From NCBI GenBank assembly GCA_029260075.1, contig JAJDDY010000056.1, positions 1-64,000 of the forward strand: DNA of 64,000 bases. The letters run 5' to 3'. The notes beneath the pieces are model-generated. The model was not told where the DNA came from, made no database searches, and saw only the letters and a program-made list of their open reading frames with translations. Shown in pieces: positions 1 through 64,000 of this stretch (positions within the stretch are counted from its first letter, which is position 1; the number at the start of each line of letters is the position of its first letter). A program made the position numbers and the translations under genes. The stretch is from Phycisphaerae bacterium. GTDB taxonomy: Bacteria; Planctomycetota; Phycisphaerae; UBA1845.

Positions 1-197
1 ATGCTGCGCACTGCCGGACCACCCCGAATCCCAAGCCACCGCTCTGACCACTCAATCGTCCCGCCGCCTCAGCGACAAAGCCAATCTCAGCACACCAACC
101 CCAACACGCAAACCGCGTGCCGAACAGGATTGGGGGCACCCACATCGGTTTTGACCCCGCCTAATCTGTCTTCCACCCCAAATAACTTGATCGCGCA

Positions 198-503
198 TTA
201 CTCAGACGCCATTTTGTCTTCGACGCTATGGACCTTGTCGGCGATCGTTTGCTTGCGGTCCGTTCGTGTTCCGAGTTTCAACGTCGTGGACAATCGCGGT
301 ACGCCAAGTTCGTGCAAGTGCTCGTGGCATTTCCCGATAGCCGCGAACACCTCGTCCCACGGCCCCTCGATCGTCGTGCCATACGCGTGAAGGTGCGGCT
401 CAAACCCCGCCGCCTCCAAAACGCGCTGGCAGGCCACCACGTAGCGAGACACCGAAACACCCACACCCAACGGCACGACACAAATATCTACGATCACATT
501 CAT
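198..503 (-). CDS. Thiamine-binding (MTH1187/YqgV, DUF77) family protein
   Basis: A 101-residue cytosolic protein of the small MTH1187/YqgV family, ferredoxin-like-fold proteins that bind thiamine or related ligands. The start reads MNVIVDICVVPLGVGVSVSRY, and the central HAYGTTIEGPWDEVF stretch followed by a C-terminal GTRTDRKQ segment is typical of the family, as is the length of about 100 residues. The ATG at 503 was chosen because a longer reading frame would run into 40-bp tandem repeats that shift frame from unit to unit and cannot be coding. No thiamine operon or TPP riboswitch is visible nearby, so its role here is open. The family assignment is firm; the ligand is inferred from family members. 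Confidence 0.85.
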   Translation of the reverse strand: MNVIVDICVVPLGVGVSVSRYVVACQRVLEAAGFEPHLHAYGTTIEGPWDEVFAAIGKCHEHLHELGVPRLSTTLKLGTRTDRKQTIADKVHSVEDKMASE

Positions 504-534
504 AACGCCAACCTTTCGAGCAAGCCCCGCCGGA

Positions 535-688
535 AGATGCTGTGCCGTGAATCCTTTCTCGGCACCTCGCCAGAATATGCAGTGCCGTGAATCTTTTCTC
601 GGCACCTCGCCAGAATATGCTGTGCCGTGAATCCTTTCTCGGCACCTCGCCAGAATATGCTGTGCCGTGAATCCTTTCTCGGCACCTC
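535..688. repeat. Tandem repeat, about 3.7 units of 40 bp
   Basis: Units begin near 541, 581, 621 and 661 and share the core TGTGCCGTGAATCCTTTCTC. They differ at one or two positions only. The 40-bp period is not a multiple of three and the array lies just upstream of the thiamine-binding gene, so it is non-coding. It is a tandem array without spacers, not a CRISPR. Confidence 0.9.
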
Positions 689-787
689 CGCCACGCTACA
701 GGTACCGCGATCGCGAATCAACCCGTAGAATCGGCGGACGTCGCGTATTTGCTTCGCTAACGGTCAACTGCGAACCCGGATGAACAC

Positions 788-1186
788 ATGGCCCTGTCCT
801 TCTTGATCGAACTTGACCGCTGCCGCAAGGACGCGGGCACATTCCTCTCCCACGCCGGGCGCGAGCTGGCTGTGTTTCGTGTCGACCATCCGGAACGCGT
901 CTACGTGATCGACAACGCCTGCCCCCACGCCAACGGCAACCTCGCAAGCGGTGACGTCGAAGGCCACATCGTCACCTGCCCCTGGCATCAATGGGCGTTC
1001 GACCTGGAGACGGGCGTCTGCACAGAATCACACCTGGCCAAGGTGCGCGTCTACCGAACCGAAGTGCGCGGCCGCGAACTCTGGATCGAATTGGAAACGC
1101 CTACAATCCGCCCCACTACCCAAGACTTCGATACGGATCGACCCACGCCGGATCATCCACCGCCAGCAACGAACGACCGCTTGTAG
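788..1186 (+). CDS. Rieske [2Fe-2S] ferredoxin, NirD/small-subunit type
   Basis: A 132-residue soluble Rieske protein that would carry a [2Fe-2S] cluster in electron transfer. Both ligand boxes are visible: CPHANG (C45, H47) and CPWHQW (C64, H67), the C-x-H and C-x2-H arrangement of the fold. It has no membrane anchor or signal peptide and resembles NirD-like or biphenyl-dioxygenase-ferredoxin-like small proteins. The last 25 residues are Pro/Thr-rich and look unstructured. The ATG is preceded by GGATGA at a suitable distance. No oxygenase, reductase or nitrite reductase large subunit lies next to it, so the electron partner is unknown. Confidence 0.88.
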   Translation: MALSFLIELDRCRKDAGTFLSHAGRELAVFRVDHPERVYVIDNACPHANGNLASGDVEGHIVTCPWHQWAFDLETGVCTESHLAKVRVYRTEVRGRELWIELETPTIRPTTQDFDTDRPTPDHPPPATNDRL

Positions 1187-1236
1187 CCTCTCCGACCTCA
1201 CGGGCTCCGTCACGGACCGGCTCCGCCCCCACCACC

Positions 1237-1556
1237 TCAGAGCCGTGGGCGCAAGCCCATGGACATCCCCCGTCCTTGCGCCAACACTTGAACGCAACCC
1301 CAGCCGCGCACCGTCACAAGCGGCAACCACTGTCACCGGGCTAGCGCCCCGTGCTCTGACAGCCCACGTACTCCGCGACGCCCACCGTCGCAACCGCTCA
1401 GAGCCGAGGGCGCAAGCCCAAAGACAGGTCAGAGCCGTGGGCGCAAGCCCATGGTCAAGTCAGCATCATCGCCCCATACCCACCGCCAAGTCAGAGCCGA
1501 GGGCGCGAGCCCTCGGACATGTCCACAATGTACTCTTAGCGCAAGCCCTCGGACAC
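1237..1556. repeat. REP/BIME array, left of RAYT gene
   Basis: Six copies or partial copies of a REP hairpin with core GCCGTGGGCGCAAGCCCACG: forward at 1237-1265, 1398-1425, 1429-1455, 1491-1519 and a partial at 1538-1556, and one in inverse orientation at 1332-1360 reading CACCGGGCTAGCGCCCCGTG. Each begins with a conserved TCAGAGC (GCTCTGAC when inverted). Mixed orientation is typical of BIMEs. The block 1237-1460 has a diverged copy at 2222-2445, on the other side of the transposase gene. The rest of the gap from 1187 to 1626 holds no gene. Confidence 0.85.
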
Positions 1557-1626
1557 GAACGAACTCGAGCGTACCCCTCTCACTCAATTCTCAACGTCTC
1601 ACGTGCCACCGGCACCGAGTGACCAA

Positions 1627-2154
1627 TCACGGCATCCGCGAACCCGGCCGATCTTGGAAACGGGTCGCATCCTGACACTCGGTCACATAGGCGACGGCAG
1701 GCTCGAGGTCGCACGTCCTCCACAGATAACGCGTGCTGCCATGACGCGTCCACACCGGCTGATCCGGTGCCGTCAAACACTGCTCCCGAAGCCGACGCGA
1801 ACTCCAGGCCTTCCATTGACCCATCATCCGCTCCGGCGCCACGCCGGAGAATCCAACCACGACATGAACGTGATTGCTCCTCGCGTTCACCGCATGAAGT
1901 TCCCACCCGCGACGTTCACAGTGATTGCGAACGGTTTCCGCGACAATCTGTCTAGCTTCAGTGGTCAATCGAACCCGCGGATGCGTCATGCGACGACGCA
2001 GGGCGGCGAGGCGTCGCTTGTCCGGAGGTATGAAGGCCGTCCCGTAGGCGTTGTGCTCTTGATCCACCGACCCACGGTCGTCACCAAAAAGCCAAGTACC
2101 GTAGCAAGTCCAAGTGATGAGAAACCCAACTGGGTCCGACACAACACCCACCAT
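1627..2154 (-). CDS. rayT: REP-associated tyrosine transposase (RAYT, Y1 family)
   Basis: A 175-residue single-domain Y1 HUH endonuclease related to IS200/IS605 TnpA. The N-terminus FLITWTCYGTWLFGDDRGSV is characteristic of RAYT proteins. The HUH motif is H95-V96-H97 in SNHVHVVV, and the probable catalytic tyrosine is Y156 in AVAYVTECQ. Members of this family cut and mobilise REP hairpins in trans. The gene lies exactly between two arrays of REP-like palindromes, which are its likely substrates. It seems intact, with all catalytic residues and no frameshift. The ATG at 2154 gives the expected N-terminus. Confidence 0.88.
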   Translation of the reverse strand: MVGVVSDPVGFLITWTCYGTWLFGDDRGSVDQEHNAYGTAFIPPDKRRLAALRRRMTHPRVRLTTEARQIVAETVRNHCERRGWELHAVNARSNHVHVVVGFSGVAPERMMGQWKAWSSRRLREQCLTAPDQPVWTRHGSTRYLWRTCDLEPAVAYVTECQDATRFQDRPGSRMP

Positions 2155-2190
2155 CCCTACGCCGTCCCGCGGCGCAAGCCAACGAACAAA

Positions 2191-2521
2191 TCAAAGCCGA
2201 GGGCGCAGGCCCGCAGACAAGTCAGAGCCGTGGGCGCAAGCCCACGGACATCCCCCGTCCTTGCCCACACACGCGAACACGACTCCCGCCGAACACCGCC
2301 GCGAGGATACATCAAAGTCACCGGGCTCGCGCCCAGTGCTCTGACAGACTACGTACCCCGCAACGCCCACCGTCGTAACCGCTCGGAGCCGCGGGCGCAA
2401 GCCCTCGGACACCTCAGAGCCGTGGGCGCAAGCCCACGGACAAGGCCCCTCCCGGACGCCACTCGTCAACACAACCACAACGCGAGATCAATGTCACCGG
2501 GCTCGCGCCCGGTGCTTTGAC
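2191..2521. repeat. REP/BIME array, right of RAYT gene
   Basis: Six REP units: forward at 2191-2219, 2222-2250, 2382-2410 and 2413-2442, inverse at 2317-2345 and 2493-2521 (CACCGGGCTCGCGCCCGGTG, a near-perfect hairpin). The order forward, inverse, forward, forward across 2222-2445 repeats the order and spacing seen at 1237-1460, including the non-REP spacer ACGCCCACCGTCG. This indicates a block duplication around the transposase gene. The rest of the gap to 2615 has no gene. Confidence 0.85.
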
Positions 2522-2615
2522 GATCCACAATGCTACGCCACTCACCCACCCGGGGCCCTTCACGCCGCGTACGCTTCGGGCCCACGACGCTGGGCGCATA
2601 CCGCGATGCGCGCAA

Positions 2616-2650
2616 GAAAAAAAGCCCGACGGGAATGACCCGCCGGGCTC
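2616..2650 (-). terminator. Rho-independent terminator of the surface lipoprotein gene
   Basis: Read on the minus strand, AGCCCGGCGGG and CCCGTCGGGCT form an 11-bp stem (one wobble or mismatch) around a TCATT loop, followed by seven Ts. It lies about 50 bases after the stop codon at 2703 of the large lipoprotein gene. Confidence 0.9.
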
Positions 2651-2702
2651 GTGTTGTTGCGTTATGCAAGGTCCGCCGAGGCGGAACCTACACTACTCGA
2701 TA

Positions 2703-5699
2703 CTACGCACGGCTATCGATGTTCGCGATAGTCAACGTATCGTGCGCCGCCTGCGTGGTGATGTTGGTCAACTCACCGATCAGCGTGCTCGCACCGGCAT
2801 CCGAAGATGTGAAGTGAATGATCTTCGTCGTGTTGCTGCCGGTGTCGAAGTAAAAGTACACTTGATCGAGGTTCGCACCACCGACCGCGATCTGAGTGTT
2901 GATGGCCGTGTCAGCGGCTCCCTGCGTGGCATAACCAACAACGGTGAGGATGATTATCTCGTCCGTAGCCACGTTGGCGACGCCAGCAATAAGCCCGACG
3001 AACTCCGTACCGCCGGCAAGACCAAGTGCACTGATGTCGAACAACGCCACGTCGCCAGCAGCGCCGGCAGTGAAGTCCGAGATCGTGTTCTTATCCGCGG
3101 TAGCGGTACGAGTGAAGATCACAGTATCCGCCTCTGACCCTGTGGAGATGGTATCCGAACCGCCATCACTTTCGATGGTGTCGGTGCCAGCCCCGGCGTT
3201 GATCACATCGGCCGAGTTCGCGTCGGTACTCGTCAAGGTGTCGTTTCCGCCACCCAATGTAATCACCGAACTTGTCGAGCCGCTGTCGCCAACGGTGAAG
3301 GCATCGTTACCGCCACCACTGGTGAGCGACGCACCGGTCGCCAGATCGGCACACGTCACAGAGAAGTTACCTACCACGCCGCCGGCGTTGATCGACGTGA
3401 TCGAGTCCGTACCGCCGGTGGTCAGCGTGTTGAGCGTCAAGTTGCTGCTACCGTTCGCTGTCAGCGAAACGAGCGTACTGGCCGTGATTCCGGTGGTTAC
3501 CGTCGCCGGTCCGTCGCTGGCCGTGCAGGTAAGGTTCTCAATGAACGGAACCGTAAGTGCGCCAACGGTATGACCATTGGTCGTGCCCGATGCATTGAGC
3601 GCCTTGCCGCGGTTACCAATCGTAATCGTCAGGGCATCGCCCGAGCCGCCAGTCCCGGTGGACTGATAGGTGATCGCGTCATAACCCTGGGCCGCCTGGG
3701 ACGAATCGCCCCGGAAGTCGAGGGACGGAAGCGGGGAACCCGAGATATTGAGGAGCGTAATCGCGTCGGTCGAAGGACCACCGCTCGCACCATCAATCGT
3801 CACGTTCGCGATACCGGTGACACCGGTCATGTTCAGGCTACTCGTCGCCGTGGCGTTCAAGAACAGGTTCTCGATGCCCTTGATCGGCAAGACACTGCCG
3901 ATCGAGCTGCTCAAGGTTGCCTGCATGCCGTCCGTGCCAGTTCCACCGTCAATGAACTCAGTGGTGCCCGACGCGTCGTTACCATTAAACGTGGTACCGA
4001 AGACGAACATGTCGTTGCCCGTTCCACCGGTCATCGTCTTGATGTTGACATTGCCGGCATGGAATGCGGCGTAGGCAGCAGCCGTCGAGCCATCGCCCGT
4101 ACCAAGCGTCAAGGCCCCAGTCATGGCGCTACCGTCGAACGTAACGACAGTGTTGTCCGTTCGGCGAAGCTCCATGGCCTGCGCCCCAGTGAAGGTTCCT
4201 TTGACGAGCGAGGTGCTGGCGGTCTGCGTGACGTTCGTGAGCGTGTTCTTGCCCGTTCCCGTGCTCGCAATGCTGAAGCTCTCGAAGCCGCTCGCGGCGG
4301 CGGGTGTAACCGTAACCGTACCGGCCTGAACCGGATCAAGCGTAATCGCCAAGTTGTCAGCCGTTCCAGCCGTGGCGCCCGCATCGAACGACGCCGTGAT
4401 GCCGGAGTCGGTGTTCATAAGACCGAGGCCAACAGCATTCGGCAGGTTGTTCACGGTGAGCAACTGGGTACTGTCGACCGAGTTGACGTTCGTGGCACCA
4501 GTGATCTTGTTGGCCGCAAGTGCGAAACCACCGTCAAAAACGCTGACGTTGATGGTCTCAATCCCATCGATGGTCGGCGTCGCTGCACCACCGTTGGAGG
4601 TGGCGTTCAACGTATCGTTACCGGCAAGGCCCGTGGCCTTGTCACCTGTTTGCAGGGTCTCGATTTGAGCACCAGCACCCGGGCTGAACTCGATGGGACC
4701 GTTGAAGACGTCGTCACCGGTCGTACCGACCAAGTTGTCCTGGCCGAGCGTGAAGTCTTGCGACGGACTCGGGCACGGCGTGCAAACGGCCGCGGTATCA
4801 CCCTCTTCGCAGAACTCCGTAGCCGTGGCGTCGGTGCATCCGGCTCCACCGGCATCGCTGCAAGCACGCGTACCGGCGATGCAATCACCGGCGGCGTTGC
4901 ACGTCTCGGCACCGTTGCAGAACACGCCGTCAGCGCAGTCGGCGTCAGTCGTGCACGTCGGCTTGGCGTCACAGGTTCCTGTGGCTTCGGTGCAATCTTG
5001 CGTGGCTGCATCGCACGGGTCGCCCGGCGAAACGCAGTCACCGGTGACGTCGTCACAGGTCTCGACACCGTCACAGAAAATACCGTTGTCGCAATCCTTC
5101 TGAGTGAAGGTGCAAACACCGTTGACACAAGAATCATCGGTGCAAGCAAGTTGGTCGTCGCAGTCGCCGGCGCTCGTGCAACCGGGGGTGCAGACGTTGG
5201 CTTCGCAGGTCTCGGTGTCGGCGCAGTCTGCATCAACTTCGCAGCAACCGTCGATCGAGTCTCCACTGCACGTTCCGCCGCCACAGACGTCGCCGTCGGT
5301 GCAGAGGTCACCGTCGTCGCAATCGGCGGTGTTGTTCTCGCTGGAACAAACGCCGTCGGCGCCACAGGTGTCGGTCGTGCACTCGTTACCGTCGTCGCAC
5401 TCGGCATCGTCCGCGCACGCCGTGGTGCACTCGCCAGTGTCCGTATTGCAGTCTTCGCCGGCGGCACACTTCGGCGAGCTGCCGCACGAACCGTCGGCGA
5501 GGCATGTGTTCACCGTACACGGATCATTGTCATCACAAGACGCCGCCGGATCGTCGGCGGTGTTGCAATCGTTGGTCACGGGCGGACAACCCGTTAGGAA
5601 GACCAATACGGAGAACACGCCAAAAGACGTACCCAACCGAGCGACACCACTCCTGAGCGAGCGAAGCCTTACGTTACTGTCTGTCATCAAACCTAGCAT
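2703..5699 (-). CDS. Large Cys-rich / RTX-like surface lipoprotein
   Basis: A 998-residue predicted surface protein. The ATG at 5699 is chosen because GGGAGG lies 9 bases upstream. A signal peptide ends at the lipobox LTGC (Cys38), implying a lipidated protein. Residues about 45-310 form a Cys-rich region with repeats of the CDDGNECTTDTCGADGVC kind, seen in secreted planctomycete and myxobacterial proteins. From TLGQDNLVGTTGDDVFNG onward it is a Thr/Ala/Gly-rich beta-strand domain reminiscent of S-layer proteins. Near the C-terminus, GGNDTLTSTDANSADVINAG and GAGTDTIESDGGSDTI resemble RTX calcium-binding nonapeptides. It is transcribed alone and has its own terminator. A cell-envelope or S-layer role is inferred; no enzymatic motif is visible. 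Confidence 0.82.
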   Translation of the reverse strand: MLGLMTDSNVRLRSLRSGVARLGTSFGVFSVLVFLTGCPPVTNDCNTADDPAASCDDNDPCTVNTCLADGSCGSSPKCAAGEDCNTDTGECTTACADDAECDDGNECTTDTCGADGVCSSENNTADCDDGDLCTDGDVCGGGTCSGDSIDGCCEVDADCADTETCEANVCTPGCTSAGDCDDQLACTDDSCVNGVCTFTQKDCDNGIFCDGVETCDDVTGDCVSPGDPCDAATQDCTEATGTCDAKPTCTTDADCADGVFCNGAETCNAAGDCIAGTRACSDAGGAGCTDATATEFCEEGDTAAVCTPCPSPSQDFTLGQDNLVGTTGDDVFNGPIEFSPGAGAQIETLQTGDKATGLAGNDTLNATSNGGAATPTIDGIETINVSVFDGGFALAANKITGATNVNSVDSTQLLTVNNLPNAVGLGLMNTDSGITASFDAGATAGTADNLAITLDPVQAGTVTVTPAAASGFESFSIASTGTGKNTLTNVTQTASTSLVKGTFTGAQAMELRRTDNTVVTFDGSAMTGALTLGTGDGSTAAAYAAFHAGNVNIKTMTGGTGNDMFVFGTTFNGNDASGTTEFIDGGTGTDGMQATLSSSIGSVLPIKGIENLFLNATATSSLNMTGVTGIANVTIDGASGGPSTDAITLLNISGSPLPSLDFRGDSSQAAQGYDAITYQSTGTGGSGDALTITIGNRGKALNASGTTNGHTVGALTVPFIENLTCTASDGPATVTTGITASTLVSLTANGSSNLTLNTLTTGGTDSITSINAGGVVGNFSVTCADLATGASLTSGGGNDAFTVGDSGSTSSVITLGGGNDTLTSTDANSADVINAGAGTDTIESDGGSDTISTGSEADTVIFTRTATADKNTISDFTAGAAGDVALFDISALGLAGGTEFVGLIAGVANVATDEIIILTVVGYATQGAADTAINTQIAVGGANLDQVYFYFDTGSNTTKIIHFTSSDAGASTLIGELTNITTQAAHDTLTIANIDSRA

Positions 5700-6712
5700 T
5701 CTCTTGGACCTCCCGAAAAAGAAGCTTGTGGCGTGCATATTGAAATTCGTTTCGCACACGCTATTAGTCAAAACCAAACGATACACATATCGAACATGCA
5801 CCCGAGGTACCCGCGCCACGCGCGGACACACCGGGGGCATGTCACCCTGAACAACGCAAAACCGATCGATCAGCACTGCTACGTCTAGCAGTGAGCCACG
5901 CTCGGCTATGTCAAAACCTTCGCAATGCGTTACTCGACCAAAACGCCCTGATGGCCGAAGCCCTCATCGTCCCGTCTACGCGCCATGCATGGGACGACAA
6001 CCTCGGCTCGCGTGCCCAGCTCGCATGCAATCTCTATCGAGATGAGCACGCGAACCCAGTTCGAGTTACGCGGGCGAATTGTAGGAGTTGGCCAAGGCAA
6101 GTCAACGGGCAAATCCGAAAGTTTTTGCCAGCCTCACGTTACCAACCAATTCGGGCGTGATTACAGCAGCGCCCGCCCTACACACGTTGAGTGCTCATCG
6201 GTCCGACGTGCGCCGAAGCTTGAACAAAGATGGCGGAAACGAAAATCGGCAATGCGCAAATTCCCGGGCGATTCGACCGAGTCTGATGCACGCGGCCACT
6301 AACGCCGCGTCTGCCGGTTCCTATCGGGCAACGGCAGGAGATACCTGCTCTAACAAATTAAGGATTTGTCTGCAATTCTCCGAAGGGTCGACCCGACCAC
6401 AGGCGTCGCGGCAGCCAGTTGGCCTCATCCCAAAAAGCCATTTTTAGCGTTAGAGAATGGACCTGCATTTACAATTCACAGTATTCGAGGCGATTGAGGG
6501 GCGTGCGGGGGGTATGGGTGGAGTTGACAGCGGCTAGTGCAGCGTCACACCTTAATCTTCGGGTTGTCGCCGCCCGCACCAGCAACGCCAGGCACGCCGG
6601 TCAGAGGCCGCCGCGCTAGCGGTGGGACCGGTCCGCAGGCTGGCGCCCACGGCGCTGATTCCGTCGAAAACCCGTAGATTTGGGCGTGACGGAGCCCTGG
6701 GGAGATTTAAGG
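5700..6712. other. 1-kb intergenic region without recognisable genes
   Basis: Reading frames here are short and overlapping and resemble no known family. No tRNA, terminator or repeat copy was recognised. The part next to 5700 carries the ribosome binding site of the lipoprotein gene and presumably its promoter. A TTGACT is visible on the minus strand near 5770, but no convincing -10 partner was found. Confidence 0.5.
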
Positions 6713-7339
6713 TCAAACCGTAAGGGCGAGCGACTCGATAAGGTCCACGATATGGCGTGCGAGATCCGGCTTCGTGCCAGATATGGCGTCTGACCATCCG
6801 CCGACCGCCCTCAGGACTTCAATGGTCGACTCGTTCTGCCCCATGGCGTCGACCCGGTTGAGCACGATGGCGTCGCAGCACTTGTTGCGGAGCTTGGATT
6901 CGGCGCTTCGGCGATGGTCGCGGTCTTCCATGGCGAACCCGACCAAAACGCGGCCATCCTTAACGCGGCCGACGCGTGCGCAAATGTCGACGGTCGATTC
7001 AAGATCGAGCGAAAGGCACTCCTTCGTCTTCTTGATCTTCCTCTCGCTACGGCGGCTCGGACGGTAATCGCAGACTGCGGCAGTCATGATGAACGCGTGG
7101 ACGTCAACGAAACGGGCCATTACCGTGTCTAGCATCTCTGCGGCGGTGACGACGCTTAGAACCTCGGCTCCGGCTGGTGGGGGCAAGGACACGGGACCAG
7201 AGACAACGGTCACAGTGTGCGCTCGGCGAATGGCTTCGCTGGCGATGGCGTATCCCATCTTTCCGCTGGCGGCGTTGGAAATAAATCGCACGGTGTCGAC
7301 GTATTCCCTGGTGGGTCCGGCTGTGATGAGAATGTTCAT
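6713..7339 (-). CDS. coaB: Phosphopantothenate--cysteine ligase (stand-alone CoaB)
   Basis: A 208-residue cytosolic enzyme joining 4'-phosphopantothenate and cysteine in coenzyme A synthesis. It starts directly with MNILITAGPTREYVDTVRFI, the start of the CoaB half of bifunctional CoaBC, followed by SNAASGKMG, VSGPVSLP, FIMTAAVCDYRP and KIKKTKE, which match the nucleotide-binding and dimer-lysine segments. In most bacteria this domain is fused behind CoaC. Here the CoaC half is a separate gene ending at 7679, with 339 bases and a family A repeat between them. The protein is complete for the domain, so this is a split gene pair and not a fragment. Confidence 0.9.
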   Translation of the reverse strand: MNILITAGPTREYVDTVRFISNAASGKMGYAIASEAIRRAHTVTVVSGPVSLPPPAGAEVLSVVTAAEMLDTVMARFVDVHAFIMTAAVCDYRPSRRSERKIKKTKECLSLDLESTVDICARVGRVKDGRVLVGFAMEDRDHRRSAESKLRNKCCDAIVLNRVDAMGQNESTIEVLRAVGGWSDAISGTKPDLARHIVDLIESLALTV

Positions 7340-7429
7340 ATCGCTCTACGCATCGCTGTCGCGCGACCAGTACATATCGCTACAAGTTACGGTCGCAGAA
7401 CAAAGGAACCGGTGCTCTGCCCTACATCT

Positions 7430-7566
7430 AATGACGGGTATACCGAGCCGCGACCGTAAGGAAGCGGACGTTGGAAATCCGATCGTGACAGCATGAGTAC
7501 GCTCCCTTACGGTCGCGGCTCGGATCGGATCGGACGAACCCGTCACTTGAGTCGTGACAAAGCGCC
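7430..7566 (+). repeat. Family A palindromic element, copy A1
   Basis: Reads ACCGAGCCGCGACCGTAAGG, a 40-base centre containing ATCCGATCGTGACAGC, then CTCCCTTACGGTCGCGGCTC, and ends GTCACTTGAGTCGTGACAAA followed by GCGC. The long imperfect inverted repeat can fold into one large hairpin. It lies between coaC and coaB. The remaining sequence up to 7678 holds nothing recognisable. Confidence 0.85.
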
Positions 7567-7678
7567 AGTCCCGTTACCAAGAAGATTCTTCCATGTTTCG
7601 GGGTGCCAACGTACCCGATGGCCACGGCACCCAACGCGCGGGGTCGCGAAGAGTCGAGCCACCATGTTGGGAACGCCA

Positions 7679-8272
7679 CTAGCTTCTCGGCGTGATCGAC
7701 CGAAGGCGTTCGACCACGGCGTTGATCAGCTCGTCCGGCGGCGTCATGCGTCCCATGCCCACACTGCGGCACGCCAACCACCCTTCGCACGGCCCGATGA
7801 TGTGGTGACCCAGTTCACGAACAGTCTTGACGTTGCGCTGCACGACCGGATTGTCCCACATGCGGTTGTTCATTGATGGGGCCACCATGACGGGCAACGT
7901 TGCACTGACCAACAGCGTGGACACCACATCGTCGGCGATTCCGGCGGCCATCTTTGCCAGCATGTTCGCGGTGGTGGGTGCGATGAGCAGCAGATCGGCC
8001 TCGCCCGTGAGGCTGATGTGGCGCATCGCTTCGGCGGTATCAGAGTGCCATAGCGATGTCAGTACGGGTCGGCCGGAAAGGGCTTGGAACGTGACTTCGC
8101 CCACAAATTTCCGGGCGGACTTGGTCATGGCGACGGTGACCGTCGCCCCGCGCTGCGCCAGCGCCGACACGACGTCGCACACCTTGTACGAAGCAATGCC
8201 GCCGCACACACCGATAACGACATGGAAAGCGCAGAGATCGCTTGCGGGGGATGAGTCAGGCTTCGCCGTCAT
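7679..8272 (-). CDS. coaC: Phosphopantothenoylcysteine decarboxylase (stand-alone CoaC)
   Basis: A 197-residue FMN flavoprotein of the HFCD family that decarboxylates phosphopantothenoylcysteine in CoA synthesis. Visible are the flavin-binding start VVIGVCGGIASYKVCDVVS, the active-site His in MRHISL, the APTTANMLAKMAAGIADD segment, PSMNNRMW with the substrate-binding Asn, and LACRSVGMGRM carrying the catalytic Cys. The ATG at 8272 overlaps the rpoZ stop by 17 bases, indicating translational coupling. The protein stops where the CoaB domain would begin in a fused CoaBC. It is the last gene of the tpiA-secG-yicC-gmk-rpoZ-coaC run. Confidence 0.9.
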   Translation of the reverse strand: MTAKPDSSPASDLCAFHVVIGVCGGIASYKVCDVVSALAQRGATVTVAMTKSARKFVGEVTFQALSGRPVLTSLWHSDTAEAMRHISLTGEADLLLIAPTTANMLAKMAAGIADDVVSTLLVSATLPVMVAPSMNNRMWDNPVVQRNVKTVRELGHHIIGPCEGWLACRSVGMGRMTPPDELINAVVERLRSITPRS

Positions 8273-8480
8273 CCGCCAGCTCGTCAGCGGGGTTTGATAT
8301 TTCGATCTTCCCCTCCAGAATTTCCTGCACCACAACCTCGAGTTCGCTCAGTCCTTTGGTTTCGACCATAGGGCGGGCACCCTGCATCAACTGCTGCCAG
8401 CGCCGCTGAATCAGCGTGCAAAGCTTGAACCGTCCACCCGCTTTGATGATGATGTCGTCGTGCTTGAATGCCTCGATCAT
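8256..8480 (-). CDS. rpoZ: DNA-directed RNA polymerase omega subunit
   Basis: A 74-residue protein matching the omega subunit, which assists folding and assembly of the beta' subunit. The segment GGRFKLCTLIQRRWQQLMQG followed by ARPMVE corresponds to the conserved omega helix that clamps beta'. Its position directly after gmk is the classic bacterial order. Its start codon overlaps the gmk stop in ATGA, and its end overlaps coaC by 17 bases. The C-terminal tail is acidic. It is short, but omega proteins usually have about 70-90 residues. Confidence 0.85.
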   Translation of the reverse strand: MIEAFKHDDIIIKAGGRFKLCTLIQRRWQQLMQGARPMVETKGLSELEVVVQEILEGKIEISNPADELADDGEA

Positions 8481-9067
8481 ACTGTACCAATCTCCTGTTC
8501 GATGATGCGTTTGACGCGTTCGATGGTTGCGTCCAGCTTGTCGTTGACTACAAAATGTTGATAGCAGCCGCTGTCGCGGGCCACGGCGATCTCGCCGTCC
8601 GCAGCAGCAAGCCGCTTCTTTAATTGTTCTTCCGCCTCAGTGTTTCGACCTTCCAGCCTCGCCCGCAGTGAGTCCAGATCAGGCGGCAGGACGAAAACTC
8701 GAATCGAATCCGGGCGTCGCTCAGCCACCTGCATCCCGCCCTGAACGTCGATCTCCATGATGACGTTACGACCCTGCCGTAGCGAGACCTCCACAGGCTC
8801 GCGTGGCGTGCCGTACCGCTCGCCCACGTACTCGGCGAATTCAAGAAACTCGTCGGCGGCCACGCGCCGCTCGAACTCCTCGTGGGTGACGAACTCGTAC
8901 GAACCCTTGAGCTCCTCGCCCCGGCGCATGGCACGAGTAGTCACCGACACGCTCCACGTCGCGTCGCGCAACTGTTCGAGCAAGGCGTTGCAAATCGACG
9001 TCTTGCCCGCACCGGACGGTCCACTGATGACGATGAGCTTGCCATGCACCGCATCGTCATTCGACAT
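8477..9067 (-). CDS. gmk: Guanylate kinase
   Basis: A 196-residue enzyme phosphorylating GMP to GDP. The P-loop GPSGAGKTS lies near residues 16-24, followed by the GMP-binding SVSVTTRAMRRGE, the YEFVTHEEFE segment and the EIDVQGG motif; the length is typical for bacterial Gmk. The gene overlaps yicC by 11 bases at its start and rpoZ by ATGA at its end, so the run is probably cotranscribed and coupled. Its product acts after GuaB and GuaA, encoded 5-10 kb away in this window. Confidence 0.95.
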   Translation of the reverse strand: MSNDDAVHGKLIVISGPSGAGKTSICNALLEQLRDATWSVSVTTRAMRRGEELKGSYEFVTHEEFERRVAADEFLEFAEYVGERYGTPREPVEVSLRQGRNVIMEIDVQGGMQVAERRPDSIRVFVLPPDLDSLRARLEGRNTEAEEQLKKRLAAADGEIAVARDSGCYQHFVVNDKLDATIERVKRIIEQEIGTV

Positions 9068-9947
9068 TTTGCACCTGCTCGCGCAGCCGATCGATCAAGC
9101 CTTTGATGTCCACGACTTCGTGGGCGATGGCCGCATCGTTACTCTTCGAGGCGATCGTGTTGGCTTCGCGGAGCAACTCCTGCGTCAGAAAGTCGAGCGT
9201 CCGACCCACCGGCTCACCACGCTGACAAAGCTCCGCAAACTGATCCAAGTGCGAATCGAGCCGGGCGATTTCTTCGCTAATGTCACAACGCTCAGCATAA
9301 ATCGCCACCTCGCGCATCAACCCGTCAGCCGCAAGTTCAAAACCGCCGGACTGCATCAGCGTCGCAACGCGGGCCTTAAGCCGCTCGTGGTACTCGTCGA
9401 GCACGGTCGGCGCCCGGTCCTTGATACCCACAACCCGCGACCGGATGCCTGAGCAATACTCGGTCAAATCTTCGAATATCCGTGCGCCTTCCGTCCGGCG
9501 CATACCCGCTAGGGCATCGAGCGCGCGGTTCGTCACATCGACTACGGCTTCTTCCTGACGCTTGCGATCCTCGTCGTCGACGTCGCCAGCCTCACACACG
9601 CCCGGCAACATCGCAATCGCACCAAGATCGAGAGACAGCACACCTTCTACGCCCTGCGACAGTCGCACGCTCGATAGCTTGTCGACATAGTGCTGCAACA
9701 CGTCCGTGTTGATCGGCTGGATACCCGCACCGCCCTCACCGCGTAAGCGAAGTTGAAACGATACGCTGCCACGAACCAAACGCTTTCTGATGATCCGCTC
9801 GACAGCGTAGTCCAGGAATTGCAGCCGCTCCGGGAGCTTGATCGACAGCTTCAGGTAGCGGTTGTTGAGGCTTCGCACCTCAACCGCGTAGCACAACCCT
9901 TCGGCGACGTGTTGAGCGCCGCCATAGCCGGTCATCGATTCGATCAT
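9057..9947 (-). CDS. yicC: YicC family endoribonuclease
   Basis: A 296-residue protein of the YicC/YloC family. The N-terminal signature MIESMTGYGGA with VEVRSLNNRYLKLSIKLPE and the C-terminal LDFLTQELLREANTIASKSN are both diagnostic. Escherichia coli YicC has been described as an endoribonuclease acting with PNPase. The adjacency yicC-gmk-rpoZ is widely conserved. The start ATG overlaps the secG stop in ATGA. Confidence 0.93.
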   Translation of the reverse strand: MIESMTGYGGAQHVAEGLCYAVEVRSLNNRYLKLSIKLPERLQFLDYAVERIIRKRLVRGSVSFQLRLRGEGGAGIQPINTDVLQHYVDKLSSVRLSQGVEGVLSLDLGAIAMLPGVCEAGDVDDEDRKRQEEAVVDVTNRALDALAGMRRTEGARIFEDLTEYCSGIRSRVVGIKDRAPTVLDEYHERLKARVATLMQSGGFELAADGLMREVAIYAERCDISEEIARLDSHLDQFAELCQRGEPVGRTLDFLTQELLREANTIASKSNDAAIAHEVVDIKGLIDRLREQVQNVE

Positions 9948-10474
9948 GGGCTGGGCTTGTCCGGCGAACCGCTCCCCGCTGGATCAACCGGCTCCGAGCC
10001 ACCGGCTGAACCATCGACGGGCTTACCGTCTGGGCTCGCAGCAGCGCCGGCCGGCAGTTCGGCTGGTGCGGTCGTTTTCGATGTATCGCCGGCGTTTCCT
10101 ACAGGCGGCGTATCCGTAAGCAAACCCGAAGCGTCCACTGGCGCAGACTCACCTGCACCAGTGACGGGCGTCGTTGTGGTGTCATCGACGCTAATCGGGT
10201 CGATCGTCAGCGCGCTCTCCGCGGTCAACTTCGGTGCGGACGTATCCAACGCGAAGTTGAGCGCCACCGCGAGGCAGAGAAAAACCACCGCGATCGCCAC
10301 GGTAATCCACGTCAGCACGTCGCCGGTCTTGGCGCCAAACGCCGCCGAACCGCCACCGCCGCCGAACGCGCCAGCCAACCCCGAGCCCCGGCCGCGCTGG
10401 ATCAAAATGACCAGCACGAGGAACCCGCAAATACAAATCATCAAGAACGACAAGAACATCTGCATTCCCGTCAT
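9944..10474 (-). CDS. secG: Protein translocase subunit SecG with long C-terminal tail
   Basis: A 176-residue inner membrane subunit of SecYEG. Two membrane segments are visible: FLSFLMICICGFLVLVILIQ and, after the GRGSGLAGAFGGGGGSAAFG loop typical of SecG, LTWITVAIAVVFLCLAVALN. Normal SecG has about 75-110 residues; here a tail of about 80 residues rich in Pro, Ala, Ser, Asp and Gly follows, probably disordered. The ATG at 10474 was chosen because GGAGTG lies 5-6 bases upstream and it gives the expected SecG N-terminus. The tpiA-secG order is common in bacteria. Confidence 0.9.
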   Translation of the reverse strand: MTGMQMFLSFLMICICGFLVLVILIQRGRGSGLAGAFGGGGGSAAFGAKTGDVLTWITVAIAVVFLCLAVALNFALDTSAPKLTAESALTIDPISVDDTTTTPVTGAGESAPVDASGLLTDTPPVGNAGDTSKTTAPAELPAGAAASPDGKPVDGSAGGSEPVDPAGSGSPDKPSP

Positions 10475-10614
10475 GGGAGCACTCCGTACACGTCCGAGGC
10501 GACTTGCCCCGAGAACCAATTCTAGATCAAACCCATATCCACACGACGACACCGTAAGCCTTCGCCTACGAAAGCCAACGAGCAGGCGCCGAACATACTA
10601 CACACAACTACCGG

Positions 10615-11397
10615 CTACGTCGCAGCCGGCGACACGGTCGCTGCGGCTGCGCGAATGATAGCCAGAAAGTCGTCAGCCACCAAACAGGCGCCGCCGACCA
10701 GTGCCCCGTCAACGTCCTCCTGACTCATTAGATCAGCCGCGTTGCCCGGTTTCACGCTTCCGCCATAGAGGATTCGGAGCCCGGCGGCCGAGTCGGCACC
10801 GAAGACTTCCGCCAGCATCGACCGAAGAAACCCGTGGACCTGCTGAGCCTGTTCGGGCGTCGCAGTCCTGCCGGTCCCGATCGCCCAAACGGGTTCGTAC
10901 GCGATAACAAGACGTTCGACGGTCGTCTCAGACCCCAACGACTCGCGAATCTGCCGCTCGACTACGGCTCGCGTCTGCCCGGCCTCTCGCTCGTCGAGGG
11001 TCTCCCCGATGCAGTAGACCACGGTCAGACCGGCTGTGATGGCGGCTTTCACTTTCTCGGCGAGAAGCTCGCCGCCTTCGCCGTAGATGTGTCGTCGCTC
11101 GCTATGCCCAAGGATCACATACTTGCAACCCGTGTCGATCAGCATCGGGGCTGATACCTCACCCGTATAGGCCCCTTCGATGGCCTCGTGGGCGTTCTGT
11201 CCGCCGAGCATGATCGGCGTACCCGCGACGGCCTTGGCCATGGGGAATAGGAGCTGGACCGGGGGGCAGATCAGTACGTCTACACCCGGAGCGGATCCTA
11301 CGCCTTCGACAAGCCCTGAGACCAGCGCCCGCGCGTCGGCGAGCGTCTTGTGCATCTTCCAGTTACCGGCAATCAGTGGTGTTCGCATCGTGTTCAT
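10615..11397 (-). CDS. tpiA: Triosephosphate isomerase
   Basis: A 260-residue glycolytic TIM barrel enzyme interconverting DHAP and glyceraldehyde 3-phosphate. Catalytic and phosphate-binding motifs are all present: GNWKMHKT with the active-site Lys, GHSERR with the electrophilic His, AYEPVWAIGTG with the catalytic Glu, and the GGSVKPGN phosphate loop. The ATG at 11397 or the one nine bases downstream could be used; both keep the conserved start. It heads the leftward housekeeping run, 140 bases upstream of secG. Confidence 0.95.
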   Translation of the reverse strand: MNTMRTPLIAGNWKMHKTLADARALVSGLVEGVGSAPGVDVLICPPVQLLFPMAKAVAGTPIMLGGQNAHEAIEGAYTGEVSAPMLIDTGCKYVILGHSERRHIYGEGGELLAEKVKAAITAGLTVVYCIGETLDEREAGQTRAVVERQIRESLGSETTVERLVIAYEPVWAIGTGRTATPEQAQQVHGFLRSMLAEVFGADSAAGLRILYGGSVKPGNAADLMSQEDVDGALVGGACLVADDFLAIIRAAAATVSPAAT

Positions 11398-11506
11398 ATT
11401 CCAGTTCGAGAAGCCAACGGTACGCGATCAGGCCCTACCAGCCTGCTTGCTTGCAAGAGTGTATCACGCGATTCATCTTTGGGGCATGCCTCGGAAGCCT
11501 CTTTCA

Positions 11507-11574
11507 GAGCCGCGCCCGTCAGGAAGCGGTCCGGGCTCGCGCGTGAAGACCGCTTCCTCACGGGCGCGGCTCGG
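11507..11574. repeat. Family A element, compact variant A2
   Basis: A short palindromic relative with GAGCCGCGCCCGTCAGGAAG facing CTTCCTCACGGGCGCGGCTC around a 28-base centre. It lacks the outer arms found in other copies. It lies upstream of tpiA. Confidence 0.75.
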
Positions 11575-11611
11575 TTCAAAGCACCCCTTCTTAGACACGC
11601 TCTTAGTGAAA

Positions 11612-11644
11612 AAGTGTGGCACCAGCTTCCAGCCGGTGATCCAT
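11612..11644 (+). repeat. Family C hairpin, copy C1
   Basis: Reads GTGTGGCACCAGCTTCCAGC followed by CGGTGATCCAT. The family consensus hairpin is CACCGGCTTCCAGCCGGTG (8-bp stem, 3-base loop). Here one stem base is changed. Confidence 0.75.
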
Positions 11645-11720
11645 CGGTTCTTGTCCGCACAACAACACACGCCCTCAGTGTGTCGCACACCAGCGTCGGG
11701 TCGGTGTGGCGATGCACTAG

Positions 11721-11900
11721 TGCTTAGTCACGACTCAGGTGACAGGTTCGTCCGATCCGAGCCGCGACCGTAACGGAGCGATCTCAAGATGTCACGACCG
11801 GATTGCCGACGCCCGCTTCCTTACGGTCGCGGCTCGGTACGGTCGCGGCTCGGTACGGTCGCGGCTCGGTAAACCCGTCAATCGACGTGTGACCGAGCAC
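11721..11900 (-). repeat. Family A element, copy A3, with internal 16-bp tandem repeats
   Basis: A full-length copy, inverted relative to A1, starting TGCTTAGTCACGACTCAGGT and ending TGACCGAGCAC. The right arm TACGGTCGCGGCTCGG is tandemly repeated three times (about 11822-11870), which lengthens it. It ends just downstream of the aroF stop codon at 11915. Confidence 0.85.
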
Positions 11901-11914
11901 GAGTCGACACCCTG

Positions 11915-12994
11915 CTACGACGACCAACCGCCCGCGACCGACGAGCGAGCATCCACGTCGTCACCGCCCCAAATAGTGAGGCGATGCCCCACGACATCCG
12001 CAATCTGACGAATTTGCTCCATCAGTTGCACAAAGTTCTTCGGCAAAACCGCCTGTGGTCCGTCACACAGCGCCCGGTCTGGACAACTGTGTACCTCGAC
12101 GATCGCGCCGTTGGCTCCGGCGGCAATACCCGCGAGCGCCAGTGGGGGCACCAGATCGCGCTTGCCGGCGGCGTGCGATGGATCAATAAACACAGGAAGA
12201 TGCGAACGTTCTTGGATCAGGGGAACGGCCGACACGTCCAGCGTGAACCGCGTGTCGTCGGAAAACGTGCGAATGCCTCGCTCGCACAGAATTACGCGAT
12301 GGTTCCCCTGACTAAGCACATATTCTGCGGACATGAGCAACTCGGTGATCGACGCGGCCAACCCGCGTTTGATGAATACCGGTTTGTCCGTCTTGCCCAC
12401 TTCGAGGAGCAAATTGAAGTTTTGCATGTTGCGGGCGCCGATTTGAAACATGTCGGCGTATTCGTATACGACGTCAACGTCGCGCGGATCGACCACTTCG
12501 GTGATGGTCGGCATACCGAGTTCGTGACCGGCTTCGTGCAGCAACTCCAAACCTTCGCGACCCATGCCGCTGAACGAGTAGGGCGAGCTACGCGGTTTGA
12601 ACGCCCCACCGCGAAGAATAGCCGCACCGGCTGCCTTTACCGCATTGCCCACTTCGAAGAGGATTTCGCGACTTTCGATGGCGCACGGACCCGCGATGAT
12701 GTTGACGTGCGGTCCGCCGACACGCACGCCCTTGATGTCCAGGATGGTGTCAGCCTCTGAGAACTCGCGTGACGCCAGCTTGTACGGCTGGGTGATAGCC
12801 ATCACCTCGTCGACACCCACAAGCTGCTCCAGCTGTTGCTGCGTATGGGGCGCCTTGGCGCCGATGGCGCCGATGATGGTGCGGTATTCCCCCTTGGACA
12901 GGTGCGGGGTCAGGCCTAGTTCCGCAATCCGGTCCACCGCTCGCTTGATATCGTCCGCCGAGGCGGCGGCTTTCATGACGACAATCATGTCCAT
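11915..12994 (-). CDS. aroF: 3-deoxy-7-phosphoheptulonate synthase, AroA(I)beta/KDOPS-like type
   Basis: A 359-residue enzyme catalysing the first step of the shikimate pathway, condensing PEP with erythrose 4-phosphate. The N-terminal 75 residues form the ferredoxin-like domain of this subclass, which can mediate feedback inhibition, starting MDMIVVMKAAASADDIKRAV. The barrel shows NIIAGPCAIESREI, GAFKPRSSPYSFSGMG, PTITEVVDPRD, FIKRGLAASI and PVFIDPSHAAGKRDLV, all conserved DAHP synthase motifs. The last 20 residues are a non-conserved tail. Divergent from nothing obvious and apparently monocistronic. Confidence 0.94.
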   Translation of the reverse strand: MDMIVVMKAAASADDIKRAVDRIAELGLTPHLSKGEYRTIIGAIGAKAPHTQQQLEQLVGVDEVMAITQPYKLASREFSEADTILDIKGVRVGGPHVNIIAGPCAIESREILFEVGNAVKAAGAAILRGGAFKPRSSPYSFSGMGREGLELLHEAGHELGMPTITEVVDPRDVDVVYEYADMFQIGARNMQNFNLLLEVGKTDKPVFIKRGLAASITELLMSAEYVLSQGNHRVILCERGIRTFSDDTRFTLDVSAVPLIQERSHLPVFIDPSHAAGKRDLVPPLALAGIAAGANGAIVEVHSCPDRALCDGPQAVLPKNFVQLMEQIRQIADVVGHRLTIWGGDDVDARSSVAGGWSS

Positions 12995-13360
12995 TCCGTT
13001 TCTTCGATCTCTCTAACGCCAGCCGAAGCCAGAAATTAACAGGATGTTCCGCACGACTGCTGGCGCGCAAGCTTCTGTGAAAGCCGACGTTACGTCACCT
13101 CAATGGGGAGCCCGACAGGGTAGCACGATCGAGAATTCATGTCAACGTGGGCAACGGGAACACGCCTGCGCGAAATCGACCCGACGATTCGCGGAATGGG
13201 CACGCCACCCCACCGACCGAAGCGTCGGCCTTTCCCTGATTCACGACGCGGTCTGAATGACCGGGCGTTAGACAGGGCGGCTCGAAAACGATAGACACCG
13301 TTTCGGAAACATTAGCAAGACGCCGGCGCTGCCGGCCCCACGCGACACGGAGAATCATCC
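12995..13360. other. Intergenic region without recognisable features
   Basis: The gap lies between the divergent aroF and Nudix-like genes, so promoters for both are expected here. No clear promoter, repeat or RNA was recognised. GGAG at 13351-13354 is the ribosome binding site of the Nudix-like gene. Confidence 0.5.
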
Positions 13361-13771
13361 ATGGCCCGAAACGCTCGCCGACCCCTATACGTCTCGGGAC
13401 TTATCGAACGATCCGACGACCACGTGATGATCACGTGCGCCGACCCTGCCGACGCTCTTCAACGGCAGTGGGGATTCCCATACTGCTTGGTCACTGACGG
13501 CCATTCGCCCGAGGCGGCGTTGCGTGCGTTGACGCGCAAGGCGTTCGGTCTCGACGTCGAGGTTATGGTCGGTCAACCGCCGATACTGTCGACGGTGGAG
13601 GGCGAAGAGGTCGAGCTGCGGTTCTTCTTCTGCGGCGTCGTCGAAGAATTCGACCTTCCCTGCGGCGCTCCGGAACTACGATGGATTCCCAAACCGCACC
13701 TGTTGGAATACGACTTCGACGACATGTCGCAACCGGTCGTCGACTGGCTATGCAACAACGGCAAGACGTAG
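13361..13771 (+). CDS. Nudix-fold protein with degenerate Nudix box
   Basis: A 136-residue soluble protein whose layout (RQWGFPYCLVTDG, then GHSPEAALRALTRKAFGL, then a beta-rich C-terminal half) follows MutT-like Nudix hydrolases. The normal Nudix box GX5EX7REUXEEXGU is recognisable by position but has lost its metal-binding glutamates: REUXEEXG reads RALTRKAFG. It is therefore probably not a pyrophosphohydrolase and may bind a ligand or have a structural role. The ATG has GGAG eight bases upstream. It converges on guaA with 34 bases between stop codons. Fold assignment is by pattern only and moderately sure. Confidence 0.65.
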   Translation: MARNARRPLYVSGLIERSDDHVMITCADPADALQRQWGFPYCLVTDGHSPEAALRALTRKAFGLDVEVMVGQPPILSTVEGEEVELRFFFCGVVEEFDLPCGAPELRWIPKPHLLEYDFDDMSQPVVDWLCNNGKT

Positions 13772-13805
13772 CGCGTACGCCTTTGCTCTGTGGCTACCGA
13801 ATCCC

Positions 13806-15365
13806 CTACTCCCACTCGATAGTAGCCGGGGGCTTCGAGGAAACGTCGTATACCACTCGATTCACGCCGTCGACCTCGTTGATGACCCGGTTGGAAATCT
13901 TGCCGAGCACGTCGTGGTCGATGTGAACCCAATCGGCCGTCATAAAGTCGGAGCTTTCGACGAAGCGGACGGCGATGACGTTCTGTCCTTCGTAGCTGCG
14001 GTCGTCGCCCATCACACCCACGGTGTTAATCGGGAGCAGCACGCCGAACGCCTGCGCGATCTTTCGGTACCAACCGGCCGAGGTAATCTCTTCAAGGATG
14101 ATGTCGTCGGCCGCACGCAAGATCGCAAGCCGGTCGGGCGTGATCTCACCCATGATGCGCACGGCCAAACCCGGACCGGGAAACGGATGACGCCACACCA
14201 TCTCTTCGGGCAAACCCAAGTGCTCACCCACGCGACGGACTTCGTCTTTGAACAGGTCGCGCAGGGGCTCGACGAGTTCGAACCCAAGCTCGGCGGGCAA
14301 GCCGCCCACGTTGTGATGGAGCTTGATGTTGGCTGCCTGACCGGCGGGGCCATGCCCGGACTCGATCACATCCGGATAGAGCGTGCCCTGTGCGAGAAAC
14401 TTGGCACCGGGAATGTCCTCGGCCTCGGCTTTGAACACATCGATAAACGTGTGCCCGATGATGATGCGCTTCTTCTGTGGATCGATCACACCTTCCAGGA
14501 GCGATAGGAACCGATCCGCAGCGCGCACAACCCGCAGCTCCGTCTTGAAGTGCTGGCGAAAGGTCGACTCGACCACTTCGGTCTCGCGGTGGCGCATCAG
14601 CCCGTTGTCGACGTAGATGCAACACAGTCGGTCGCCAATGGCTTTGTGAATAAGGGCGGCTGTGACGCTACTGTCGACACCGCCGGACAATCCGCAGATC
14701 ACGCGGGCGCTATCGCCGACTTGGTCGCGTATCGCGGCGACCGTCTCGGTGATGACGTGTCCCACCTGCCAATCACCGGTGCATTTGCAAATGTCGTACA
14801 AGAAGTTGCGAAGAATCTGTTGGCCGCAAGGGGTGTGCGTGACCTCCGGGTGAAACTGTACGCCATAGAACTCGCGCGTCTTGTGTTTGACGGCTGCGAA
14901 GCGGCAATTGCCCGTCGTCGCAAGGGGAACGAAATCAGACGACAGCTCGTTGACAATGTCGCCGTGGCTCATCCAAACCGACGTCTGCTCCGGCACTTGC
15001 GCGAGCAGAAGGTCGTCTGACGACACGTTAAGTTGCGTCCGTCCGTACTCGCTCGACGCGCCAAGATGAACGTCGCACCCGAGCAACGTACACCCAAGCT
15101 GCATACCATAGCAGATGCCCAAGACCGGCAGGTCGAGATCAAGCAGCTCAGCCGAACATCGCGGTGCGGTGTCGTCGTACACACTCGCGGGCCCGCCGGA
15201 GAGAATTAGCCCTACCGTATTGAGCTCACGCAATTCTTCGGCTGACACCGTGGGCGGGACAATGACACTATGCACCTGGTGCTCGCGAACCCGGCGGGCG
15301 ATGAGTTGCACGTATTGAGCGCCGAAGTCGACAATGGCGATGGTGGCGGGACGTGTGGTCTTCAT
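13806..15365 (-). CDS. guaA: GMP synthase (glutamine-hydrolysing)
   Basis: A 519-residue enzyme converting XMP to GMP. The N-terminal class I glutaminase domain has the nucleophile Cys in [10 protein letters not shown] and the FHPEV motif with catalytic His and Glu. The ATP pyrophosphatase domain has the PP-loop GLSGGVDSS, and the C-terminal dimerisation domain ends [18 protein letters not shown], as in other GuaA proteins. The ATG at 15365 yields the normal length and a start of [20 protein letters not shown]. It is two bases downstream of the zinc-ribbon membrane protein gene and probably cotranscribed. Confidence 0.96.
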
Positions 15366-15367
15366 GA

Positions 15368-16330
15368 TCAAAACTGTAGATTCATTCCTTGAAACACGGC
15401 GTCGCACGCGGCGGGTACGCCCCACCACCAACCGGCGCCCGTAGCCGCCACGACGGCGGCGACGCCCACAACGAAAAACGATACGACACGACCGCGCATC
15501 GGTGCGCGAGCGGCAGCACCCAGTCGAACCAACCAAAACCACCACATGATCACGCCGAAACCAGCCACCACGCCGGCGGCAAGATCGAACGACTCGCGAC
15601 GCGGGTAGGACGACCAGACGACAATCTCACCGATGTAAGATAGCGGCCGAAGACAGGCGATCAACGCCCCCAACACGACGACCAACCCCCAACCCACGCT
15701 GTAGTGGATGGCCGCGGTCATTCGCTGTTCGCTGCGGTACGCCTTTCCATGGGCCATCGTCACACCGAGCCGCACAAGAACAAGCGCCAGCCAGACCATG
15801 ACAATCGCCGCCAACCAACCGATCAGCATGGCGACGACCGACTGAACAGGGTTCCACCACATGTCGACGTAGGCGAAGGCTGGGGCATCCGGTCTCAAAG
15901 CGCTCGACATGCCAGCCACATGAAACCAACCTTCGCCGGCTGGCTCTATGGCGCCGGTTGGTTCCAACGCCGGCGTGGCGGTGGTCTGCCGCCAGCCCAC
16001 AGTCAACCCCTGCAACAAACCAAGCGCCGCGGTCAATATGATCACGTTCAGCCAGGCGTAGCGCTTGGACGCAACCGACGCCCGCATCAATGCCAGATGT
16101 TTGAGGCGACCGGTTCCGGCGAACCACACCCATTCGAGCATACGCCACCATCCGCCGGTCCCTGCTGCATACGACTTGGCGTAGGGTGACACATCGTCAC
16201 CGGTCACGCGCGTGTCACCGAAGGAATAGCCGCACAGCGAACACGCTGGCGGCGTGGGCGCGTCGACAGGTTGCCCGCACGCGGGACACCGTTGAACAAC
16301 TTCTGCAGCGGGTCGAGTCATTACGCTCAT
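15368..16330 (-). CDS. Membrane protein with N-terminal zinc ribbon
   Basis: A 320-residue protein with a short N-terminal zinc ribbon, CPACG (about 15-19) and CSLCG (about 30-34), followed by several hydrophobic segments including [20 protein letters not shown], a pair near the middle ([20 protein letters not shown]) and a C-terminal one ([20 protein letters not shown]). It may be Yip1-like, but I do not recognise a defined family. AAGG precedes the ATG by six bases. It lies two bases upstream of guaA on the same strand, so it may be cotranscribed, though a functional link to GMP synthesis is only positional. Confidence 0.7.
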
Positions 16331-16349
16331 CGAGACCTTCGCATAGCGG

Positions 16350-16475
16350 CCTGTTGATAAAGTGTGGCAGCGGCTTCCAACCGGTGATTCATTCGCGATT
16401 TCGTCCGCTTGATGGGAACGCCGTACGTTATCATGTGCAGGTTCGCGTTAGCGCGCTTGAATACCTGCATCGTCC
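16350..16475 (+). repeat. Long family C element, copy C2
   Basis: Begins TTGATAAAGTGTGGCAGCGG, carries the C hairpin (CTTCCAACCGGTGATTCAT), then ATTCGCGATTTC, a variable centre, and ends GCGCTTGAATACCTGCATCG. The same order of segments is found at 55590-55713, so the C hairpin here is the left end of a longer element of about 125 bp. Confidence 0.7.
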
Positions 16476-16638
16476 AACACCCCGATAGGCGGCCGTGCGC
16501 ACAACGCTATTGACCGCACAACGTACACGGATCGCGCTGACGCCGTTGTCGCAACGGTGTCAAACCAACATATCGTGTTCAAGCGTATCAATAGTGATTA
16601 GCAGTGGCTAGTGTGCTTTCAGCGGTCCTTCGACAGGT

Positions 16639-16721
16639 TGGGTGGCGCATGGCTTTAGCCGTGGGGGAGTCGAATCCAGCGCCGATTCGACTCCCCCACC
16701 TCTGAAGAGATGGGCCACCCA
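16639..16721 (+). repeat. Family B hairpin element, copy B1
   Basis: Outer arms GGGTGGCGCATGG and GATGGGCCACCC enclose an inner palindrome, GTGGGGGAGTCGAATC facing GATTCGACTCCCCCAC. The two nested inverted repeats give a cruciform-like element of about 83 bp. It abuts family A copy A4. Confidence 0.8.
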
Positions 16722-16724
16722 GCC

Positions 16725-16839
16725 CGATCCGAGCCGCGACCGTAAGGGAGCGCTTTCAAGCTGTCACGACCGGTCTCAGACGTCCGCTTCCTTACGGTCG
16801 CGCCTCGGTAAATGCGTCATTCGACGTGCAACGGGCCAC
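16725..16839 (-). repeat. Family A element, copy A4
   Basis: Reads GAGCCGCGACCGTAAGGGAG, centre with GTCACGACCGG, then CTTCCTTACGGTCGCGCCTC, ending GGGCCAC next to CTAG. The TAG of that CTAG is the stop codon of the following leftward lipoprotein gene. Confidence 0.8.
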
Positions 16840-17378
16840 TAGGGATTCGCGGTCGTCGACGGACCACCGGCTACGCGATCGTCCATCGACGATCCATCCG
16901 CCACGGCCTCACGATCCATATGGTCGTGCGGCGCGGACGCCCGCTGAGTAACGTCCCCATCGCTGGCCAACAAGACCCAAGGCGGCGTGATGACCGTCCG
17001 GACGGGGATGAGCACAATGTCGACAAGAAACCTTGACGGGCCATACACAAGGTGCAGGCCATCTTCAACGGTCCACGCGCACTTGCCGTCTTCGCTGCCG
17101 TGCGTGACGAACGGATCCTCGAAGTAAAGCATACTGTGGACCACCATGCCATCTTCGGCACTTCGCTCGATCGGCGGCTCCGGGTGATCGGGCAACATGG
17201 CCTTACCTGTGTAGGCCTTCGCCGCGTCGGCTGATGGCGTGGATATGGGCGGACCGTTAGCCAACTCGTCGACGAACGGATTCATGAAGTGCTGACAGCC
17301 CGAACCCGCCGCGAGAGTCAGGACGGCCAGCGCGCCGGTGAACACCGAAAGACGAAGATGCTGAGCGATACTATTCAT
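16839..17378 (-). CDS. Predicted lipoprotein of unknown function
   Basis: A 179-residue protein beginning [20 protein letters not shown] with a lipobox AGSGC, so it is probably a lipidated envelope protein. GGAG seven bases upstream of the ATG at 17378 decides the start. The gene overlaps the guaB stop by eight bases, so it is probably translated from the guaB transcript. The middle contains [17 protein letters not shown] and a hydrophobic segment [20 protein letters not shown]. No family was recognised. Its stop codon falls in a CTAG at the edge of repeat A4, so the acidic last 25 residues might have been altered by that insertion. Confidence 0.7.
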
Positions 17379-18867
17379 TGCGGGTCTCCAGCGCATAGTT
17401 GGGTGATTCTCTGGTTATGCTCACGCCATGAGGATGGGATTCGATCGCACCAGCGGTCGTGATTCGGCAGAGGCGCGACTCGGTCCGCAGACCGTCGATG
17501 TGGTCCACGCCGCAGTAACCCATTCCGGCACGCAAGCCGCCCACCAATTGATAAACAAAGTCTGCGAGCGGACCACGATAGGGCACTCGTCCCTCGACGC
17601 CCTCAGGAACGAGCTTGCCACGCGACGTGTCGGGCGACTGACCGTACCGCTCGGCCGAACCGCGCACCATGGCTCCGAGTGAACCCATACCACGATATTC
17701 CTTGAACCGCCGACCTTTCCAGGTGATCGACTCGCCCGGCGCCTCCTCCAAGCCCGCAAATAACGAACCCAGCATGACGGAGTGCGCCCCGACGGCAAGT
17801 GCCTTGGTGATGTCACCAGAGTGTCGAATACCGCCGTCTGCAATTACCGGAATCTTCTCAGACGTGGCCACGGAACAGACCTCCATGACGGCCGTAACCT
17901 GAGGCACGCCGACACCCGAGACAATGCGCGTCGTGCAAATGCTGCCCGGACCGATACCCACCTTGAGTGCGTCGACGCCGGCTTCGATCAAATCCTTGGC
18001 GGCGTCTGCAGTGGCGATGTTGCCGGCGATCATTTCGATGTTGTAGCGTTTGCGAATTTCTCGAACGGTATCGATGACGTTGTCGCTGTGCCCATGGGCC
18101 GTGTCGACGACGATGACGTCGACGTCGGCGGCAATCAGCGCCTCGACGCGATCGTAATCGTGAACGCCGACGGCGGCGCCGACGCGAAGTCGACCGCGAT
18201 CATCCTTGCAACTTCCGGGGAAGTGCATGCTGCGCTCGATGTCGCGCATGGTGATCAAACCGACCACGCCGTAGTCTTTGTCGACCAAGAGAAGCTTTTC
18301 GACTTTGGCGTGCTTGAGAATTTGGGAAGCTTCTTCCAACGTTGTGGTCGGCGGGCCGGTGACCAGATGTTCGCTGGTCATCACGTCGCGGATCTTCCCG
18401 TCTTCTCGCTGAAGGAATTTCATATCACGCCGAGTGATGATGCCCACGAGCCGACCATTTTCGACAATTGGAACGCCGGAAATGTTGTGCAGCGACATGA
18501 TTCGCTTCGCCTCGGCCACCGGAACTTCCGGACCGAGCGTAACAGGATCGAGAATAACGCCGCTCTCCGACCGTTTCACCTTGCCCACCTCTCGACATTG
18601 GGCTTCGGTACTCAGGTTCTTGTGGATGATCCCCACGCCGCCTTCTTGGGCCAAAGCGATGGCCAGACGCGACTCGGTCACGGTGTCCATTGCGGCGGAC
18701 ACGACGGGGATGTTGAGGGGGATATTACGTGTTAACCGGCTCGATACGTTGATCTTCTCGGGCAGGACAGACGACCGGCGCGGCACCAGGAGCAGATCGT
18801 CAAATGTATAGGCTTCGGGGATCGCCCGCCCTGCGGGGGTCGACCGAAGACCGGCGCTTTTATGCAT
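17371..18867 (-). CDS. guaB: Inosine-5'-monophosphate dehydrogenase
   Basis: A 498-residue NAD-dependent enzyme converting IMP to XMP, the committed step of GMP synthesis. The N-terminus [19 protein letters not shown] is typical. Two CBS domains follow ([20 protein letters not shown] and [20 protein letters not shown]), inserted in the barrel as in the family. The catalytic loop reads [18 protein letters not shown] with the nucleophilic Cys, and the flap motif is GMGSLGAM. The ATG at 18867 has AGGT upstream and gives a normal length. GuaA, the next enzyme, is 2 kb downstream on the same strand. Confidence 0.96.
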
Positions 18868-19055
18868 GCTACGGGTACCTTTCACACAAGCACCTAGGAC
18901 CACTATATACGCGAGGGTAAGCCGATCGTCAAGCAAGCCGGGGATCATCGTGAGGATGAAGCGGCGCGACGCGGCGAAAATCGACGCGCTGAAGATGGCG
19001 CAGCCGCAAGTACCCCAAGCGACCGCCGCAGGGCAAAATTTTGCCCGAAAAAACT

Positions 19056-20396
19056 CTATTCGACGTCAGCCGCGACCATTTTTTCGGATGGATGAAAATC
19101 GTATCTCTTGCTTTCCCGTGAGTACGTCAAGTATCCCCAGTCTGACAGCCGCAGCAGGTCGCTTCGTGCCGTACCGTAGGAAACAGCGAAGCGATTCTTG
19201 TGGTCTTCGATCGTAAAGACTCGATCGGGATTCCTCGCGCCCCGCAACACCACTTCACGCTGCCGATGATTCAAGCGTTCGTCGTTCAAGGACAAGCTAC
19301 GCATTTCACGTAGCTCGTCTTGCTTTTCTCTTAGATACTCGCGAAGTTCCTTCCTTGCTCGGCTTATTATGTTCGTCTTGTATTTCAAGAAATACGTAAC
19401 ATCAAACTCGTCAGCTTCGCTGTCCAAGAACGCACGAACATACTTGGCGGGGCTGTGATAGATCAACCGCGAGATCGGCAGGTACTCGAAGAGCCAGTAG
19501 CCTTGCCTTAGCATCGACCAGTAGAAAACCGCCCGCGCCGTCCGCCCATTGCCGTCGCAGAACGGATGATCGAAGCCTAGCTGAAAATGAAGCACGCACG
19601 CCCTGATTACGGGATGGATGAAATCCCCGCTATCCGGCGGCTCATTGGCAAACTGACACAAACGCTCTACTCGATCGTCCAGTTCAGCAGCCGGCGGTGG
19701 GACATGCACGACTTCGTCGTCTCGCTCATCGACGACCGTAATGTTGGCTTCGTCAGTACGAAAGCGACCGACAGCATCATCCCGCTCGAGTGTGCCCTGC
19801 GTCACTATGGATTGCAGCTCAAGAAGGAACTCCTTGGACAACGGCGTCCTGCTGTGTTCTCGAATGAACAATATGGCGCGATAGTTGTTGACCACCATGC
19901 GCTCGCCCGTGGTCTTCGGTTCCCGACCGGACTGGAGAAGTTTCTTGGCGTCACGCCGCGTGGTCGCGGCCCCTTCGAGCATGCTCGAAGCGATGGCTTC
20001 TTCGCGAAGCGCGCTAAAAATGTGGCGCTCACGCTGATCGGACGGAAGCGGGACGTCGTCGTCGGCCACGAGCCGTCCTGCCAACTGTTGATCAATGAGC
20101 ATGAGTTCGCGCTGGACGTTGTCCGGGATGTTGAATCGCAACCGTTTGCCGTCGTGGCCCACAAGCGACAGCCACTGGTATCGTTGCATCCTCGCCATCT
20201 TGATCGCAGACCATGCGATCTCGGCATCCACTCCAGCCGAGGAGGCAGCCAGCCGCACTTTGTCCCAAGGCCAATAGTCAGCTTGGCACTTGTGAGCGTA
20301 CCCATTAAATTCAGGCTTTCCGAATTCGGTTTCCAGGTCAGCCGCTCGGCGCGCGATGACTTCTTGAATCGATGGCGGGGTTCTCGGAAGTCTCAT
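19056..20396 (-). CDS. Fic family protein, probable AMP transferase with inhibitory helix
   Basis: A 446-residue protein with the Fic core motif [12 protein letters not shown] (His277 onward), which binds ATP and transfers AMP to hydroxyl side chains of target proteins. An inhibitory helix motif (S/T)xxxE(G/N) is seen N-terminal to it at 137-142 (SSMLEG), marking a class II, self-inhibited Fic protein. An N-terminal Fic_N-like region precedes these. The C-terminus ([20 protein letters not shown]) looks like a winged helix-turn-helix, suggesting DNA binding. All active-site residues are intact. Upstream sequence is AT-rich compared with neighbours. Targets are unknown. Confidence 0.9.
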
Positions 20397-20399
20397 TGA

Positions 20400-20500
20400 T
20401 CTATCAGTTTCTTTCAGATTGATAGAAGAATCGTCGTTTCAAGATAATCATGCACTATTCATATATCAATGTCAACACAATTGATAGTTTTTCAGTATAG
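20400..20500. promoter_or_regulatory. AT-rich region with inverted TCTATCA/TGATAGA repeats upstream of fic
   Basis: TCTATCA at about 20401 and TGATAGA at about 20420 form a perfect 7-bp inverted repeat, and a third TTGATAG lies near 20480. The stretch is markedly AT-richer than the surrounding sequence and lies between the divergent fic and ogt genes. It could be an operator for the winged-helix domain of the Fic protein. This is inference from position. Confidence 0.4.
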
Positions 20501-20713
20501 ATATCGGACGTTTATCTGCCGATTCGGCTCAGGCGGGGCGAGAAAACGTGGCGGGAACGGTGATCGGCCGCTTCCGCCACCGGGCGGTCGTCCTGGTGAA
20601 CACCGTAAGCAAGCAAACATAGCCAAGCGGACGCGTGATCTTCCGGACAGGCCCGGCAGTCTTGCCAGCGGGCGAGGTTTCCGTTAACTGACGGGAATTG
20701 GGAGGATGGAGCT

Positions 20714-21286
20714 ATGAATTACACGATCTTTGCTACGGATTGGGGCACGTTCGGGTTCGTTGCGTCGCGTGGGCGGGTCGTAGCTACTATGCTGCCGCAG
20801 GATGAAGACGAGCTGCGGTTCAACTTGGGACAAGACTGGCCCGACGCCACGGAAGACCCGACCGCGTTGCCGCACTTTCGCAAGCAAGTGATTGACTACT
20901 TTTGGGGTAGGCGCATCGCCTTTGACGCGGCGATCGATCTTTCGGACCTACCGCCCTTCCGCGCCGAGGTGCTGGAGGCCTGTCGGGCCATCCCGCACGG
21001 AGCCACCGCGTCCTACGGCGACCTCGCCCGCGCCGTCGGTCGACCGGGCGCCGCTCGGGCCGTAGGTAGCGCAATGGGAAGCAACCCCCTACCGTTGATC
21101 ATCCCCTGCCACCGCGTGATTCGATCAGACGGAAGCTTCGGTGGATTCTCGTCACCGCGCGGGATTCAGCAGAAGAAACAAATGCTCGCCCTCGAAGCTG
21201 CGGCGTCCGCCGCGACAACTTCCGTGCGGTCGCGCGTGGGCGGAGGTCGCAACAACACGGCAATGGCTATGGCGGGGCATGATTAG
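20714..21286 (+). CDS. ogt: Methylated-DNA--protein-cysteine S-methyltransferase
   Basis: A 190-residue suicide repair protein that removes alkyl groups from O6-alkylguanine. The acceptor Cys is in PLIIPCHRVIRSDGSFGGFS, preceded by the helix-turn-helix segment IPHGATASYGDLARAVGRPG with its arginine-rich GAARAVGSAM. GGGAGG eight bases before the ATG fixes the start. About 25 residues after the conserved domain are Ala/Arg-rich and non-conserved. Ada-type regulatory domains are absent. It is transcribed just upstream of the asparaginase gene on the same strand (54 bases). Confidence 0.94.
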   Translation: MNYTIFATDWGTFGFVASRGRVVATMLPQDEDELRFNLGQDWPDATEDPTALPHFRKQVIDYFWGRRIAFDAAIDLSDLPPFRAEVLEACRAIPHGATASYGDLARAVGRPGAARAVGSAMGSNPLPLIIPCHRVIRSDGSFGGFSSPRGIQQKKQMLALEAAASAATTSVRSRVGGGRNNTAMAMAGHD

Positions 21287-21340
21287 TGATAACGGCCGGT
21301 CGGATTGGTCCGACGTTGGCTTGAGCCTAGCGAGATAAAT

Positions 21341-22402
21341 ATGAACGATGTCACTCGACGCGGGTTTATTCAAACCGCCGCCGCAGGAACGGTTGCCGGT
21401 CTTCTTGCTCCTTCTTCCGTCCGCGCGGCTGCGAACGGATCGGCTGCCATAAGCGGTCCGGTCGTTGTCGCCAGCGCTAACGGGCTTGGCGCCGTCGACA
21501 AGGCCGCCGGAATGATCGGCGGAGGAAGCGATACGCTCGACGCCGTAATCGCCGGCGTCAACCTCGTCGAGGAAGACCCGAGCGATCACAGTGTGGGCTA
21601 CGGCGGATTGCCGAACGAAGACGGCGTGGTCGAGTTGGACTCGTGCGTGATGCACGGACCGACGTGCCGAGCCGGGTCGGTGGCAGCGTTGCGGAACATC
21701 AAGACCCCATCGCGCGTGGCGCAGGTCGTCATGCAACGAACCGATCACGTCATGATTGTCGGTGAGGGGGCGCTGCGTTTCGCCCGGGCGCATGGCTTCG
21801 AGGAAGTCAATCTGCTCACCGATGACGCCCGGAAGATATGGCTTCGGTGGAAAGAAACACACTCCAACCGTGACGATTGGATCACACCGGAAGACCCGAA
21901 CGACGGCGCCGGAGCGGACGCTCGCGCCGAACTACAGTACACCTATGGCACGATCAACTGCTGCGCTCTTGCACCCGGCGGCGATCTCAGCGGTGTCACC
22001 ACAACGAGCGGACTGAGCTACAAAATCCCCGGTCGCGTGGGTGACTCTCCGATCATCGGCGCGGGATTGTATGTCGACAACGAGGTCGGCGCCGCGGGCA
22101 GCACCGGGCGCGGCGAAGCGGTGATCAAGATTTGCGGCGCTCACACCGTGGTGGAAGAAATGCGCCACGGCCTGTCACCGAAGGAAGCCTGCTTGGCTGC
22201 ACTACGCCGCATCGAAAAAACTACGACCGAAAAACGCTTGCGACGCAAGGACGGCCGACCCAACTTCGACGTCAAGTTTTACGCGGTCGCCAAAGACGGG
22301 CGTTATGGTGCAGCCGCCATCTGGTCCGGCGCGAAGTACTCCGTCCACGCAGACGGCAAGACCCGCCACGAGCCGTGCGCGTTTCTGTACCAACGTGGAT
22401 AG
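21341..22402 (+). CDS. Tat-exported glycosylasparaginase (N4-GlcNAc-asparaginase), Ntn hydrolase
   Basis: A 353-residue type 2 asparaginase family protein. A twin-arginine signal (TRRGFIQTAAAGTVAGLLAP) directs folded export, so it acts outside the cytoplasm. The Ntn-hydrolase nucleophile is the Thr in TYGTINCCALAPGGDLSG, after which the precursor would cleave itself into two chains; substrate-loop motifs PGRVGDSPIIGAGLYVDN and STGRGE follow. Family members hydrolyse the GlcNAc-Asn bond of glycopeptides or asparagine-like amides. The start ATG was chosen to place the RR motif near the N-terminus. It may be cotranscribed with ogt. Confidence 0.9.
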   Translation: MNDVTRRGFIQTAAAGTVAGLLAPSSVRAAANGSAAISGPVVVASANGLGAVDKAAGMIGGGSDTLDAVIAGVNLVEEDPSDHSVGYGGLPNEDGVVELDSCVMHGPTCRAGSVAALRNIKTPSRVAQVVMQRTDHVMIVGEGALRFARAHGFEEVNLLTDDARKIWLRWKETHSNRDDWITPEDPNDGAGADARAELQYTYGTINCCALAPGGDLSGVTTTSGLSYKIPGRVGDSPIIGAGLYVDNEVGAAGSTGRGEAVIKICGAHTVVEEMRHGLSPKEACLAALRRIEKTTTEKRLRRKDGRPNFDVKFYAVAKDGRYGAAAIWSGAKYSVHADGKTRHEPCAFLYQRG

Positions 22403-22444
22403 CGTCACAAGCAATCGCGGATCAACGCTTGGCGCGTCACTGAG

Positions 22445-22567
22445 GGTCTTCCCGAGCCGCGCCCGTTAGGAAGCGGACGTCTGAATTCCGGTCGTGACAG
22501 CTTCAAAACGCTCCCTCACGGTCGCGGATCGGATGAACCCATCACTTGAGTCACGACGGAGCGCTAG
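22445..22567 (+). repeat. Family A element, copy A5
   Basis: Reads CCGAGCCGCGCCCGTTAGG, centre with TTCCGGTCGTGACAGC, then CTCCCTCACGGTCGCGG, and ends GAGTCACGACGGAGCGCTAG. It lies between the convergent asparaginase and LiaF-like genes, and the terminal CTAG provides the stop codon of the latter. Confidence 0.82.
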
Positions 22568-23139
22568 GCGGTTTGTAGAATCGCACGCCGGACGGCCGAT
22601 CTTCGCTCGGAACCCTTCTGTCCGATCGCGTACTGAAGCGTCTGTCCGGCGCTTTCGGAAATAGCCCCCAAGTGGCGCTGTACGGCCAGGCTGTCGACCT
22701 CTTCATCCAACGACGGTAGCTCACACTCGTCGAACCCACCAAAGAGCGTGAACGATGCGACATTGCCGTCGGCGCCGCTGATGTCACCCATGGCCCGATC
22801 CCAATCGTCCATAGACAGCAGACCGGCCGCGAGCATTTCCCGAAGCTCGATGAACTCTTCCACGAGCGTAGGCGATTTGATGCTGGCGCCGCCGAAAACA
22901 GTCAAGAAGAACGGCGTTCTGGCGGGCGACAATCCATCGCCCTTGCTCTTCCGGCTGGCCAGAAGCTGGCGGGCGACGGTCGGACGGATCATCTCGCACC
23001 CGGCGAACAGGGTCAGGTAGAAGTACTTGTCGAACCGCAATCGACCTTCGTGTCCGCTGAAGATGGTTACCTGTATCATTCGTTTCGCCTCACGCAAAGG
23101 TACCGGCGTTGTTGCCGACACAAAGTATTCGGCCGCCAT
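22564..23139 (-). CDS. Protein of unknown function with repeated F-x-LT-x-FGG motif
   Basis: A 191-residue soluble protein. Three repeats of a beta-strand pattern are seen: FYLTLFAGCEMIRP, FFLTVFGGASIKSP and ASFTLFGGFDECELP. This is reminiscent of beta-helical LiaF/DUF2154-like domains but I cannot assign a family. Between repeats lies a helical FIELREMLAAGLLSMDDWDR segment. An alternative ATG at 23079 has a better ribosome binding site (GAGG, eight bases upstream), which would remove the first 20 residues. The TAG stop is inside the terminal CTAG of repeat A5. Confidence 0.65.
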   Translation of the reverse strand: MAAEYFVSATTPVPLREAKRMIQVTIFSGHEGRLRFDKYFYLTLFAGCEMIRPTVARQLLASRKSKGDGLSPARTPFFLTVFGGASIKSPTLVEEFIELREMLAAGLLSMDDWDRAMGDISGADGNVASFTLFGGFDECELPSLDEEVDSLAVQRHLGAISESAGQTLQYAIGQKGSERRSAVRRAILQTA

Positions 23140-23360
23140 CACGGTTTATTCTACCACAACAATCGCAACCCGATGTGTGAATCGGAAATCCTCTGCGATC
23201 CGTTTTCCGCTCCGCCGCCGGGAACACCTTGAAGCAGTCTCCTGTGCTTCCAACCTCGAGTTATCGGCCCGCTGCGTCGTAGCCGACGGAGCAAATAACC
23301 GATCCTAGCTCGCCGCCAGCCGATACCGGCGGGGTTCTCCCGGTCGAACGGGACAAGGCC

Positions 23361-23394
23361 TCAATGGATCACCGGCTGGAAGCCGGTGCCACAC
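23361..23394 (-). repeat. Family C hairpin, copy C3
   Basis: Reads TGGATCACCGGCTGGAAGCC then GGTGCCACAC, the reverse orientation of C1. The 8-bp stem is perfect. Confidence 0.78.
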
Positions 23395-23522
23395 AAAAGG
23401 CCCAGCGCTCGCAAGCGAACGGCCAGCGCGGAGTGTGTTCAGGCGCCGACCCGCTGCGCTTTGGTGCAGTGGCACGCATTCGGAGCCGACGAAACCCCGA
23501 ACTGGCGCGCTGCCACACTACC

Positions 23523-23656
23523 CGATGGCGGGTTTGCCGAGCCGCGCCCGTAAGGAAACGGACGCTTGAGACCCGGTCGTCACAGCATGAAAGCACTCCC
23601 TCACGGTCGCGGCTCGGATCGGACGAACCCGTCACTTGAGTCGCGGCACACCGCTA
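23523..23656 (+). repeat. Family A element, copy A6
   Basis: Starts GATGGCGGGTTTGCCGAGCC, has arms GCCGCGCCCGTAAGG and CTCCCTCACGGTCGCGGC, and ends GTCACTTGAGTCGCGGCACA before CCGCTAG. The TAG is the stop codon of the S9 peptidase gene read leftward. Other sequence in the gap from 23140 to 23360 holds nothing recognised. Confidence 0.82.
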
Positions 23657-25777
23657 GTCGCCGTTCTCCGACTCATCGTTCGATTCTTCCAAGCCATACG
23701 TCAACTCGTGCGCCGGCGGGTCGCCACCGGGGCTGATGAGGTAGTGCTTCATCCAGCGCATCATTCGCAAACTGTAGTCGTAACGGGCTGCCGCTTTGCG
23801 GTTGCCGTGCCCCTCGCCGGGATACCGAACGAGACGGACCGGTGTTTCGCCGATCGTTTTGATGTAACGGAAGAGCTCCAGTGACTGGCTGGGATGAACA
23901 CGGGTGTCGTCCGCGCCTCCCAGAATCAACAGCGGGGTCTTGGCCTTCTCCACGTGGTAGATCGGGCTACGCTTGAGGAACAAATCCCAATCGTCCCACA
24001 GGTGCATCCGGGCGTGGACGAGCGTCATTTCGTTTTGAATGTCCGTCGTGCCACCCTTGGAGATAAGATCGGAGATGCCCACGAACATGACACCGGCTGC
24101 GAATCGATCGGAATAGAACGTCGAGCACCACGCCGTCGCATATCCGCCGTACGATCCACCGGTGACGCCCACGCGATTGCGATCGACCAAGCCCATATCG
24201 ATCAAGTGATCCACGCCGTCGACCAAGTCGTCAAACTCCTTACCGGCGTAGTCGCCTTGATCAGCCTTGGAAAACGCCACGCCACGACCAGTGCTGCCAC
24301 GATAGTTGGGGTAAAACACAGCAAACCCCTCAGCCGCGCCCATCTGCCCCGGACCGGAATATCGCGTAATCCAACCGTTGTGGTAGTGCGACTCGGGACC
24401 GCCATGGACTGTGAGAATCAGCGGATAGCGTCGACCGGTTTGATAGTCGAGCGGTTCGATCAAGAGGCCCTCAATCTTCAAACCGTCGCGTGCCGCGTAC
24501 GTGATCACCTTCTGCTCCGCAAAACGCATATCGGCGAACCACGGGTTGCTGTCGGTCAAACGCTTCGGCGCGGCGTCGCCGTGCTTCATGGCGAACACCT
24601 CCGAGGGATGGCGGGGGCTATTGCTGAGCGTGGCGGCAGATTGGCCATCGGCGGAGATTGTCAAGGCCGATAGCACCCTATGGCCTGCGGGCCAGATCGT
24701 CGTTCGACCGGTGCCGTCGACGCCGATTTTGTTGAACGTCGTCCATACGCCCTCGTCGCCGAGGTACATAATGGTCTCATTGTCCTTCCAGGCGATGGAC
24801 GCCACCTGACCCTCATAGCCCGGGATCAGGTCGCGAAGCTTACCGCCGGCGGTCGACACGACCATCAACCGCCCGGCAGACGGGTCGTGAATGTCGGCGG
24901 CGGAGAGCATGGCCAGATACTTGCCGTCCGGGCTAACCGCGATCTGACCGAGTTTGCCCGTGTTGTCGAACTGCACCACGCTCTTACCCGAGGCTACGTC
25001 GATGACGTGAATGGTGCGCTTCATGTAGTGATCGTCGATCAGCGGCGTCGGCGCGATGGCGACGACAAGCCGATCACCGGTGGGGCTAAAGTGAAGCGAC
25101 GAGACGGAGCCCTCCAACTCGATCAGCCGCGACTCGGCCTCTTTGTCGTCGGGCGTGCCGATCCAAAGTTGAACCGGGCGCAAGTTTTCCTCGTAGATTT
25201 CCGCCTTGAATCCCTTACCCTTGAGTTCCTTCTTCCTTTTCTTGTCCGGGTCTTCTTGCTTCGCAAGGAATGCAACGCTCGAACCGTCGGGGCTAAACGC
25301 ATAAGAACTGATCGACGTATCGTGACTGAGCACGCGGCGGGCTTCACCGCCGTCAACCGCAATCACGTATAGTGAGCGATGCTTGTCCTTGCCCCGCTTG
25401 GCGAGAAAGGCGATGCCGCCGTCAAGACCATTGGCGTTGGGGGCCCACCGGATTGCACCGACATTAACCTCGCCGGTGATAAACCCGCGCGCCTTGCCGT
25501 GCTGATCGACCACGTGCAACTCAGACCAAGCAGGGCCATCGTCGCCATCGAACGGAGTACGTGGAACTGACAACGTGTACGCGATGAGTCGACCGTCGGG
25601 CGAAATCTTCGCGGACGACACGGTGCGTATCTTCGCGATGTGTTCAGGCGTGAAGACCTCGCCCGCACGGACGGTCAGACCCGACGCAGCCGCGACTGCG
25701 GCTGTTAGTAGAGTCAACACCATGATGGTCGACCGACGATATTGCCTGCCGTAGGTTCCTGAAATGAGCGTGAGCAT
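23654..25777 (-). CDS. S9 family serine peptidase (acylaminoacyl/prolyl oligopeptidase type), exported
   Basis: A 707-residue peptidase. A hydrophobic signal (MVLTLLTAAVAAASGLTVRA) is followed by a WD40-like beta-propeller with repeated SPDG motifs (AKISPDGRLIAYTLS, YAFSPDGSSVAFLAK, IAVSPDGKYLAMLS) and a C-terminal alpha/beta-hydrolase domain. The triad is visible: Ser in GGSYGGYA, Asp in GGADDTRVHP and His in GEGHGN. Members cleave short peptides, often in the periplasm. The ATG at 25777 is preferred over 25786 because AAAGG lies nine bases before it. The gene is alone, with its stop codon in the CTAG edge of repeat A6. Confidence 0.92.
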   Translation of the reverse strand: MLTLISGTYGRQYRRSTIMVLTLLTAAVAAASGLTVRAGEVFTPEHIAKIRTVSSAKISPDGRLIAYTLSVPRTPFDGDDGPAWSELHVVDQHGKARGFITGEVNVGAIRWAPNANGLDGGIAFLAKRGKDKHRSLYVIAVDGGEARRVLSHDTSISSYAFSPDGSSVAFLAKQEDPDKKRKKELKGKGFKAEIYEENLRPVQLWIGTPDDKEAESRLIELEGSVSSLHFSPTGDRLVVAIAPTPLIDDHYMKRTIHVIDVASGKSVVQFDNTGKLGQIAVSPDGKYLAMLSAADIHDPSAGRLMVVSTAGGKLRDLIPGYEGQVASIAWKDNETIMYLGDEGVWTTFNKIGVDGTGRTTIWPAGHRVLSALTISADGQSAATLSNSPRHPSEVFAMKHGDAAPKRLTDSNPWFADMRFAEQKVITYAARDGLKIEGLLIEPLDYQTGRRYPLILTVHGGPESHYHNGWITRYSGPGQMGAAEGFAVFYPNYRGSTGRGVAFSKADQGDYAGKEFDDLVDGVDHLIDMGLVDRNRVGVTGGSYGGYATAWCSTFYSDRFAAGVMFVGISDLISKGGTTDIQNEMTLVHARMHLWDDWDLFLKRSPIYHVEKAKTPLLILGGADDTRVHPSQSLELFRYIKTIGETPVRLVRYPGEGHGNRKAAARYDYSLRMMRWMKHYLISPGGDPPAHELTYGLEESNDESENGD

Positions 25778-26278
25778 GAGTGTCATCCTTTGTCAATTGC
25801 GTTGTCCGTAACGGCGATGCGGAAACGTTGAGAAGTACTTCGGGCGAAACTGTCTGTCGGGCGCCTCAGTGAAACAACATTGGCTTCGGCGTATCACGAG
25901 TATTGACACTCGTTGCCGACTGCTTCCGCCGAAACCGGCGTCCGATTGCGGTCCGAGCCGTAGGATCCCGTTCGCTGCAATTTCGCGGAGAAACGCGTGT
26001 TCGTCAACCGCGCCCGTGTCGACGCGGCGGGCTGGGGGCGTGACACAATCGGCGGGAAGCTTTCAGAACCGGAAGCGCCAGCGCCGGGTCTTGGGTGGTC
26101 ATTCAAGCGCGTCGGAACCCGCTCGCTTGCGCTCGGGGCTCTGACAGGAAGTACGGCGCCGACGTGCCCGCGTCTACGGCTAACGTCTTGACCTTTGGGC
26201 CGATAGGCCTACGCTCTCCCGGAATGGCGGTGGAAGAGCTGGCGTGGGGACGTCCATGCAGGTTCGTCGACCCCGCTC
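25778..26278. other. Intergenic region with one REP-like palindrome
   Basis: Nothing coding was recognised. Around 26112-26150, CCCGCTCGCTTGCGCTCGGG followed by GCTCTGACAGG resembles the inverse orientation of the RAYT-associated REP, sharing its GCTCTGACAG end, and may be a solitary relative. The stem is imperfect. Confidence 0.4.
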
Positions 26279-26350
26279 GGGGGTGTAGCTCAGTGGTAGA
26301 GCAACGGCCTTTTAAGCCGTGGGCCCTGGGTTCGAGTCCCAGCACCCTCA
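26279..26350 (+). tRNA. tRNA-Lys (UUU)
   Basis: A complete 72-base cloverleaf: acceptor GGGGGTG with CACCCTC, D arm GCTC/GAGC, anticodon stem ACGGC/GCCGT with loop CTTTTAA giving anticodon UUU, T arm CTGGG-TTCGAGT-CCCAG and discriminator A. The CCA end is not encoded. It decodes AAA and AAG. Confidence 0.96.
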
Positions 26351-26677
26351 ATGACCAACCGATTGTGGACAAATTCTCGGGCTCATCTTAGCGCGTCGTG
26401 GCTTGCGACAGGAGCACGGTGTGAGCAGGCGCCCGACCGACTACGCAAGCCGGCTGCCTCGCGGTATGATTCCGCACGGCGCAAGAGTCGGATAATCGAT
26501 TTGCCGGAGGAATTGGGCGATCGGGTAAGCGATTTCGCCGAAGGAAAAACGTGATATTGCGTCGCAGGATCGGCCGAGCGGCGAAAAGTCAACTTGACGC
26601 CGGCGGTAGCCGCCTCGCCTCGAAATGGAGATGTCAGCGTGCGAATGGGCATGATTGATCACAAATGGAACGGAACG
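26351..26677. other. Intergenic region after tRNA-Lys
   Basis: No gene, repeat or RNA was recognised. The promoter of the MORN-type lipoprotein gene should lie here. Confidence 0.4.
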
Positions 26678-27265
26678 ATGAAGACGACCGCTTTCCTGGC
26701 TGTTCTGGTGTTAACGTTTGCCGGTGGCTGCCAGAACGGTCAACGCCAGCCGGCCAACGACCATGCTGCTGTTGGCGCTACAACAAACGCCGTCGATCCG
26801 CCGGCCAAAATTGAAATCAAGGAAGAACTGTGGGGCGACGGGACGCCACGCATGCGCAGGGAGGGCATAACGCTGGAAGACGGCACGTTCGTGTCACACG
26901 GCTTGACCACCCTGTATTGGGACAGTGGCAAGAAAAAAACGCAGATTACGTTTGTCGACGGTGTTCGTCACGGACCGCGCTTTAGCTGGTACCAAAACGG
27001 AGCCCTATGGATCGAAGGCGAGTTTGTCGATGGCGGCGAGAACGGCACGTGGACCTCGTGGTATCCGGATGGAACCAAAGCCTCTGAACGAAATTTCGAC
27101 CATGGCGCATTCCACGGCCGTTGGACCGAGTGGCATCGTAGCGGCAAGATGAAAGATCAGTTCTCGTACGTCAAAGGTAAAATCCAAGGTACGCGTACCA
27201 TTTGGGATGAAGACGGGAACATGATCCGCAAGATGGAATACCACGACGGCGAACCCCTGCCGTAG
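26678..27265 (+). CDS. Lipoprotein with MORN-2 (YwqK-type) repeats
   Basis: A 195-residue predicted lipoprotein: MKTTAFLAVLVLTFAGGC has a lipobox FAGGC. From residue about 50, four or more MORN-2-like repeats of the kind GTWTSWYPDGTKASERNF and GRWTEWHRSGKMKDQFSY alternate with HGPRFSWYQNGALWIEGEF. Such repeats occur in YwqK-type proteins, some annotated as antitoxins, but no toxin partner is visible here. The ATG at 26678 was chosen because it gives a compact signal peptide; ATGs 27 and 33 bases upstream are possible. A strong terminator follows. Confidence 0.8.
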   Translation: MKTTAFLAVLVLTFAGGCQNGQRQPANDHAAVGATTNAVDPPAKIEIKEELWGDGTPRMRREGITLEDGTFVSHGLTTLYWDSGKKKTQITFVDGVRHGPRFSWYQNGALWIEGEFVDGGENGTWTSWYPDGTKASERNFDHGAFHGRWTEWHRSGKMKDQFSYVKGKIQGTRTIWDEDGNMIRKMEYHDGEPLP

Positions 27266-27288
27266 CGACGTACGATTCACCAAACGAG

Positions 27289-27330
27289 AGAAGCCCGAAA
27301 TCGGTTGGCAACCGATTCCGGGCTTCTTTA
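27289..27330 (+). terminator. Rho-independent terminator
   Basis: GAAGCCCGAAATCGGTTG and its near-perfect complement CAACCGATTCCGGGCTTC pair almost fully around a very short loop, followed by TTTA. It lies about 25 bases after the stop of the MORN-type lipoprotein gene. Confidence 0.85.
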
Positions 27331-27511
27331 GTGTTGGTGCGGTCATTGCCACACCGTCTATCATTATTCCGCATTGGCACGGCTGTGAGGCCTACACCCG
27401 ACGATTCGGACGCGTTGATCGCCGGTGATCTTCATCGGCGTCAGGTCGCAAAGGCATCGGCTGCATGACAGAGGCTTCCTCGTACGAACACGGAGCTAAG
27501 TCTGCAAGTCC

Positions 27512-27548
27512 GTAGCTCGCGACGTCCTCTCGGGGCGCCGCGAGCTAC
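27512..27548. repeat. Stem-loop with perfect 10-bp arms
   Basis: GTAGCTCGCG and CGCGAGCTAC are separated by 17 bases. There is no T-run, so it is not a typical terminator. It lies in the 530-base gap before the kinase gene; nothing else was recognised there. Confidence 0.6.
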
Positions 27549-27796
27549 TCCGCGCGACGTGACGGCCTCGCTTTGACCACCCACCGACGCACGGTTTCCA
27601 CTAGAGATACGACGCATAGGCCCTTTTCTGTCAAAGAATCTCCATCACTCATCGAAAGGCTCGATCCCACGGTTCGACGCGACGATTTGCCGGAGCGTGG
27701 GGCGCGCGGGTACGATGGAACGCAGTTGCAGGCGTCTGTGGACGTGGTGCCGATCCCCCTTGATCTTGACGGGCCCATAAGAGGTAATGTCGCGAC

Positions 27797-30271
27797 GTGG
27801 CTGATTGTTTGACGCTAACGGATTTCGAGCAGTACAGCGCCAAGAAACTCGACGCTGCGGCCGCGAGTCATATCCAGAATCATCTCGATACCTGTGACGC
27901 CTGCCGGGTTGCGTTCGAGCAGTACCACCGTGACGAAGCATTTCTGGCAGGCGCCAAGCTGGCGATGGTCAACGACTCCGGCAGCGACGGTTTTTCGACC
28001 AGCGACTCCGCAACGGATGCACCGGCACTGCCCACGCGTGTTCCTGAAATCGAAGGCTATCGCATTACCGGCGTACTCGGCCAGGGTGGGATGGGTATCG
28101 TGTACCGCGCGGTGCAGACCAAGCTCAACCGAACGATCGCGTTGAAAGTGTTGCCCGCGATGGTTGGCGCCGCGAGTCCGACGGCTGTGTCGCGGTTCCG
28201 ACGTGAGGCCACAGCAGCCGCGAGATTGCACCACACCAACATCGTCCCCATCTACGACTTCGGCGAATCGTACGACGCCTACTATTACGCGATGGAGTTG
28301 ATCTCCGGCCAGCCGCTCAACGTGGTCATCCACAAACTCGCCGAGACCAACGCCGCCAACGTCTCGCCCGCGCAACTTTCAGAGATGATCGCGACCATTA
28401 CGTCGACGGGCGGCGTGACGCTCCCACCCGAAGCGACAGCGGAAGCGCGAGAAGACGACAGCCGGACGACGCCCATTTCAACGGGCGGGCGCGGTCGGAT
28501 TTACTACCGGCAGGTCGCGCGATGGATGGCAGACGTGGGTGAAGCGCTGCACTACGCGCACGGCCAGGGCATTATTCACCGTGACATCAAACCGGCCAAT
28601 CTGATTCTCTCGAGCGACGGACGCATCATGGTCGCCGACTTCGGACTGGCGAAGAGCACGGACGGGGAGTCCGTCACGATCACCGGATCATTGCTGGGCA
28701 CCATACGCTACCTCAGCCCGGAACAGGCCATGGCCCGGCGGGTGGCTGTCGATCATCGTACCGATATCTACTCGCTCGGTGCGACGATGTACGAACTGCT
28801 TTGCTTTCGACCGGCTTTCCCCGGAGGCGATGACAAGCAGGTACTCAGCGCGGTCATCACGCGCGACCCGACAGCGCCGCGCAAAATCGCACCGTCGATA
28901 CCGAGCGAGTTGGAGACGATCTGCCTCAAGGCGTTAGAGAAAGCGCCGGACCAGCGTTACCCCACAGCGCGGGCGTTCGTTGAAGACCTTCGTCGTTACG
29001 CCCAAGACCTGCCCATCGTCGCCAAGCGGCCAAGCATGGCCGCACGCGTCGGCAAATTCATCCGGCGACACAAGACGATCGCCACCGCGACAGCCATCAT
29101 TCTCATGCTCGTGGTCGGCGGGTCACTCAAGGTCAGATCGGACCGCGTGCGCGCAGACAAAGCCCTCGCGGAGGAGCGAGTCCGAACGGAATCTGAAACG
29201 CAAAAATTCCTGAAAGAGGAACTCCTCAAGCGCAACGCAGAATTGACAAGCCTGATCAATCAAGGAATGAGAGCCCACAACGCCGACAATTGGGATCTGG
29301 CGATCGAAAAATATCGAGAGGCGTTATCGCTGCAACCCAATTCTTCACAGGCGTGGGGAAATCTCGCCAGATCGCTGAAGGAAAAGTACAATCGGGTCGA
29401 TTACGGTAATGATCAACTCCTCGAAGAAGCGTTGGCTGCTTGCGTTCGCGCATTGAACATCCCCGTCCCTAACCCGTCCCATGCCGGGGGATATGCGTCG
29501 CTACACAATCTTCAAGGCGTGCTGTGGAAGATGCACGGCAACTACGCTGAAGCCAAAGACTTCTACCGACAGGCGATCGACATGCGTCCGCAGGACGACG
29601 CCGCCCATGAAAACCTCGGCGTCATTCACGCGCTCGAAAAACGGTTGGACGATGCGGAGCAATCGCTACGACGGGCCACGGAAATCGTAGGCCTCGACAA
29701 GAACAAAGATTGCAAGACCTCGTGGCGAAACCTCGCGTCGTTGCTCATGTATCGCGGTGAATCTGAAGCCGTCGACGTGATCGACCGCGCATTGAATTGC
29801 GAAAGTAGCGACCCATGGTCGACCTTGATTCGCGCTCGCCTTCGGTTGTCGTTGGAGGGGCAAGCAAGTTTCATCGGCGCTCAGAGCGATGCGGTTTTTG
29901 CCAAGCGATTCACCACTGATCGCAGCGTTCCGTTCGGAAGATTCACCTGGCGCCTACTCGCTCAGGCTGCACTACGCAACGATCAAGCCGCCGACGCGAT
30001 TGCGTTCGCTTCCCAAGCGATCGAAGCCGGCGACATGCCCACTATCAACCACCTCATCATCGCTATCGCTGAATCCCAGCAGGGTAACGCCAAGGCGGCA
30101 ACTTCGAACCGCGAACTGGCGATGGAGCACTGGCCCGATGAGCTTCGCCGTCGCGGCGACTACATTGTCGACGCGCCCGAAGGCGTGTTGTGGTTCGAAA
30201 CGTACGACAGGCTTGCGCGACTGCGCGATGAGGCCAAGTTGATTCAACAACCCAGTCCAGACGGCGGTTGA
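27797..30271 (+). CDS. Membrane Ser/Thr protein kinase with N-terminal HxxxCxxC domain and C-terminal TPRs
   Basis: An 824-residue kinase typical of planctomycetes. Residues 21-40 contain HLDTCDACR, an HxxxCxxC zinc-binding pattern like that of ZAS anti-sigma domains. The kinase domain (about 88-405) has the glycine loop GVLGQGGMG, Lys117, HRDIKPAN (261-268), DFG (281-283) and an insertion of about 45 residues after the hinge. A membrane segment at 427-444 leads to a domain with TPRs (for example DNWDLAIEKYREALSLQPNS and NYAEAKDFYRQAIDMRPQDD). It starts with GTG: TAA lies four codons upstream in frame, and GAGG is twelve bases before it. A signalling role at the membrane is inferred. Confidence 0.9.
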   Translation: MADCLTLTDFEQYSAKKLDAAAASHIQNHLDTCDACRVAFEQYHRDEAFLAGAKLAMVNDSGSDGFSTSDSATDAPALPTRVPEIEGYRITGVLGQGGMGIVYRAVQTKLNRTIALKVLPAMVGAASPTAVSRFRREATAAARLHHTNIVPIYDFGESYDAYYYAMELISGQPLNVVIHKLAETNAANVSPAQLSEMIATITSTGGVTLPPEATAEAREDDSRTTPISTGGRGRIYYRQVARWMADVGEALHYAHGQGIIHRDIKPANLILSSDGRIMVADFGLAKSTDGESVTITGSLLGTIRYLSPEQAMARRVAVDHRTDIYSLGATMYELLCFRPAFPGGDDKQVLSAVITRDPTAPRKIAPSIPSELETICLKALEKAPDQRYPTARAFVEDLRRYAQDLPIVAKRPSMAARVGKFIRRHKTIATATAIILMLVVGGSLKVRSDRVRADKALAEERVRTESETQKFLKEELLKRNAELTSLINQGMRAHNADNWDLAIEKYREALSLQPNSSQAWGNLARSLKEKYNRVDYGNDQLLEEALAACVRALNIPVPNPSHAGGYASLHNLQGVLWKMHGNYAEAKDFYRQAIDMRPQDDAAHENLGVIHALEKRLDDAEQSLRRATEIVGLDKNKDCKTSWRNLASLLMYRGESEAVDVIDRALNCESSDPWSTLIRARLRLSLEGQASFIGAQSDAVFAKRFTTDRSVPFGRFTWRLLAQAALRNDQAADAIAFASQAIEAGDMPTINHLIIAIAESQQGNAKAATSNRELAMEHWPDELRRRGDYIVDAPEGVLWFETYDRLARLRDEAKLIQQPSPDGG

Positions 30272-30319
30272 TCGAATCCAACTCGACCGATAGGGACGAG
30301 ATACGAATCACGTCCCAGC

Positions 30320-30446
30320 AGCTTTACCGAGCTGCGCCCGTAAGGGAGCGGACGTTTGAAATCCGCTCGTGACCGCTCAAGAACGCTCCCTTAGCGTCGC
30401 GGCTCGGTGCGGACGAACCTGCCAGCTGAGTCGTGACAAAGCGTTA
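30320..30446 (+). repeat. Family A element, copy A7
   Basis: Reads TTTACCGAGCTGCGCCCGTA, centre with GTGACCGC, then CTCCCTTAGCGTCGCGGCTC, ending GAGTCGTGACAAAGCGTTAG. It lies between the convergent kinase and exporter genes. Confidence 0.8.
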
Positions 30447-30515
30447 GTCACAACGACGCATCGTAAGGACCTACCGCCCGAAGGGGACGAGATAGGAATC
30501 ACGTCCCTGCTGTCT

Positions 30516-30546
30516 GGTGTGGCACCGGCTTCCAGCCGGTGATCCA
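30516..30546 (+). repeat. Family C hairpin, copy C4
   Basis: GTGTGGCACCGGCTTCCAGC then CGGTGATCC, a perfect consensus hairpin, about 70 bases after A7. Confidence 0.8.
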
Positions 30547-30633
30547 GGCCCGCCGCCGGCGCGTGAATCCCTCGTCGACCCTGGAAAAAGCGATAGGAAT
30601 CGGCCCAAACAGAAGGTGCATCCGGGACGCATG

Positions 30634-32796
30634 CTACGCTGGTTGTTCCGGCTCAGTCATGAACTGCGTTTCGCACAATACGCGATAGATAGAGCAGCGC
30701 CCGAAGAGGTCGGCGTGTACACCCGTGTCGACCACGCGACCGGCGTCCATCACCACAATACGATCGGCAAACTTGATCGTACTGAGGCGGTGCGCCACGA
30801 TCAACGTCGTGCGGTCCTTGGCGAAGTCCTGCAGCGCGAGTTGGATTTTCTGCTCGGACTCTGAATCGATCTGACTTGTGGCTTCGTCAAAAATGAGGAC
30901 CGGGGCGTCGCGATAGATCGCCCGTGCGATGGCCAACCGCTGACGCTGGCCGCCGGATAGCTTGCCGCCCCGTTCGCCCAACTCACCATCGTAGCCGCCG
31001 GGAATCGACTGAACGAACTCGTCGGCTGACGCGCGACCGGCTGCGTCTTCCACGCGATCGACGTCGACGGATTCATCTTGACCGTACGCAATGTTGTCGG
31101 CGGCGCCGGCGTCAAAAATAATCGCCTCTTGCGTCACGATACCAATCTGCCGGCGCAGGCTTGGAATGGTCGCATCGCGAATGTCGACACCGTCGTATCG
31201 AATCTCACCTTCGGTCGGATCAAAGAAACGCAGGAGCATGCTCATCAGTGTGGTCTTCCCGCACCCGTTCGGACCGACGATGGCCACTGTCTCGCCTCGC
31301 CGAATTGTGAGCGTGACGTCGCGGAGTGCAGGCACGTCCGCGCCGGGATATGTAAACGAAACACCCACGTACTCCATGCTGGTTTCCAGCGGTTGGAACT
31401 CGACCGAAGCGCGCGACAGCTCCGACTCGATCGGTTCGTTGATCACATGAAAAACCCGGTCCGCCCCACCGGCGGCGCGCTGAAGTCGAACGTAAACTTC
31501 CGTCACCTTCTTAAGCGGGTCGAACAAGATGGACATGCTCACGCCCAGCGCCGCGAACTTGGCCATCGATACGTCGTTGTCGAGCACGCGGGCGGCGAAC
31601 CAGATGATGACGAAGCTCCCGCCGATGATCGCCAGCGTCTCCATCATCGGGCTGACGAACGCCTGCAGCTTGACCAGCTTGAGTTGTTGCTTGAACACCT
31701 GCTCGTCAACAAGACGCAATCGCCGGCGCTCGTGTGACTCCGCCGTGAACGCCTTGACCACGCGCAAACTTTGAAGCGTCGACGTGAGTGCAGCCATCAT
31801 TGCCCCGTAAGCGCCCAAGAGCCGTCTCGCGGATTTCTTGACGCTCCGTCCTACGGACCAGAATATGATGACGGCAAACGGGCCCACGACGACCATGGCT
31901 AGCGTCATGCGCCAATCCAACGCGAACGCCCACACCACGATAAAGGCGGCACGAAGCGGTTCCCGCAAGAACTTGCTGTACAGCGTTTGCAGGCCTCGCT
32001 GTATCTCTTGAATGTCTTGAACGAATCGCGCCGCAATATCTGACGTCGCCTGACCGGAAAAGAACGACATGGGCAGGTGCAGCGTGCGGTCGTAAAGTAA
32101 ACCGCGAAGGTCCATCATCGTGCGGAACACTACGTCCGCGAGCAACACCTCACCCGCATACCGAAAGACATTGGCGATCACAACCAAGACCACAAGCCCG
32201 ATCAACAGATAGGTGAGCGTGTTGAGCTTGCCCGCGGCGCCGCCTTGACCAAGCCACCGACCGCCGCGCAACAGCCATCGCGATTCGGCCGCTGGCGCAT
32301 CCGGTTGGATCGCCACAGTGCGCACCTCGGCGCTGACGTCCTCGTCGCCCGCCTGCCAAGAAACGGTCGCAGTCGACCCGGCAGGAAGCTCCGCGAGGTG
32401 TTGCAAAACCCCGCGATCGTCATCCCCATCGACCCACATACGAGCATCAACGCTAACCCCGGCGCGAGCGAGCGGACCGCCCTCCGTCACCGCGACGACA
32501 CGAACGCCGCCCGCGTCGACAGGTTGACTTAGCTCGGCCCCCAACCGCCAACCGGCCACGGTGCGATCAACCCAGCCGTTCACGCCCTCTTTGTCGAGAA
32601 GCACTTTGAAGACAGGAAACGCGGTCATGATCCCCACGGTATGCAAGCACGCGTAGACGACAGTACACACCAGACCCATGAGTAGCGTTCTGCGGAATCG
32701 CAACGACATGCGGATCACCCGGCGGAGATTCGGCGATCGCACCGCACCCTTGTGCTGACGCGAGCGGGCACCGAGCATGGCGATTCTACCACTCAT
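30634..32796 (-). CDS. MsbA-like ABC exporter (fused TMD-NBD) with PDZ-like periplasmic insertion
   Basis: A 720-residue ABC transporter half-molecule that would dimerise in the inner membrane and export lipids, glycans or drugs. The first membrane segment (LLMGLVCTVVYACLHTVGIM) is followed by an unusual extracytoplasmic insertion of about 120 residues; VVAVTEGGPLARAGVSVDAR with MWVDGDDD resembles a PDZ domain. The other membrane segments and an ABC domain follow: Walker A GPNGCGKTT, signature LSGGQRQR, Walker B VLIFDEATSQ and switch VAHRLS. The ATG at 32796 was chosen over an upstream TTG. A polysaccharide or lipid A-type substrate is suggested only by nearby genes. Confidence 0.9.
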   Translation of the reverse strand: MSGRIAMLGARSRQHKGAVRSPNLRRVIRMSLRFRRTLLMGLVCTVVYACLHTVGIMTAFPVFKVLLDKEGVNGWVDRTVAGWRLGAELSQPVDAGGVRVVAVTEGGPLARAGVSVDARMWVDGDDDRGVLQHLAELPAGSTATVSWQAGDEDVSAEVRTVAIQPDAPAAESRWLLRGGRWLGQGGAAGKLNTLTYLLIGLVVLVVIANVFRYAGEVLLADVVFRTMMDLRGLLYDRTLHLPMSFFSGQATSDIAARFVQDIQEIQRGLQTLYSKFLREPLRAAFIVVWAFALDWRMTLAMVVVGPFAVIIFWSVGRSVKKSARRLLGAYGAMMAALTSTLQSLRVVKAFTAESHERRRLRLVDEQVFKQQLKLVKLQAFVSPMMETLAIIGGSFVIIWFAARVLDNDVSMAKFAALGVSMSILFDPLKKVTEVYVRLQRAAGGADRVFHVINEPIESELSRASVEFQPLETSMEYVGVSFTYPGADVPALRDVTLTIRRGETVAIVGPNGCGKTTLMSMLLRFFDPTEGEIRYDGVDIRDATIPSLRRQIGIVTQEAIIFDAGAADNIAYGQDESVDVDRVEDAAGRASADEFVQSIPGGYDGELGERGGKLSGGQRQRLAIARAIYRDAPVLIFDEATSQIDSESEQKIQLALQDFAKDRTTLIVAHRLSTIKFADRIVVMDAGRVVDTGVHADLFGRCSIYRVLCETQFMTEPEQPA

Positions 32797-33086
32797 GTCG
32801 TTTGATTCTTCTCGATGGCAGGACCAGAGCAAGCGTAACGGTAGACCACAAACAGTCGTCAGACGAAAACGAGTCCGGTGTGCAAGAACTCATATCGAGC
32901 GAGCGGGACTAGACCACAAAGCAAGACGAAACGCAAGCGGAGGCTGGGCCATCGTGTGCGCAGCCATCCGTATGCAGTGCGGCATGCGTCCTATCCCGGT
33001 CCTACGGTGGACGTGCGAGAAAGGATTCACGCACCAGCGTGATCCACATACCCGCACCCTCGCCCAGCCTTCCTAATGGCGCATCG

Positions 33087-34136
33087 CTACCGTTGGACCA
33101 ACCTGTGATAGAGTCGACCGTACTGCTCGACGAGCATGCGCCAGTCCAACGTACGGCGCACGAAGTCACGAACACGTGCGGCGCGTTCGCCCCGCGCAGC
33201 GTCCGGCAGTGCCAACGCCTCTTGAAGACGGACCTTGATTTCCCGCTGGCTCGGCCTACACACCAACCCCACTTCGCTCCATCCCGGCGGAGCTGTGCAT
33301 GAAGTCACAATCGAAACAACCCCGGTCGCCGCAGCCTGTAGCAACGACACCGGACATCGCGGCACCAGCGCCGGCGCCACCAAGATCGTCGCGCGGGCGA
33401 GCCATCGCCGCTGCGTCGCCACGTCAGCCGCAGGTTCAAAACGAATGACGTCCGCTTCACCCTTGCGACGCACGGCGGCTTCAATCATTTTGCGCCAATC
33501 CCCAGGCTGAGGACCGGCAAACACCAAGCTGCACCGATCGCGATCTTCACCAAGTTCGAGGAAGGCCTTGAGCAGCGGCACCATTCCCTCGATCGGATGC
33601 ATTGGACCCAGGACGAGAATGATCCGCCCCTGCGCCTTGCTTGATGCCTCACCGCCGTCGCAGTCGTAATCATCCACGACGACGCCGTAGGGAATCAGAT
33701 CGATTCGGCAACCGGCGAAGTCTTCTCGAAGCAGGCGTTGTTCATCATCGTTGATTGCCTGCAGAACCGACGCCCGACGCAATCGCGGCTTATCAATCAG
33801 CACCGACCGCCATCGATCACGCCAGCTCGATCGCCCGTACGCCCCCTCGCTCAAACGCCCAAGCGGTGCGATCACCACAGGTTTGTTCGCTCTGTAGGCA
33901 CACCGACTCAAACAATCACCGGCGATGCGAGACCAGCCGTGAGCGTGAACCATATCCGATTGTTCCACAAGCTCGCGCAGGTCCGCCGGCGTCGGAGCGT
34001 CATCGCCCGACAGACCGACCATGCGACCAGCCACGCCTTCGCGATCTAACGCATCAACCAACCCGCGCACAGCGATCGCCGCGGCGCCGGCTTGCGGCGA
34101 CGTGGAATCGACCAGATGTAGCACACGCAATCCCAT
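33087..34136 (-). CDS. Glycosyltransferase, family 4 type
   Basis: A 349-residue GT-B glycosyltransferase. It starts MGLRVLHLVDSTSPQAGAAA, a usual GT4 start, and its C-terminal domain contains IILVLGPMHPIEGMVPLLKA and LARATILVAPALVPRCPVSL, equivalent to the nucleotide-sugar-binding region. The usual E-x7-E motif is weak (CPVSLLQAAATGVVSIVTSC), so the donor cannot be judged. The ATG at 34136 fits the family; a longer frame upstream shows no homology. The gene stands alone in a polysaccharide-related neighbourhood. Confidence 0.82.
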   Translation of the reverse strand: MGLRVLHLVDSTSPQAGAAAIAVRGLVDALDREGVAGRMVGLSGDDAPTPADLRELVEQSDMVHAHGWSRIAGDCLSRCAYRANKPVVIAPLGRLSEGAYGRSSWRDRWRSVLIDKPRLRRASVLQAINDDEQRLLREDFAGCRIDLIPYGVVVDDYDCDGGEASSKAQGRIILVLGPMHPIEGMVPLLKAFLELGEDRDRCSLVFAGPQPGDWRKMIEAAVRRKGEADVIRFEPAADVATQRRWLARATILVAPALVPRCPVSLLQAAATGVVSIVTSCTAPPGWSEVGLVCRPSQREIKVRLQEALALPDAARGERAARVRDFVRRTLDWRMLVEQYGRLYHRLVQR

Positions 34137-34334
34137 ACCGGTCGCGAATTCTACAATGTTTCGATGGATCGTGTAGGCACACCGGCATCGGGAATCATGC
34201 AAGAGCGGAGGAGCGAGATAGGCATCGCCTTCGGGCAGTTTGGTGGGGTACCGGTGGCGCGCCGATGATCAAGAACAGCGCACGCGCGGTTGATGAATGT
34301 ATCGAGCCCCAACGTGCTAACGAACCGTCGCGGG

Positions 34335-35135
34335 CTACGACGGTCGCGATGTGCTGTCGGCGAAGTGTGTTGCCCACCAAGATGGGAACTCATCACGAAA
34401 GTGGGCGAACATACGACCGGCGATGCCCTGGTTGCGGCCATAGTATTGTAACGGTCGCGGTCGAAGCACCGCCTCGACGAGTTGGGATCGTTCCTCGCGC
34501 AGCACGATCATCGTTACCGTCACACCGGGTCCGAGTCGACGTATGATCTCACCGAAGTTGAACCTCTCCGACGGACCGGGCGCCTCCAGCAACGATCCGT
34601 CGAACGAAACGATCACGTCGCCCTCTTGCAGATCGGCTTCCTCCGCTGCGGTGCCGGGAATGATGCGACCGATCTCGACGCCGAGGTACCCTTCGTGGAT
34701 GCGCGGATCGTCTTCGTGGTCCATGGGTCGGCGCCCCTGGCTGATACCTAGAAAACCATTCCGTTCAAACACGTGGAAGTTCAGGTAGACGCGGCGGGCA
34801 ATGCTCTCGATCCGCAAACGACCCTCCAAGTCGTGCGTACGCTGGAACGCCTCGCGCAGTTGCGGAAAAATTCGCGCGCCGATGTCGACCAATCGATCCG
34901 TGGCTCGACGACGATCCGGGTAAGCGGGTGAATGAAGTTCAGCGAGCAGGGCCTGTGTTTCGTCGGAAAGACGGTCGCTGATCGGAAGATCGAACTCTTG
35001 GCCGGATTGCGATTGCGTAACCCACGCCGGCGGGTCTTCCTGCGGAGCAATCGCGACCACCGCCCCACCGTCGCACACCGCACCCGCAAGAAGCAGAACA
35101 AGTCGACCGATCGTTACTTGTCCTTCCCGTATCAT
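34335..35135 (-). CDS. Exported PDZ-domain protein, paralogue 1
   Basis: A 266-residue protein, the last of three tandem paralogues. A hydrophobic N-terminus (TIGRLVLLLAGAVCDGGAVV) suggests export. A helical region about 55-120 (ELHSPAYPDRRRATDRLVDI, FPQLREAFQRTHDLEGRLRI) resembles a HEAT-like unit, followed by the shared NFHVFERNGFLGIS and a PDZ domain (YLGVEIGRIIPGTAAEEADL, then QEGDVIVSFDG). The C-terminal motif is EFPSWWATHFAD. No protease domain is attached. It lies 29 bases after paralogue 2. The function is unknown; substrate or partner binding at the envelope is inferred. Confidence 0.78.
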   Translation of the reverse strand: MIREGQVTIGRLVLLLAGAVCDGGAVVAIAPQEDPPAWVTQSQSGQEFDLPISDRLSDETQALLAELHSPAYPDRRRATDRLVDIGARIFPQLREAFQRTHDLEGRLRIESIARRVYLNFHVFERNGFLGISQGRRPMDHEDDPRIHEGYLGVEIGRIIPGTAAEEADLQEGDVIVSFDGSLLEAPGPSERFNFGEIIRRLGPGVTVTMIVLREERSQLVEAVLRPRPLQYYGRNQGIAGRMFAHFRDEFPSWWATHFADSTSRPS

Positions 35136-35164
35136 CACGATCCGCCACGTCTCCGTTCGACCGG

Positions 35165-36031
35165 CTACGCGCCGACAGCGCCGGCCGCAAGGTCGTTCTC
35201 GAAGTAGGTAGCCCACCAGACGGGAAAACGACGGGCGGCTTTGCGGTATAGCTCAGACGTGCCGCGAACAGTGTTTCCCTTGGCTTGCTTCGGCGGGCAA
35301 CGACCGAGCGTCACATCAATCGTTATGGGTTTCGAGCCGCGCAGCACGTCAAGCTTGAGACCATACCCGGGACGTTTGGTACGAATCCGCTTACTGAGGT
35401 TGTTGAGCAGATCATTCCCGACACCGTGCAGCGGGCGGCCATCGACGGCCACGATGACGTCGTGCTTCTTGACGCCGGCGCGCTCCGCTCCGGTCCCTTT
35501 GATAATGTTCACGACCACAACGCCGACGGTGTCTTTCGGTATGCCTTTGACCGGTTGACGAACGGATGGATAGGGTTGCATGCTGACGCCGAGAAACCCG
35601 TTCCCATCGTAGACGTGGAAATTGAAGTATCCGGTGTACGCGATGCGTTCGATGCGCAGACGCAATTCAAACGTGTCGGAATCGCGGTAGGCGTCACGAA
35701 GCTTCGCAAACGCCGACGCCCCGATCTCGATCAGCTCCGCAGTCGCCTTCTCACGCTCGCCATACGTCGGGTCGTCAAGACGATCGATCGTCGCATCGAT
35801 GCGGTCGGCCAACTGATCATCCAACGGCAGATGAAACAACTCGTCGGAGACGGCGTCTTCGACAACCGCACCGTCCAACGCCCGCGGCGCTGTGGGTCGC
35901 TGCCCAAACGCATCGCTGCACGAACCAACCACGACGACAAGCATCAGCCAGACAATAACCCGCCGCGGCGAAGCCTGACCCAAGCAACGATCCTCAATCG
36001 ACCACATCGTATGACCCGCTGCCGCCCTCAT
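35165..36031 (-). CDS. Exported PDZ-domain protein, paralogue 2 (probable lipoprotein)
   Basis: A 288-residue protein with a signal segment ending VVVGSCSD, a possible lipobox. It shares the paralogues' layout: helical unit (REKATAELIEIGASAFAKLR), FNFHVYDGNGFLGVSMQPYP, then a PDZ domain with VVVVNIIKGTGAERAGVKKH and DVIVAVDGRPLHGVG, and a C-terminal ARRFPVWWATYFEN. The ATG at 36031 overlaps the stop of paralogue 3 in ATGA, indicating translational coupling; a second ATG at 36007 would give a shorter signal. There is no catalytic domain. Confidence 0.8.
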   Translation of the reverse strand: MRAAAGHTMWSIEDRCLGQASPRRVIVWLMLVVVVGSCSDAFGQRPTAPRALDGAVVEDAVSDELFHLPLDDQLADRIDATIDRLDDPTYGEREKATAELIEIGASAFAKLRDAYRDSDTFELRLRIERIAYTGYFNFHVYDGNGFLGVSMQPYPSVRQPVKGIPKDTVGVVVVNIIKGTGAERAGVKKHDVIVAVDGRPLHGVGNDLLNNLSKRIRTKRPGYGLKLDVLRGSKPITIDVTLGRCPPKQAKGNTVRGTSELYRKAARRFPVWWATYFENDLAAGAVGA

Positions 36032-36900
36032 TGGTCTGTCCGATCGATTGGCGCCGATTCGAAATGCGCCGTCCACCACGTCGGGAAACGGGCCTCAGCC
36101 TCACGCAAGAGCCGCGGTATGACCTGTATGTTCCCACGGCGAACCGAGGTGCGCGCCGCGCGACCCACCGTCGCAATAATCAATCGCTCCCGACCCTTGC
36201 GCCACAGGCCGATGCGCAGGTCCGTACCCGGACGATGCGATCGCACAGTCGCGGCGAACGCCTGAACCAATTGGCCCCTTGTTCCGTCTATCGGATGGCC
36301 GTCCAACGACACGATCACGTCGTTCTCTAATAGCCCCGCGCGACCCGCTCCGCTGCCCTCGACGACATTGGTGACGACCACGCCGACGGTACCTTCCGGC
36401 ACGTCGATGGCCCCGTGCTGCGCCAGCCAATAGGGTCGCAAACTTACACCGAGGAAGCCGTTGCGATCGAAAACGTGGTAGTCGATGTAGGCCTCGCGAA
36501 CGATGCCTTCGATACGCAGCTTGGTCTCCAGATCGTCCGTGCCACGGTATGCACGCTGAAGCGTAGGCAGTGCCGCGACGCCGACATTAAGGAGTTGCTT
36601 GGTCGCGTCGTTACGGTATTCGAAGATGGGCGATCCGAGCTGTGCGACTCGCTCTCGAATCAACTCAGCCTGACGCGGGCTGATCTCCTTGGGAAACTCT
36701 TGATCGGAAACGGCGAGCGAATCACCGAAATCGACGGGTGTCCCTAGCTGAGCCGCCGACAGGCAAGGAAACCACAACACCCCGAGCGACAAGACAACCA
36801 TCGCACGCGCGCTCACCGGCATTTGATCGATGACCGGCGCGCGCAGCGACGAACCGCCCGCGTTGCGTCGATTGATGCGTTGATCGCGTGCCGGTATCAA
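36028..36900 (-). CDS. Exported PDZ-domain protein, paralogue 3 (first of the set)
   Basis: A 290-residue protein, promoter-proximal in the three-gene unit. The hydrophobic segment MVVLSLGVLWFPCLSAAQ is a likely signal peptide. The shared features are present: NDATKQLLNVGVAALPTLQR, YHVFDRNGFLGVSLRPYW, a PDZ domain (VVTNVVEGSGAGRAGLLEND, then VIVSLDGHPIDG) and the C-terminal EARFPTWWTAHFES. The start is uncertain. A TTG at 36900 has GGAG seven bases upstream and is used here; the ATG at 36822 gives a more typical signal peptide but has no visible ribosome binding site. Confidence 0.78.
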   Translation of the reverse strand: MIPARDQRINRRNAGGSSLRAPVIDQMPVSARAMVVLSLGVLWFPCLSAAQLGTPVDFGDSLAVSDQEFPKEISPRQAELIRERVAQLGSPIFEYRNDATKQLLNVGVAALPTLQRAYRGTDDLETKLRIEGIVREAYIDYHVFDRNGFLGVSLRPYWLAQHGAIDVPEGTVGVVVTNVVEGSGAGRAGLLENDVIVSLDGHPIDGTRGQLVQAFAATVRSHRPGTDLRIGLWRKGRERLIIATVGRAARTSVRRGNIQVIPRLLREAEARFPTWWTAHFESAPIDRTDQ

Positions 36901-36970
36901 TCTTCATCTCCGTGCCCGCAGGCGGTGTCTACTTTTCCCCGCTTGACGCGAATAGCCCAGTGCTTTGCCA

Positions 36971-37078
36971 CGCCTCGAATGAGGGGTTGACCGAGCCGCG
37001 CCCGTAGGGAAGCGGACGTCTCAAATCCGGTCATGACAGCTCGAAAACGCTCCCTCACGGTCGCGGCTCGGATCGGTC
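36971..37078 (+). repeat. Family A element, copy A8
   Basis: Starts CTCGAATGAGGGGTTGACCG, arms GAGCCGCGCCCGTAGGGAAG and CTCCCTCACGGTCGCGGCTC. The right outer arm is replaced by family B element B2, directly joined. Confidence 0.78.
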
Positions 37079-37111
37079 GGGTGGCCCATCTCTTCAGAGG
37101 TGGGCCACCCG
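37078..37111 (+). repeat. Family B element, minimal copy B2
   Basis: Only the outer arms remain: GGGTGGCCCATCTCTTCAGA followed by GGTGGGCCACCC. It is fused to the end of A8. Confidence 0.75.
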
Positions 37112-37214
37112 GGTCTGTTTCAACTTCTCATCGCGGCGATAACTTTATTGCAACTCATCAAGGCAACGCTGAACGAGCGCGACGTCGACGCCGCACTCCA
37201 GCGTGCGCCCTTGA

Positions 37215-38348
37215 TCATAGCACGGTCGTCAGCTCTTTGCAGACCCGATCGATGTCCGATTCCGTCAACTCGTGGTGCAGGGGCAGTGCGATCGTGCGGG
37301 CGGAAAGAGCCTCGCAGACCGGCTGATCGCCGGGCGCGAATCCGAAGCGCTCACGATAGAACGGTTGCAAATGAATGGGCGTAAAATAGTCGCTGCATGC
37401 GATGCCGCACTGGCGCAGGTGCGCCAAAATCCGATCGCGATCAGTCCGCTCGTAGGCGTCATTCAAACGAACGGCGAACACAAACCAACTCATACCTACG
37501 TTGGCGTCGACGCGCTGCATCGTCACGCGCGACTCACCAGCGAGCCGCGACCGATACGCATCGACCACACGCTTGCGGACACTGAGTATCTCATCTAACC
37601 GCGTGAGCTGCGCCATGCCCAAGGCACAGTTGATATCACTAAGTCGATAGTTATACCCCAACCGCTCATGATCAAGCCAACCCTCACCGCCGCCGCGCCC
37701 CTGATTGCGCAACGACCGACAGCGCGCTGCGACGGCTTCATCGTCCGTAACGATCATGCCGCCCTCACCCGTCGTAATCTGCTTGTTGGGATAGAAACCG
37801 AACACACCGGCGTCACCCAACGACCCGGCCGGGCGTCCCTTATACCGACCACCGAGCGCCTCACACGAATCTTCAATCACACGAAGATTTTGCTTACTCG
37901 CGATGTCGCGAATCGGATCCATGTCCGCCACTTGGCCAAACACATCGACCGGGATGATGGCTTTGGTGCGTTCGCTGATCGACCCGCCAAGAAGCCTGGG
38001 ATTGATGTTCCACGTCTCGGCGTCGATGTCGACGAACACCGGGGTCGCGCCGACCATGAGTATGCAGTTGGCTGACGCCACAAACGAAAACGGCGTCGTG
38101 ATCACCTCGTCGCCCGGTCCGATGTCATACGCGAGCATGAGGAGGTGAAGCGCCGCCGTGCCACTCGATACGGCCACGGCGTAACGGGTTCCACACACCT
38201 CCGCAAACTGGGCTTCGAACTCGGCCAGCTTTGGTCCGAGGCTTAGATTCGGCGACCGAAGGACGGCCGTCACCGCCTCAATCTCTGCCGCGGTGATGTT
38301 CGGACGTGCGAGGGGTATGGTTCGCATTGTCGTTTCGGATTGCGTCAC
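37215..38348 (-). CDS. DegT/DnrJ/EryC1/StrS family sugar aminotransferase
   Basis: A 377-residue PLP-dependent aminotransferase acting on nucleotide-linked keto sugars. It begins (after eight residues) MRTIPLARPNITAAEIEAV; the PLP Lys is in FGFYPNKQITTGEGGMIVT, and EDSCEALGGRYKGRPAGSLG and NYRLSDINCALG match the family. The GTG at 38348 is used because GGTGAGG lies five bases upstream; an ATG at 38327 is the alternative. It is divergent from the UDP-sugar dehydrogenase gene, so the two may share a regulatory region and act in one amino- or acid-sugar pathway feeding polysaccharide synthesis. Confidence 0.9.
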   Translation of the reverse strand: MTQSETTMRTIPLARPNITAAEIEAVTAVLRSPNLSLGPKLAEFEAQFAEVCGTRYAVAVSSGTAALHLLMLAYDIGPGDEVITTPFSFVASANCILMVGATPVFVDIDAETWNINPRLLGGSISERTKAIIPVDVFGQVADMDPIRDIASKQNLRVIEDSCEALGGRYKGRPAGSLGDAGVFGFYPNKQITTGEGGMIVTDDEAVAARCRSLRNQGRGGGEGWLDHERLGYNYRLSDINCALGMAQLTRLDEILSVRKRVVDAYRSRLAGESRVTMQRVDANVGMSWFVFAVRLNDAYERTDRDRILAHLRQCGIACSDYFTPIHLQPFYRERFGFAPGDQPVCEALSARTIALPLHHELTESDIDRVCKELTTVL

Positions 38349-38601
38349 GAAAACCTCACCAATTCGACGGTTTGGCATACCGCCCGTACGTGCATTATAG
38401 TGTGCACCGCCTCGGGCCGATATGCCTTCAGGCCTCACCGTCGCCGGCGGAAACCCGATGACCGGCGCGGCGGTCGTTATTGTTCATCGGAACAGACGTC
38501 CGGCACGAATAGCCCACGGAAAGACGCCGGCGGTATCGTTCGCTCGCGGATAGCAACATTGGTTAAGCACGCCCAACGGCGATGCAGGTGTACCAGAAAT
38601 C

Positions 38602-39972
38602 ATGATGACAAAAAAACAGCGCAACGCGACAGGCACCCCCAAACGACCCATGTTGTCCGATAACCAATGGTTGAGCGCCGTCGAGACTCGAACAGTACGC
38701 GTAGGGATTATGGGAATGGGTTACGTGGGTCTCCCGCTGATGCGCACGTTTTGTTCGTCCGGGTTCAAGTGCCTCGGCTTCGACGTTGATCAACGCAAGG
38801 TCGATCAACTCAACGCCGGCAAGAGCTACATCAAACACATTCCGTCCAAGCTCATCAAAGACGTGGTCAGCCGGAACCGGTTCCGCGCCAGCGCCGATCC
38901 CAAGTCGCTGAAGACATGCGACGCCATTTTGATTTGCGTGCCCACGCCCCTTACCGCCACACGCGAGCCGGACATGAGCTACGTCGAAAACACGGCCCAT
39001 CTCATCGCAGAGCATCTACAACGTGGGCAACTCATCGTTCTCGAATCCACGACCTATCCCGGTACGACGCGCGACCTGGTCAAGCCGATTCTTGAGAGCA
39101 GTGGCCTCAAGGCCGAAAAAGATTTCTTCCTCGCCTATTCACCCGAACGTGAAGACCCGGGGCGGCAGGACCACACCACCGAGACGATTCCCAAGGTCGT
39201 CGGCGGTATCGGTCCCAAGAGTCGTACCGTAGCTGCGGCACTATACGGTGCCGCCGTCGAGCAGGTGGTTGACGTGTCGCGCTGCGAAGTGGCTGAGGCC
39301 TGCAAGATACTTGAAAACGTCTACCGAAGCGTCAACATCGCCATGATCAACGAGCTCAAAATGCTCTTCGATCGCATGGACGTTGACGTGTGGGAGGTCA
39401 TTCGCGCCGCCGCCACCAAACCGTTCGGGTTCCAACCGTTCTATCCCGGTCCGGGTCTCGGCGGCCACTGCATCCCCATCGATCCGTTTTACCTGACGTG
39501 GAAGGCACGCCAGTACGACATGACCACAAGGTTCATTGAACTGGCTGGCGAAATCAATACGTCGATGCCCATCTATGTCGTACAGCGATTGACTGACGCG
39601 CTCAACGACAAGAAGAAATCCGTCAACGGATCCAAGGTGCTCGTGCTCGGCCTTGCGTACAAGAAAGACGTCGATGACATTCGCGAGTCACCGTCCATCG
39701 AGTTGATTGAGATGCTCCGCGAGCGCGGCGCCAAAGTCGATTACAACGACCCCCACGTACCGCGTACGCCCCGGCAGCGCGAACACAACCTCGGCATGAC
39801 CAGTAAGAAACTGACCGACAAGATGCTCGCCGGATACGACTGCGTTCTGATCGCCACCGACCATACCGCATACGACTACGCCTGGATCGTCAAACACGCG
39901 AAGCTCGTGGTCGACACGCGTAACGCATCCGTCGACGTAAAGCGCGGCCGAGCGAAGATCGTTAAGGCGTAA
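38602..39972 (+). CDS. wbpA: UDP-N-acetylglucosamine/UDP-sugar 6-dehydrogenase (WbpA/WecC type)
   Basis: A 456-residue nucleotide sugar dehydrogenase oxidising C6 of a UDP-sugar to the uronic acid with two NAD. The Rossmann motif is VGIMGMGYVGLPLM; the central domain has ESTTYPGTT and SPEREDPGR, and the catalytic Cys lies in GPGLGGHCIPIDPFYL. The C-terminal UDP-binding domain contains VLVLGLAYKKDVDDIRESPS. SPEREDPG and GGHCIPIDP are closer to UDP-GlcNAc dehydrogenases (WbpA) than to UDP-glucose dehydrogenases, so WbpA is the preferred name, but substrate is not proven. Two adjacent ATGs exist, at 38602 and 38605. Confidence 0.9.
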   Translation: MMTKKQRNATGTPKRPMLSDNQWLSAVETRTVRVGIMGMGYVGLPLMRTFCSSGFKCLGFDVDQRKVDQLNAGKSYIKHIPSKLIKDVVSRNRFRASADPKSLKTCDAILICVPTPLTATREPDMSYVENTAHLIAEHLQRGQLIVLESTTYPGTTRDLVKPILESSGLKAEKDFFLAYSPEREDPGRQDHTTETIPKVVGGIGPKSRTVAAALYGAAVEQVVDVSRCEVAEACKILENVYRSVNIAMINELKMLFDRMDVDVWEVIRAAATKPFGFQPFYPGPGLGGHCIPIDPFYLTWKARQYDMTTRFIELAGEINTSMPIYVVQRLTDALNDKKKSVNGSKVLVLGLAYKKDVDDIRESPSIELIEMLRERGAKVDYNDPHVPRTPRQREHNLGMTSKKLTDKMLAGYDCVLIATDHTAYDYAWIVKHAKLVVDTRNASVDVKRGRAKIVKA

Positions 39973-40230
39973 TTCCACCTCGCGCAACCTATGCGCGTTG
40001 GCCGAATGTGTTCTGATTACGCGACGTGCCTACACCGAAAAACGGTCTCACCAGGCCGGGACGCGGTCACGCGGGGTCTTGTCTCGACCCGGATGACCAG
40101 AACTGAGCGGGGTCTGCGATGTATGTAGGCTCAGGAGTTCCGCTCTCGCTGCCAGCCCATCCCAGCGTCCGAAAACCGCGGCCTTGCAGATGCGAATCGT
40201 CTCGCGATCGCTTCGTGACTCGTTTTATTC

Positions 40231-40259
40231 TTGTTCTTTGGTCCCGTTTCCACTATACT
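40231..40259 (+). promoter_or_regulatory. Sigma-70-type promoter of the subtilase gene
   Basis: TTGTTC (40231-40236) and TATACT (40254-40259) are separated by exactly 17 bases. Transcription would start near 40266 and leave a leader of about 235 bases before the GTG at 40501. The leader includes a hairpin, CCGTTTC/GAAACGG at 40358-40381, and an SD GGGGAGGT near 40485. The rest of the gap 39973-40230 holds nothing recognised. Confidence 0.65.
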
Positions 40260-40500
40260 GCAGTATCTAAGGTGCATATGCTTATCGGTCCTGGCGTCCG
40301 GAGACCGAAGAGACGAAACGGAGTGTGGTCCAACAGCAGCGCTGCCTGGCGAGTTGGCCGTTTCCGCGCATACCGAAACGGCGTCGATCGTCCGAAGTGC
40401 TATCATGATTGCGGTGTCGATTCGACCTGCGTCTGCTGGGTCAATCAAATGGCCTGTGGGTCGATGACGCGTAAGTATTCTAGGGGAGGTAGCTCAAATC

Positions 40501-43500
40501 GTGAATCGGTTACGTTGCAACATCATTGGATTCGTCGCAATCAGCGCGATCATCGGGCCTTGGGTTTCGACAACTGTAGCACAGGACTGGTACGTCTCCT
40601 TCTTCAAGGAACACAAGCCGCTCCAACTGCAAACCGACCGTATCGCGGTGATGGAGCGCCAAGCGGACGGTGTCACGGCCATGGTCGCGACGCCCGCTGC
40701 GCTCACCCGGGTTGGCATCAAACAGGCTGACATTACGCCCTCCGTAATCGTCCGCTGGTCGAAAGCGACGACGCCCGCCGGCAAACGCACGGCCCTAGAT
40801 ACGCAAGACCTGGTGAGGACCCTGGCCGCAAGCGGCGATCTGGAATTCGTCTCCCCCGTGTTCTTGGACGAGCGCAATCTTCCCCTTCACCTGACACCCT
40901 ACGTGCTCGTTCGTTTCAAAGAAGGCGTGACAGCCAAACAGGCCAATGCGATTCTCGCCGGTTCGGGCGTGGTGGTCGAGGTAGAAAACTTCGCGAACAT
41001 TTCGCGGGTCTATCGCGCACGATGCAACTCGCGCGACGGGTTTGAAGTCTTGGCGATGACAAACCAACTTGCCGGACGAGCCGATGTTATTTTCGCCGAG
41101 CCGGACTTCATCAAGACGGGCGTGACATCTCAATTCATTCCTAACGATCCAATCTTCCCAGCGCAGTGGGCGTTGCACAACGTCGGCCAAGACGGTGGTA
41201 CCGCCGACATGGATATGGACGCCCCGGAGGCATGGGACATCGCACTCGGCAACCCGAGCATCATCACCGTCGTCTTGGACGTGGGTGTGCAGCAAGACCA
41301 TCCCGATCTCAACCTCGTCCCCGGATTTGACGCTACGGGCCAGGGAACGGGCGGCGGACCGGGCAACGCTTGTGACGGACACGGTACGACGGTAGCCGGA
41401 GTGATCACGGCGTTGATCGACAACAATCGCGGCACCGCCGGGCTCGCGCCGCTTACTAAAGTTGGTGGCGCACGAATCGGGATTTCCAACGTACCTTGCG
41501 ACGGCACTTTCTCGTTTTCGACTTCGTGGCTTACTTCCTCACTCGATTGGGCCCTGACGATCGGAGCGCGCGTCACCAACAACAGCACCAGCGCCGGCGG
41601 TTCATCTATCAACAAGACCAAGTATGACGAAACGCGAGATGCTGGCATCGTCCACCTCACGTCGGCTGGAAACGGCGGCTTTGGGCAAATCTTCCCACCA
41701 GCTACGTATGGTTCAGTGCTTGCCGTCGCCGCCCTGACGCGCAACGGTGCGCTTGCCAGCTTCAGTCAGTTTGGTGACGGGCTGGGATTTTCCGCACCGG
41801 GCGAGAGCATCGCGACCGCCGACGAAATCGGCGCGGCCGGGTTTGGACCGGGCGACACGGTCACGGTCAACGGCACGTCGTACGCCTCGCCATACGCCGC
41901 CGCCGTCGCCGCCTTAATCCTTTCTGTGGATTCCAGCCTCGACGCGCGCAATGTTCGGCAGATCATGGAAGAGACCGCCGTTGATCTTGGCGATCCGGGC
42001 TACGATACCGTGTTCGGATTCGGCTTCCTCAATGCGCTCGCTGCTGTGCAGGCCGTACAAGCCAAGTTTCAACCGTGCGAGTTGGACCGACTAACCCGCA
42101 ACGAGCTGGCCGCCTTCGACGACTTCGGCGGCTCGATCGATATTGAGGGCGAATGGATCGTACTCGGCGCGTCCGGCGACGACGACGCAGCCAGCAGCTC
42201 CGGCGCCGCCTATGTGTATCGACGCAACGGCGGGGTCTGGGATTTCCAACAGAAACTGGTTGCGTCCGACGCGGCGTTCGCCGACTTCTTCGGCAAGTCT
42301 GTAGCCGTCAGCGGCGATTGGATTATCGTGGGGGCCTCCGGTCGAGACGACAATGGAAGCGGCTCTGGAACGGCATACGCATACCAGTGGAACGGTGTGA
42401 TTTGGGTCGAACGCCACAAGATCTTCCCTGCTGACGCCGCGGCCGGCGATGCGTTCGGCGCTGCCGTCGCCATGAGCGGAGACGGTGCCGTCATCGGTGC
42501 CCGTCTCGACGATTGCGCTAACGCCACTTCGAACTGCGGAGGCGCCTATGTCTTTCGTCTGATAGGAAGCACTTGGACTGAAGAAGCAAAGCTCGTTGCC
42601 CCTGATGCCCTCTCGGGCGCAACGTTTGGCAACGCGGTATCCATGGACGGCACAGTGGCGGCCGTGGGTGCAGTTAGCACCAGCTGTCTTGTCGGTGGTG
42701 GCGCCTGCGGCGCCACCTACATGTTTAGCTTTGACGGAGCAAATTGGGACACCGGGGCCAAACTCACGGCGTCGGATCAAGTGGCCGGTGATGGGTACGG
42801 CACCTCGGTGGCCGTAAGTTCCGGACACGTCATCATGGGCGGAACCGGCGCCTCGTGCGGCCTCAGCTTCCCCAGTTGCGGCGTCGCCTACCTCTACGAG
42901 TTCGACGGCGCCAACTGGACCAACGAAGTCCGCCTCGCCCCCAACCTCCAGTCGGCATCGGATTTGTTCGGACAATCCGTAGCCATCTCGGGCGACTTGG
43001 CCATCGTGGGCATGAACAAGGATGACTGTGCGGGCGGCGTTGCTGACTGCGGATCGGCCGTTCTGTTCCGTCGCGACGTCACCACCGGGGTCTGGTCGCA
43101 AGATAATCTGGTGGGCTCTACAAGTCCGGTCGCCGGCGCTCGCTTCGGACAATCCGTTGCGATCGAGGGCACGATTGCGGCGGTCGGTGCGTCGCGAGAC
43201 TCCTGCCTGAACGGTACCAACTGCGGCGCCGTCTACGTCGTCGGCCTCACCGAAGACTGCAACCAGAACGGTATCGTCGACGTCTGCGATATCTTCCAAG
43301 GGCCGAGCCTCGACCTGGATCTCGATGGGCGACCAGACGAATGCACCTGCATTGCCTCGTCCACACCGCAGACCGACACGCTCGGGCCGAAAAACCGCTA
43401 CCTCTCCGTAATCGCGGGGGACGCCGGACTCAATCAAGCCGTCCGCGTGACGTGGACCGGCGCGCCGGCGGGTCACACAGACCTGATTGGCCTGACAATG

Positions 43501-44001
43501 TGGATCGGAGCCGCCAGCGACGTAAGCGAGAATAGCGGATTCATATCAGCTGTGGGCGGGTTCCCAGACTTCAAAGCCGCCACGCTCCAATGCACGCCCT
43601 TCTTCGCAGACTTCAGCGCTCTGGGCACGATTCAGGTGTTCCACCAGAATCTCATTCCGGGCGTAACGGTCTCGATTCAGGTGATGGAAGAAACGTGCCT
43701 GGGGCTCGTAGACGACTTCTCAGCCGCGCTGGTCGTAACCAACAGCATTTGGGGTGACGTCGTGTCGGACTGTTCCGTACTGCCGTGTGGGCCGCCGAAC
43801 AACTCGGCCGACCTCCCGTTCGACACCGTGGCGATCCTGGACAAGTTCGTCAATTTGGCCACCGGGCCCATCAAATCCCGATGCGACATCGACCCCGAAG
43901 TGCCGAACCGTATCATCGACATATCAGACGTGACGCGATCCGTCGATGCCTTCGGGGCCAACCCATACCCGTTTGCGACGGACGCCGCAGTCTGTCCCTA
44001 G
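40501..44001 (+). CDS. Secreted subtilisin-like serine protease with seven FG-GAP repeats and dockerin-like linker
   Basis: An 1166-residue exported protein. A signal peptide (NIIGFVAISAIIGPWVSTTV) ends near VAQ28; a long propeptide-like region leads to an S8 domain with Asp260 (VVLDVGVQQDHPDL), His294 (GHGTTVAG), oxyanion Asn391 and Ser460 (NGTSYASP). Seven FG-GAP-like repeats follow (such as DDFGGSIDIEGEWIVLGASG and FGQSVAISGDLAIVGM), probably a beta-propeller. Next is DCNQNGIVDVCDIFQG, a calcium-loop dockerin-like motif common in planctomycetes, and a Cys-containing C-terminal beta domain. It starts with GTG after a strong GGGGAGGT. DVGV replaces the usual DTGV but the triad is complete. 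Confidence 0.9.
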   Translation: MNRLRCNIIGFVAISAIIGPWVSTTVAQDWYVSFFKEHKPLQLQTDRIAVMERQADGVTAMVATPAALTRVGIKQADITPSVIVRWSKATTPAGKRTALDTQDLVRTLAASGDLEFVSPVFLDERNLPLHLTPYVLVRFKEGVTAKQANAILAGSGVVVEVENFANISRVYRARCNSRDGFEVLAMTNQLAGRADVIFAEPDFIKTGVTSQFIPNDPIFPAQWALHNVGQDGGTADMDMDAPEAWDIALGNPSIITVVLDVGVQQDHPDLNLVPGFDATGQGTGGGPGNACDGHGTTVAGVITALIDNNRGTAGLAPLTKVGGARIGISNVPCDGTFSFSTSWLTSSLDWALTIGARVTNNSTSAGGSSINKTKYDETRDAGIVHLTSAGNGGFGQIFPPATYGSVLAVAALTRNGALASFSQFGDGLGFSAPGESIATADEIGAAGFGPGDTVTVNGTSYASPYAAAVAALILSVDSSLDARNVRQIMEETAVDLGDPGYDTVFGFGFLNALAAVQAVQAKFQPCELDRLTRNELAAFDDFGGSIDIEGEWIVLGASGDDDAASSSGAAYVYRRNGGVWDFQQKLVASDAAFADFFGKSVAVSGDWIIVGASGRDDNGSGSGTAYAYQWNGVIWVERHKIFPADAAAGDAFGAAVAMSGDGAVIGARLDDCANATSNCGGAYVFRLIGSTWTEEAKLVAPDALSGATFGNAVSMDGTVAAVGAVSTSCLVGGGACGATYMFSFDGANWDTGAKLTASDQVAGDGYGTSVAVSSGHVIMGGTGASCGLSFPSCGVAYLYEFDGANWTNEVRLAPNLQSASDLFGQSVAISGDLAIVGMNKDDCAGGVADCGSAVLFRRDVTTGVWSQDNLVGSTSPVAGARFGQSVAIEGTIAAVGASRDSCLNGTNCGAVYVVGLTEDCNQNGIVDVCDIFQGPSLDLDLDGRPDECTCIASSTPQTDTLGPKNRYLSVIAGDAGLNQAVRVTWTGAPAGHTDLIGLTMWIGAASDVSENSGFISAVGGFPDFKAATLQCTPFFADFSALGTIQVFHQNLIPGVTVSIQVMEETCLGLVDDFSAALVVTNSIWGDVVSDCSVLPCGPPNNSADLPFDTVAILDKFVNLATGPIKSRCDIDPEVPNRIIDISDVTRSVDAFGANPYPFATDAAVCP

Positions 44002-44074
44002 GTGCGGATGATCCGCAGCGGTTGCGACTTGGCCTCGTCGACCGTTGCGGCTCTTTCTAGGAAGAGTTATGACA

Positions 44075-44147
44075 AACCGAGCCGCGGCCGTAGGGGAGCG
44101 GTCTTCGCCCCCGAGACCGGATCGCTTCCTTACAGTCGCGGCTCTGC
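44075..44147 (+). repeat. Family A element, compact copy A9
   Basis: Arms CCGAGCCGCGGCCGTAGGGG and CTTCCTTACAGTCGCGGCTC around a 35-base centre, without outer arms. It lies just after the subtilase gene. Confidence 0.72.
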
Positions 44148-44253
44148 AAGAGACTCGTCGGAGACGGTCCAAGACATTGGGTCCACGACAGGACTCGGAA
44201 CGCGCCCGTCTGCACAGGCCCTCCGTCCGCGTACCACAGACTTGAAGCCCGAT

Positions 44254-44286
44254 AACCAAGCCGTCACAAGATAACGGCTTTTTGGT
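44254..44286 (+). terminator. Possible terminator hairpin
   Basis: AGCCGT and ACGGCT pair across CACAAGATA, followed by TTTT, and outer AACCA/TGGTT can extend the stem. It lies between the subtilase and KamA-family genes. Confidence 0.5.
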
Positions 44287-44491
44287 TAACTATTCGCTTG
44301 TATTATAGGACGTTAATCCGTCTAGACTGGCACCGGGTTTACGTGGGCCGATTTCACGCTATCCTTTAGGTGTAGAGAGAGCGCTGTGGTCCCGGATCGC
44401 GGGTTGCGAACCGCCCGAACACCTCGAACGGGGCCATGCGGCCGGCGCATCTTGTCAGAGGCGTCCACCCATACTTGGAGACAGAACTGCT

Positions 44492-45688
44492 GTGTCGTTG
44501 TCGCCCCTGGTCAATTCGTCGCATCATCATCCGGTTCGTCCCGGTCGGCGGATGCGATACATACGCGACATCGACAAAATTCCTGGTATCCCCGACAGCG
44601 ATCGGGCCATGCTCAAGAAGGTGGCTGAGCGATATGTCTTTCGGGTCAACGACTACTACCTCGGCTTGATCGACTGGAACGACCCCGACGATCCCATTCG
44701 CCAGCTCATTATCCCGCGCGTCGAAGAGCTGAGCGAGTTCGGAGCCCTCGACGCCAGCAACGAAGAGGCTGTCACCGTCGCTAGAGGCGTACAACACAAA
44801 TATCCGCACACCGTGCTACTGCTGTGCAACGAGATCTGCGGGGCCTACTGCCGCTATTGCTTCCGCAAGCGGCTGTTCATGGACGAGAACGACGAGGTCA
44901 CCAACGACGTATCCGAAGGCTTGGCCTACATCGCCGGCAACCCGGAAATCACCAATGTCCTTCTGACCGGCGGCGACCCCCTCTTGATGAGCACGCGGCG
45001 CATCGTGGAAATCCTCTCCGCCCTGCGAGACATACCGCACGTCGAGATCATACGGATCGGCTCGAAAATGCCCGCGTTCGATCCGTGGCGTCTTACCGAC
45101 GATCCGGAACTTCAGGAGGCCATGCGACGTTTCTCGACACCGCAAAAACGCATCTATCTAATGGCCCATTTCGATCACCCGAGAGAATTGACCGACGCCG
45201 CCGTCGCGGGCATCGACTGCTTCGTGCGCAACGGCGTGATCTGCCTGAATCAATGCCCGTTGATTCGTGGTATCAACGACGATCCGGAAGTGTTGGCTAC
45301 GCTCTATCGCCGGTTGTCGTACATCGGTTGCCCGCCGTACTACTTGTTCCAAGGCCGACCCACGGCCGGCAACGAACCGTACGAGCTACCGCTGGTTCGC
45401 AGTTTTGAAATCTTCACCGAAGCGTTGCGACACGGTTCCGGGTTGGCGCGCCGCGCGCGGTTCGTCATGTCACACGAAACAGGCAAGATTGAGGTGCTCG
45501 CCATCGACGAGCGACACATCTACGTCCGCTACCATCGCGCCAAGAACCCCGCGGACCGTGGGCGGTTCATGATGTACAAACGAGACGACCAAGCCGGTTG
45601 GCTCGACGACCTCGAACCGGTCGATGGGTTCGGCGCGGTCGACGTCGGCGCCGAGCCGGTCTGTGCTGTGGCCGACGGTGCGGACTAA
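44492..45688 (+). CDS. KamA family radical SAM protein (lysine 2,3-aminomutase-like)
   Basis: A 398-residue radical SAM enzyme. The cluster motif C-x3-C-x2-C is in CNEICGAYCRYCFRKRLFM, followed by VLLTGGDPLLMSTRRI and VEIIRIGSKMPAFDPWR, conserved among lysine 2,3-aminomutase and EpmB-like proteins that use PLP and SAM for 1,2-amino shifts. The C-terminal third (YYLFQGRPTAGNEPYELPLV) holds the PLP region. Whether it acts on free lysine or another substrate cannot be told; no partner gene is adjacent. The start is a GTG with GGAG eleven bases upstream; an ATG at 44552 is possible. Confidence 0.85.
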   Translation: MSLSPLVNSSHHHPVRPGRRMRYIRDIDKIPGIPDSDRAMLKKVAERYVFRVNDYYLGLIDWNDPDDPIRQLIIPRVEELSEFGALDASNEEAVTVARGVQHKYPHTVLLLCNEICGAYCRYCFRKRLFMDENDEVTNDVSEGLAYIAGNPEITNVLLTGGDPLLMSTRRIVEILSALRDIPHVEIIRIGSKMPAFDPWRLTDDPELQEAMRRFSTPQKRIYLMAHFDHPRELTDAAVAGIDCFVRNGVICLNQCPLIRGINDDPEVLATLYRRLSYIGCPPYYLFQGRPTAGNEPYELPLVRSFEIFTEALRHGSGLARRARFVMSHETGKIEVLAIDERHIYVRYHRAKNPADRGRFMMYKRDDQAGWLDDLEPVDGFGAVDVGAEPVCAVADGAD

Positions 45689-45745
45689 CGCCGATTTCGA
45701 ACAGACACGCCCGATCTTCCTAACCACGTGTGCGAGAAGCGTTCT

Positions 45746-45820
45746 GCCGAGCCGCGACCGTGAGGGAGCGGTTGTTCGCCTCACACATGGGCCGCTTCCT
45801 TACGGTCGCGGCTCGGTAAG
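45746..45820 (+). repeat. Family A element, compact copy A10
   Basis: GAGCCGCGACCGTGAGGGAG and CTTCCTTACGGTCGCGGCTC around a 30-base centre. It lies between the convergent KamA-family and glycosyltransferase genes, close to both stop codons. Confidence 0.8.
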
Positions 45821-45839
45821 GCCCTTCTTAGCCACCTTC

Positions 45840-47042
45840 TCAGGCAAGACATTCTGTTCCCGCAACCGCCGTCGTTCCGCTGCGACGGCAAAGCTCACGA
45901 AAGAATTCACGGCGACGCTCGTTGAGAATGTCCGCGTGATACTGTCGGGCTGTTTCCAGGTTGCGTGCCGACGCGCGCACCATGCGCTTGGCGTCCCCGA
46001 GGTACTCATCAATCTTCCTCGCCAATCCCAAGACGTCCCCCGCTTCCACCATATCATCCGCCGGAAGCAACTCCGGGATGCCGCCGACGGTTGATCCGAT
46101 ACATGGAAGACCGCGCGCCATGGCTTCAATCATCGCACGTGGCAACCCTTCTTGTCGCGACGGCAACACGAACAGATCGGCGTTGTCGAGCGCCGCACGC
46201 ACGTCCTGACTCGACGCCAACATGCCGGTGAACTCAATCCGATCGGCAACGCCCAAAGAATTGGCCAGTGATTGAAGTTCCTCAGCGCAACGACCGTCAC
46301 CGGCCACGGTCAGTTTGATGTCATTCCATTGGCACTTGGCCAGCGCCTGAATCAATACGTCTTGGCCTTTGTACAGCACTTCCAGTGTGCCGACGAAGAC
46401 GATGCGCTGGGCCTCGGAGAAGTCTGTCCGGGGCGTTTCGACGAACGATTCGGAACCAAGGTCGATGCTGGAGTAGTGCGTGGCGAACGCATCCGGTCCC
46501 GACGGATAAGATCGTTGGAGCGCTTCTCTCGTTACGTATGATGCGACGCAAGCGTCCTGACATTGGCGGCGAAGTTCTCGTCGAGCCGAGCGCCGAACGA
46601 ATGGCCGCGTCAAAGACTTGACCGCACCCGGAGCGAGCGAATCCCACGGATCACCCACGACCTCAACCCCGAAGGCCTTGCCACGCCTACGCAACTCGCG
46701 ATAGGCGAGCGTCCCGATCCAACACGGTACGCGCAGGCAGAATACGTCGTATCGATCCAAGACATCACGGAGTATTTCAACCACCTTGCGCCGAACGGAT
46801 ACGTATTGCCATGGGCCGACGAAAGACGGTAGATCGTGAAAAGAGACGCCGTCACCATCGGCGCGGATCATCGACGGGGGCACAGAGTCGACAGTCATCA
46901 CACGACAAGTCACGCCCACTTCATCAAAAACCGAACGGTATCGCGTCCAAAATGGTAGCGCGAGCGTGGGCGTCGGTGCATAGACGTGGCCATCCGGTCC
47001 ACGAACCAATCGACCGGCAAGCGTGATCAATACCTTAGCCAT
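45840..47042 (-). CDS. Glycosyltransferase, family 4
   Basis: A 400-residue GT-B enzyme. The C-terminal domain shows RIVFVGTLEVLYKGQDVLIQ, VAGDGRCAEELQSLANSLGV, LFVLPSRQEGLPRAMIEAMA (the EGLPRAMIEA E-x7-E-like motif) and GSTVGGIPELL, all hallmarks of GT4. The N-terminal domain is short of a clear acceptor signature. It is the last gene of the leftward exopolysaccharide group, 66 bases after the secreted hypothetical protein. Confidence 0.9.
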   Translation of the reverse strand: MAKVLITLAGRLVRGPDGHVYAPTPTLALPFWTRYRSVFDEVGVTCRVMTVDSVPPSMIRADGDGVSFHDLPSFVGPWQYVSVRRKVVEILRDVLDRYDVFCLRVPCWIGTLAYRELRRRGKAFGVEVVGDPWDSLAPGAVKSLTRPFVRRSARRELRRQCQDACVASYVTREALQRSYPSGPDAFATHYSSIDLGSESFVETPRTDFSEAQRIVFVGTLEVLYKGQDVLIQALAKCQWNDIKLTVAGDGRCAEELQSLANSLGVADRIEFTGMLASSQDVRAALDNADLFVLPSRQEGLPRAMIEAMARGLPCIGSTVGGIPELLPADDMVEAGDVLGLARKIDEYLGDAKRMVRASARNLETARQYHADILNERRREFFRELCRRSGTTAVAGTECLA

Positions 47043-47108
47043 GGCGATTGCAGTTCATCACGTGGCGACCTCAGTCTGCGCCGGGCCCTTGCCGGGGCGT
47101 GGCCATCG

Positions 47109-48080
47109 TTACTTCGGCCACGTTCGAATAACGTCAGGCAAAATGTCGTGACTCACCCACACCCACTGCCCCCGACACTCGGGGTAGCGCAGACGGATGG
47201 CCTTCAAATCATAGGCCACAACCTCGGCTGCAGTCAGTAATCGCTGCTTCTTCAGCACATCCTGAGAGCGCCCGAGCCCGACGTTGCTACCGAAGTAATC
47301 CACGCGGTGATCGCAGCCCGGCGCCGGGCGGACGACAGGCCGATTGCGCGACGATGACCGCGTGTAGTACGTCTTGCTGTCACATCGATAGTCCGCGAGT
47401 TTCAAGAGCGACCACGCATAGTGCGACGACCGCATCGAACTCGTGGGCGTAATGAGGGTAACTCGCCCGGCCTTCTTGGTGGCTTTCATTACGACGCCTT
47501 GAATTTTCCGGAGCTCCGCTGGCGTGTGATCATGGAATTTGAGGGTCGGCTTCTGCACACTCTTGCCGTACGGCTCGAGGTCAAGCATGGTCCACTTGGT
47601 GCCAATGGACTTGGCTTCATGCTTTACGGTGCGGATCGCCGTCGCGTAGAACTCGGAGTCGAGGTAACTCTGTTCGTTGGGAAGTTGACGCTGACTACCG
47701 GGCCACGCCACCCAAAGCCACCGACCCCATATCACACCGATACCGCGCTCGCGACAGGTCTTGATTGCCTTCACCACAAGTTCATGGTGAATAGCGTTTG
47801 GTTTTTCTTGCCACGAAGGAACGACGAGCATGATGTGCGTGAACCATCGCAGCTCGCTCAGGGCTTCGACCACCCGCGCGTCTTCAGCGGCCGTGTTGTT
47901 ACGCAGTTTGAGCAACACGTGGAGAATCTTCGCGTCATAGAGATCACCCGACACATCGGCAGACCGAGTCTCCCGCTTACCAACGAACTCCAGACCATCG
48001 CCCTTGTTCGCGCCGCAGAGCGATCCGGTCAATACGGCACATTGGAACAAACATATCGCAAGATGCTTGGGTCGAATCAT
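47109..48080 (-). CDS. Secreted protein of unknown function, possibly a glycosidase-like barrel
   Basis: A 323-residue protein with a signal peptide (HLAICLFQCAVLTGSLCGAN). Features such as ACRERGIGVIWGRWLW-like strand-helix alternation (CRERGIGVIWGRWLWVAW), WTMLDLEPYGKSV with acidic residues after a beta-strand, and VTLITPTSSMRSSHYAWSLL suggest a TIM-barrel glycoside hydrolase, but I do not recognise a family. Its ATG overlaps the sulfotransferase stop (ATGA), so it is translationally coupled to the polysaccharide genes and may process or bind the exported polymer. The function is inferred from context only. Confidence 0.65.
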   Translation of the reverse strand: MIRPKHLAICLFQCAVLTGSLCGANKGDGLEFVGKRETRSADVSGDLYDAKILHVLLKLRNNTAAEDARVVEALSELRWFTHIMLVVPSWQEKPNAIHHELVVKAIKTCRERGIGVIWGRWLWVAWPGSQRQLPNEQSYLDSEFYATAIRTVKHEAKSIGTKWTMLDLEPYGKSVQKPTLKFHDHTPAELRKIQGVVMKATKKAGRVTLITPTSSMRSSHYAWSLLKLADYRCDSKTYYTRSSSRNRPVVRPAPGCDHRVDYFGSNVGLGRSQDVLKKQRLLTAAEVVAYDLKAIRLRYPECRGQWVWVSHDILPDVIRTWPK

Positions 48081-49000
48081 CGTTGCTCCTGACCTAATGT
48101 GACCGCCTGTGGTTCAATCGTTTCCTTGCACGCCGCGTCGAGTCGGGCGAGCATGTCGTCGCAAAGGTTCTTGACACGCTCATTCGAACCGCCGTACGGG
48201 CGTTTCCGCAGTGACTTCGTGAAGACGCCGCTGACCATGTCGTGACTGAAACGCACGTCGAGAAAATCGCACATTCGTTCGAATTCCCGAACCGGCTCTG
48301 TGGCTGCATCCTCGTAGCGCGTCAACAACGTCCGCGGGTTCCGGTCCAGATTTTGCTCGAAGAACGTTCGGTTCCGCATGTACCAAAACAGCGCAGCGGC
48401 GTCATGGATGACCATCTCGTCGCCGGCAGCCTCACGCATGGTTGAGAGGCAGTCCTCCGTCACGCCCTCTCGATTCCACTGGGCGAATCCCCAATCGCCG
48501 CCCCCGTCGAACAATTCACGAATATAGGTCAGCGATTGATCACCCCAATACTCGACAGCGGAGTTGGCCACATCGCGGTAGTCGCGGTAGCACCAGATGC
48601 CTTTGCTGCCCGGGTACAGATCGTAGAGTTCCAACGCCCGATGCGAATCGCAGATGGGTTTGAAGATGGTGCAGCGTGCTGTTGCCCTTGCGGCAAGCGC
48701 AGCACACGTTTCCGTATCGATGATCCGACACTTGTCGAACGCCCGGGGGTCGTTCTCCTCCACGCAATCGACGTCCATGGATTGCCCGAGCACACGCAGG
48801 GTCATGTTGGTGCCAGATCGCTGGCATCCGAAGACGAACGCCACGCGGCGTTCGGCGGCCACGCCCTCGTTCTGGCGGAAGCGTTCCTTGCGACGAGCCA
48901 ACACGTACCTATTCCACGAGGTGCGACACTTCGTCCGCACCCGCTTCCAAAACGTGCTTGGCGTCCGCCCTATTCGAACCACGTGCGCCTTGGCCATCAT
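48077..49000 (-). CDS. Sulfotransferase family protein
   Basis: A 307-residue cytosolic enzyme. RVAFVFGCQRSGTNMTLRVL contains the 5'-phosphosulfate-binding loop of PAPS-dependent sulfotransferases, and the later GIWCYRDYRDVANSAVEYWG corresponds to the 3'-phosphate-binding segment (R-D-x-R-D-x-x-x-S). The C-terminal RYEDAATEPVREFERMCDFL is also typical. It probably sulfates a sugar residue of the polymer built by the flanking genes. The ATG at 49000 overlaps the stop of the preceding glycosyltransferase in ATGA, and its own stop overlaps the next gene in the same way. Confidence 0.88.
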   Translation of the reverse strand: MMAKAHVVRIGRTPSTFWKRVRTKCRTSWNRYVLARRKERFRQNEGVAAERRVAFVFGCQRSGTNMTLRVLGQSMDVDCVEENDPRAFDKCRIIDTETCAALAARATARCTIFKPICDSHRALELYDLYPGSKGIWCYRDYRDVANSAVEYWGDQSLTYIRELFDGGGDWGFAQWNREGVTEDCLSTMREAAGDEMVIHDAAALFWYMRNRTFFEQNLDRNPRTLLTRYEDAATEPVREFERMCDFLDVRFSHDMVSGVFTKSLRKRPYGGSNERVKNLCDDMLARLDAACKETIEPQAVTLGQEQR

Positions 49001-50247
49001 CCACACTCCGGTAACAGGCCGGGAAGATGCTGCTCAAAGGCACTCTTGAGCAACTTCAAACGCCCTTCAAAAGTCATCGCGCGAGCCCGCGCGTAACCGC
49101 CGGCGATCAACCGCTTGCGCAACGCCGCGTCATCCATCACGCGTTCGATTGCCTCCGTGAGCGCGTCGACGTCGGCGTGCGGAACGAGCAGCCCGTCCGC
49201 GTCGCGGTTCACCATGTTCGGTATGCCGCCGATTTCGGTCGCGACCACGGGCGCACCCGCCGCCCACGCTTCAATAATCATACGCGGTGTGCCTTCGTAA
49301 TGCCCGCGTGAGGGAAGCACGACAATGTCCGCCGCTCGATAGTGAGACCACAGCTTCGGACCAGCCGGTATGCCACCGAAAAAAGTCACGTGTTCTTCAA
49401 GTTGTAGTTCCGCCGCAAGCTTCTTCAACTCCGGAAGATACTCGCCTTCGCCCGCGACGTTCAATCTAACCGAGCGTCCGCCGTCGCGCATCCTCCGCAC
49501 AGCATGGATCAAGTCGTCAATGCCTTTGGACTCGATCATTCGGGTGGCTACGAACAGCGTAACGTCGCCGCCCACACACGTGTCGTCGCGAACGAAGATG
49601 TCGTCCTCACCAATCAGTGAATGATAGGACACGACTTTCGGTGCGTCGCTCGGCGGAAACGTCTCGTGAAGATGGGCGTTGACCGCGATGAGCAGCTTGG
49701 CGTTCGCTGCGAACCGTCGCTCGACGCCGCGATAGTACATAGCCGCCAAGCGCGATCGCCATGGTTTGCGTACGACGACACCCGAAGGAGCGCTCATCGA
49801 TCCGCCCATCTCCAGATAGAAAGGCGTCCGAGTTGCTATGGCTGCGACGCCGGCGAGAAAGGCGACTGAACTGACGTGCTCCAACAGAACGAATGACGCT
49901 TGAGCGACGAGACGACGGACTACGGATCGCGCTCGCCAATACGTCAACGACCGACCGATCATACCCCGGGCGTCGAAACCGCGAAGTAGCAACGGCTGTA
50001 ACGAAGGGTCGAGCGGCACGGTCACTTGACTGTCGCGCGTGCGGTCCTCCGTGAGTACGACCGTTGTGCCCGGTACGAGCACGCCGTGGGCGCGCAGGGT
50101 CGAATTCCAGTAGGCAGCCACGTGCATCTGACCATCGCGCCAGAACCCAGTCGTTTGCGTAAAGATGAGTTGGTGAAAGGGACCGGTGGCTTCGTCGGCA
50201 TACGGAGGAGCGGCGCAGGTTTGAGTGCCACGATTCGGCATTGACAT
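48997..50247 (-). CDS. Glycosyltransferase, family 4
   Basis: A 416-residue GT-B enzyme. Motifs include FVATRMIESKGIDDLIHAVR, LNVAGEGEYLPELKKLAAEL, VVLPSRGHYEGTPRMIIEAW (E-x7-E region) and GAPVVATEIGGIPNMVNRDA, DGLLVPHADVDALTEAIERV. The first 30 residues are not conserved; the ATG at 50247 was chosen as an internal start because upstream in-frame starts lie inside the flippase coding region. It is translationally linked to the following sulfotransferase gene. Confidence 0.88.
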   Translation of the reverse strand: MSMPNRGTQTCAAPPYADEATGPFHQLIFTQTTGFWRDGQMHVAAYWNSTLRAHGVLVPGTTVVLTEDRTRDSQVTVPLDPSLQPLLLRGFDARGMIGRSLTYWRARSVVRRLVAQASFVLLEHVSSVAFLAGVAAIATRTPFYLEMGGSMSAPSGVVVRKPWRSRLAAMYYRGVERRFAANAKLLIAVNAHLHETFPPSDAPKVVSYHSLIGEDDIFVRDDTCVGGDVTLFVATRMIESKGIDDLIHAVRRMRDGGRSVRLNVAGEGEYLPELKKLAAELQLEEHVTFFGGIPAGPKLWSHYRAADIVVLPSRGHYEGTPRMIIEAWAAGAPVVATEIGGIPNMVNRDADGLLVPHADVDALTEAIERVMDDAALRKRLIAGGYARARAMTFEGRLKLLKSAFEQHLPGLLPECG

Positions 50248-50272
50248 TACCGCGTCCAACGTATCGCCTCTG

Positions 50273-51841
50273 CTACTTGCCAAGTATCCGGTTTTGTGCG
50301 CGACGGCAAGTTTGGATCATCCCGGTTCGATCATCCGACTTCAACACGAAAAACCAGCCGGTCGCCAACAATATCGTACCGCATACCGCCAGTCGAAACG
50401 CCAAGGGCATCCACGCGTCGACCGACACGCGCTCATTCCAAAGCAGGCCGATAATCGCCGCCGGGAGCACGGCCAAGAGTGGCCCCACAACCCCTTCCCA
50501 CACAAAGCAACCTATCGGCTGCTGTGTTTGTCGACAGCAGTACCACGGGATAATGACACCCCATATCGGAACCATCGGCAACGCGATGCCCCACGCCACC
50601 CGCACGATAGTGGCGTCATGGGCGGACGCGAGCACGATCACAAGCACCACCGACACCACGGCACCGGCAAGTGCGACGGCAGCCGGAACACGGTGCAGCC
50701 CCATGCCGTTGACGACATTATAGGCCGGCAACATCAACCAGAATAACGCGTACCCACACGTCAGCAATCGACACGTTTGAACCAGGGACGCCAGCGCCAA
50801 CTCGCCCGCCACGCCGGTGTAGTTCGCCCCGACCCAAAGCTTAAAGAGCACGTCCGCATACAACGCCAAGATGGCCACGCCGGCGAATGTGAAGAACGAC
50901 GTATACCGCGTCGATCGAAGGAGCAAGTGTCGGAGCATGCGGTCGTTGTTTTCTCCGTCGTATCGGCTGGCCACGACGCGACCACTAATGCCGAACGCGA
51001 CCACGAAGGAATGTATGGCCAATAGGAACGTGCCGGCGACGTTGAGGTCAGCCGCTTTTTCAGGGCTGATCAGCGCCCCGACCACGATCTGCGCCATCTG
51101 CAGGCCGACGTGAACGGACATCATGTAGACGACGCTGTTCAAACCGAATTCGAGGATCGGGCGGAGCTTCGTTCGATCCACCTGCCACGGTCGGAACTGC
51201 ACATGCTCGCACAGACGTAGCGCCGCCACCGTGCGAACGAGCGCGCCAACGAGATACGTCCCGCCACTCGCCACCGCGAGCAGAATGAGCCCGTCGCCCA
51301 CGCCGCACGCACGCAGTAGCCACAGAATCAGAATCATTCGAACGATGCTGGCCAGCATGTTCGTACCGGCGATGACGTCGTACCGCTGCAAACCAGCGAG
51401 CACGGCGGAGTACGCATTCTGCGAAAGACCGCACGCGAGCGTTAGCCCGGTGATGAGCACCATGAGGCGAACCTGCGTGTGGTACTCTTGGGGTATGTCA
51501 AACCACGTGGGAAATGAGTTGCATAAAACCACCGTGAGGACGGCAATGACCATGCCGGCTACGCTGTAATATCCGGCTGCGGTGTTGACGTAACTGTTGA
51601 GCTCGCCCGACTCCTGCTTGGCCGTCCCGCCCGCAACATACCTCGCTACGGCTGACCGTAGACCCATGTCGAGCAGACGCGTGTAGGCGAAGATTTGTCC
51701 GGCGATGACCCAGATGCCGTATTGGTTTCGACCGATCGCGCCGATGGCGAAGGGCACAATGACGAACTGCGTGGCCATGGCGGTCACGCGAGCGGAGACG
51801 TTCAACAGGGCGTTGAGGATCAGCCTGGTTCGTTGGCGCAC
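50273..51841 (-). CDS. Polysaccharide flippase (Wzx/MATE-like, PST family)
   Basis: A 522-residue integral membrane protein with about 12-14 hydrophobic segments, probably flipping lipid-linked glycan units across the inner membrane. The N-terminal LNALLNVSARVTAMATQFVI and PFAIGAIGRNQYGIWVIAGQ are typical Wzx starts. The GTG at 51841 is preferred because GAGG lies six bases upstream; a longer frame reaching an ATG at 52006 runs into repeat A11 and shows no family similarity. It leads a coupled set: flippase, glycosyltransferase, sulfotransferase, secreted protein, glycosyltransferase. Confidence 0.87.
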   Translation of the reverse strand: MRQRTRLILNALLNVSARVTAMATQFVIVPFAIGAIGRNQYGIWVIAGQIFAYTRLLDMGLRSAVARYVAGGTAKQESGELNSYVNTAAGYYSVAGMVIAVLTVVLCNSFPTWFDIPQEYHTQVRLMVLITGLTLACGLSQNAYSAVLAGLQRYDVIAGTNMLASIVRMILILWLLRACGVGDGLILLAVASGGTYLVGALVRTVAALRLCEHVQFRPWQVDRTKLRPILEFGLNSVVYMMSVHVGLQMAQIVVGALISPEKAADLNVAGTFLLAIHSFVVAFGISGRVVASRYDGENNDRMLRHLLLRSTRYTSFFTFAGVAILALYADVLFKLWVGANYTGVAGELALASLVQTCRLLTCGYALFWLMLPAYNVVNGMGLHRVPAAVALAGAVVSVVLVIVLASAHDATIVRVAWGIALPMVPIWGVIIPWYCCRQTQQPIGCFVWEGVVGPLLAVLPAAIIGLLWNERVSVDAWMPLAFRLAVCGTILLATGWFFVLKSDDRTGMIQTCRRAQNRILGK

Positions 51842-51990
51842 GTACTTCCTCGAACAAGAAGCGAAAACGTAGTAGACCAGACCGTCTGGTTCGAACGGAA
51901 CAAGATCATCAACCGGCTCGACACATTCACGAACAGCCTTTGTGTACGGTTGTCGATCAACGGGTGTTCTCTTCTCGACCCACCGCGCTA

Positions 51991-52139
51991 GCGCTTTGTC
52001 ACACATCGACTGACGAGTTTACCGAGCCGCGCCCGTGAGGAAGCGGATGTTTGCAATCCGGTCGTGACAGATTCACAACGCTCCCTTACGGTCGCGGCTC
52101 GGTTCGGGCGAACGCGTCACTTGAGTCGTGACAAAGCGC
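51991..52139 (+). repeat. Family A element, complete copy A11
   Basis: The best-defined copy: about 149 bp bounded by the perfect terminal inverted repeat GCGCTTTGTCAC ... GTGACAAAGCGC. Internal arms are GAGCCGCGCCCGTGAGGAAG and CTCCCTTACGGTCGCGGCTC, and CTAG precedes the left end. Confidence 0.88.
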
Positions 52140-52167
52140 CAGAACTCTGTCATCGATCCACCGACAG

Positions 52168-52254
52168 GTTGGGTGGGCCATGGCTTTAGCCGTGAGGGAA
52201 TCGAATCCAGCGTTGATTCGACTCCTCCACCTCTAACGAGATGAGCCACCCTCC
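52168..52254 (+). repeat. Family B element, copy B3
   Basis: Outer arms GGGTGGGCCATGG and GATGAGCCACCC, inner palindrome GAATCGAATCC facing GATTCGACTCC. It lies between A11 and A12. Confidence 0.8.
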
Positions 52255-52360
52255 CGTGAGGAAGCGGATGTTTGCAATCCGGTCGTGACAGATTCACAAC
52301 GCTCCCTTACGGTCGCGGCTCGGTTCGGGCGAACCCGTCACTTGAGTCGTGACAAAGCGC
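52253..52360 (+). repeat. Family A element, 5'-truncated copy A12
   Basis: Starts inside the left arm (CCCGTGAGGAAGCGGATGTT) and is otherwise almost identical to A11 to the end (GTGACAAAGCGCCAGA), with a single obvious difference in about 108 bases. It indicates a recent local duplication. Confidence 0.85.
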
Positions 52361-52415
52361 CAGAGCTCGCTGAGTCCTACGCGCTAGGTACGCCGTCTTG
52401 ATCGTGTGCGGCCAA

Positions 52416-53741
52416 TCACGATGTTGGGTTTCGGGTCAACAGTTGCTGACCCCGCAGCAGACCATAGTTGCGTTCTACCAGCACGGCGTAGAAGAAAAAT
52501 ATAAACCGCGTGTTGAACGATACGAGAAGATCCAACGTGAAGCTCGCGACGAAAAAGATCGCAATGCTCCAGACTACAGCCGACCCTAGCGTGCTGAAGG
52601 GCTCCAACTTAGACCGCACAGCCGCGTTGCCCCGCCAGACCAAGACGCCAAAGAAGCCAACAAACCAGCAAAGTCCGGCGATACCATGAATAAACAAGGC
52701 GCTGATGTAACTACTGTGGGCGTGAAACCCGATGAGAGAAATCGGCACGATTTGCCCTTGCCCGAGAACGATCGACTGCGCGGTGGCGGTCTTGACGTAC
52801 AACATCCACGTATCGACGCGCGACTGCGCACTCGCCCCCAAGCGAACACTGCCGACCGTATCAATCGCTTGAGCAAAGCGCGAGAAGAAATCCTGCAAGA
52901 ACGACGGACGAAACGCGACCGCGAAGATCGCCGCCAAAATGATCATCGCAGGGAACGCACGGGAACGACCGGAGATCGTCATACTAACGAGCACAATGCC
53001 AAGAGCCAACGCCCCGGTTCGAGACTCGGTGTACACAAGTCCAGCCAGCATGATGGCGACACCTGCGATCAAGGCGACCTTGGCGGTGGATGAGACCGCG
53101 ATCTTAAACAACCGCGTCGCGAACACCGTCGCCATGCCCAAGATCACGCCGGCTGTGTTCGGATTCATCAACGAACCAACCGCCCGCGGCGCGGTACCGT
53201 ACCAACTCTGGTACTTCTCTATTTTCTCGTTCGTAAAGATGATCATCTGTTCCGGGAAGGATTGATGCAAGAGGATCGTCACGCTCGCCGCCACCAGGGT
53301 GAGGACGAACGCCCACGCGACGCGCTTAAGGTCGCGCTCGTCGTCGATGCAGTTGGCCATCGCGTAGGTGAACAGGAAGAAGATGAAACCCTTGAGGATT
53401 GGCTTGACGACTTCGTTCGGAAGCAACTCCGGCATCATCGCCCATCCGCTCAGGTTGGATACGCCCCAAATCACAAAGTAGGCGAAGGCACCAAGAACGC
53501 TGACGCCGAGGCGTATGCCGACGCCGGCGAACAGGTTGCGGCGGATCACAACGGCCACGAAGAAGCAGCAAATGAAGGCGTCGTCGACACCGATGTTCCA
53601 GGGGATCAGGTCGAGACGCGACATGTAGAGATGTGGGTAGAGGTATATGATCGGCCAGACCAGCACGGCGCCGAGCTTCGGATTCGCCACCACCGCGATA
53701 AGCGTTACGATCGCAGCAACGAAGAGCACGAAACCAATCAT
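52416..53741 (-). CDS. O-antigen ligase/polymerase-like membrane protein (Wzy/WaaL superfamily)
   Basis: A 441-residue integral membrane protein with about 10-12 hydrophobic segments. The GSLMNPNTAGVILGMATVFA and LVYTESRTGALALGIVLVSM segments match the O-antigen ligase/Wzy superfamily, and a large loop with SRVDTWMLYVKTATAQSIVL precedes HAHSSYISALFIHG, like the functional periplasmic loop and its His. It would polymerise or ligate exported repeat units. GGAAG lies nine bases before the ATG. It lies upstream of the flippase on the same strand, with the A11-B3-A12 repeat cluster between them. Confidence 0.87.
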   Translation of the reverse strand: MIGFVLFVAAIVTLIAVVANPKLGAVLVWPIIYLYPHLYMSRLDLIPWNIGVDDAFICCFFVAVVIRRNLFAGVGIRLGVSVLGAFAYFVIWGVSNLSGWAMMPELLPNEVVKPILKGFIFFLFTYAMANCIDDERDLKRVAWAFVLTLVAASVTILLHQSFPEQMIIFTNEKIEKYQSWYGTAPRAVGSLMNPNTAGVILGMATVFATRLFKIAVSSTAKVALIAGVAIMLAGLVYTESRTGALALGIVLVSMTISGRSRAFPAMIILAAIFAVAFRPSFLQDFFSRFAQAIDTVGSVRLGASAQSRVDTWMLYVKTATAQSIVLGQGQIVPISLIGFHAHSSYISALFIHGIAGLCWFVGFFGVLVWRGNAAVRSKLEPFSTLGSAVVWSIAIFFVASFTLDLLVSFNTRFIFFFYAVLVERNYGLLRGQQLLTRNPTS

Positions 53742-53979
53742 ACAACAGCTTCCAGTTCGGACAGAACATCCCTATCCGCTGGCGAACCAGCGGACAACCG
53801 GTCCAACGAACCCCGCCAGCCGGCAGGCCCGTATATTATCGGCCATCGCCCGGCGTCCCTTCACGACCTCAGCTTTGCATCGCCGGTGGGCCCGAATTCA
53901 GTACGATCAGCCGCGAACACCCCGATAGATTGATAGCGATCGCGCGATTCGGTCCGCCGCCACGAAACCAAGAGCATGC

Positions 53980-54023
53980 GTGGCCCATGGCTCCAGCCGT
54001 GGGGGAGTCGAATCGACAAGGCG
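53980..54023 (+). repeat. Family B element, partial copy B4
   Basis: GTGGCCCATGGCTCCAGCCG followed by TGGGGGAGTCGAATCGACAA; only the left half is present. It lies just before the full copy B5. Confidence 0.65.
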
Positions 54024-54046
54024 GCCCTTCGTTCCAGGCCAGAGGA

Positions 54047-54132
54047 CTGGGTGGCCCATGGCTTGTCGCGTGGGGGACTCGAATCCAGCGTCGATTCGAC
54101 TCCCCACCTCCAAAGAGATTGGCCACCCGACG
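54047..54132 (+). repeat. Family B element, copy B5
   Basis: Outer arms GGGTGGCCCATGG and GATTGGCCACCC, inner arms GTGGGGGACTCGAATC and GATTCGACTCCCCAC. It lies in the region between the divergent polymerase and glycosyltransferase genes. Confidence 0.8.
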
Positions 54133-54190
54133 CCCGACGCGCACGTTGTAACGGACACGAATTGGCGCTAGGCTGTTCCGACAGGCTGCT

Positions 54191-55384
54191 ATGAGCAAAA
54201 CGAACGCAACAATTGAAGGGCTTCGTGTTCTCCAGATTACAACGCTGGGGATATCGGCCAAGTCGTTCTTGATCGAACACTTCAAGCGATTGCGCGCCCG
54301 CGGCGCCGACGTGACCCTTGTGTGCTCGGACGACGCCGACGGTAACGTGGCGGCCCAAGCTGCGGGAATCCGCTACACACCGATCAACATCGAGCAACAG
54401 ATCGCCCCCTTCGCCGACTTGCTCACCCTGTTCAAGCTTTGGCGACTGTTTCGCCGCGTTCGGCCGGACGTGGTTCACGCGCACATGACCAAGGCGGCAC
54501 TCCTCGGAATCACCGCCGGCTGGTTCGCCGGCGTCCGCGTACGCATCTACCACAACCACGGACTCGCGCTGTTCTCGGCGCGCGGTCTGCGCCGGCGGAT
54601 ACTGTTTGTGGCTGACCGGATTACCCATCGACTCGCGACGCATAGCCTGTTCTGTAGCGAGTCAACCCGAGACGAAGCGATCAAGGCTGGAGTCGTAGAG
54701 TCCAAGCGTGCTAGGATTCTCGGAGAAGGAACGATCTCCGGTGTGGACGTAGAGAAGTTCCGCCCGTATGAAGACGGAATCGTGCGGGCGCAGCAACGCC
54801 AAGCCTGGGGCGTTTCCGAAGACACCATCGTGGTCGGATTCGTCGGGCGCCTCCTGGTCGAAAAAGGAATTGCAGAGCTGATCGACGCATGGCGACGCAT
54901 CGCCCCCGAAGTGCGCGATCGTGCCCGGCTGATTATGATCGGCGGCGGCGTACGGGGCGAGCCGGAAATGCAAGCGATCGTGGAACACGCCGTGGCAGAA
55001 AACCTGGGCGTGCAGACGCTTGGTTGGGTGGAACACATGCCCGACTGCTACGCTGCGATGGACATCTTGGTCCTGCCGAGCTGGCGCGAGGGATTTCCCT
55101 ACAGCATCATCGAAGCGCAAGCCACCGGTGTCCCCGTCCTAGCCACACACACCACGGGCAACGTGGACGCCGTGCAACACGACACGACGGGGTTGCTGGT
55201 TCCCGTGCGCGATCCGGTCGCGCTGTCCGGCGCCATCACCCGATTGATCTGCGATCCCCAGGAGCGCCAGCGCCTTGGTGAACAGGGTCGACAGCGCATT
55301 CTCGACGAGTTCACGCAGGACAAAGTGCTCCAACACATGATCACGTTCTACGAAGAGGAAGTCAGCCCGTGCGTGAAGCGTTGA
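54191..55384 (+). CDS. Glycosyltransferase, family 4 (WcfI/PglA-like)
   Basis: A 397-residue GT-B enzyme. The N-terminal LRVLQITTLGISAKSFLIEH and VRPDVVHAHMTKAALLGITA, then YHNHGLALFSARGLRRRILF, resemble transferases of undecaprenyl-linked glycan assembly. The C-terminal domain has VVGFVGRLLVEKGIAELIDA, LVLPSWREGFPYSIIEAQAT with the EGFPYSIIEA E-x7-E motif, and VLATHTTGNVDAVQHDTTGL. It is transcribed away from the polymerase gene and marks the right end of the exopolysaccharide locus. Confidence 0.9.
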   Translation: MSKTNATIEGLRVLQITTLGISAKSFLIEHFKRLRARGADVTLVCSDDADGNVAAQAAGIRYTPINIEQQIAPFADLLTLFKLWRLFRRVRPDVVHAHMTKAALLGITAGWFAGVRVRIYHNHGLALFSARGLRRRILFVADRITHRLATHSLFCSESTRDEAIKAGVVESKRARILGEGTISGVDVEKFRPYEDGIVRAQQRQAWGVSEDTIVVGFVGRLLVEKGIAELIDAWRRIAPEVRDRARLIMIGGGVRGEPEMQAIVEHAVAENLGVQTLGWVEHMPDCYAAMDILVLPSWREGFPYSIIEAQATGVPVLATHTTGNVDAVQHDTTGLLVPVRDPVALSGAITRLICDPQERQRLGEQGRQRILDEFTQDKVLQHMITFYEEEVSPCVKR

Positions 55385-55417
55385 TCAAGTCGCAGTCGCG
55401 TCGTGCTGCACGTTAGA

Positions 55418-55450
55418 GCGTGTCGCGCCGGATTCCACCGGTGATCCGCT
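55418..55450 (+). repeat. Family C hairpin, degenerate copy
   Basis: GTGTCGCGCCGGATTCCACC followed by GGTGATCCGCT, a shortened relative with one arm incomplete, directly after the glycosyltransferase stop. Confidence 0.55.
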
Positions 55451-55589
55451 GGCACGCTCTTGCCGTTTGGAATAAGCATGCCATAACGCATCGCGCCGTC
55501 ATCGCGCCAACGGCAGCCATGCAGATGACACCGATGAATAACGTGATGGAATCAGGACCGCGCCGGGCGACGCGGTGATCCTACAAGTC

Positions 55590-55713
55590 TGTTGACCAAG
55601 TGTGACGCCGGATTCCAGCCGGTGATCCATTCGCGATTTCCGCGTCTCGACGGGGCAAGTCCCGTTTTCAAACAGGCGTTCGCGGTGACGCGCTTGACTA
55701 CCTGCATTGTTCA
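55590..55713 (+). repeat. Long family C element, copy C5
   Basis: Begins TTGACCAAGTGTGACGCCGG and contains TTCCAGCCGGTGATCCATTC, GCGATTTC, then a variable hairpin (GACGGGGCAAGTCCCGTTTT), and ends GCGCTTGACTACCTGCATTG. Segment order equals that at 16350-16475. Confidence 0.7.
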
Positions 55714-55758
55714 AAGAGCTGCTACGCTAAGTGAAGTGGTCGAAGTAGCTAACAACAA

Positions 55759-55830
55759 ACCGGGTGATCGGATTCGAACCGACGACATTCACGTTGGCCA
55801 CGTGACGCTGTACCACGGAGCTACACCCGG
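55759..55830 (-). tRNA. Divergent tRNA-Gly(GCC)-like gene, possibly a pseudo-tRNA
   Basis: Read leftward, a 72-base cloverleaf can be drawn: acceptor CCGGGTG/CACCCGG, anticodon stem TCACG/CGTGA with loop TGGCCAA, T arm GTCGG-TTCGAAT-CCGAT, discriminator U. Against typical bacterial tRNA-Gly(GCC) it departs in key places: U33 is G, A14 is C and D-stem pair 13-22 is C-C. Pairs 1-72, 50-64 and 51-63 differ from the typical sequence yet remain complementary. The anticodon at the normal position is GCC. It is either a decaying copy or a tRNA with a special role. Confidence 0.65.
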
Positions 55831-56019
55831 AGGCGCGTCACCGGGGGTTGAGCCTGGTCTTGAGTACGGGCGATGTCAACCGCGGCCTGGTTTCCGTTTC
55901 TATGTCAACCACCCACGCATTGTTCTCGGGCCGTCCGCCGACTTTGCGAGAAACTACGAAAAAGCTACGCCCATCCATGATGGCAGTTCAGCGCAACGGC
56001 CCGTCGCCCTGAGGGAGCG

Positions 56020-56385
56020 CTACTTGTTAGCGGGCTCGATGACGGCGGACATGCTTCCGGCGCAACGGGCGATGCGCCAGTCGCGACCGAAGGCGTGCAT
56101 CTGGTCGCGTTTGAACTCGGCGCGTTCGAGCGAGGTGGTATCGACAATCACACGACCACTATCGTCGACTTCGTTTGCAAACTGATAGGCCCGCTCCGGA
56201 GAGACGCCGAACAGCTTGCGGAGCATACCAATCACATATTCGTAGGTGTGATCGTCGTCGTCGAGAAGGATGACATGGTACGCGTCCGGTCGCTTCTTGG
56301 TTTCACTGCGTGCAGGCTCGACGCGTTCAACTGCAAGCGTCCCCTGCTCCTCCGGTTCGATCGTTATGGTTCTGCTCGTGCTCAT
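56020..56385 (-). CDS. clpS: ATP-dependent Clp protease adaptor ClpS
   Basis: A 121-residue adaptor delivering proteins with N-degron residues to ClpA/ClpC-ClpP. After an acidic, flexible start, the core shows YHVILLDDDDHTYEYVIGML with the usual Asn-Asp-Asp region replaced by DDDD, FGVSPERAYQFANEVDDSGR and VIVDTTSLERAEFKRDQ. The HTYEYV segment and downstream hydrophobic pocket residues are as in ClpS2-like planctomycete proteins. The gene follows miaB by 12 bases and is probably cotranscribed. Bpt, which makes leucyl N-degrons, is encoded at the right end of the window. Confidence 0.9.
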   Translation of the reverse strand: MSTSRTITIEPEEQGTLAVERVEPARSETKKRPDAYHVILLDDDDHTYEYVIGMLRKLFGVSPERAYQFANEVDDSGRVIVDTTSLERAEFKRDQMHAFGRDWRIARCAGSMSAVIEPANK

Positions 56386-56397
56386 GTTACGCCATTA

Positions 56398-57924
56398 TTA
56401 ACGACGACCCGGGTTTGATGCAACCGCCGCCGGCCCGCCCATGACCGGCAACGAAGTTTCCGTGCCCAAACCACCGTCAATCGCCGGAACCGAAAACGCC
56501 GTCATCGTGCCGTGCAACGTCAGCGCCGTGGCTGCGTTGATCCGCACGTCGGCGAATTGACCGATGTGCTCCGGCTTGCCGGGGAATACGACGATTCGAT
56601 CGGTTCGTGTTCTTCCGACCAACTGATCGCTACGCCGCCAGCTCACCTCCTCGCCCCGGGTTTGCTCCGCCTCCTGCGCCTTGATGGCTGCCTTGCTGTA
56701 GCCTTCAACCAGCACGCGCACGGTGCGGTCCATTATCGACTGATTGGCCACAAGCGACAACCGCAGCTGAGCGTCGAGAAGCTCGTGGTTGCGCCGGCGC
56801 TTCACTGCGTCCGGCACGTCGTCTTCAAGCCGCTTGTCAGCCACGGTACCCGGTCGTGGAGAATACTTGAACACGAAGATGTTCTTGAATCCACACCGCT
56901 CGATCAAGTCGAGTGAGGCTTTGTGATCTTTTTCTGTCTCGCCCGGAAATCCGACGATGAAATCCGTAGCCAGCGTCAAATCCGGAACACGTGCTCGTCC
57001 GCGTTCGATGAGCGCCGTGTACTCTTCGATGGTGTATTGACGGCGCATGCGACTGAGCACGTCGTTGCTTCCACTTTGCACGGGCAGGTGCAAGTATTCA
57101 CAGACCTCGGGCACGTCGGCCATCACGTCGAAAATGTCGTCGGAAAAATCGCCGGGATGGCTCGTCACAAAACGAACCCGATCGATACCGTCAACCGTCG
57201 CCACGCGGGCGAGCAACTCCGCAAACGCGACCGGCTGGCCATCGACGCTATGAATATAGCTGTTGACCGTCTGACCCAAGAGCGTCACTTCGCGCGCCCC
57301 GCGTTCGGCGAGCATAGCCGCCTCGCTCACGATTTGCTCCGACGGTCGACTGCGCTCGGGACCGCGCGTGAACGGCACGACGCAGAACGTACAAAACTTA
57401 TCGCAACCTCGCTGCACGCGAATGTACGACTGAAGAACGTTCGCATCCGGCGCGGGTTCGCGTGACAAGTCCAGCGCCTCGACGGAATCAAAATCGAGTG
57501 CCCGCTGTAGCGGTGTGTTTTTTCTGGATTGCGAATCGGAAAGCGCCACGGCACGCGAGCGGTCGGCCTGGACCTCGTGAATGAGTGCGGGGATCTTGTT
57601 GAGTTCCCCCGGCCCGCACACAAGGTCGACATGCGGCATCTTCGAAAAAATGCCGTCCGGGTCGCGTTCGGCCATACATCCGATTACGCCGACCACCATG
57701 TCGTCGTGCTGCTCTTTGGGGAGTCGTAGCGCCCCCAATCGCGAGAGCACCTTGTTTTCCGCATGGTCGCGTACGCTGCACGTGTTGAGCAGCACAACAT
57801 CGGCGCTGGTCATGTCGTCGCACGATTCGTATCCCTCGGCGCGCAACTGACCCAAAACGAGCTCGCTGTCGAGCACGTTCATCTGACAACCCATGGTCTC
57901 GATGAATACCGTCTTGTTCTTCAT
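56398..57924 (-). CDS. miaB: tRNA-2-methylthio-N6-dimethylallyladenosine synthase MiaB
   Basis: A 508-residue radical SAM methylthiotransferase modifying A37 of tRNAs. The N-terminal UPF0004 domain has three cluster Cys residues (ETMGCQMN, NTCSVRDHAENK, GCMAERDPDGIF); the radical SAM motif is RGCDKFCTFCVVPFTRG, and VTLLGQTVNSY follows as in MiaB. A C-terminal TRAM domain (VLVEGYS to HIGQFADVRINAAT) binds tRNA. The last 40 residues are an extra Gly/Pro/Ala-rich tail. The ATG at 57924 gives the standard MKNKTVFIETMGCQMN start. It is followed closely by clpS. Confidence 0.95.
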   Translation of the reverse strand: MKNKTVFIETMGCQMNVLDSELVLGQLRAEGYESCDDMTSADVVLLNTCSVRDHAENKVLSRLGALRLPKEQHDDMVVGVIGCMAERDPDGIFSKMPHVDLVCGPGELNKIPALIHEVQADRSRAVALSDSQSRKNTPLQRALDFDSVEALDLSREPAPDANVLQSYIRVQRGCDKFCTFCVVPFTRGPERSRPSEQIVSEAAMLAERGAREVTLLGQTVNSYIHSVDGQPVAFAELLARVATVDGIDRVRFVTSHPGDFSDDIFDVMADVPEVCEYLHLPVQSGSNDVLSRMRRQYTIEEYTALIERGRARVPDLTLATDFIVGFPGETEKDHKASLDLIERCGFKNIFVFKYSPRPGTVADKRLEDDVPDAVKRRRNHELLDAQLRLSLVANQSIMDRTVRVLVEGYSKAAIKAQEAEQTRGEEVSWRRSDQLVGRTRTDRIVVFPGKPEHIGQFADVRINAATALTLHGTMTAFSVPAIDGGLGTETSLPVMGGPAAVASNPGRR

Positions 57925-58077
57925 GGTCTGTAGAAACGCCTCGCGCGACCCATTGCAACGTAGCGATTGTAGTTCGATCGGCCCTGATCGACAATCGGCG
58001 TGATGAACCATGATTCGGCGCTGGCCGTAGCATAGGTGCAGGCCTGGTTTGAGCGGTTGATGTCGGTCCCGGCAAAT

Positions 58078-58302
58078 GCTCTGTCACGCATCGAATGGCG
58101 GGTTTACCGAGCGACGGGTTTACCGAGCGACAGGTTTACCGAGCGACAGGTTTACCGAGCAGCGACCGTAAGGAAGCGGACGTTTGAAATCCGTCGGGTG
58201 GCCCACCACTGTAGAGATGGGCCACCCAGTCGGTCGTGACGGCTTGGGAACGCTCCCTCACGGTCGCGGCTCGGATCGAACGAACCCATCGATTCAGTCG
58301 AG
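58078..58302 (+). repeat. Family A element, composite copy A13 with nested B element
   Basis: Starts TGCTCTGTCACGCATCGAAT. The segment GACGGGTTTACCGAGC then occurs four times in tandem (about 58100-58170, two units with A for G). The centre of the element is interrupted at 58196-58231 by a B hairpin, after which the right half (GTCGTGACGGCTTGGGAACG, CTCCCTCACGGTCGCGGCTC) resumes. Confidence 0.85.
58196..58231 (+). repeat. Family B element B6 inserted in A13
   Basis: GGGTGGCCCACCACTGTAGA followed by GATGGGCCACCCAG. TCGG occurs directly on the left and right of it, which may be a target duplication. Confidence 0.78.
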
Positions 58303-58440
58303 GCGATACTCTTGACGATACGGACGGATCGCCGCCGAGGCTTACTTCAGTGTTACTTCCCACGCGAGCGCGGACTGCGTAGAATCCGTGCGAACGACGG
58401 CGGATGCGATCGATTCCGTGTCGTGGGACATTCAAGCTGG

Positions 58441-59832
58441 ATGTTGAACCACATGATCACCGCAACCTATCGATGTTTGATGGCGTCGCTAGTGCTAACG
58501 ACGTGGGCAATGGGACAGCTTCCGCCCGTTCCCAAGACCGCCCCATCCGGCGGCCCGGACGAACCGAACCTCCTGGTCGCACAACGGTTCTACGACCTGG
58601 GCACGATGATCGAGGGCGACAAGACCAACGTCAGTTGGCTCTTGGAGAATCGCGGGCAGGCTCCGCTGGTGATCGAATCCACCAAGAGCACTTGCGGATG
58701 CACCGTGGTTTCGCTCACGGACGATCAGAAAATGATCGCACCGGGTGCCACGTTCGAGCTACAAGCCAGCTTCGACAGCACAGGTCGTCACGACGTGCAG
58801 AACAAGAGCGTCAAGGTCTACAGCAACGACCCCCGTGAGCCGACCCTCGAGCTCTCATTCACCGTGAAGGTAGAATCGCTCTATCGCATCGATCCACGCG
58901 GTATTGTGAATCTGCGGGCCATCCGGCGCGGAGCCCTGGCGGAACGCACGATCGATTTGATCCCCACGTCACCGGACAAACCCATCAAGCTCCTCGCCAT
59001 CGACTGCGCAAAGACAGCGCAGATTCTCTTCAAGCAAGAACCGCTCGAAACACCAACCGGACCGGGCGTGCGAATTCGAATGACGGTCGGAAACGATCTG
59101 GCGTTGGGCAAGCTCTCCACCAACGTCACACTGCGTGTTGACGTGGGCGGTATCCAAAGAGAACGACTCGTCAGACTCCGCGCCGACATCATCGGCGATC
59201 TCACTTGGCATCCCAAGGTGCTGGACAGCACGCGCCACTCGTCCATTCGCGGCAAACGATTCGCGCCGATCATCGTCAAGTCGACGAACAAGTCGCGCTT
59301 CGACATACTCAGCGCTTCGGTCGAACCGCCCAACCTCTTCGACGTATCGTTCGAACCGGGGCCTCCAAGGTTGAAACCACACAAGTACTCGGTCGTCATC
59401 ACGCTGCGCGACGACGCTCCAGCCGGACCGTACGGGGCCACAATCATCGTAGAGACCAGTAGCCTTGACCAGCCCACGATTCGAATTCCGACGTTCGGCA
59501 TCGTGGCCCCGACGATCGAAGTTGAACCATCGATCATCGTGTTGCGGGCGGATGGCACTGACGTGGGTCGGCGACGACGCCTGACGGTCCGGGTTCCGCC
59601 GCAGGTCACGCTCGACATCACCGGCGTGAGTTCCAGCCTCAGCGCCGTCACGGCCACAATCGACCGCGAGGCCAATGCCCGCTATCATCATCTTTGCTTT
59701 CTGAACATCTCGCTCGATGGGACGCTGCCCAAGGGCGAGCATCGTGGCGTGTTGACGCTGACTACGAACATCGACGGGGCGCGGAAAATCGAAGTACCGA
59801 TTCGCATCGACGTACCCGACGGAACGGGCTAG
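58441..59832 (+). CDS. Exported DUF1573 domain protein
   Basis: A 463-residue protein with a signal peptide (CLMASLVLTTWAMGQ) and an N-terminal DUF1573 domain: FYDLGTMIEGDKTNVSWLLE, then NRGQAPLVIESTKSTCGCTV, which has the conserved Cys-Gly-Cys-Thr. DUF1573 is an immunoglobulin-like fold frequent in planctomycetes and Bacteroidota. Two or three further Ig-like beta domains (such as ITLRDDAPAGPYGATIIVET and LPKGEHRGVLTLTTNIDGAR) follow without the Cys motif. It probably acts at the cell surface; the molecular function is unknown. The start at 58441 or the ATG at 58453 are both plausible. The TAG stop lies in CTAG. Confidence 0.82.
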   Translation: MLNHMITATYRCLMASLVLTTWAMGQLPPVPKTAPSGGPDEPNLLVAQRFYDLGTMIEGDKTNVSWLLENRGQAPLVIESTKSTCGCTVVSLTDDQKMIAPGATFELQASFDSTGRHDVQNKSVKVYSNDPREPTLELSFTVKVESLYRIDPRGIVNLRAIRRGALAERTIDLIPTSPDKPIKLLAIDCAKTAQILFKQEPLETPTGPGVRIRMTVGNDLALGKLSTNVTLRVDVGGIQRERLVRLRADIIGDLTWHPKVLDSTRHSSIRGKRFAPIIVKSTNKSRFDILSASVEPPNLFDVSFEPGPPRLKPHKYSVVITLRDDAPAGPYGATIIVETSSLDQPTIRIPTFGIVAPTIEVEPSIIVLRADGTDVGRRRRLTVRVPPQVTLDITGVSSSLSAVTATIDREANARYHHLCFLNISLDGTLPKGEHRGVLTLTTNIDGARKIEVPIRIDVPDGTG

Positions 59833-59879
59833 CGCTTGGTAGCGCGAGAATCAGCAGGTGCGTCACTGCATATGTGCTC

Positions 59880-60000
59880 TGTCACGCATCGCATGACGGG
59901 TTTACTGAGCCGCGACCGTAAGGAAGCGGACGATTGAGATCCGGTCGTGGGTGGGTGGCCCATGGCTTTGGCCGCGGGGGACACGAATCGGGATTGGATT
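59880..60000 (+). repeat. Family A left half (A14) joined to family B element (B7)
   Basis: TCACGCATCGCATGACGGGT, GAGCCGCGACCGTAAGGAAG and ATCCGGTCGTG of family A, then a switch to GGGTGGCCCATGGCTTTGGC of family B and its inner arm up to about 60000. The right half of A is absent. Confidence 0.72.
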
Positions 60001-60062
60001 CGCATCGACGCACCGAATGGATTGGGCTACGGACCCGATCAATAGACATGGAGGACTCCGCT

Positions 60063-60278
60063 GTGACCGACGCCAACGTGGTGGCCATGGACAACAATAA
60101 CGCCGAAACGAAGCAGGCGGATAGGCCGAAAATCGATTGGGAAGATCCGTCGATCCCGCCGGGCGATTCCCCGCCCATGCCGCGCTGGCCTTTGGCCGCT
60201 TTCGTCGTAGCGTGGGTCGGATGGCTCGGATTCCTGTTAATGATGGCCCTTTCGCGCACCCATGGCCCGGTGGTATAG
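60063..60278 (+). CDS. Small single-span membrane protein
   Basis: A 71-residue protein. The GTG start at 60063 is preceded by GGAGG at eight bases, which decides the start over the ATG at 60048. An acidic, polar N-terminal half (NNNAETKQADRPKIDWEDPS) precedes one C-terminal membrane segment (LAAFVVAWVGWLGFLLMMAL). No family was recognised. A good ribosome binding site and membrane segment make it a likely real gene. Confidence 0.65.
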   Translation: MTDANVVAMDNNNAETKQADRPKIDWEDPSIPPGDSPPMPRWPLAAFVVAWVGWLGFLLMMALSRTHGPVV

Positions 60279-60313
60279 ACCGCCTGTGGATTGCGTATTG
60301 TGGGACCAACTCG

Positions 60314-60448
60314 TGCTCCGTCACACCCCGAATGGCGGGTCTACCGAGCCGCACCCGTGAGGAAGCAGACGTTTGAAATTCGGTCGTGACCGCTTGAAAA
60401 CGCTCCCTTACGGCCGCGGCTCGGATCGGAAGAACCCGTCACTTGAGG
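60314..60448 (+). repeat. Family A element, copy A15
   Basis: TGCTCCGTCACACCCCGAAT, GAGCCGCACCCGTGAGGAAG, centre with TTCGGTCGTGACCGC, CTCCCTTACGGCCGCGGCTC and GAACCCGTCACTTGAG; the last outer bases are lost. Confidence 0.82.
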
Positions 60449-60457
60449 GTTGGGGGC

Positions 60458-60530
60458 CATGGCCAAGCGTAGCGCGGCCATGCCGTAGCCATTCCCAAGG
60501 ACTCATGCCCGCGCCTTCGGCTTGGGCATG
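60458..60530. repeat. Pair of hairpins of another type
   Basis: CATGGCC/GGCCATG around AAGCGTAGCGC at 60458-60482, and CATGCCC/GGGCATG around GCGCCTTCGGCTT at 60504-60530. They lie in the repeat-rich gap between A15 and C6. Confidence 0.6.
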
Positions 60531-60589
60531 GCACCCACGCAGGCCGTCCGTGCCTACGGGCTGCACGCGGTCAAACGCGCAAAAGCGCT

Positions 60590-60624
60590 CATGGATCACC
60601 GGCTGGAAGCCGGTGCCACACTTT
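60590..60624 (-). repeat. Family C hairpin, copy C6
   Basis: CATGGATCACCGGCTGGAAG followed by CCGGTGCCACAC; a perfect stem in reverse orientation. Confidence 0.8.
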
Positions 60625-60698
60625 CTTGAGCTGGCTGTTAGAATGTCGGTCCAACAGGGTTCAAGAATGGCCCACTAAGGAAGGGCGACGCTCCATCC

Positions 60699-62534
60699 AT
60701 GATCGGCCCGACGGATACGTACCTGCGAAACCTGTCCGCCCTTCGCCGCTGGCAAGCGCCAGTCGCCAACGTCGTCGAACAGACTGACATCCCAAACGGC
60801 GTCACCCGCACCCAGGGTCGCGACCAATGCGACACGTTTCTCCTCCGCTCACCCGACGGCCAACTCATCTGGTTCGGGCGCTCGTCCACGCCAACCATAT
60901 CAGCCCCGGAAACCATGACGCGATTCGCCGACACCGGACGCAACGTGATACTTCCCGGAATTATGACCGGGCATGAACCACTCGTCGCACTGCAACGCAT
61001 GCCGCTTCATTGCGCCGTGTTCGTCGCGGAACGAGACCCGCTTCAGCTCAAGCTGGCCATGCACGTCTGCGACTACGTCGACGCACTCAACGCCCGACGC
61101 CTCGTTATGATCATTGGCGAAGGCGAGACGCTGGTCGACGGGTTGCGCCGCTTCTTCGAACAGAATTCCGGCTTTGAACTGCCGGTCAACCTCTTCCCCC
61201 TCCCGCAAAGTAGCACGCCGGATCTGGCGGCGTTGCAATCGTCGATCGAACGAGCGGGGCAAATCGTCACGGACCTTCAAGCCCACGTCGTTGCCTCTCA
61301 GGTCAAACGATTGGCCGACAAACAGAGCGAGTCAACTGATGAGCGCCTGTGCGTGGCCATCCTCAGCACCGACGCCTCACCTACGGCGTTGCAGCAGGCG
61401 TCGCGCGTGGCGAAGGCGTACGGCATTCTCGACACGCAATGCAGTTTGGGCGTACCCGACCGACCCGATCGATGCCACGTTTCCGCACGACTCGGCGCCA
61501 TCGTCGACCACGGCGCCAACGCCATCTTGTTCATCAATAGAGGGGCGGAAACGCTTCGCACATTGCTGCCGAAGCATCTACCTATAACGTCGTGGTATGC
61601 TCCGGGTACAATAATTCCAAAGAACATCGCAGAGGGTGTGTCACCTAATGAGCGGTTCTTGGCCACATCGCTAACCGTTCGTGAAGAACTCATCGGCGCC
61701 GGCGTCGACGCGCGCGTCATCTACCTAGCTCCGCCCGCCGCAGAGGACGCCGCCCGACGGTCTGACGCGACCGGCGAGGGACGTGTACCGCCCGCGAATG
61801 ATTCGGTCACCGTCATCGCCGACGTCTTCGACGACGACGCGGACGCGTGCAACCTGAAACTCACAAGTCATCGCACGCTCTGGTCATCACTACACGCCGT
61901 GGTCGAGCGGTACGGGGTAGCCGCCACGCCGGACCAGCTCACGGATTACCTGCATCTCGCTCAACGCGAAAGTGGAGTGAAGATCGGAGAGCAGGCCGTG
62001 CTGACGCTGCTGACCGACTGGGCGCGGTCGCGCCTCCTGCCAGCCGCCGTAACGCGGGCGTCGGTTCGCAGACTACGCCGCAACAATCACCGCGTGACGC
62101 TGTGGGGACCAACAGGGCTCAACCTGAACGACGAAGCCTTGGACTACCGTGGACCGATTCCACCCTCGCGACCACTCCGTGATACCCTGGCCGGTTCCCG
62201 CGTTCTTGTGCTCCCATCGACATCGCCCACGACAATCCAAACCGCCCTTGACGCCCTCGCGCTCGGAACACGGGTGATCGTTCGACAGCCGGACGTAGAT
62301 TTCGCATCCGAGTACCCCGGCTTGACTGACATAGCCGACCACCTCAACCTGTACGCGACCGACTCCGAATTCGACAGGGCGCTGCGCAGGGGCAAGACCC
62401 AAGACGATGGCGACGGACCCGCGCAGGCTGTTGCGCTCGTTCAAACCCGCCACACGGTCGCGGTCCGTTTGAAGGGCCTGTTCGCTGACGTTCGCGAACG
62501 CTCGGCGTCATCGCCCGGACAACAAGGCTCCTAG
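60699..62534 (+). CDS. Uncharacterised protein, C-terminal part GT-B glycosyltransferase-like
   Basis: A 611-residue soluble protein of no family I recognise. The C-terminal third resembles the donor domain of GT-B enzymes such as CgeB-like proteins: HRVTLWGPTGLNLNDEALDY, then GPIPPSRPLRDTLAGSRVLV, LPSTSPTTIQTALDALALGT and RVIVRQPDVDFASEY, although the usual E-x7-E is absent. The N-terminal part (DPLQLKLAMHVCDYVDALNA, then RRLVMIIGEGETLVDGLRRF) looks like an alpha/beta domain. The ATG follows an AAGGAAGGG at a long distance. It is followed after one base by the DUF554 gene and is probably cotranscribed. Confidence 0.7.
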   Translation: MIGPTDTYLRNLSALRRWQAPVANVVEQTDIPNGVTRTQGRDQCDTFLLRSPDGQLIWFGRSSTPTISAPETMTRFADTGRNVILPGIMTGHEPLVALQRMPLHCAVFVAERDPLQLKLAMHVCDYVDALNARRLVMIIGEGETLVDGLRRFFEQNSGFELPVNLFPLPQSSTPDLAALQSSIERAGQIVTDLQAHVVASQVKRLADKQSESTDERLCVAILSTDASPTALQQASRVAKAYGILDTQCSLGVPDRPDRCHVSARLGAIVDHGANAILFINRGAETLRTLLPKHLPITSWYAPGTIIPKNIAEGVSPNERFLATSLTVREELIGAGVDARVIYLAPPAAEDAARRSDATGEGRVPPANDSVTVIADVFDDDADACNLKLTSHRTLWSSLHAVVERYGVAATPDQLTDYLHLAQRESGVKIGEQAVLTLLTDWARSRLLPAAVTRASVRRLRRNNHRVTLWGPTGLNLNDEALDYRGPIPPSRPLRDTLAGSRVLVLPSTSPTTIQTALDALALGTRVIVRQPDVDFASEYPGLTDIADHLNLYATDSEFDRALRRGKTQDDGDGPAQAVALVQTRHTVAVRLKGLFADVRERSASSPGQQGS

Positions 62535-62535
62535 C

Positions 62536-63321
62536 ATGTGGTCGATCCTCAACGGAACCATCGTCAACGTCGCCACAGTAGCCATCGGGAGCCTTGCAGG
62601 CCTCTCCATCGCCGCCAAGCTGCCGGATCGATATCAAAAGATCATCCTTACGTCGCTCGGTCTGGTCACCATCACGCTGGGGATCGATGCAGCCGTCCTC
62701 GAATTCTCCAAAACCGTCACGCGCGCCGGGGCCTTGGTCGACCACGACGGAACCTACGGTGCCCGCATCGCCATGGTGATGATCGGCTCGCTGCTTCTCG
62801 GGTCGATCCTGGGGACCGCCCTCCGCCTCCACAGCCGAATCGAGGCGCTCGGCTCGTGGATCCACCGGCGATTCTCCAGCCAAGACGGCACGAGCTTCGC
62901 CGAAGGCTACCTCACGGCCAGCGTGATTTTTTGCGTTGGTCCGCTCACCTTGCTGGGGTGCCTACAAAACGGGGCCGAACACAACCCAAGCCTGCTCTAT
63001 ATCAAAGCGCTGCTCGACGGGTTCTGCTCACTGGCTCTGGCGGCTGCCTTCGGTTGGGGCGTGCTGGCGAGCATTGTGACCGTGCTGGTTTTTCAGGGCG
63101 GTTTGTCCATGCTGGCGTCCATCGCCGGCGATCCCCTGGACGATCTGTCCCGCTCGCTGATGACCGTCGTCGGCGGCGTGATACTCTTGGCCACGGCGCT
63201 GATGATGCTTGATATCAAGAAGATTCCCGTGGCGGACATGCTGCCCGGCATGTTCCTCCCCCCGCTGATGGTCTGGCTCGTAGAACGGGTTTCTCCGGGA
63301 TTATTGTTGCCCTTATCGTAG
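62536..63321 (+). CDS. DUF554 family membrane protein
   Basis: A 261-residue integral membrane protein of the DUF554 (YdfK/YqgA) family, whose transported substrate is not established. The N-terminus MWSILNGTIVNVATVAIGSL is characteristic, as are SLGLVTITLGIDAAV, SVIFCVGPLTLLGCLQNGAE and IKALLDGFCSLALAAAFGWG. About seven hydrophobic segments are seen. It begins one base after the stop codon of the preceding gene. Confidence 0.9.
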   Translation: MWSILNGTIVNVATVAIGSLAGLSIAAKLPDRYQKIILTSLGLVTITLGIDAAVLEFSKTVTRAGALVDHDGTYGARIAMVMIGSLLLGSILGTALRLHSRIEALGSWIHRRFSSQDGTSFAEGYLTASVIFCVGPLTLLGCLQNGAEHNPSLLYIKALLDGFCSLALAAAFGWGVLASIVTVLVFQGGLSMLASIAGDPLDDLSRSLMTVVGGVILLATALMMLDIKKIPVADMLPGMFLPPLMVWLVERVSPGLLLPLS

Positions 63322-63345
63322 GGCAGTTCCTACAATGAACGTGTC

Positions 63346-64000
63346 ATGAGTGACGTTCGAACAAGCCAGGGTGTCGTCTCCACATCGCAAGGCGATCAAG
63401 ACGCACTGCGGTACGTCTCCGCCGAATCAGACTGTCCCTATCTCCCCGAGGCCAGGGCGCGAACGGAAGCGTACGGGGTCGATCGCCTGGACGGTAAGGT
63501 GTATGAGCGGTTGCTGGGTCGTGGGTTTCGCCGAAGCGGGCGTGTCGTCTATCGACCGCGCTGTCTGAACTGCAACGAGTGTCGATCGATCCGCATACCG
63601 ACGGATCAATTCGTCATGTCGCGATCCCTTCGCCGCGTGTGGCGTATCAACACCGACCTTCGTGTCGAAGTGAACGAGCCACAGGCTACGCCGGAAAAAT
63701 TCGACATATTCCTGCGCTACCTCGACAAACAACACGACGACACCATGACACGAACGATGGAGGCCTACCTCGAGTTTCTATACAACACGCCCGCCCCTTC
63801 GATCGAGTTCGACTATTTTCTCGGCGAGCGCTTGGTCGGCGTCAGTTTGGTCGATCACTGGTCGTCCGGTCTGAGCAGCGTCTACATGTACTTCGATCCG
63901 GACGCCATGACCCGAAGCCTCGGAACCTACTCCGTGCTGTGGGAAGTCGACTACGCCAAGCGCCACAACATCTCGTACTACTATCTCGGTTACTTTGTGG
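63346..64000 (+). CDS. bpt: Aspartate/glutamate leucyltransferase (Bpt/ATE1 family), 3' end cut by window
   Basis: The first 218 codons are present without a stop. The translation contains CPYLPEARARTEAYGVDRLD, the Cys-rich YRPRCLNCNECRSIRIPTDQ and SRSLRRVWRIN, all diagnostic of the ATE1/Bpt fold, then YLDKQHDDTMT and a GNAT-like half with SSVYMYFDPDAMTRSLGTYS. Bpt transfers leucine to N-terminal Asp or Glu, making N-degrons recognised by ClpS. The ATG at 63346 lies 24 bases after the DUF554 stop. Bpt is usually about 240-250 residues, so roughly 25-30 residues are missing beyond the edge. Confidence 0.92.
   Translation, partial: MSDVRTSQGVVSTSQGDQDALRYVSAESDCPYLPEARARTEAYGVDRLDGKVYERLLGRGFRRSGRVVYRPRCLNCNECRSIRIPTDQFVMSRSLRRVWRINTDLRVEVNEPQATPEKFDIFLRYLDKQHDDTMTRTMEAYLEFLYNTPAPSIEFDYFLGERLVGVSLVDHWSSGLSSVYMYFDPDAMTRSLGTYSVLWEVDYAKRHNISYYYLGYFV

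Follow-up and report, generated by a model that had tools for sequence, protein, structure and literature searches.

A probable class 3 TnpA_Y1 REPtron with a locally duplicated REPIN array segment in a Phycisphaerae genome

The locus and its gene

The window analysed here is a stretch of 64,000 nucleotides that opens contig 52 of a 4.92-Mb draft genome (93 contigs, 97% complete) of a Phycisphaerae bacterium. Close to its start lies a RAYT gene with REP units on both sides, and the features of the locus, together with one related element outside of it, are as follows:

1237-1459, + strand: left copy of the block, REP units in the order +, −, +, + with spacers; 82.5% identical to 2222-2444
1237-1265, + strand: REP, head type, in the left block
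1331-1359, − strand: REP, tail type (GAGCAC...GGTGAC), in the left block
1398-1426, + strand: REP, head type, in the left block
1429-1457, + strand: REP, head type, in the left block
1491-1519, + strand: REP, head type, outside the block
about 1537-1557, + strand: decayed REP, 3' half
1627-2154, − strand: predicted RAYT / TnpA class 3 gene, 175 aa; NHVH, W135-T136, Y156----Q161; Pfam Y1_Tnp at 38.7 bits
about 2167-2186, + strand: decayed REP, 3' half
2191-2219, + strand: REP, head type, 5 mismatches
2222-2444, + strand: right copy of the block, from the alignment with 1237-1459; two copies only in the genome
2222-2250, + strand: REP, head type, consensus; DNA hairpin of −11.1 kcal/mol, z −5.7
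2316-2344, − strand: REP, tail type, in the right block
2383-2411, + strand: REP, head type, in the right block
2414-2442, + strand: REP, head type, consensus, in the right block
2492-2520, − strand: REP, tail type; with the unit at 2414 a further REPIN, the second half of which repeats 2292-2345 (80%)
about 6534-6699, − strand: TIR MITE of family B with a REP-like hairpin inside (6630-6658); related, outside the REPtron

The reading frame of the RAYT is intact over 175 codons. Among the 11 homologues compared, the HUH motif (N94 H95 V96 H97) is invariant, as are W135, Y156 and Q161, with T136 completing the W[TA] motif, and the stretch WTRHGSTRYLW followed by Y156....Q161 is common to all of them. 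A PDB sequence search with the protein returned no match and structural relatives emerged by fold search only, in which the AlphaFold model (pLDDT 78) retrieved the TnpA proteins of IS200, IS608, and ISDra2 as the best matches; the match to the E. coli TnpA_REP-hairpin structure (4er8) was weaker. The protein scored 22.5 bits (cut-off 80) with NCBIfam model NF047646, REP_Tyr_transpos, which describes GTAG-type RAYTs, and 33.3 bits (cut-off 55) with NF033573, the IS200/IS605 transposase. The gene occurs as a single copy in its own genome, where the nearest paralogue stands at 45%, and homologues are mostly from the Phycisphaerales and other Planctomycetota; the best 80 genome matches belong mostly to Planctomycetota, then to Acidobacteriota, Chloroflexota, and others. 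The product is predicted to be an intact Y1 HUH transposase, and a first-pass annotation of the locus as a REPtron, a RAYT flanked by REP arrays, is supported by a gene of this type lying between its own REPs and having a TnpA-like predicted fold.

Class 3 TnpA_Y1 proteins have been described as carrying NHVH, W[TA], and Y----Q motifs, as measuring about 178 aa and as being flanked by hairpins with a CnGA foot, with hosts mainly amongst the Planctomycetes, Acidobacteria, and Proteobacteria (Quentin, Siguier, Chandler and Fichant 2018, PMC6006769). The window RAYT agrees in every feature tested (NHVH, WT, Y----Q, a planctomycete host, and CnGA-foot hairpins), while larger REPIN arrays and the duplicated block distinguish it from the published members.

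Two neighbouring features are also present. Four GTGCCGTGAATCCTTTCTCGGCACC REPs form a tandem array with a 40-nt period at 542-686, and similar repeats flank a different RAYT of the genome (C86:223198, L036). On the other side, a gene for a 1057-aa RTX/hemolysin-type calcium-binding repeat protein (2703-5876, − strand) has a counterpart with 28% identity that keeps its position beside the RAYT in a related genome, G003.

REP units form asymmetric REPINs

Eight forward and three inverse units amount to 11 recognisable REPs in the array at the RAYT, and an earlier count of at least 12 is reached only by adding the two decayed 3' halves. The units share an 8-bp stem and a GCNA-type loop and, in those of the head type, a CAGA foot one base ahead of the stem (CCGA in G003). 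A head subtype, TCAGAGCCGTGGGCGCAAGCCCACGGAC, alternates with a tail subtype on the opposite strand, TCAGAGCACCGGGCGCGAGCCCGGTGAC, yielding REPINs of 107–123 nt, and the asymmetry between the two halves (GAGCC..GGAC versus GAGCAC..GGTGAC) is kept in homologues. Three segments, 1237-1359, 2222-2344, and 2414-2520, consist of two inverted REPs around a short spacer, as REPINs are defined. The first two each fold as a long hairpin (z of −4.5 and −2.6) and the third as two separate hairpins (z −3.8), with z values of −5.7, −3.2, and −4.8 for the DNA folding of single REPs. Across 22 REP variants from the genome itself and its relatives, a set in which units of the window are mixed with consensus sequences chosen by the author, changes on both sides of the stem occurred in 27 cells compared to 9.0 in shuffles, and 95.5% of stem cells were paired (at most 39% in a slid control). 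The repeating unit is a REPIN with two unlike halves, and covariation in its stems is strong.

A block shared by both flanks

The segments 1237-1459 and 2222-2444 align without a gap over 223 nt at 82.5% identity, with 90.5% identity in the REP columns (116 nt) and 73.8% in the spacer columns (107 nt). Units follow the order +, −, +, + in both (starting at 1237, 1331, 1398, and 1429 and at 2222, 2316, 2383, and 2414), the steps from REP to REP are the same (94, 67, and 31), and just beyond the edges of the block similarity is at chance level (18/60 and 21/60). The 65-nt spacer agrees with its partner at 44 of 65 positions, where the runner-up site in the 64 kb reaches 33 (mean, 17.7; s.d., 3.6), and the 38-nt spacer, which contains ACGCCCACCGTCG, at 33 of 38 positions, where the next best reaches 23. 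The duplicated block was correctly recognised from its order, spacing, and spacers at first pass. In a whole-genome search, the block with its spacers was found at these two sites only, the remaining matches being single REPs of ~30 nt.

Convergence between two independent REP arrays could draw on the inherent likeness of REPs and on short-spacer REP arrays being common, but both spacers match far above the rest of the 64 kb and no gap interrupts the 223 nt, leaving convergence a very remote prospect. Duplication of a block is supported and extends to the spacers. The duplicated piece is a segment of the REP array on each side of a gene that is itself unduplicated. The basic repeated unit is the REPIN, made up of a forward REP, a spacer and an inverse REP, and it is tandemly repeated within the right flank as well. 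The first-pass proposal that the whole module was duplicated is therefore retained for the array segments, spacers included, and dropped for the gene.

Local turnover of the arrays

The nearest orthologue (71%) is found in G003, where an RTX-like gene adjoins it with the orientation seen in the window, and the comparison indicates that the gene is vertically inherited at the 3' end of the RTX-like gene, in a second genus too. The G003 RAYT has REPs of the same head/tail form and flanks with a long direct repeat of their own (290 columns at 72%), non-REP sequence included. Similarity between flanks is greater within each genome (scores of 147.5 and 128) than between the genomes (38–76), with shuffles reaching at most 34.5 (n = 200); arrays here have thus been repeatedly duplicated or homogenised, and they turn over locally.

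The flanks of 63 non-embedded homologues with enough flanking sequence were surveyed for such similarity. It exceeded 1.5x the best shuffle in direct orientation for 28 and in inverted orientation for 35, and long direct blocks (≥150 nt, ≥70% identical) were present in only six, with the window and its orthologue among them. With so few cases, duplication is no defining trait of the class.

Dispersed relatives in MITEs

Beyond the locus, the genome was covered with pattern and homology searches. Four of the six closest copies (0–1 mismatch to GCCGTGGGCGCAAGCCCACGG) lie at the RAYT locus and, with a loose REP pattern, about 107 hairpins were found in the genome (reversed control, 0). Read in context, the dispersed hairpins lie mostly within three kinds of MITE, designated B, C, and D. 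Family B ends are of the CTAGTGC type, and their CTAG termini suggest a TA-targeting transposon, the 2–4 bp duplications not being diagnostic; C and D share GGGTGYGTGACAGA ends and have 8–10-bp target duplications in four of five C and three of three D elements scored. In genome G008, a homologue of the window RAYT was looked for and none was found; it holds the same REPIN core in another MITE with TACGTGATTAGCGT ends (9–10-bp duplications in 4/4 scored). Genome G044 has apparently bare REPINs, and at least five related genomes contain the hairpins without a detectable homologue of the window RAYT. Overall, REPIN cores are carried by TIR MITEs of at least three or four types that are unrelated to each other (window 6534-6699 with L008-L030; L062-L082; L085-L114; L258-L264).

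Since the relatives examined are mostly MITE-borne and hairpins are present in genomes lacking a detectable homologue of the RAYT, hairpin dispersal across the genome is only loosely tied to the window RAYT, to which the dispersed copies cannot clearly be credited. The idea that the RAYT produced every dispersed hairpin was rejected once TIRs and target duplications had been found around them. On whether REP copies are concentrated at the RAYT, a check raised at first pass, the near-identical copies are (four of six here, all four of those detected in G003), but ~100 related hairpins are elsewhere, those examined being mostly parts of MITEs.

The same observations could be taken further, with the hairpins functionally unlinked to the RAYT and representing conserved MITE stem-loops (terminators or attenuators) that cluster at the gene by chance. 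Most dispersed relatives examined, both in the genome itself and in G008, are indeed within TIR MITEs, with 8–10-bp target duplications around types C, D, and the G008 type, and the hairpins extend to genomes without the gene. Set against this, the arrays at the RAYT gene lack TIRs of the MITE kind, the G003 copies are confined to its RAYT, a REPIN with diverged letters and the same head/tail form is tandemly repeated beside the RAYT of G023, and hairpins with a CnGA foot are a defining trait of the class (PMC6006769). Chance clustering is accordingly considered improbable. The window RAYT probably recognises the hairpins that flank it.

A solitary diverged unit of the window REP had also been placed near 26112. 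With nine mismatches to the window REP, the unit at 26112-26144 was rejected as a member of the family and matches a different REP, GAGCCCCGAGCGCAAGCGAGCGGG; the closer relative, at 6630-6658 (− strand), had been missed. The GAGCCCCGAGCGCAAGCGAGCGGG REP (26118-26141, − strand) resembles repeats that flank a RAYT in another genome, G002 (L041).

Related RAYTs in frame within host genes

A sister RAYT (45%) is located in frame inside alaS, where synthetase parts precede and follow it in a single 1322-codon open frame (L032:514-3465 = C54:128163-130805), and this is the only alaS found in the genome. It is flanked by CCGAGCCGCGACCG REPs that are read as PSRDRKEA and PLPYGRGS peptides, and 603 sites in the genome match its flanking repeat, CCGAGCCGCGNCCGTNAGGRAGCGG, at ≤1 mismatch (control, 0). 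Within the window, this REP is present as 26 units, almost all of them paired in inverted orientation (REPINs), including the pairs at 7443-7523, 11505-11574, 11757-11837, 16729-16808, 22452-22532, 23537-23617, 36991-37071, 45747-45816, 52022-52102, 58155-58274, and 60344-60424. A third Y1 gene is in frame in the only purH (L037:436-2832 = C88:21272-22996), flanked by GTGGCACCGGCTTCCAGCCGGTG-type repeats.

Embedding in alaS, valS, and purH was called where Pfam segments of the host enzyme occurred on either side of the insert in the same frame, an open frame by itself being insufficient as proof; the DUF1156 cases have Pfam backing for the N-terminal side only. On this basis, relatives carry in-frame RAYTs in alaS (at profile positions of about 263 or about 375), valS, and a DUF1156 methylase. 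Embedded RAYT/Y1 domains were seen in several phyla (DUF1156: L126, L167, L168, L170; valS: L130, L181, L190, L052; alaS at about 375: L131, L146, L192; alaS at 263: L140, L042, L048, L049), and an alaS frame of 1686 aa in G071 apparently contains two RAYTs. Five inserts at the 263 site, from five genera, form one group on the tree (100/77), and for the remaining embedded hosts more than one origin is required, though many branches of the tree are weak. No relevant paper on RAYTs inside tRNA synthetase genes was found in the open-access literature subset, and in-frame embedded relatives are not described in PMC6006769, in which unexpectedly long proteins were set aside as presumed fusions or errors of annotation. 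The window locus adds one more member to an established class; the in-frame embedded RAYTs are the surprising part.

The embedded copies bear on another origin of the two blocks, in which REP-RAYT-REP is a mobile module and transposition or a single-stranded DNA circle brought the RAYT with one array into an existing array, the blocks being the old and the incoming one. Class 3 RAYTs with REP-encoded flanking peptides, in frame at differing sites and with several origins on the tree, are what such a module would leave, and relatives present the alaS 263 site empty, filled with an insert of REPIN size that reads as REP peptides, or occupied by REP-RAYT-REP. Conversely, the window RAYT is a single copy at the same locus as in G003, no evidence for mobility of tnpA_REP genes has been published (PMC6006769, PMC8266576), the blocks are 17.5% diverged so that a fresh event is not visible, and homologous recombination could also bring a RAYT into an existing REPIN. 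Arrival of the window RAYT as a mobile module is judged unlikely.

A broader and tentative proposal, which we hold slightly less probable than its contrary, is that class 3 RAYTs and REPINs may act as an autonomous/non-autonomous pair and become established as REP-RAYT-REP units, in-frame sites in essential genes included. On this view the alaS-borne RAYT, which would be hard to lose through frameshift, stop codon, or deletion, would serve the REP family with the most copies in this genome (about 600), and the window RAYT would represent the free-standing state, its array being mainly local.

Discussion

The locus is best explained, with fairly high confidence as to its identity and the local duplication, as a class 3 TnpA_Y1 REPtron, a single-copy HUH/tyrosine gene between cognate REPIN arrays, with local duplication of the array. 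By analogy with IS200 and TnpA_REP biochemistry, the protein would bind the foot and hairpin on single-stranded DNA and would cleave beside the hairpin through a Tyr-DNA link, such that REPINs could be copied or moved, here mostly locally. From the pattern, the two 223-bp blocks most likely arose when recombination between REPs, or template switching between them, copied part of the REPIN array to the other side of the gene. The greater likeness of REP parts than of spacers (90% versus 74%) would be expected if hairpins recognisable to the protein are under selection or if conversion homogenises them.

In the REPtrons Ma and Mb of Marinomonas sp. MWYL1, REPs are concentrated round tnpA, which was read as recent arrival and local multiplication (PMC8266576), a precedent for multiplication beside the gene; the window shares this concentration, but the Marinomonas REPtrons are GTAG-type and of groups 2 and 3. 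The E. coli TnpA_REP/RAYT (class 2, GTAG REPtrons; 4er8) is alike in its HUH/Tyr core and in a single-copy gene bracketed by REPINs of two subtypes, and the window differs in a CAGA foot without GT[AG]G, a REP_Tyr_transpos score below the cut-off, and a weak structural match. With IS200/IS605 elements (IS608, ISDra2), the locus has the Y1 HUH fold and subterminal hairpins in common, whereas here the gene is single-copy and no element with defined ends recurs in many copies. Palindromes in frame in housekeeping genes are known as intragenic REPs and as Rickettsia palindromic elements (PMC3733652); the insert in the relatives described here goes beyond a palindrome and comprises a whole transposase gene.

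The window locus is a well-preserved case of a class known from sequence only and a good test substrate: its REPs are of two subtypes, head and tail, its array is duplicated on either side of the gene, and the orthologue in G003, which shares the locus, allows comparison. The presence of REPINs within MITEs means that the genome-wide count of a REP need not mirror RAYT activity, a caution for studies that correlate REPs with RAYTs. The family to which the locus belongs bears on how RAYTs last as single-copy genes and on whether they ever move: in-frame residence in alaS, valS, and purH would directly attest to movement and would offer a simple means of retention.

Follow-up and report, generated by a model that had tools for sequence, protein, structure and literature searches.

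The Locus and Its Three Genes

In the stretch of Phycisphaerae DNA analysed here (64,000 nucleotides, referred to below as the window), three genes, named A, B, and C, lie in tandem on the minus strand, gene C being transcribed first. Gene C (36028..36822) belongs to an open reading frame (36900-36028) that is open from a TTG at 36900, its likely start being the ATG at 36822; gene B (35165..36031) occupies the frame 36079-35165, with its likely start at ATG 36031, and gene A (34335..35135) the frame 35216-34335, with its likely start at ATG 35135, the three starts having been read off the sequence. The ATG of B overlaps the TGA stop of C as ATGA, while gene A starts about 30 nt past the stop of gene B. 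Pairwise identity among the three proteins is 31–37%; no fourth full-length copy was found in the same genome, the match ranking next being a 565-aa frame that aligns over its PDZ part alone. The initial annotation had described three tandem genes for exported PDZ proteins, with one PDZ domain each and with ATGA coupling of two of them, and this arrangement is indeed present, as judged from the reading frames, Pfam, and the sequence itself.

A hydrophobic N-terminus is found in each of A, B, and C, and a signal-like N-terminus in 51/56 members of the family to which they belong, as scored by a simple hydropathy test rather than by a trained signal-peptide predictor. Behind it lies a helical unit, at 36466..36657 in C, 35606..35797 in B, and 34764..34955 in A (all on the minus strand), for which three to four helices are predicted in the structural models made for B and for a relative. 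The unit had been called HEAT-like: its helical character is supported by the models; no Pfam HEAT model matched A, B, or C, and in a profile search against structures, alphaRep chains turn up, with no single stretch passing. The structure match lists obtained with the models cover mainly the PDZ part. The helical unit was also considered as a hallmark of the family and was rejected as such, being present in another exported-looking protein of the same genome, a 485-aa product encoded on contig 59 (L144:463-1920, minus strand).

An HtrA-Type PDZ Domain without a Protease

The PDZ domains lie at 36181..36456 (C), 35297..35605 (B), and 34461..34760 (A), on the minus strand. Those of B and C are recognized by the Pfam model PDZ_2 (PF13180) with 45.5 and 39.4 bits, respectively, against a cut-off of 27; the domain of gene A, taken by itself, reaches 20.8–23.8 bits and stays under every PDZ cut-off, and gene A scores 255.7 bits with the family profile, being homologous along its whole length. 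When the profile of the family (29 members) was compared with known structures, DegQ (E 5.5e-26) and a DegP-type protease were among the best PDZ matches, and residues 143-245 of the model of B align to the first PDZ domain of DegQ (Z 15.5, 1.9 Å, 94 residues). The glycine ligand loop, [GA][FYM][LMIF]G, is present in 56/56 members. A, B, and C are members of the PDZ superfamily, of the HtrA type, by virtue of both the fold and the glycine loop at the start of the domain. The block FHVxxxNGFLGxS, earlier listed as a feature in its own right, dissolves largely into the first strand and the ligand loop of this same domain: GFLG is the point at which the match to the PDZ domain of DegP/DegQ starts, and NGFLG occurs in exact form in only 13/56 members.

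With respect to catalysis, no catalytic family was detected by Pfam in A, B, or C, and in particular no trypsin-like domain, the domain with the His-Asp-Ser triad by which an HtrA/Deg protease is recognized; no partner domain was shown by Pfam either. The protease models of NCBIfam match the PDZ part only, far under their cut-offs: the match to the DegP model is confined to its positions 235-338 out of 434 (28.7–48.1 bits against a cut-off of 416), and that to the prc (Ctp/S41) model to its PDZ part, positions 60-133 of 335. The sole S41 match in Pfam concerns an N-terminal-domain model (E 0.057, under its cut-off). The earlier claim that neither a protease nor any other catalytic domain is present is thus in agreement with these searches, and A, B, and C would be classified neither as HtrA/Deg nor as Ctp/S41 proteases, the catalytic cores of both having gone undetected in their sequences.

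The FxxWWxxxF Motif

A pattern search places the C-terminal motif F..WW...F at 36061..36087 in C, 35201..35227 in B, and 34362..34388 in A, on the minus strand. In the alignment of 56 members (64 open reading frames matched overall, those under 150 bits being omitted from the 56-member counts), the two tryptophan columns rank first and second by information content, with W in 55/56 and 50/56 members, and exceed every column of the PDZ domain; the two phenylalanine columns rank sixth and ninth (F in 49/56 and 49/54). This bears out the proposal that the motif was retained while the rest of the proteins diverged, and its conservation across related genomes shows that it is no peculiarity of this one. 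It is this family-wide conservation, and not the bare pattern, that places the motif above chance: at the DNA level the pattern has four matches in the genome, three of which are A, B, and C, against five for the reversed control, and the fourth (contig 18) lies inside no open reading frame of at least 60 aa on its strand.

The Trp-Trp pair stands 8–47 residues before the C-terminus (median 22.5, 54 members), and the tails that follow it are short and mostly polar, a hydrophobic C-terminal residue being found in 1/54 members; one member cut by a contig end (L051) is omitted here, and the distance count also omits one without the motif (L073). Because the motif is internal and hydrophobic ends are so rare, it does not qualify as a classical C-terminal PDZ ligand, and the earlier suggestion that it is bound by another PDZ domain in this manner was rejected. 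A search with a profile of the tail, conducted in 20 genomes, gave matches at E<=1e-3 in family reading frames only (12/12), so that the motif goes together with this PDZ domain, and a role as a general sorting tag was likewise rejected. PEP-CTERM proteins carry a C-terminal PEP motif followed by a transmembrane helix and a basic end. By eye, the tails of the family are without a transmembrane stretch, the Trp-Trp pair being followed by the residues counted above, and on this basis the members do not appear to be PEP-CTERM sorted proteins.

The residues F, W, W, and F, at positions i, i+3, i+4, and i+8, fall on one face of a helix. A model of a relative, built with its N-terminus removed, contains a helix at 209-227 that includes F219, W222, W223, and F227 (block pLDDT 79 and 74), while the model of B over the same stretch has a block pLDDT of 54–59; both were built from five sequences, and the contacts of the helix can be read in neither. 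A moderately confident model thus predicts that FxxWWxxxF forms an amphipathic helix, referred to below as the WW helix.

Distribution and Paralogues

With the full profile at E<=1e-20, matches are found in 101/397 genomes of the class, in some of which the match extends over nothing but the PDZ domain of a frame some 500 aa long, which may be a protease. In the taxonomic family of the window 40/46 sampled genomes match, two (G006 and G384) only partly; in the sister family f4 no match was found among the 13 genomes listed, and across the phylum, at E<=1e-28, only 6/392 genomes match, that of the window included. The protein family is therefore found mainly in one order of the Phycisphaerae and becomes thinner beyond the taxonomic family of the window. 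Some outliers deserve to be described. Two planctomycete proteins from outside the class (L148 and L149) resemble the family in having the helical unit followed by the PDZ domain and differ from it in lacking the WW tail, as they stop straight after the PDZ domain; L147 ends in a looser RRWWDEAF, L146 in LWNDWW, and L145 is interrupted by an in-frame stop. Since outliers share the helical unit and the PDZ domain, this pair is older or wider than the family, which is marked by the strict WW helix.

Most genomes carry one copy and some two, either in tandem (G011, G012) or separate (G003, G010, G033). The three tandem paralogues recognized at the outset are real at this locus, although they do not constitute a system of their own. 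In a quick tree, in which 21/53 inner branches are open, C is grouped with the first of the two G011 genes (SH-aLRT 82 only), B is nearest to the second, and A is nearest to G031, G401, and G344. In G011 the two genes stand in the order C-B next to the same aminotransferase (see below), which points to a tandem duplication of old date; with the modest support of the tree, the three copies would be old, diverged paralogues rather than the product of a recent duplication.

Genomic Neighbourhood

Upstream of gene C, on the same strand, lies a DegT/DnrJ/EryC1 sugar aminotransferase (37215..38438, minus strand; PF01041, 414 bits), which is PseC-like, its score with the PseC model TIGR03588 being 350 bits under a cut-off of 423.5; it is followed by a divergent nucleotide-sugar dehydrogenase (38602..39972, plus strand; TIGR03026, 449 bits). 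The surroundings of the family were compared at 59 loci, that of the window included, upstream and downstream genes being called with a simple codon score of our own and not with a trained gene finder. The aminotransferase is found directly upstream and on the same strand at 17/59 loci, distributed over both main branches of the subtree of the window's family, and the dehydrogenase occupies the same divergent place at 14/59. An eighteenth aminotransferase locus is L056, where the gene is overlapped by an over-long family frame; the aminotransferase is not the called upstream gene at 42/59 loci, three of which reach the contig end first. If the antisense frames inside both sugar genes are set aside, the next neighbour cluster comprises 8 genomes and most others about five close relatives; as no other cluster exceeds 8 genomes, the link to the aminotransferase and the dehydrogenase outlasts the rest. 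Six DegT-type genes above the cut-off are present in the genome, which renders an adjacency by chance unlikely, with the proviso that the relatives compared are not independent. The family is also found in the company of, among others, a solute-binding protein, an APH-type kinase, miaA, and a Na/H exchanger, and several of the linked loci, L053 and L059 among them, have wider surroundings that do not look glycan-like when inspected by eye from the protein starts.

In the window itself, the wider region contains an MsbA-like exporter and glycosyltransferases, and part of it is a surface-polysaccharide block (45840-53741, minus strand) that encodes two GT4 glycosyltransferases, a sulfotransferase, a MatE-like flippase (just under its cut-off), and a Wzy/O-antigen-ligase-like protein. 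The MsbA-like ABC exporter (30634-32832, minus strand) has a partial PDZ-like stretch before the matched transmembrane region, for which a PDB search returned weak PDZ matches only (E 0.17 and up). At 40501-44001 (plus strand) a subtilase is followed by seven FG-GAP_2 repeats.

Downstream, a membrane gene resembling the CAAX proteases directly follows the family gene at six loci (L053, L054, L059, L061, L063, L116) and exceeds the cut-off of pepcterm_CAAX (TIGR03008) in all five cases scored, L116 not being among them; at L053 a second CAAX-like gene comes after the first. As a general partner this gene was rejected, the association being seen on a single branch of the tree only and no such gene above the cut-off being present in the genome of the window. 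At three further loci (L050:6650-9337, L112:10871-13552, L118:2831-5419) the next called downstream gene on the same strand encodes a protein of 863–896 aa, that of L050 being without any Pfam match.

Possible Function

Export, a conserved PDZ loop, the absence of an enzyme, and a nearly invariant aromatic helix, taken together, are best read as the signature of an adaptor. We tentatively propose, with a confidence that falls somewhat short of even, that A, B, and C are exported, non-enzymatic adaptors or scaffolds of the cell envelope, whose PDZ groove would bind a client and whose WW helix would fold back onto the rest of the chain or mediate dimerization. The protein would be exported by a Sec-type route; the PDZ domain, to judge from the sequence and fold matches, would hold the peptide end or a strand of an envelope protein. 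The conservation and the model of the relative are consistent with the helical unit, the PDZ domain, and the amphipathic helix forming one body, the aromatic face of the WW helix packing on the helical unit or on the PDZ domain, or else making a dimer; that the helix contributes to the fold or to a dimer is favoured because it is kept above any PDZ column and is found only with this PDZ domain. The recurrent aminotransferase and dehydrogenase hint that the client may take part in the assembly of a surface glycan, and the three copies probably serve different clients.

In keeping with the initial annotation, the same helix could instead lie exposed and act as a docking peptide to which a separate partner binds, be it the secretion or export machinery or another PDZ groove, A, B, and C then forming a hetero-complex. 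The exceptional conservation of the Trp-Trp pair, the short, mostly polar tails, and the joint retention of three diverged copies would be accounted for by such a peptide; its internal position and the scarcity of hydrophobic C-termini speak against it, as does the lack of a partner gene common to all loci, and a three-protein hetero-complex cannot be the general role in view of the single copy present in most genomes, so that this explanation is regarded as rather unlikely.

A further alternative is that of an adaptor for a periplasmic protease, the PDZ domain passing unfolded chains or C-terminal peptides to HtrA or Ctp. LbcA, a helical periplasmic adaptor of proteolysis for the C-terminal protease CtpA, offers a parallel, although in the CtpA–LbcA pair the PDZ domain resides in the protease and not in the adaptor. 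Entries of this complex (8sxe-8sxh) are among the structural matches, but they fit the PDZ region of the protease itself (model 137-251); the likeness of LbcA to the present family is one of working mode only, and the complex differs from it in its TPR part (title of 8sxg). The DegP/DegQ type of the PDZ domain and the CAAX-protease-like gene at six loci would suit this proposal; no HtrA or Ctp gene, however, is a conserved neighbour among those annotated, and the CAAX-like gene has the restricted occurrence described above, which makes an involvement in proteolysis improbable.

Finally, a function as accessory of the exosortase/PEP-CTERM sorting system, to which the presence of exosortase in 57/60 genomes and the adjoining pepcterm_CAAX-like gene might point, is highly improbable and largely refuted by distribution, since all three genomes without exosortase (G036, G043, G047) have a family member, and several with pepcterm_CAAX (e.g., G008, G018, G023, G035) have none.

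Relation to Known PDZ Proteins

The envelope adaptor proposed here has its closest known counterparts in the HtrA/Deg proteases (DegP, DegQ, DegS), with which the family shares export and the PDZ domain, as documented by the DegQ matches, and from which it differs in having no trypsin-like domain, a helical unit before its single PDZ domain, and the WW helix after it. A precedent is provided by PflC of the Campylobacter flagellar motor, which the available portion of the report (PMC12222027) presents as an exported, HtrA-derived PDZ scaffold of the periplasm without a catalytic triad, one domain of which, devoid of the conserved binding loop, is predicted to accommodate residues of the same polypeptide; PflC thereby offers a precedent for an HtrA-derived scaffold and, by this prediction, for self-packing. 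Unlike the family, it keeps a dead protease domain, has two PDZ-like domains, and belongs to a different phylum, and a WW helix is unmentioned in that portion of the report (PMC12222027).

A survey of microbial PDZ proteins distinguishes, in the portion available, 12 families, namely, Htr, Ctp, RseP, APN, Lon, SpoIVB, AP, ZEP, GspC, FeSO, ComP, and ChaN, and leaves 7% of the proteins unclassified (PMC6411480); compared by family names, none of the 12 is designated as a combination of helical unit, PDZ domain, and WW helix. A search of the published literature, mostly at the level of listings, found no description of this architecture either, in line with the statement of the initial annotation that no described system so organized is known. 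We therefore consider the family, HtrA-type PDZ proteins that are adaptor-like and carry a WW helix, to be apparently undescribed.

A more specific version of the proposal, which we regard as unlikely, pictures a planctomycete-specific scaffold built on an HtrA-type PDZ domain that lost its protease or never had one and gained the WW helix, its gene lying together with those for the amino-sugar aminotransferase and the nucleotide-sugar dehydrogenase; this envelope scaffold would hold the machinery by which a surface glycan is assembled or exported, with three copies specialized for their clients.

According to the same portion of the survey, the Planctomycetes are rich in PDZ proteins, and proteases make up the majority of the bacterial PDZ proteins that have been classified (PMC6411480). 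Combining a PDZ domain, no enzyme, and a hallmark motif kept throughout the family, the proteins described here illustrate concretely how a bacterial PDZ domain may be employed in a putative adaptor; with a motif that lends itself to testing, one copy per genome in most relatives, and a sugar-biosynthesis neighbour that recurs, the family should be of interest to specialists of both planctomycetes and PDZ domains.
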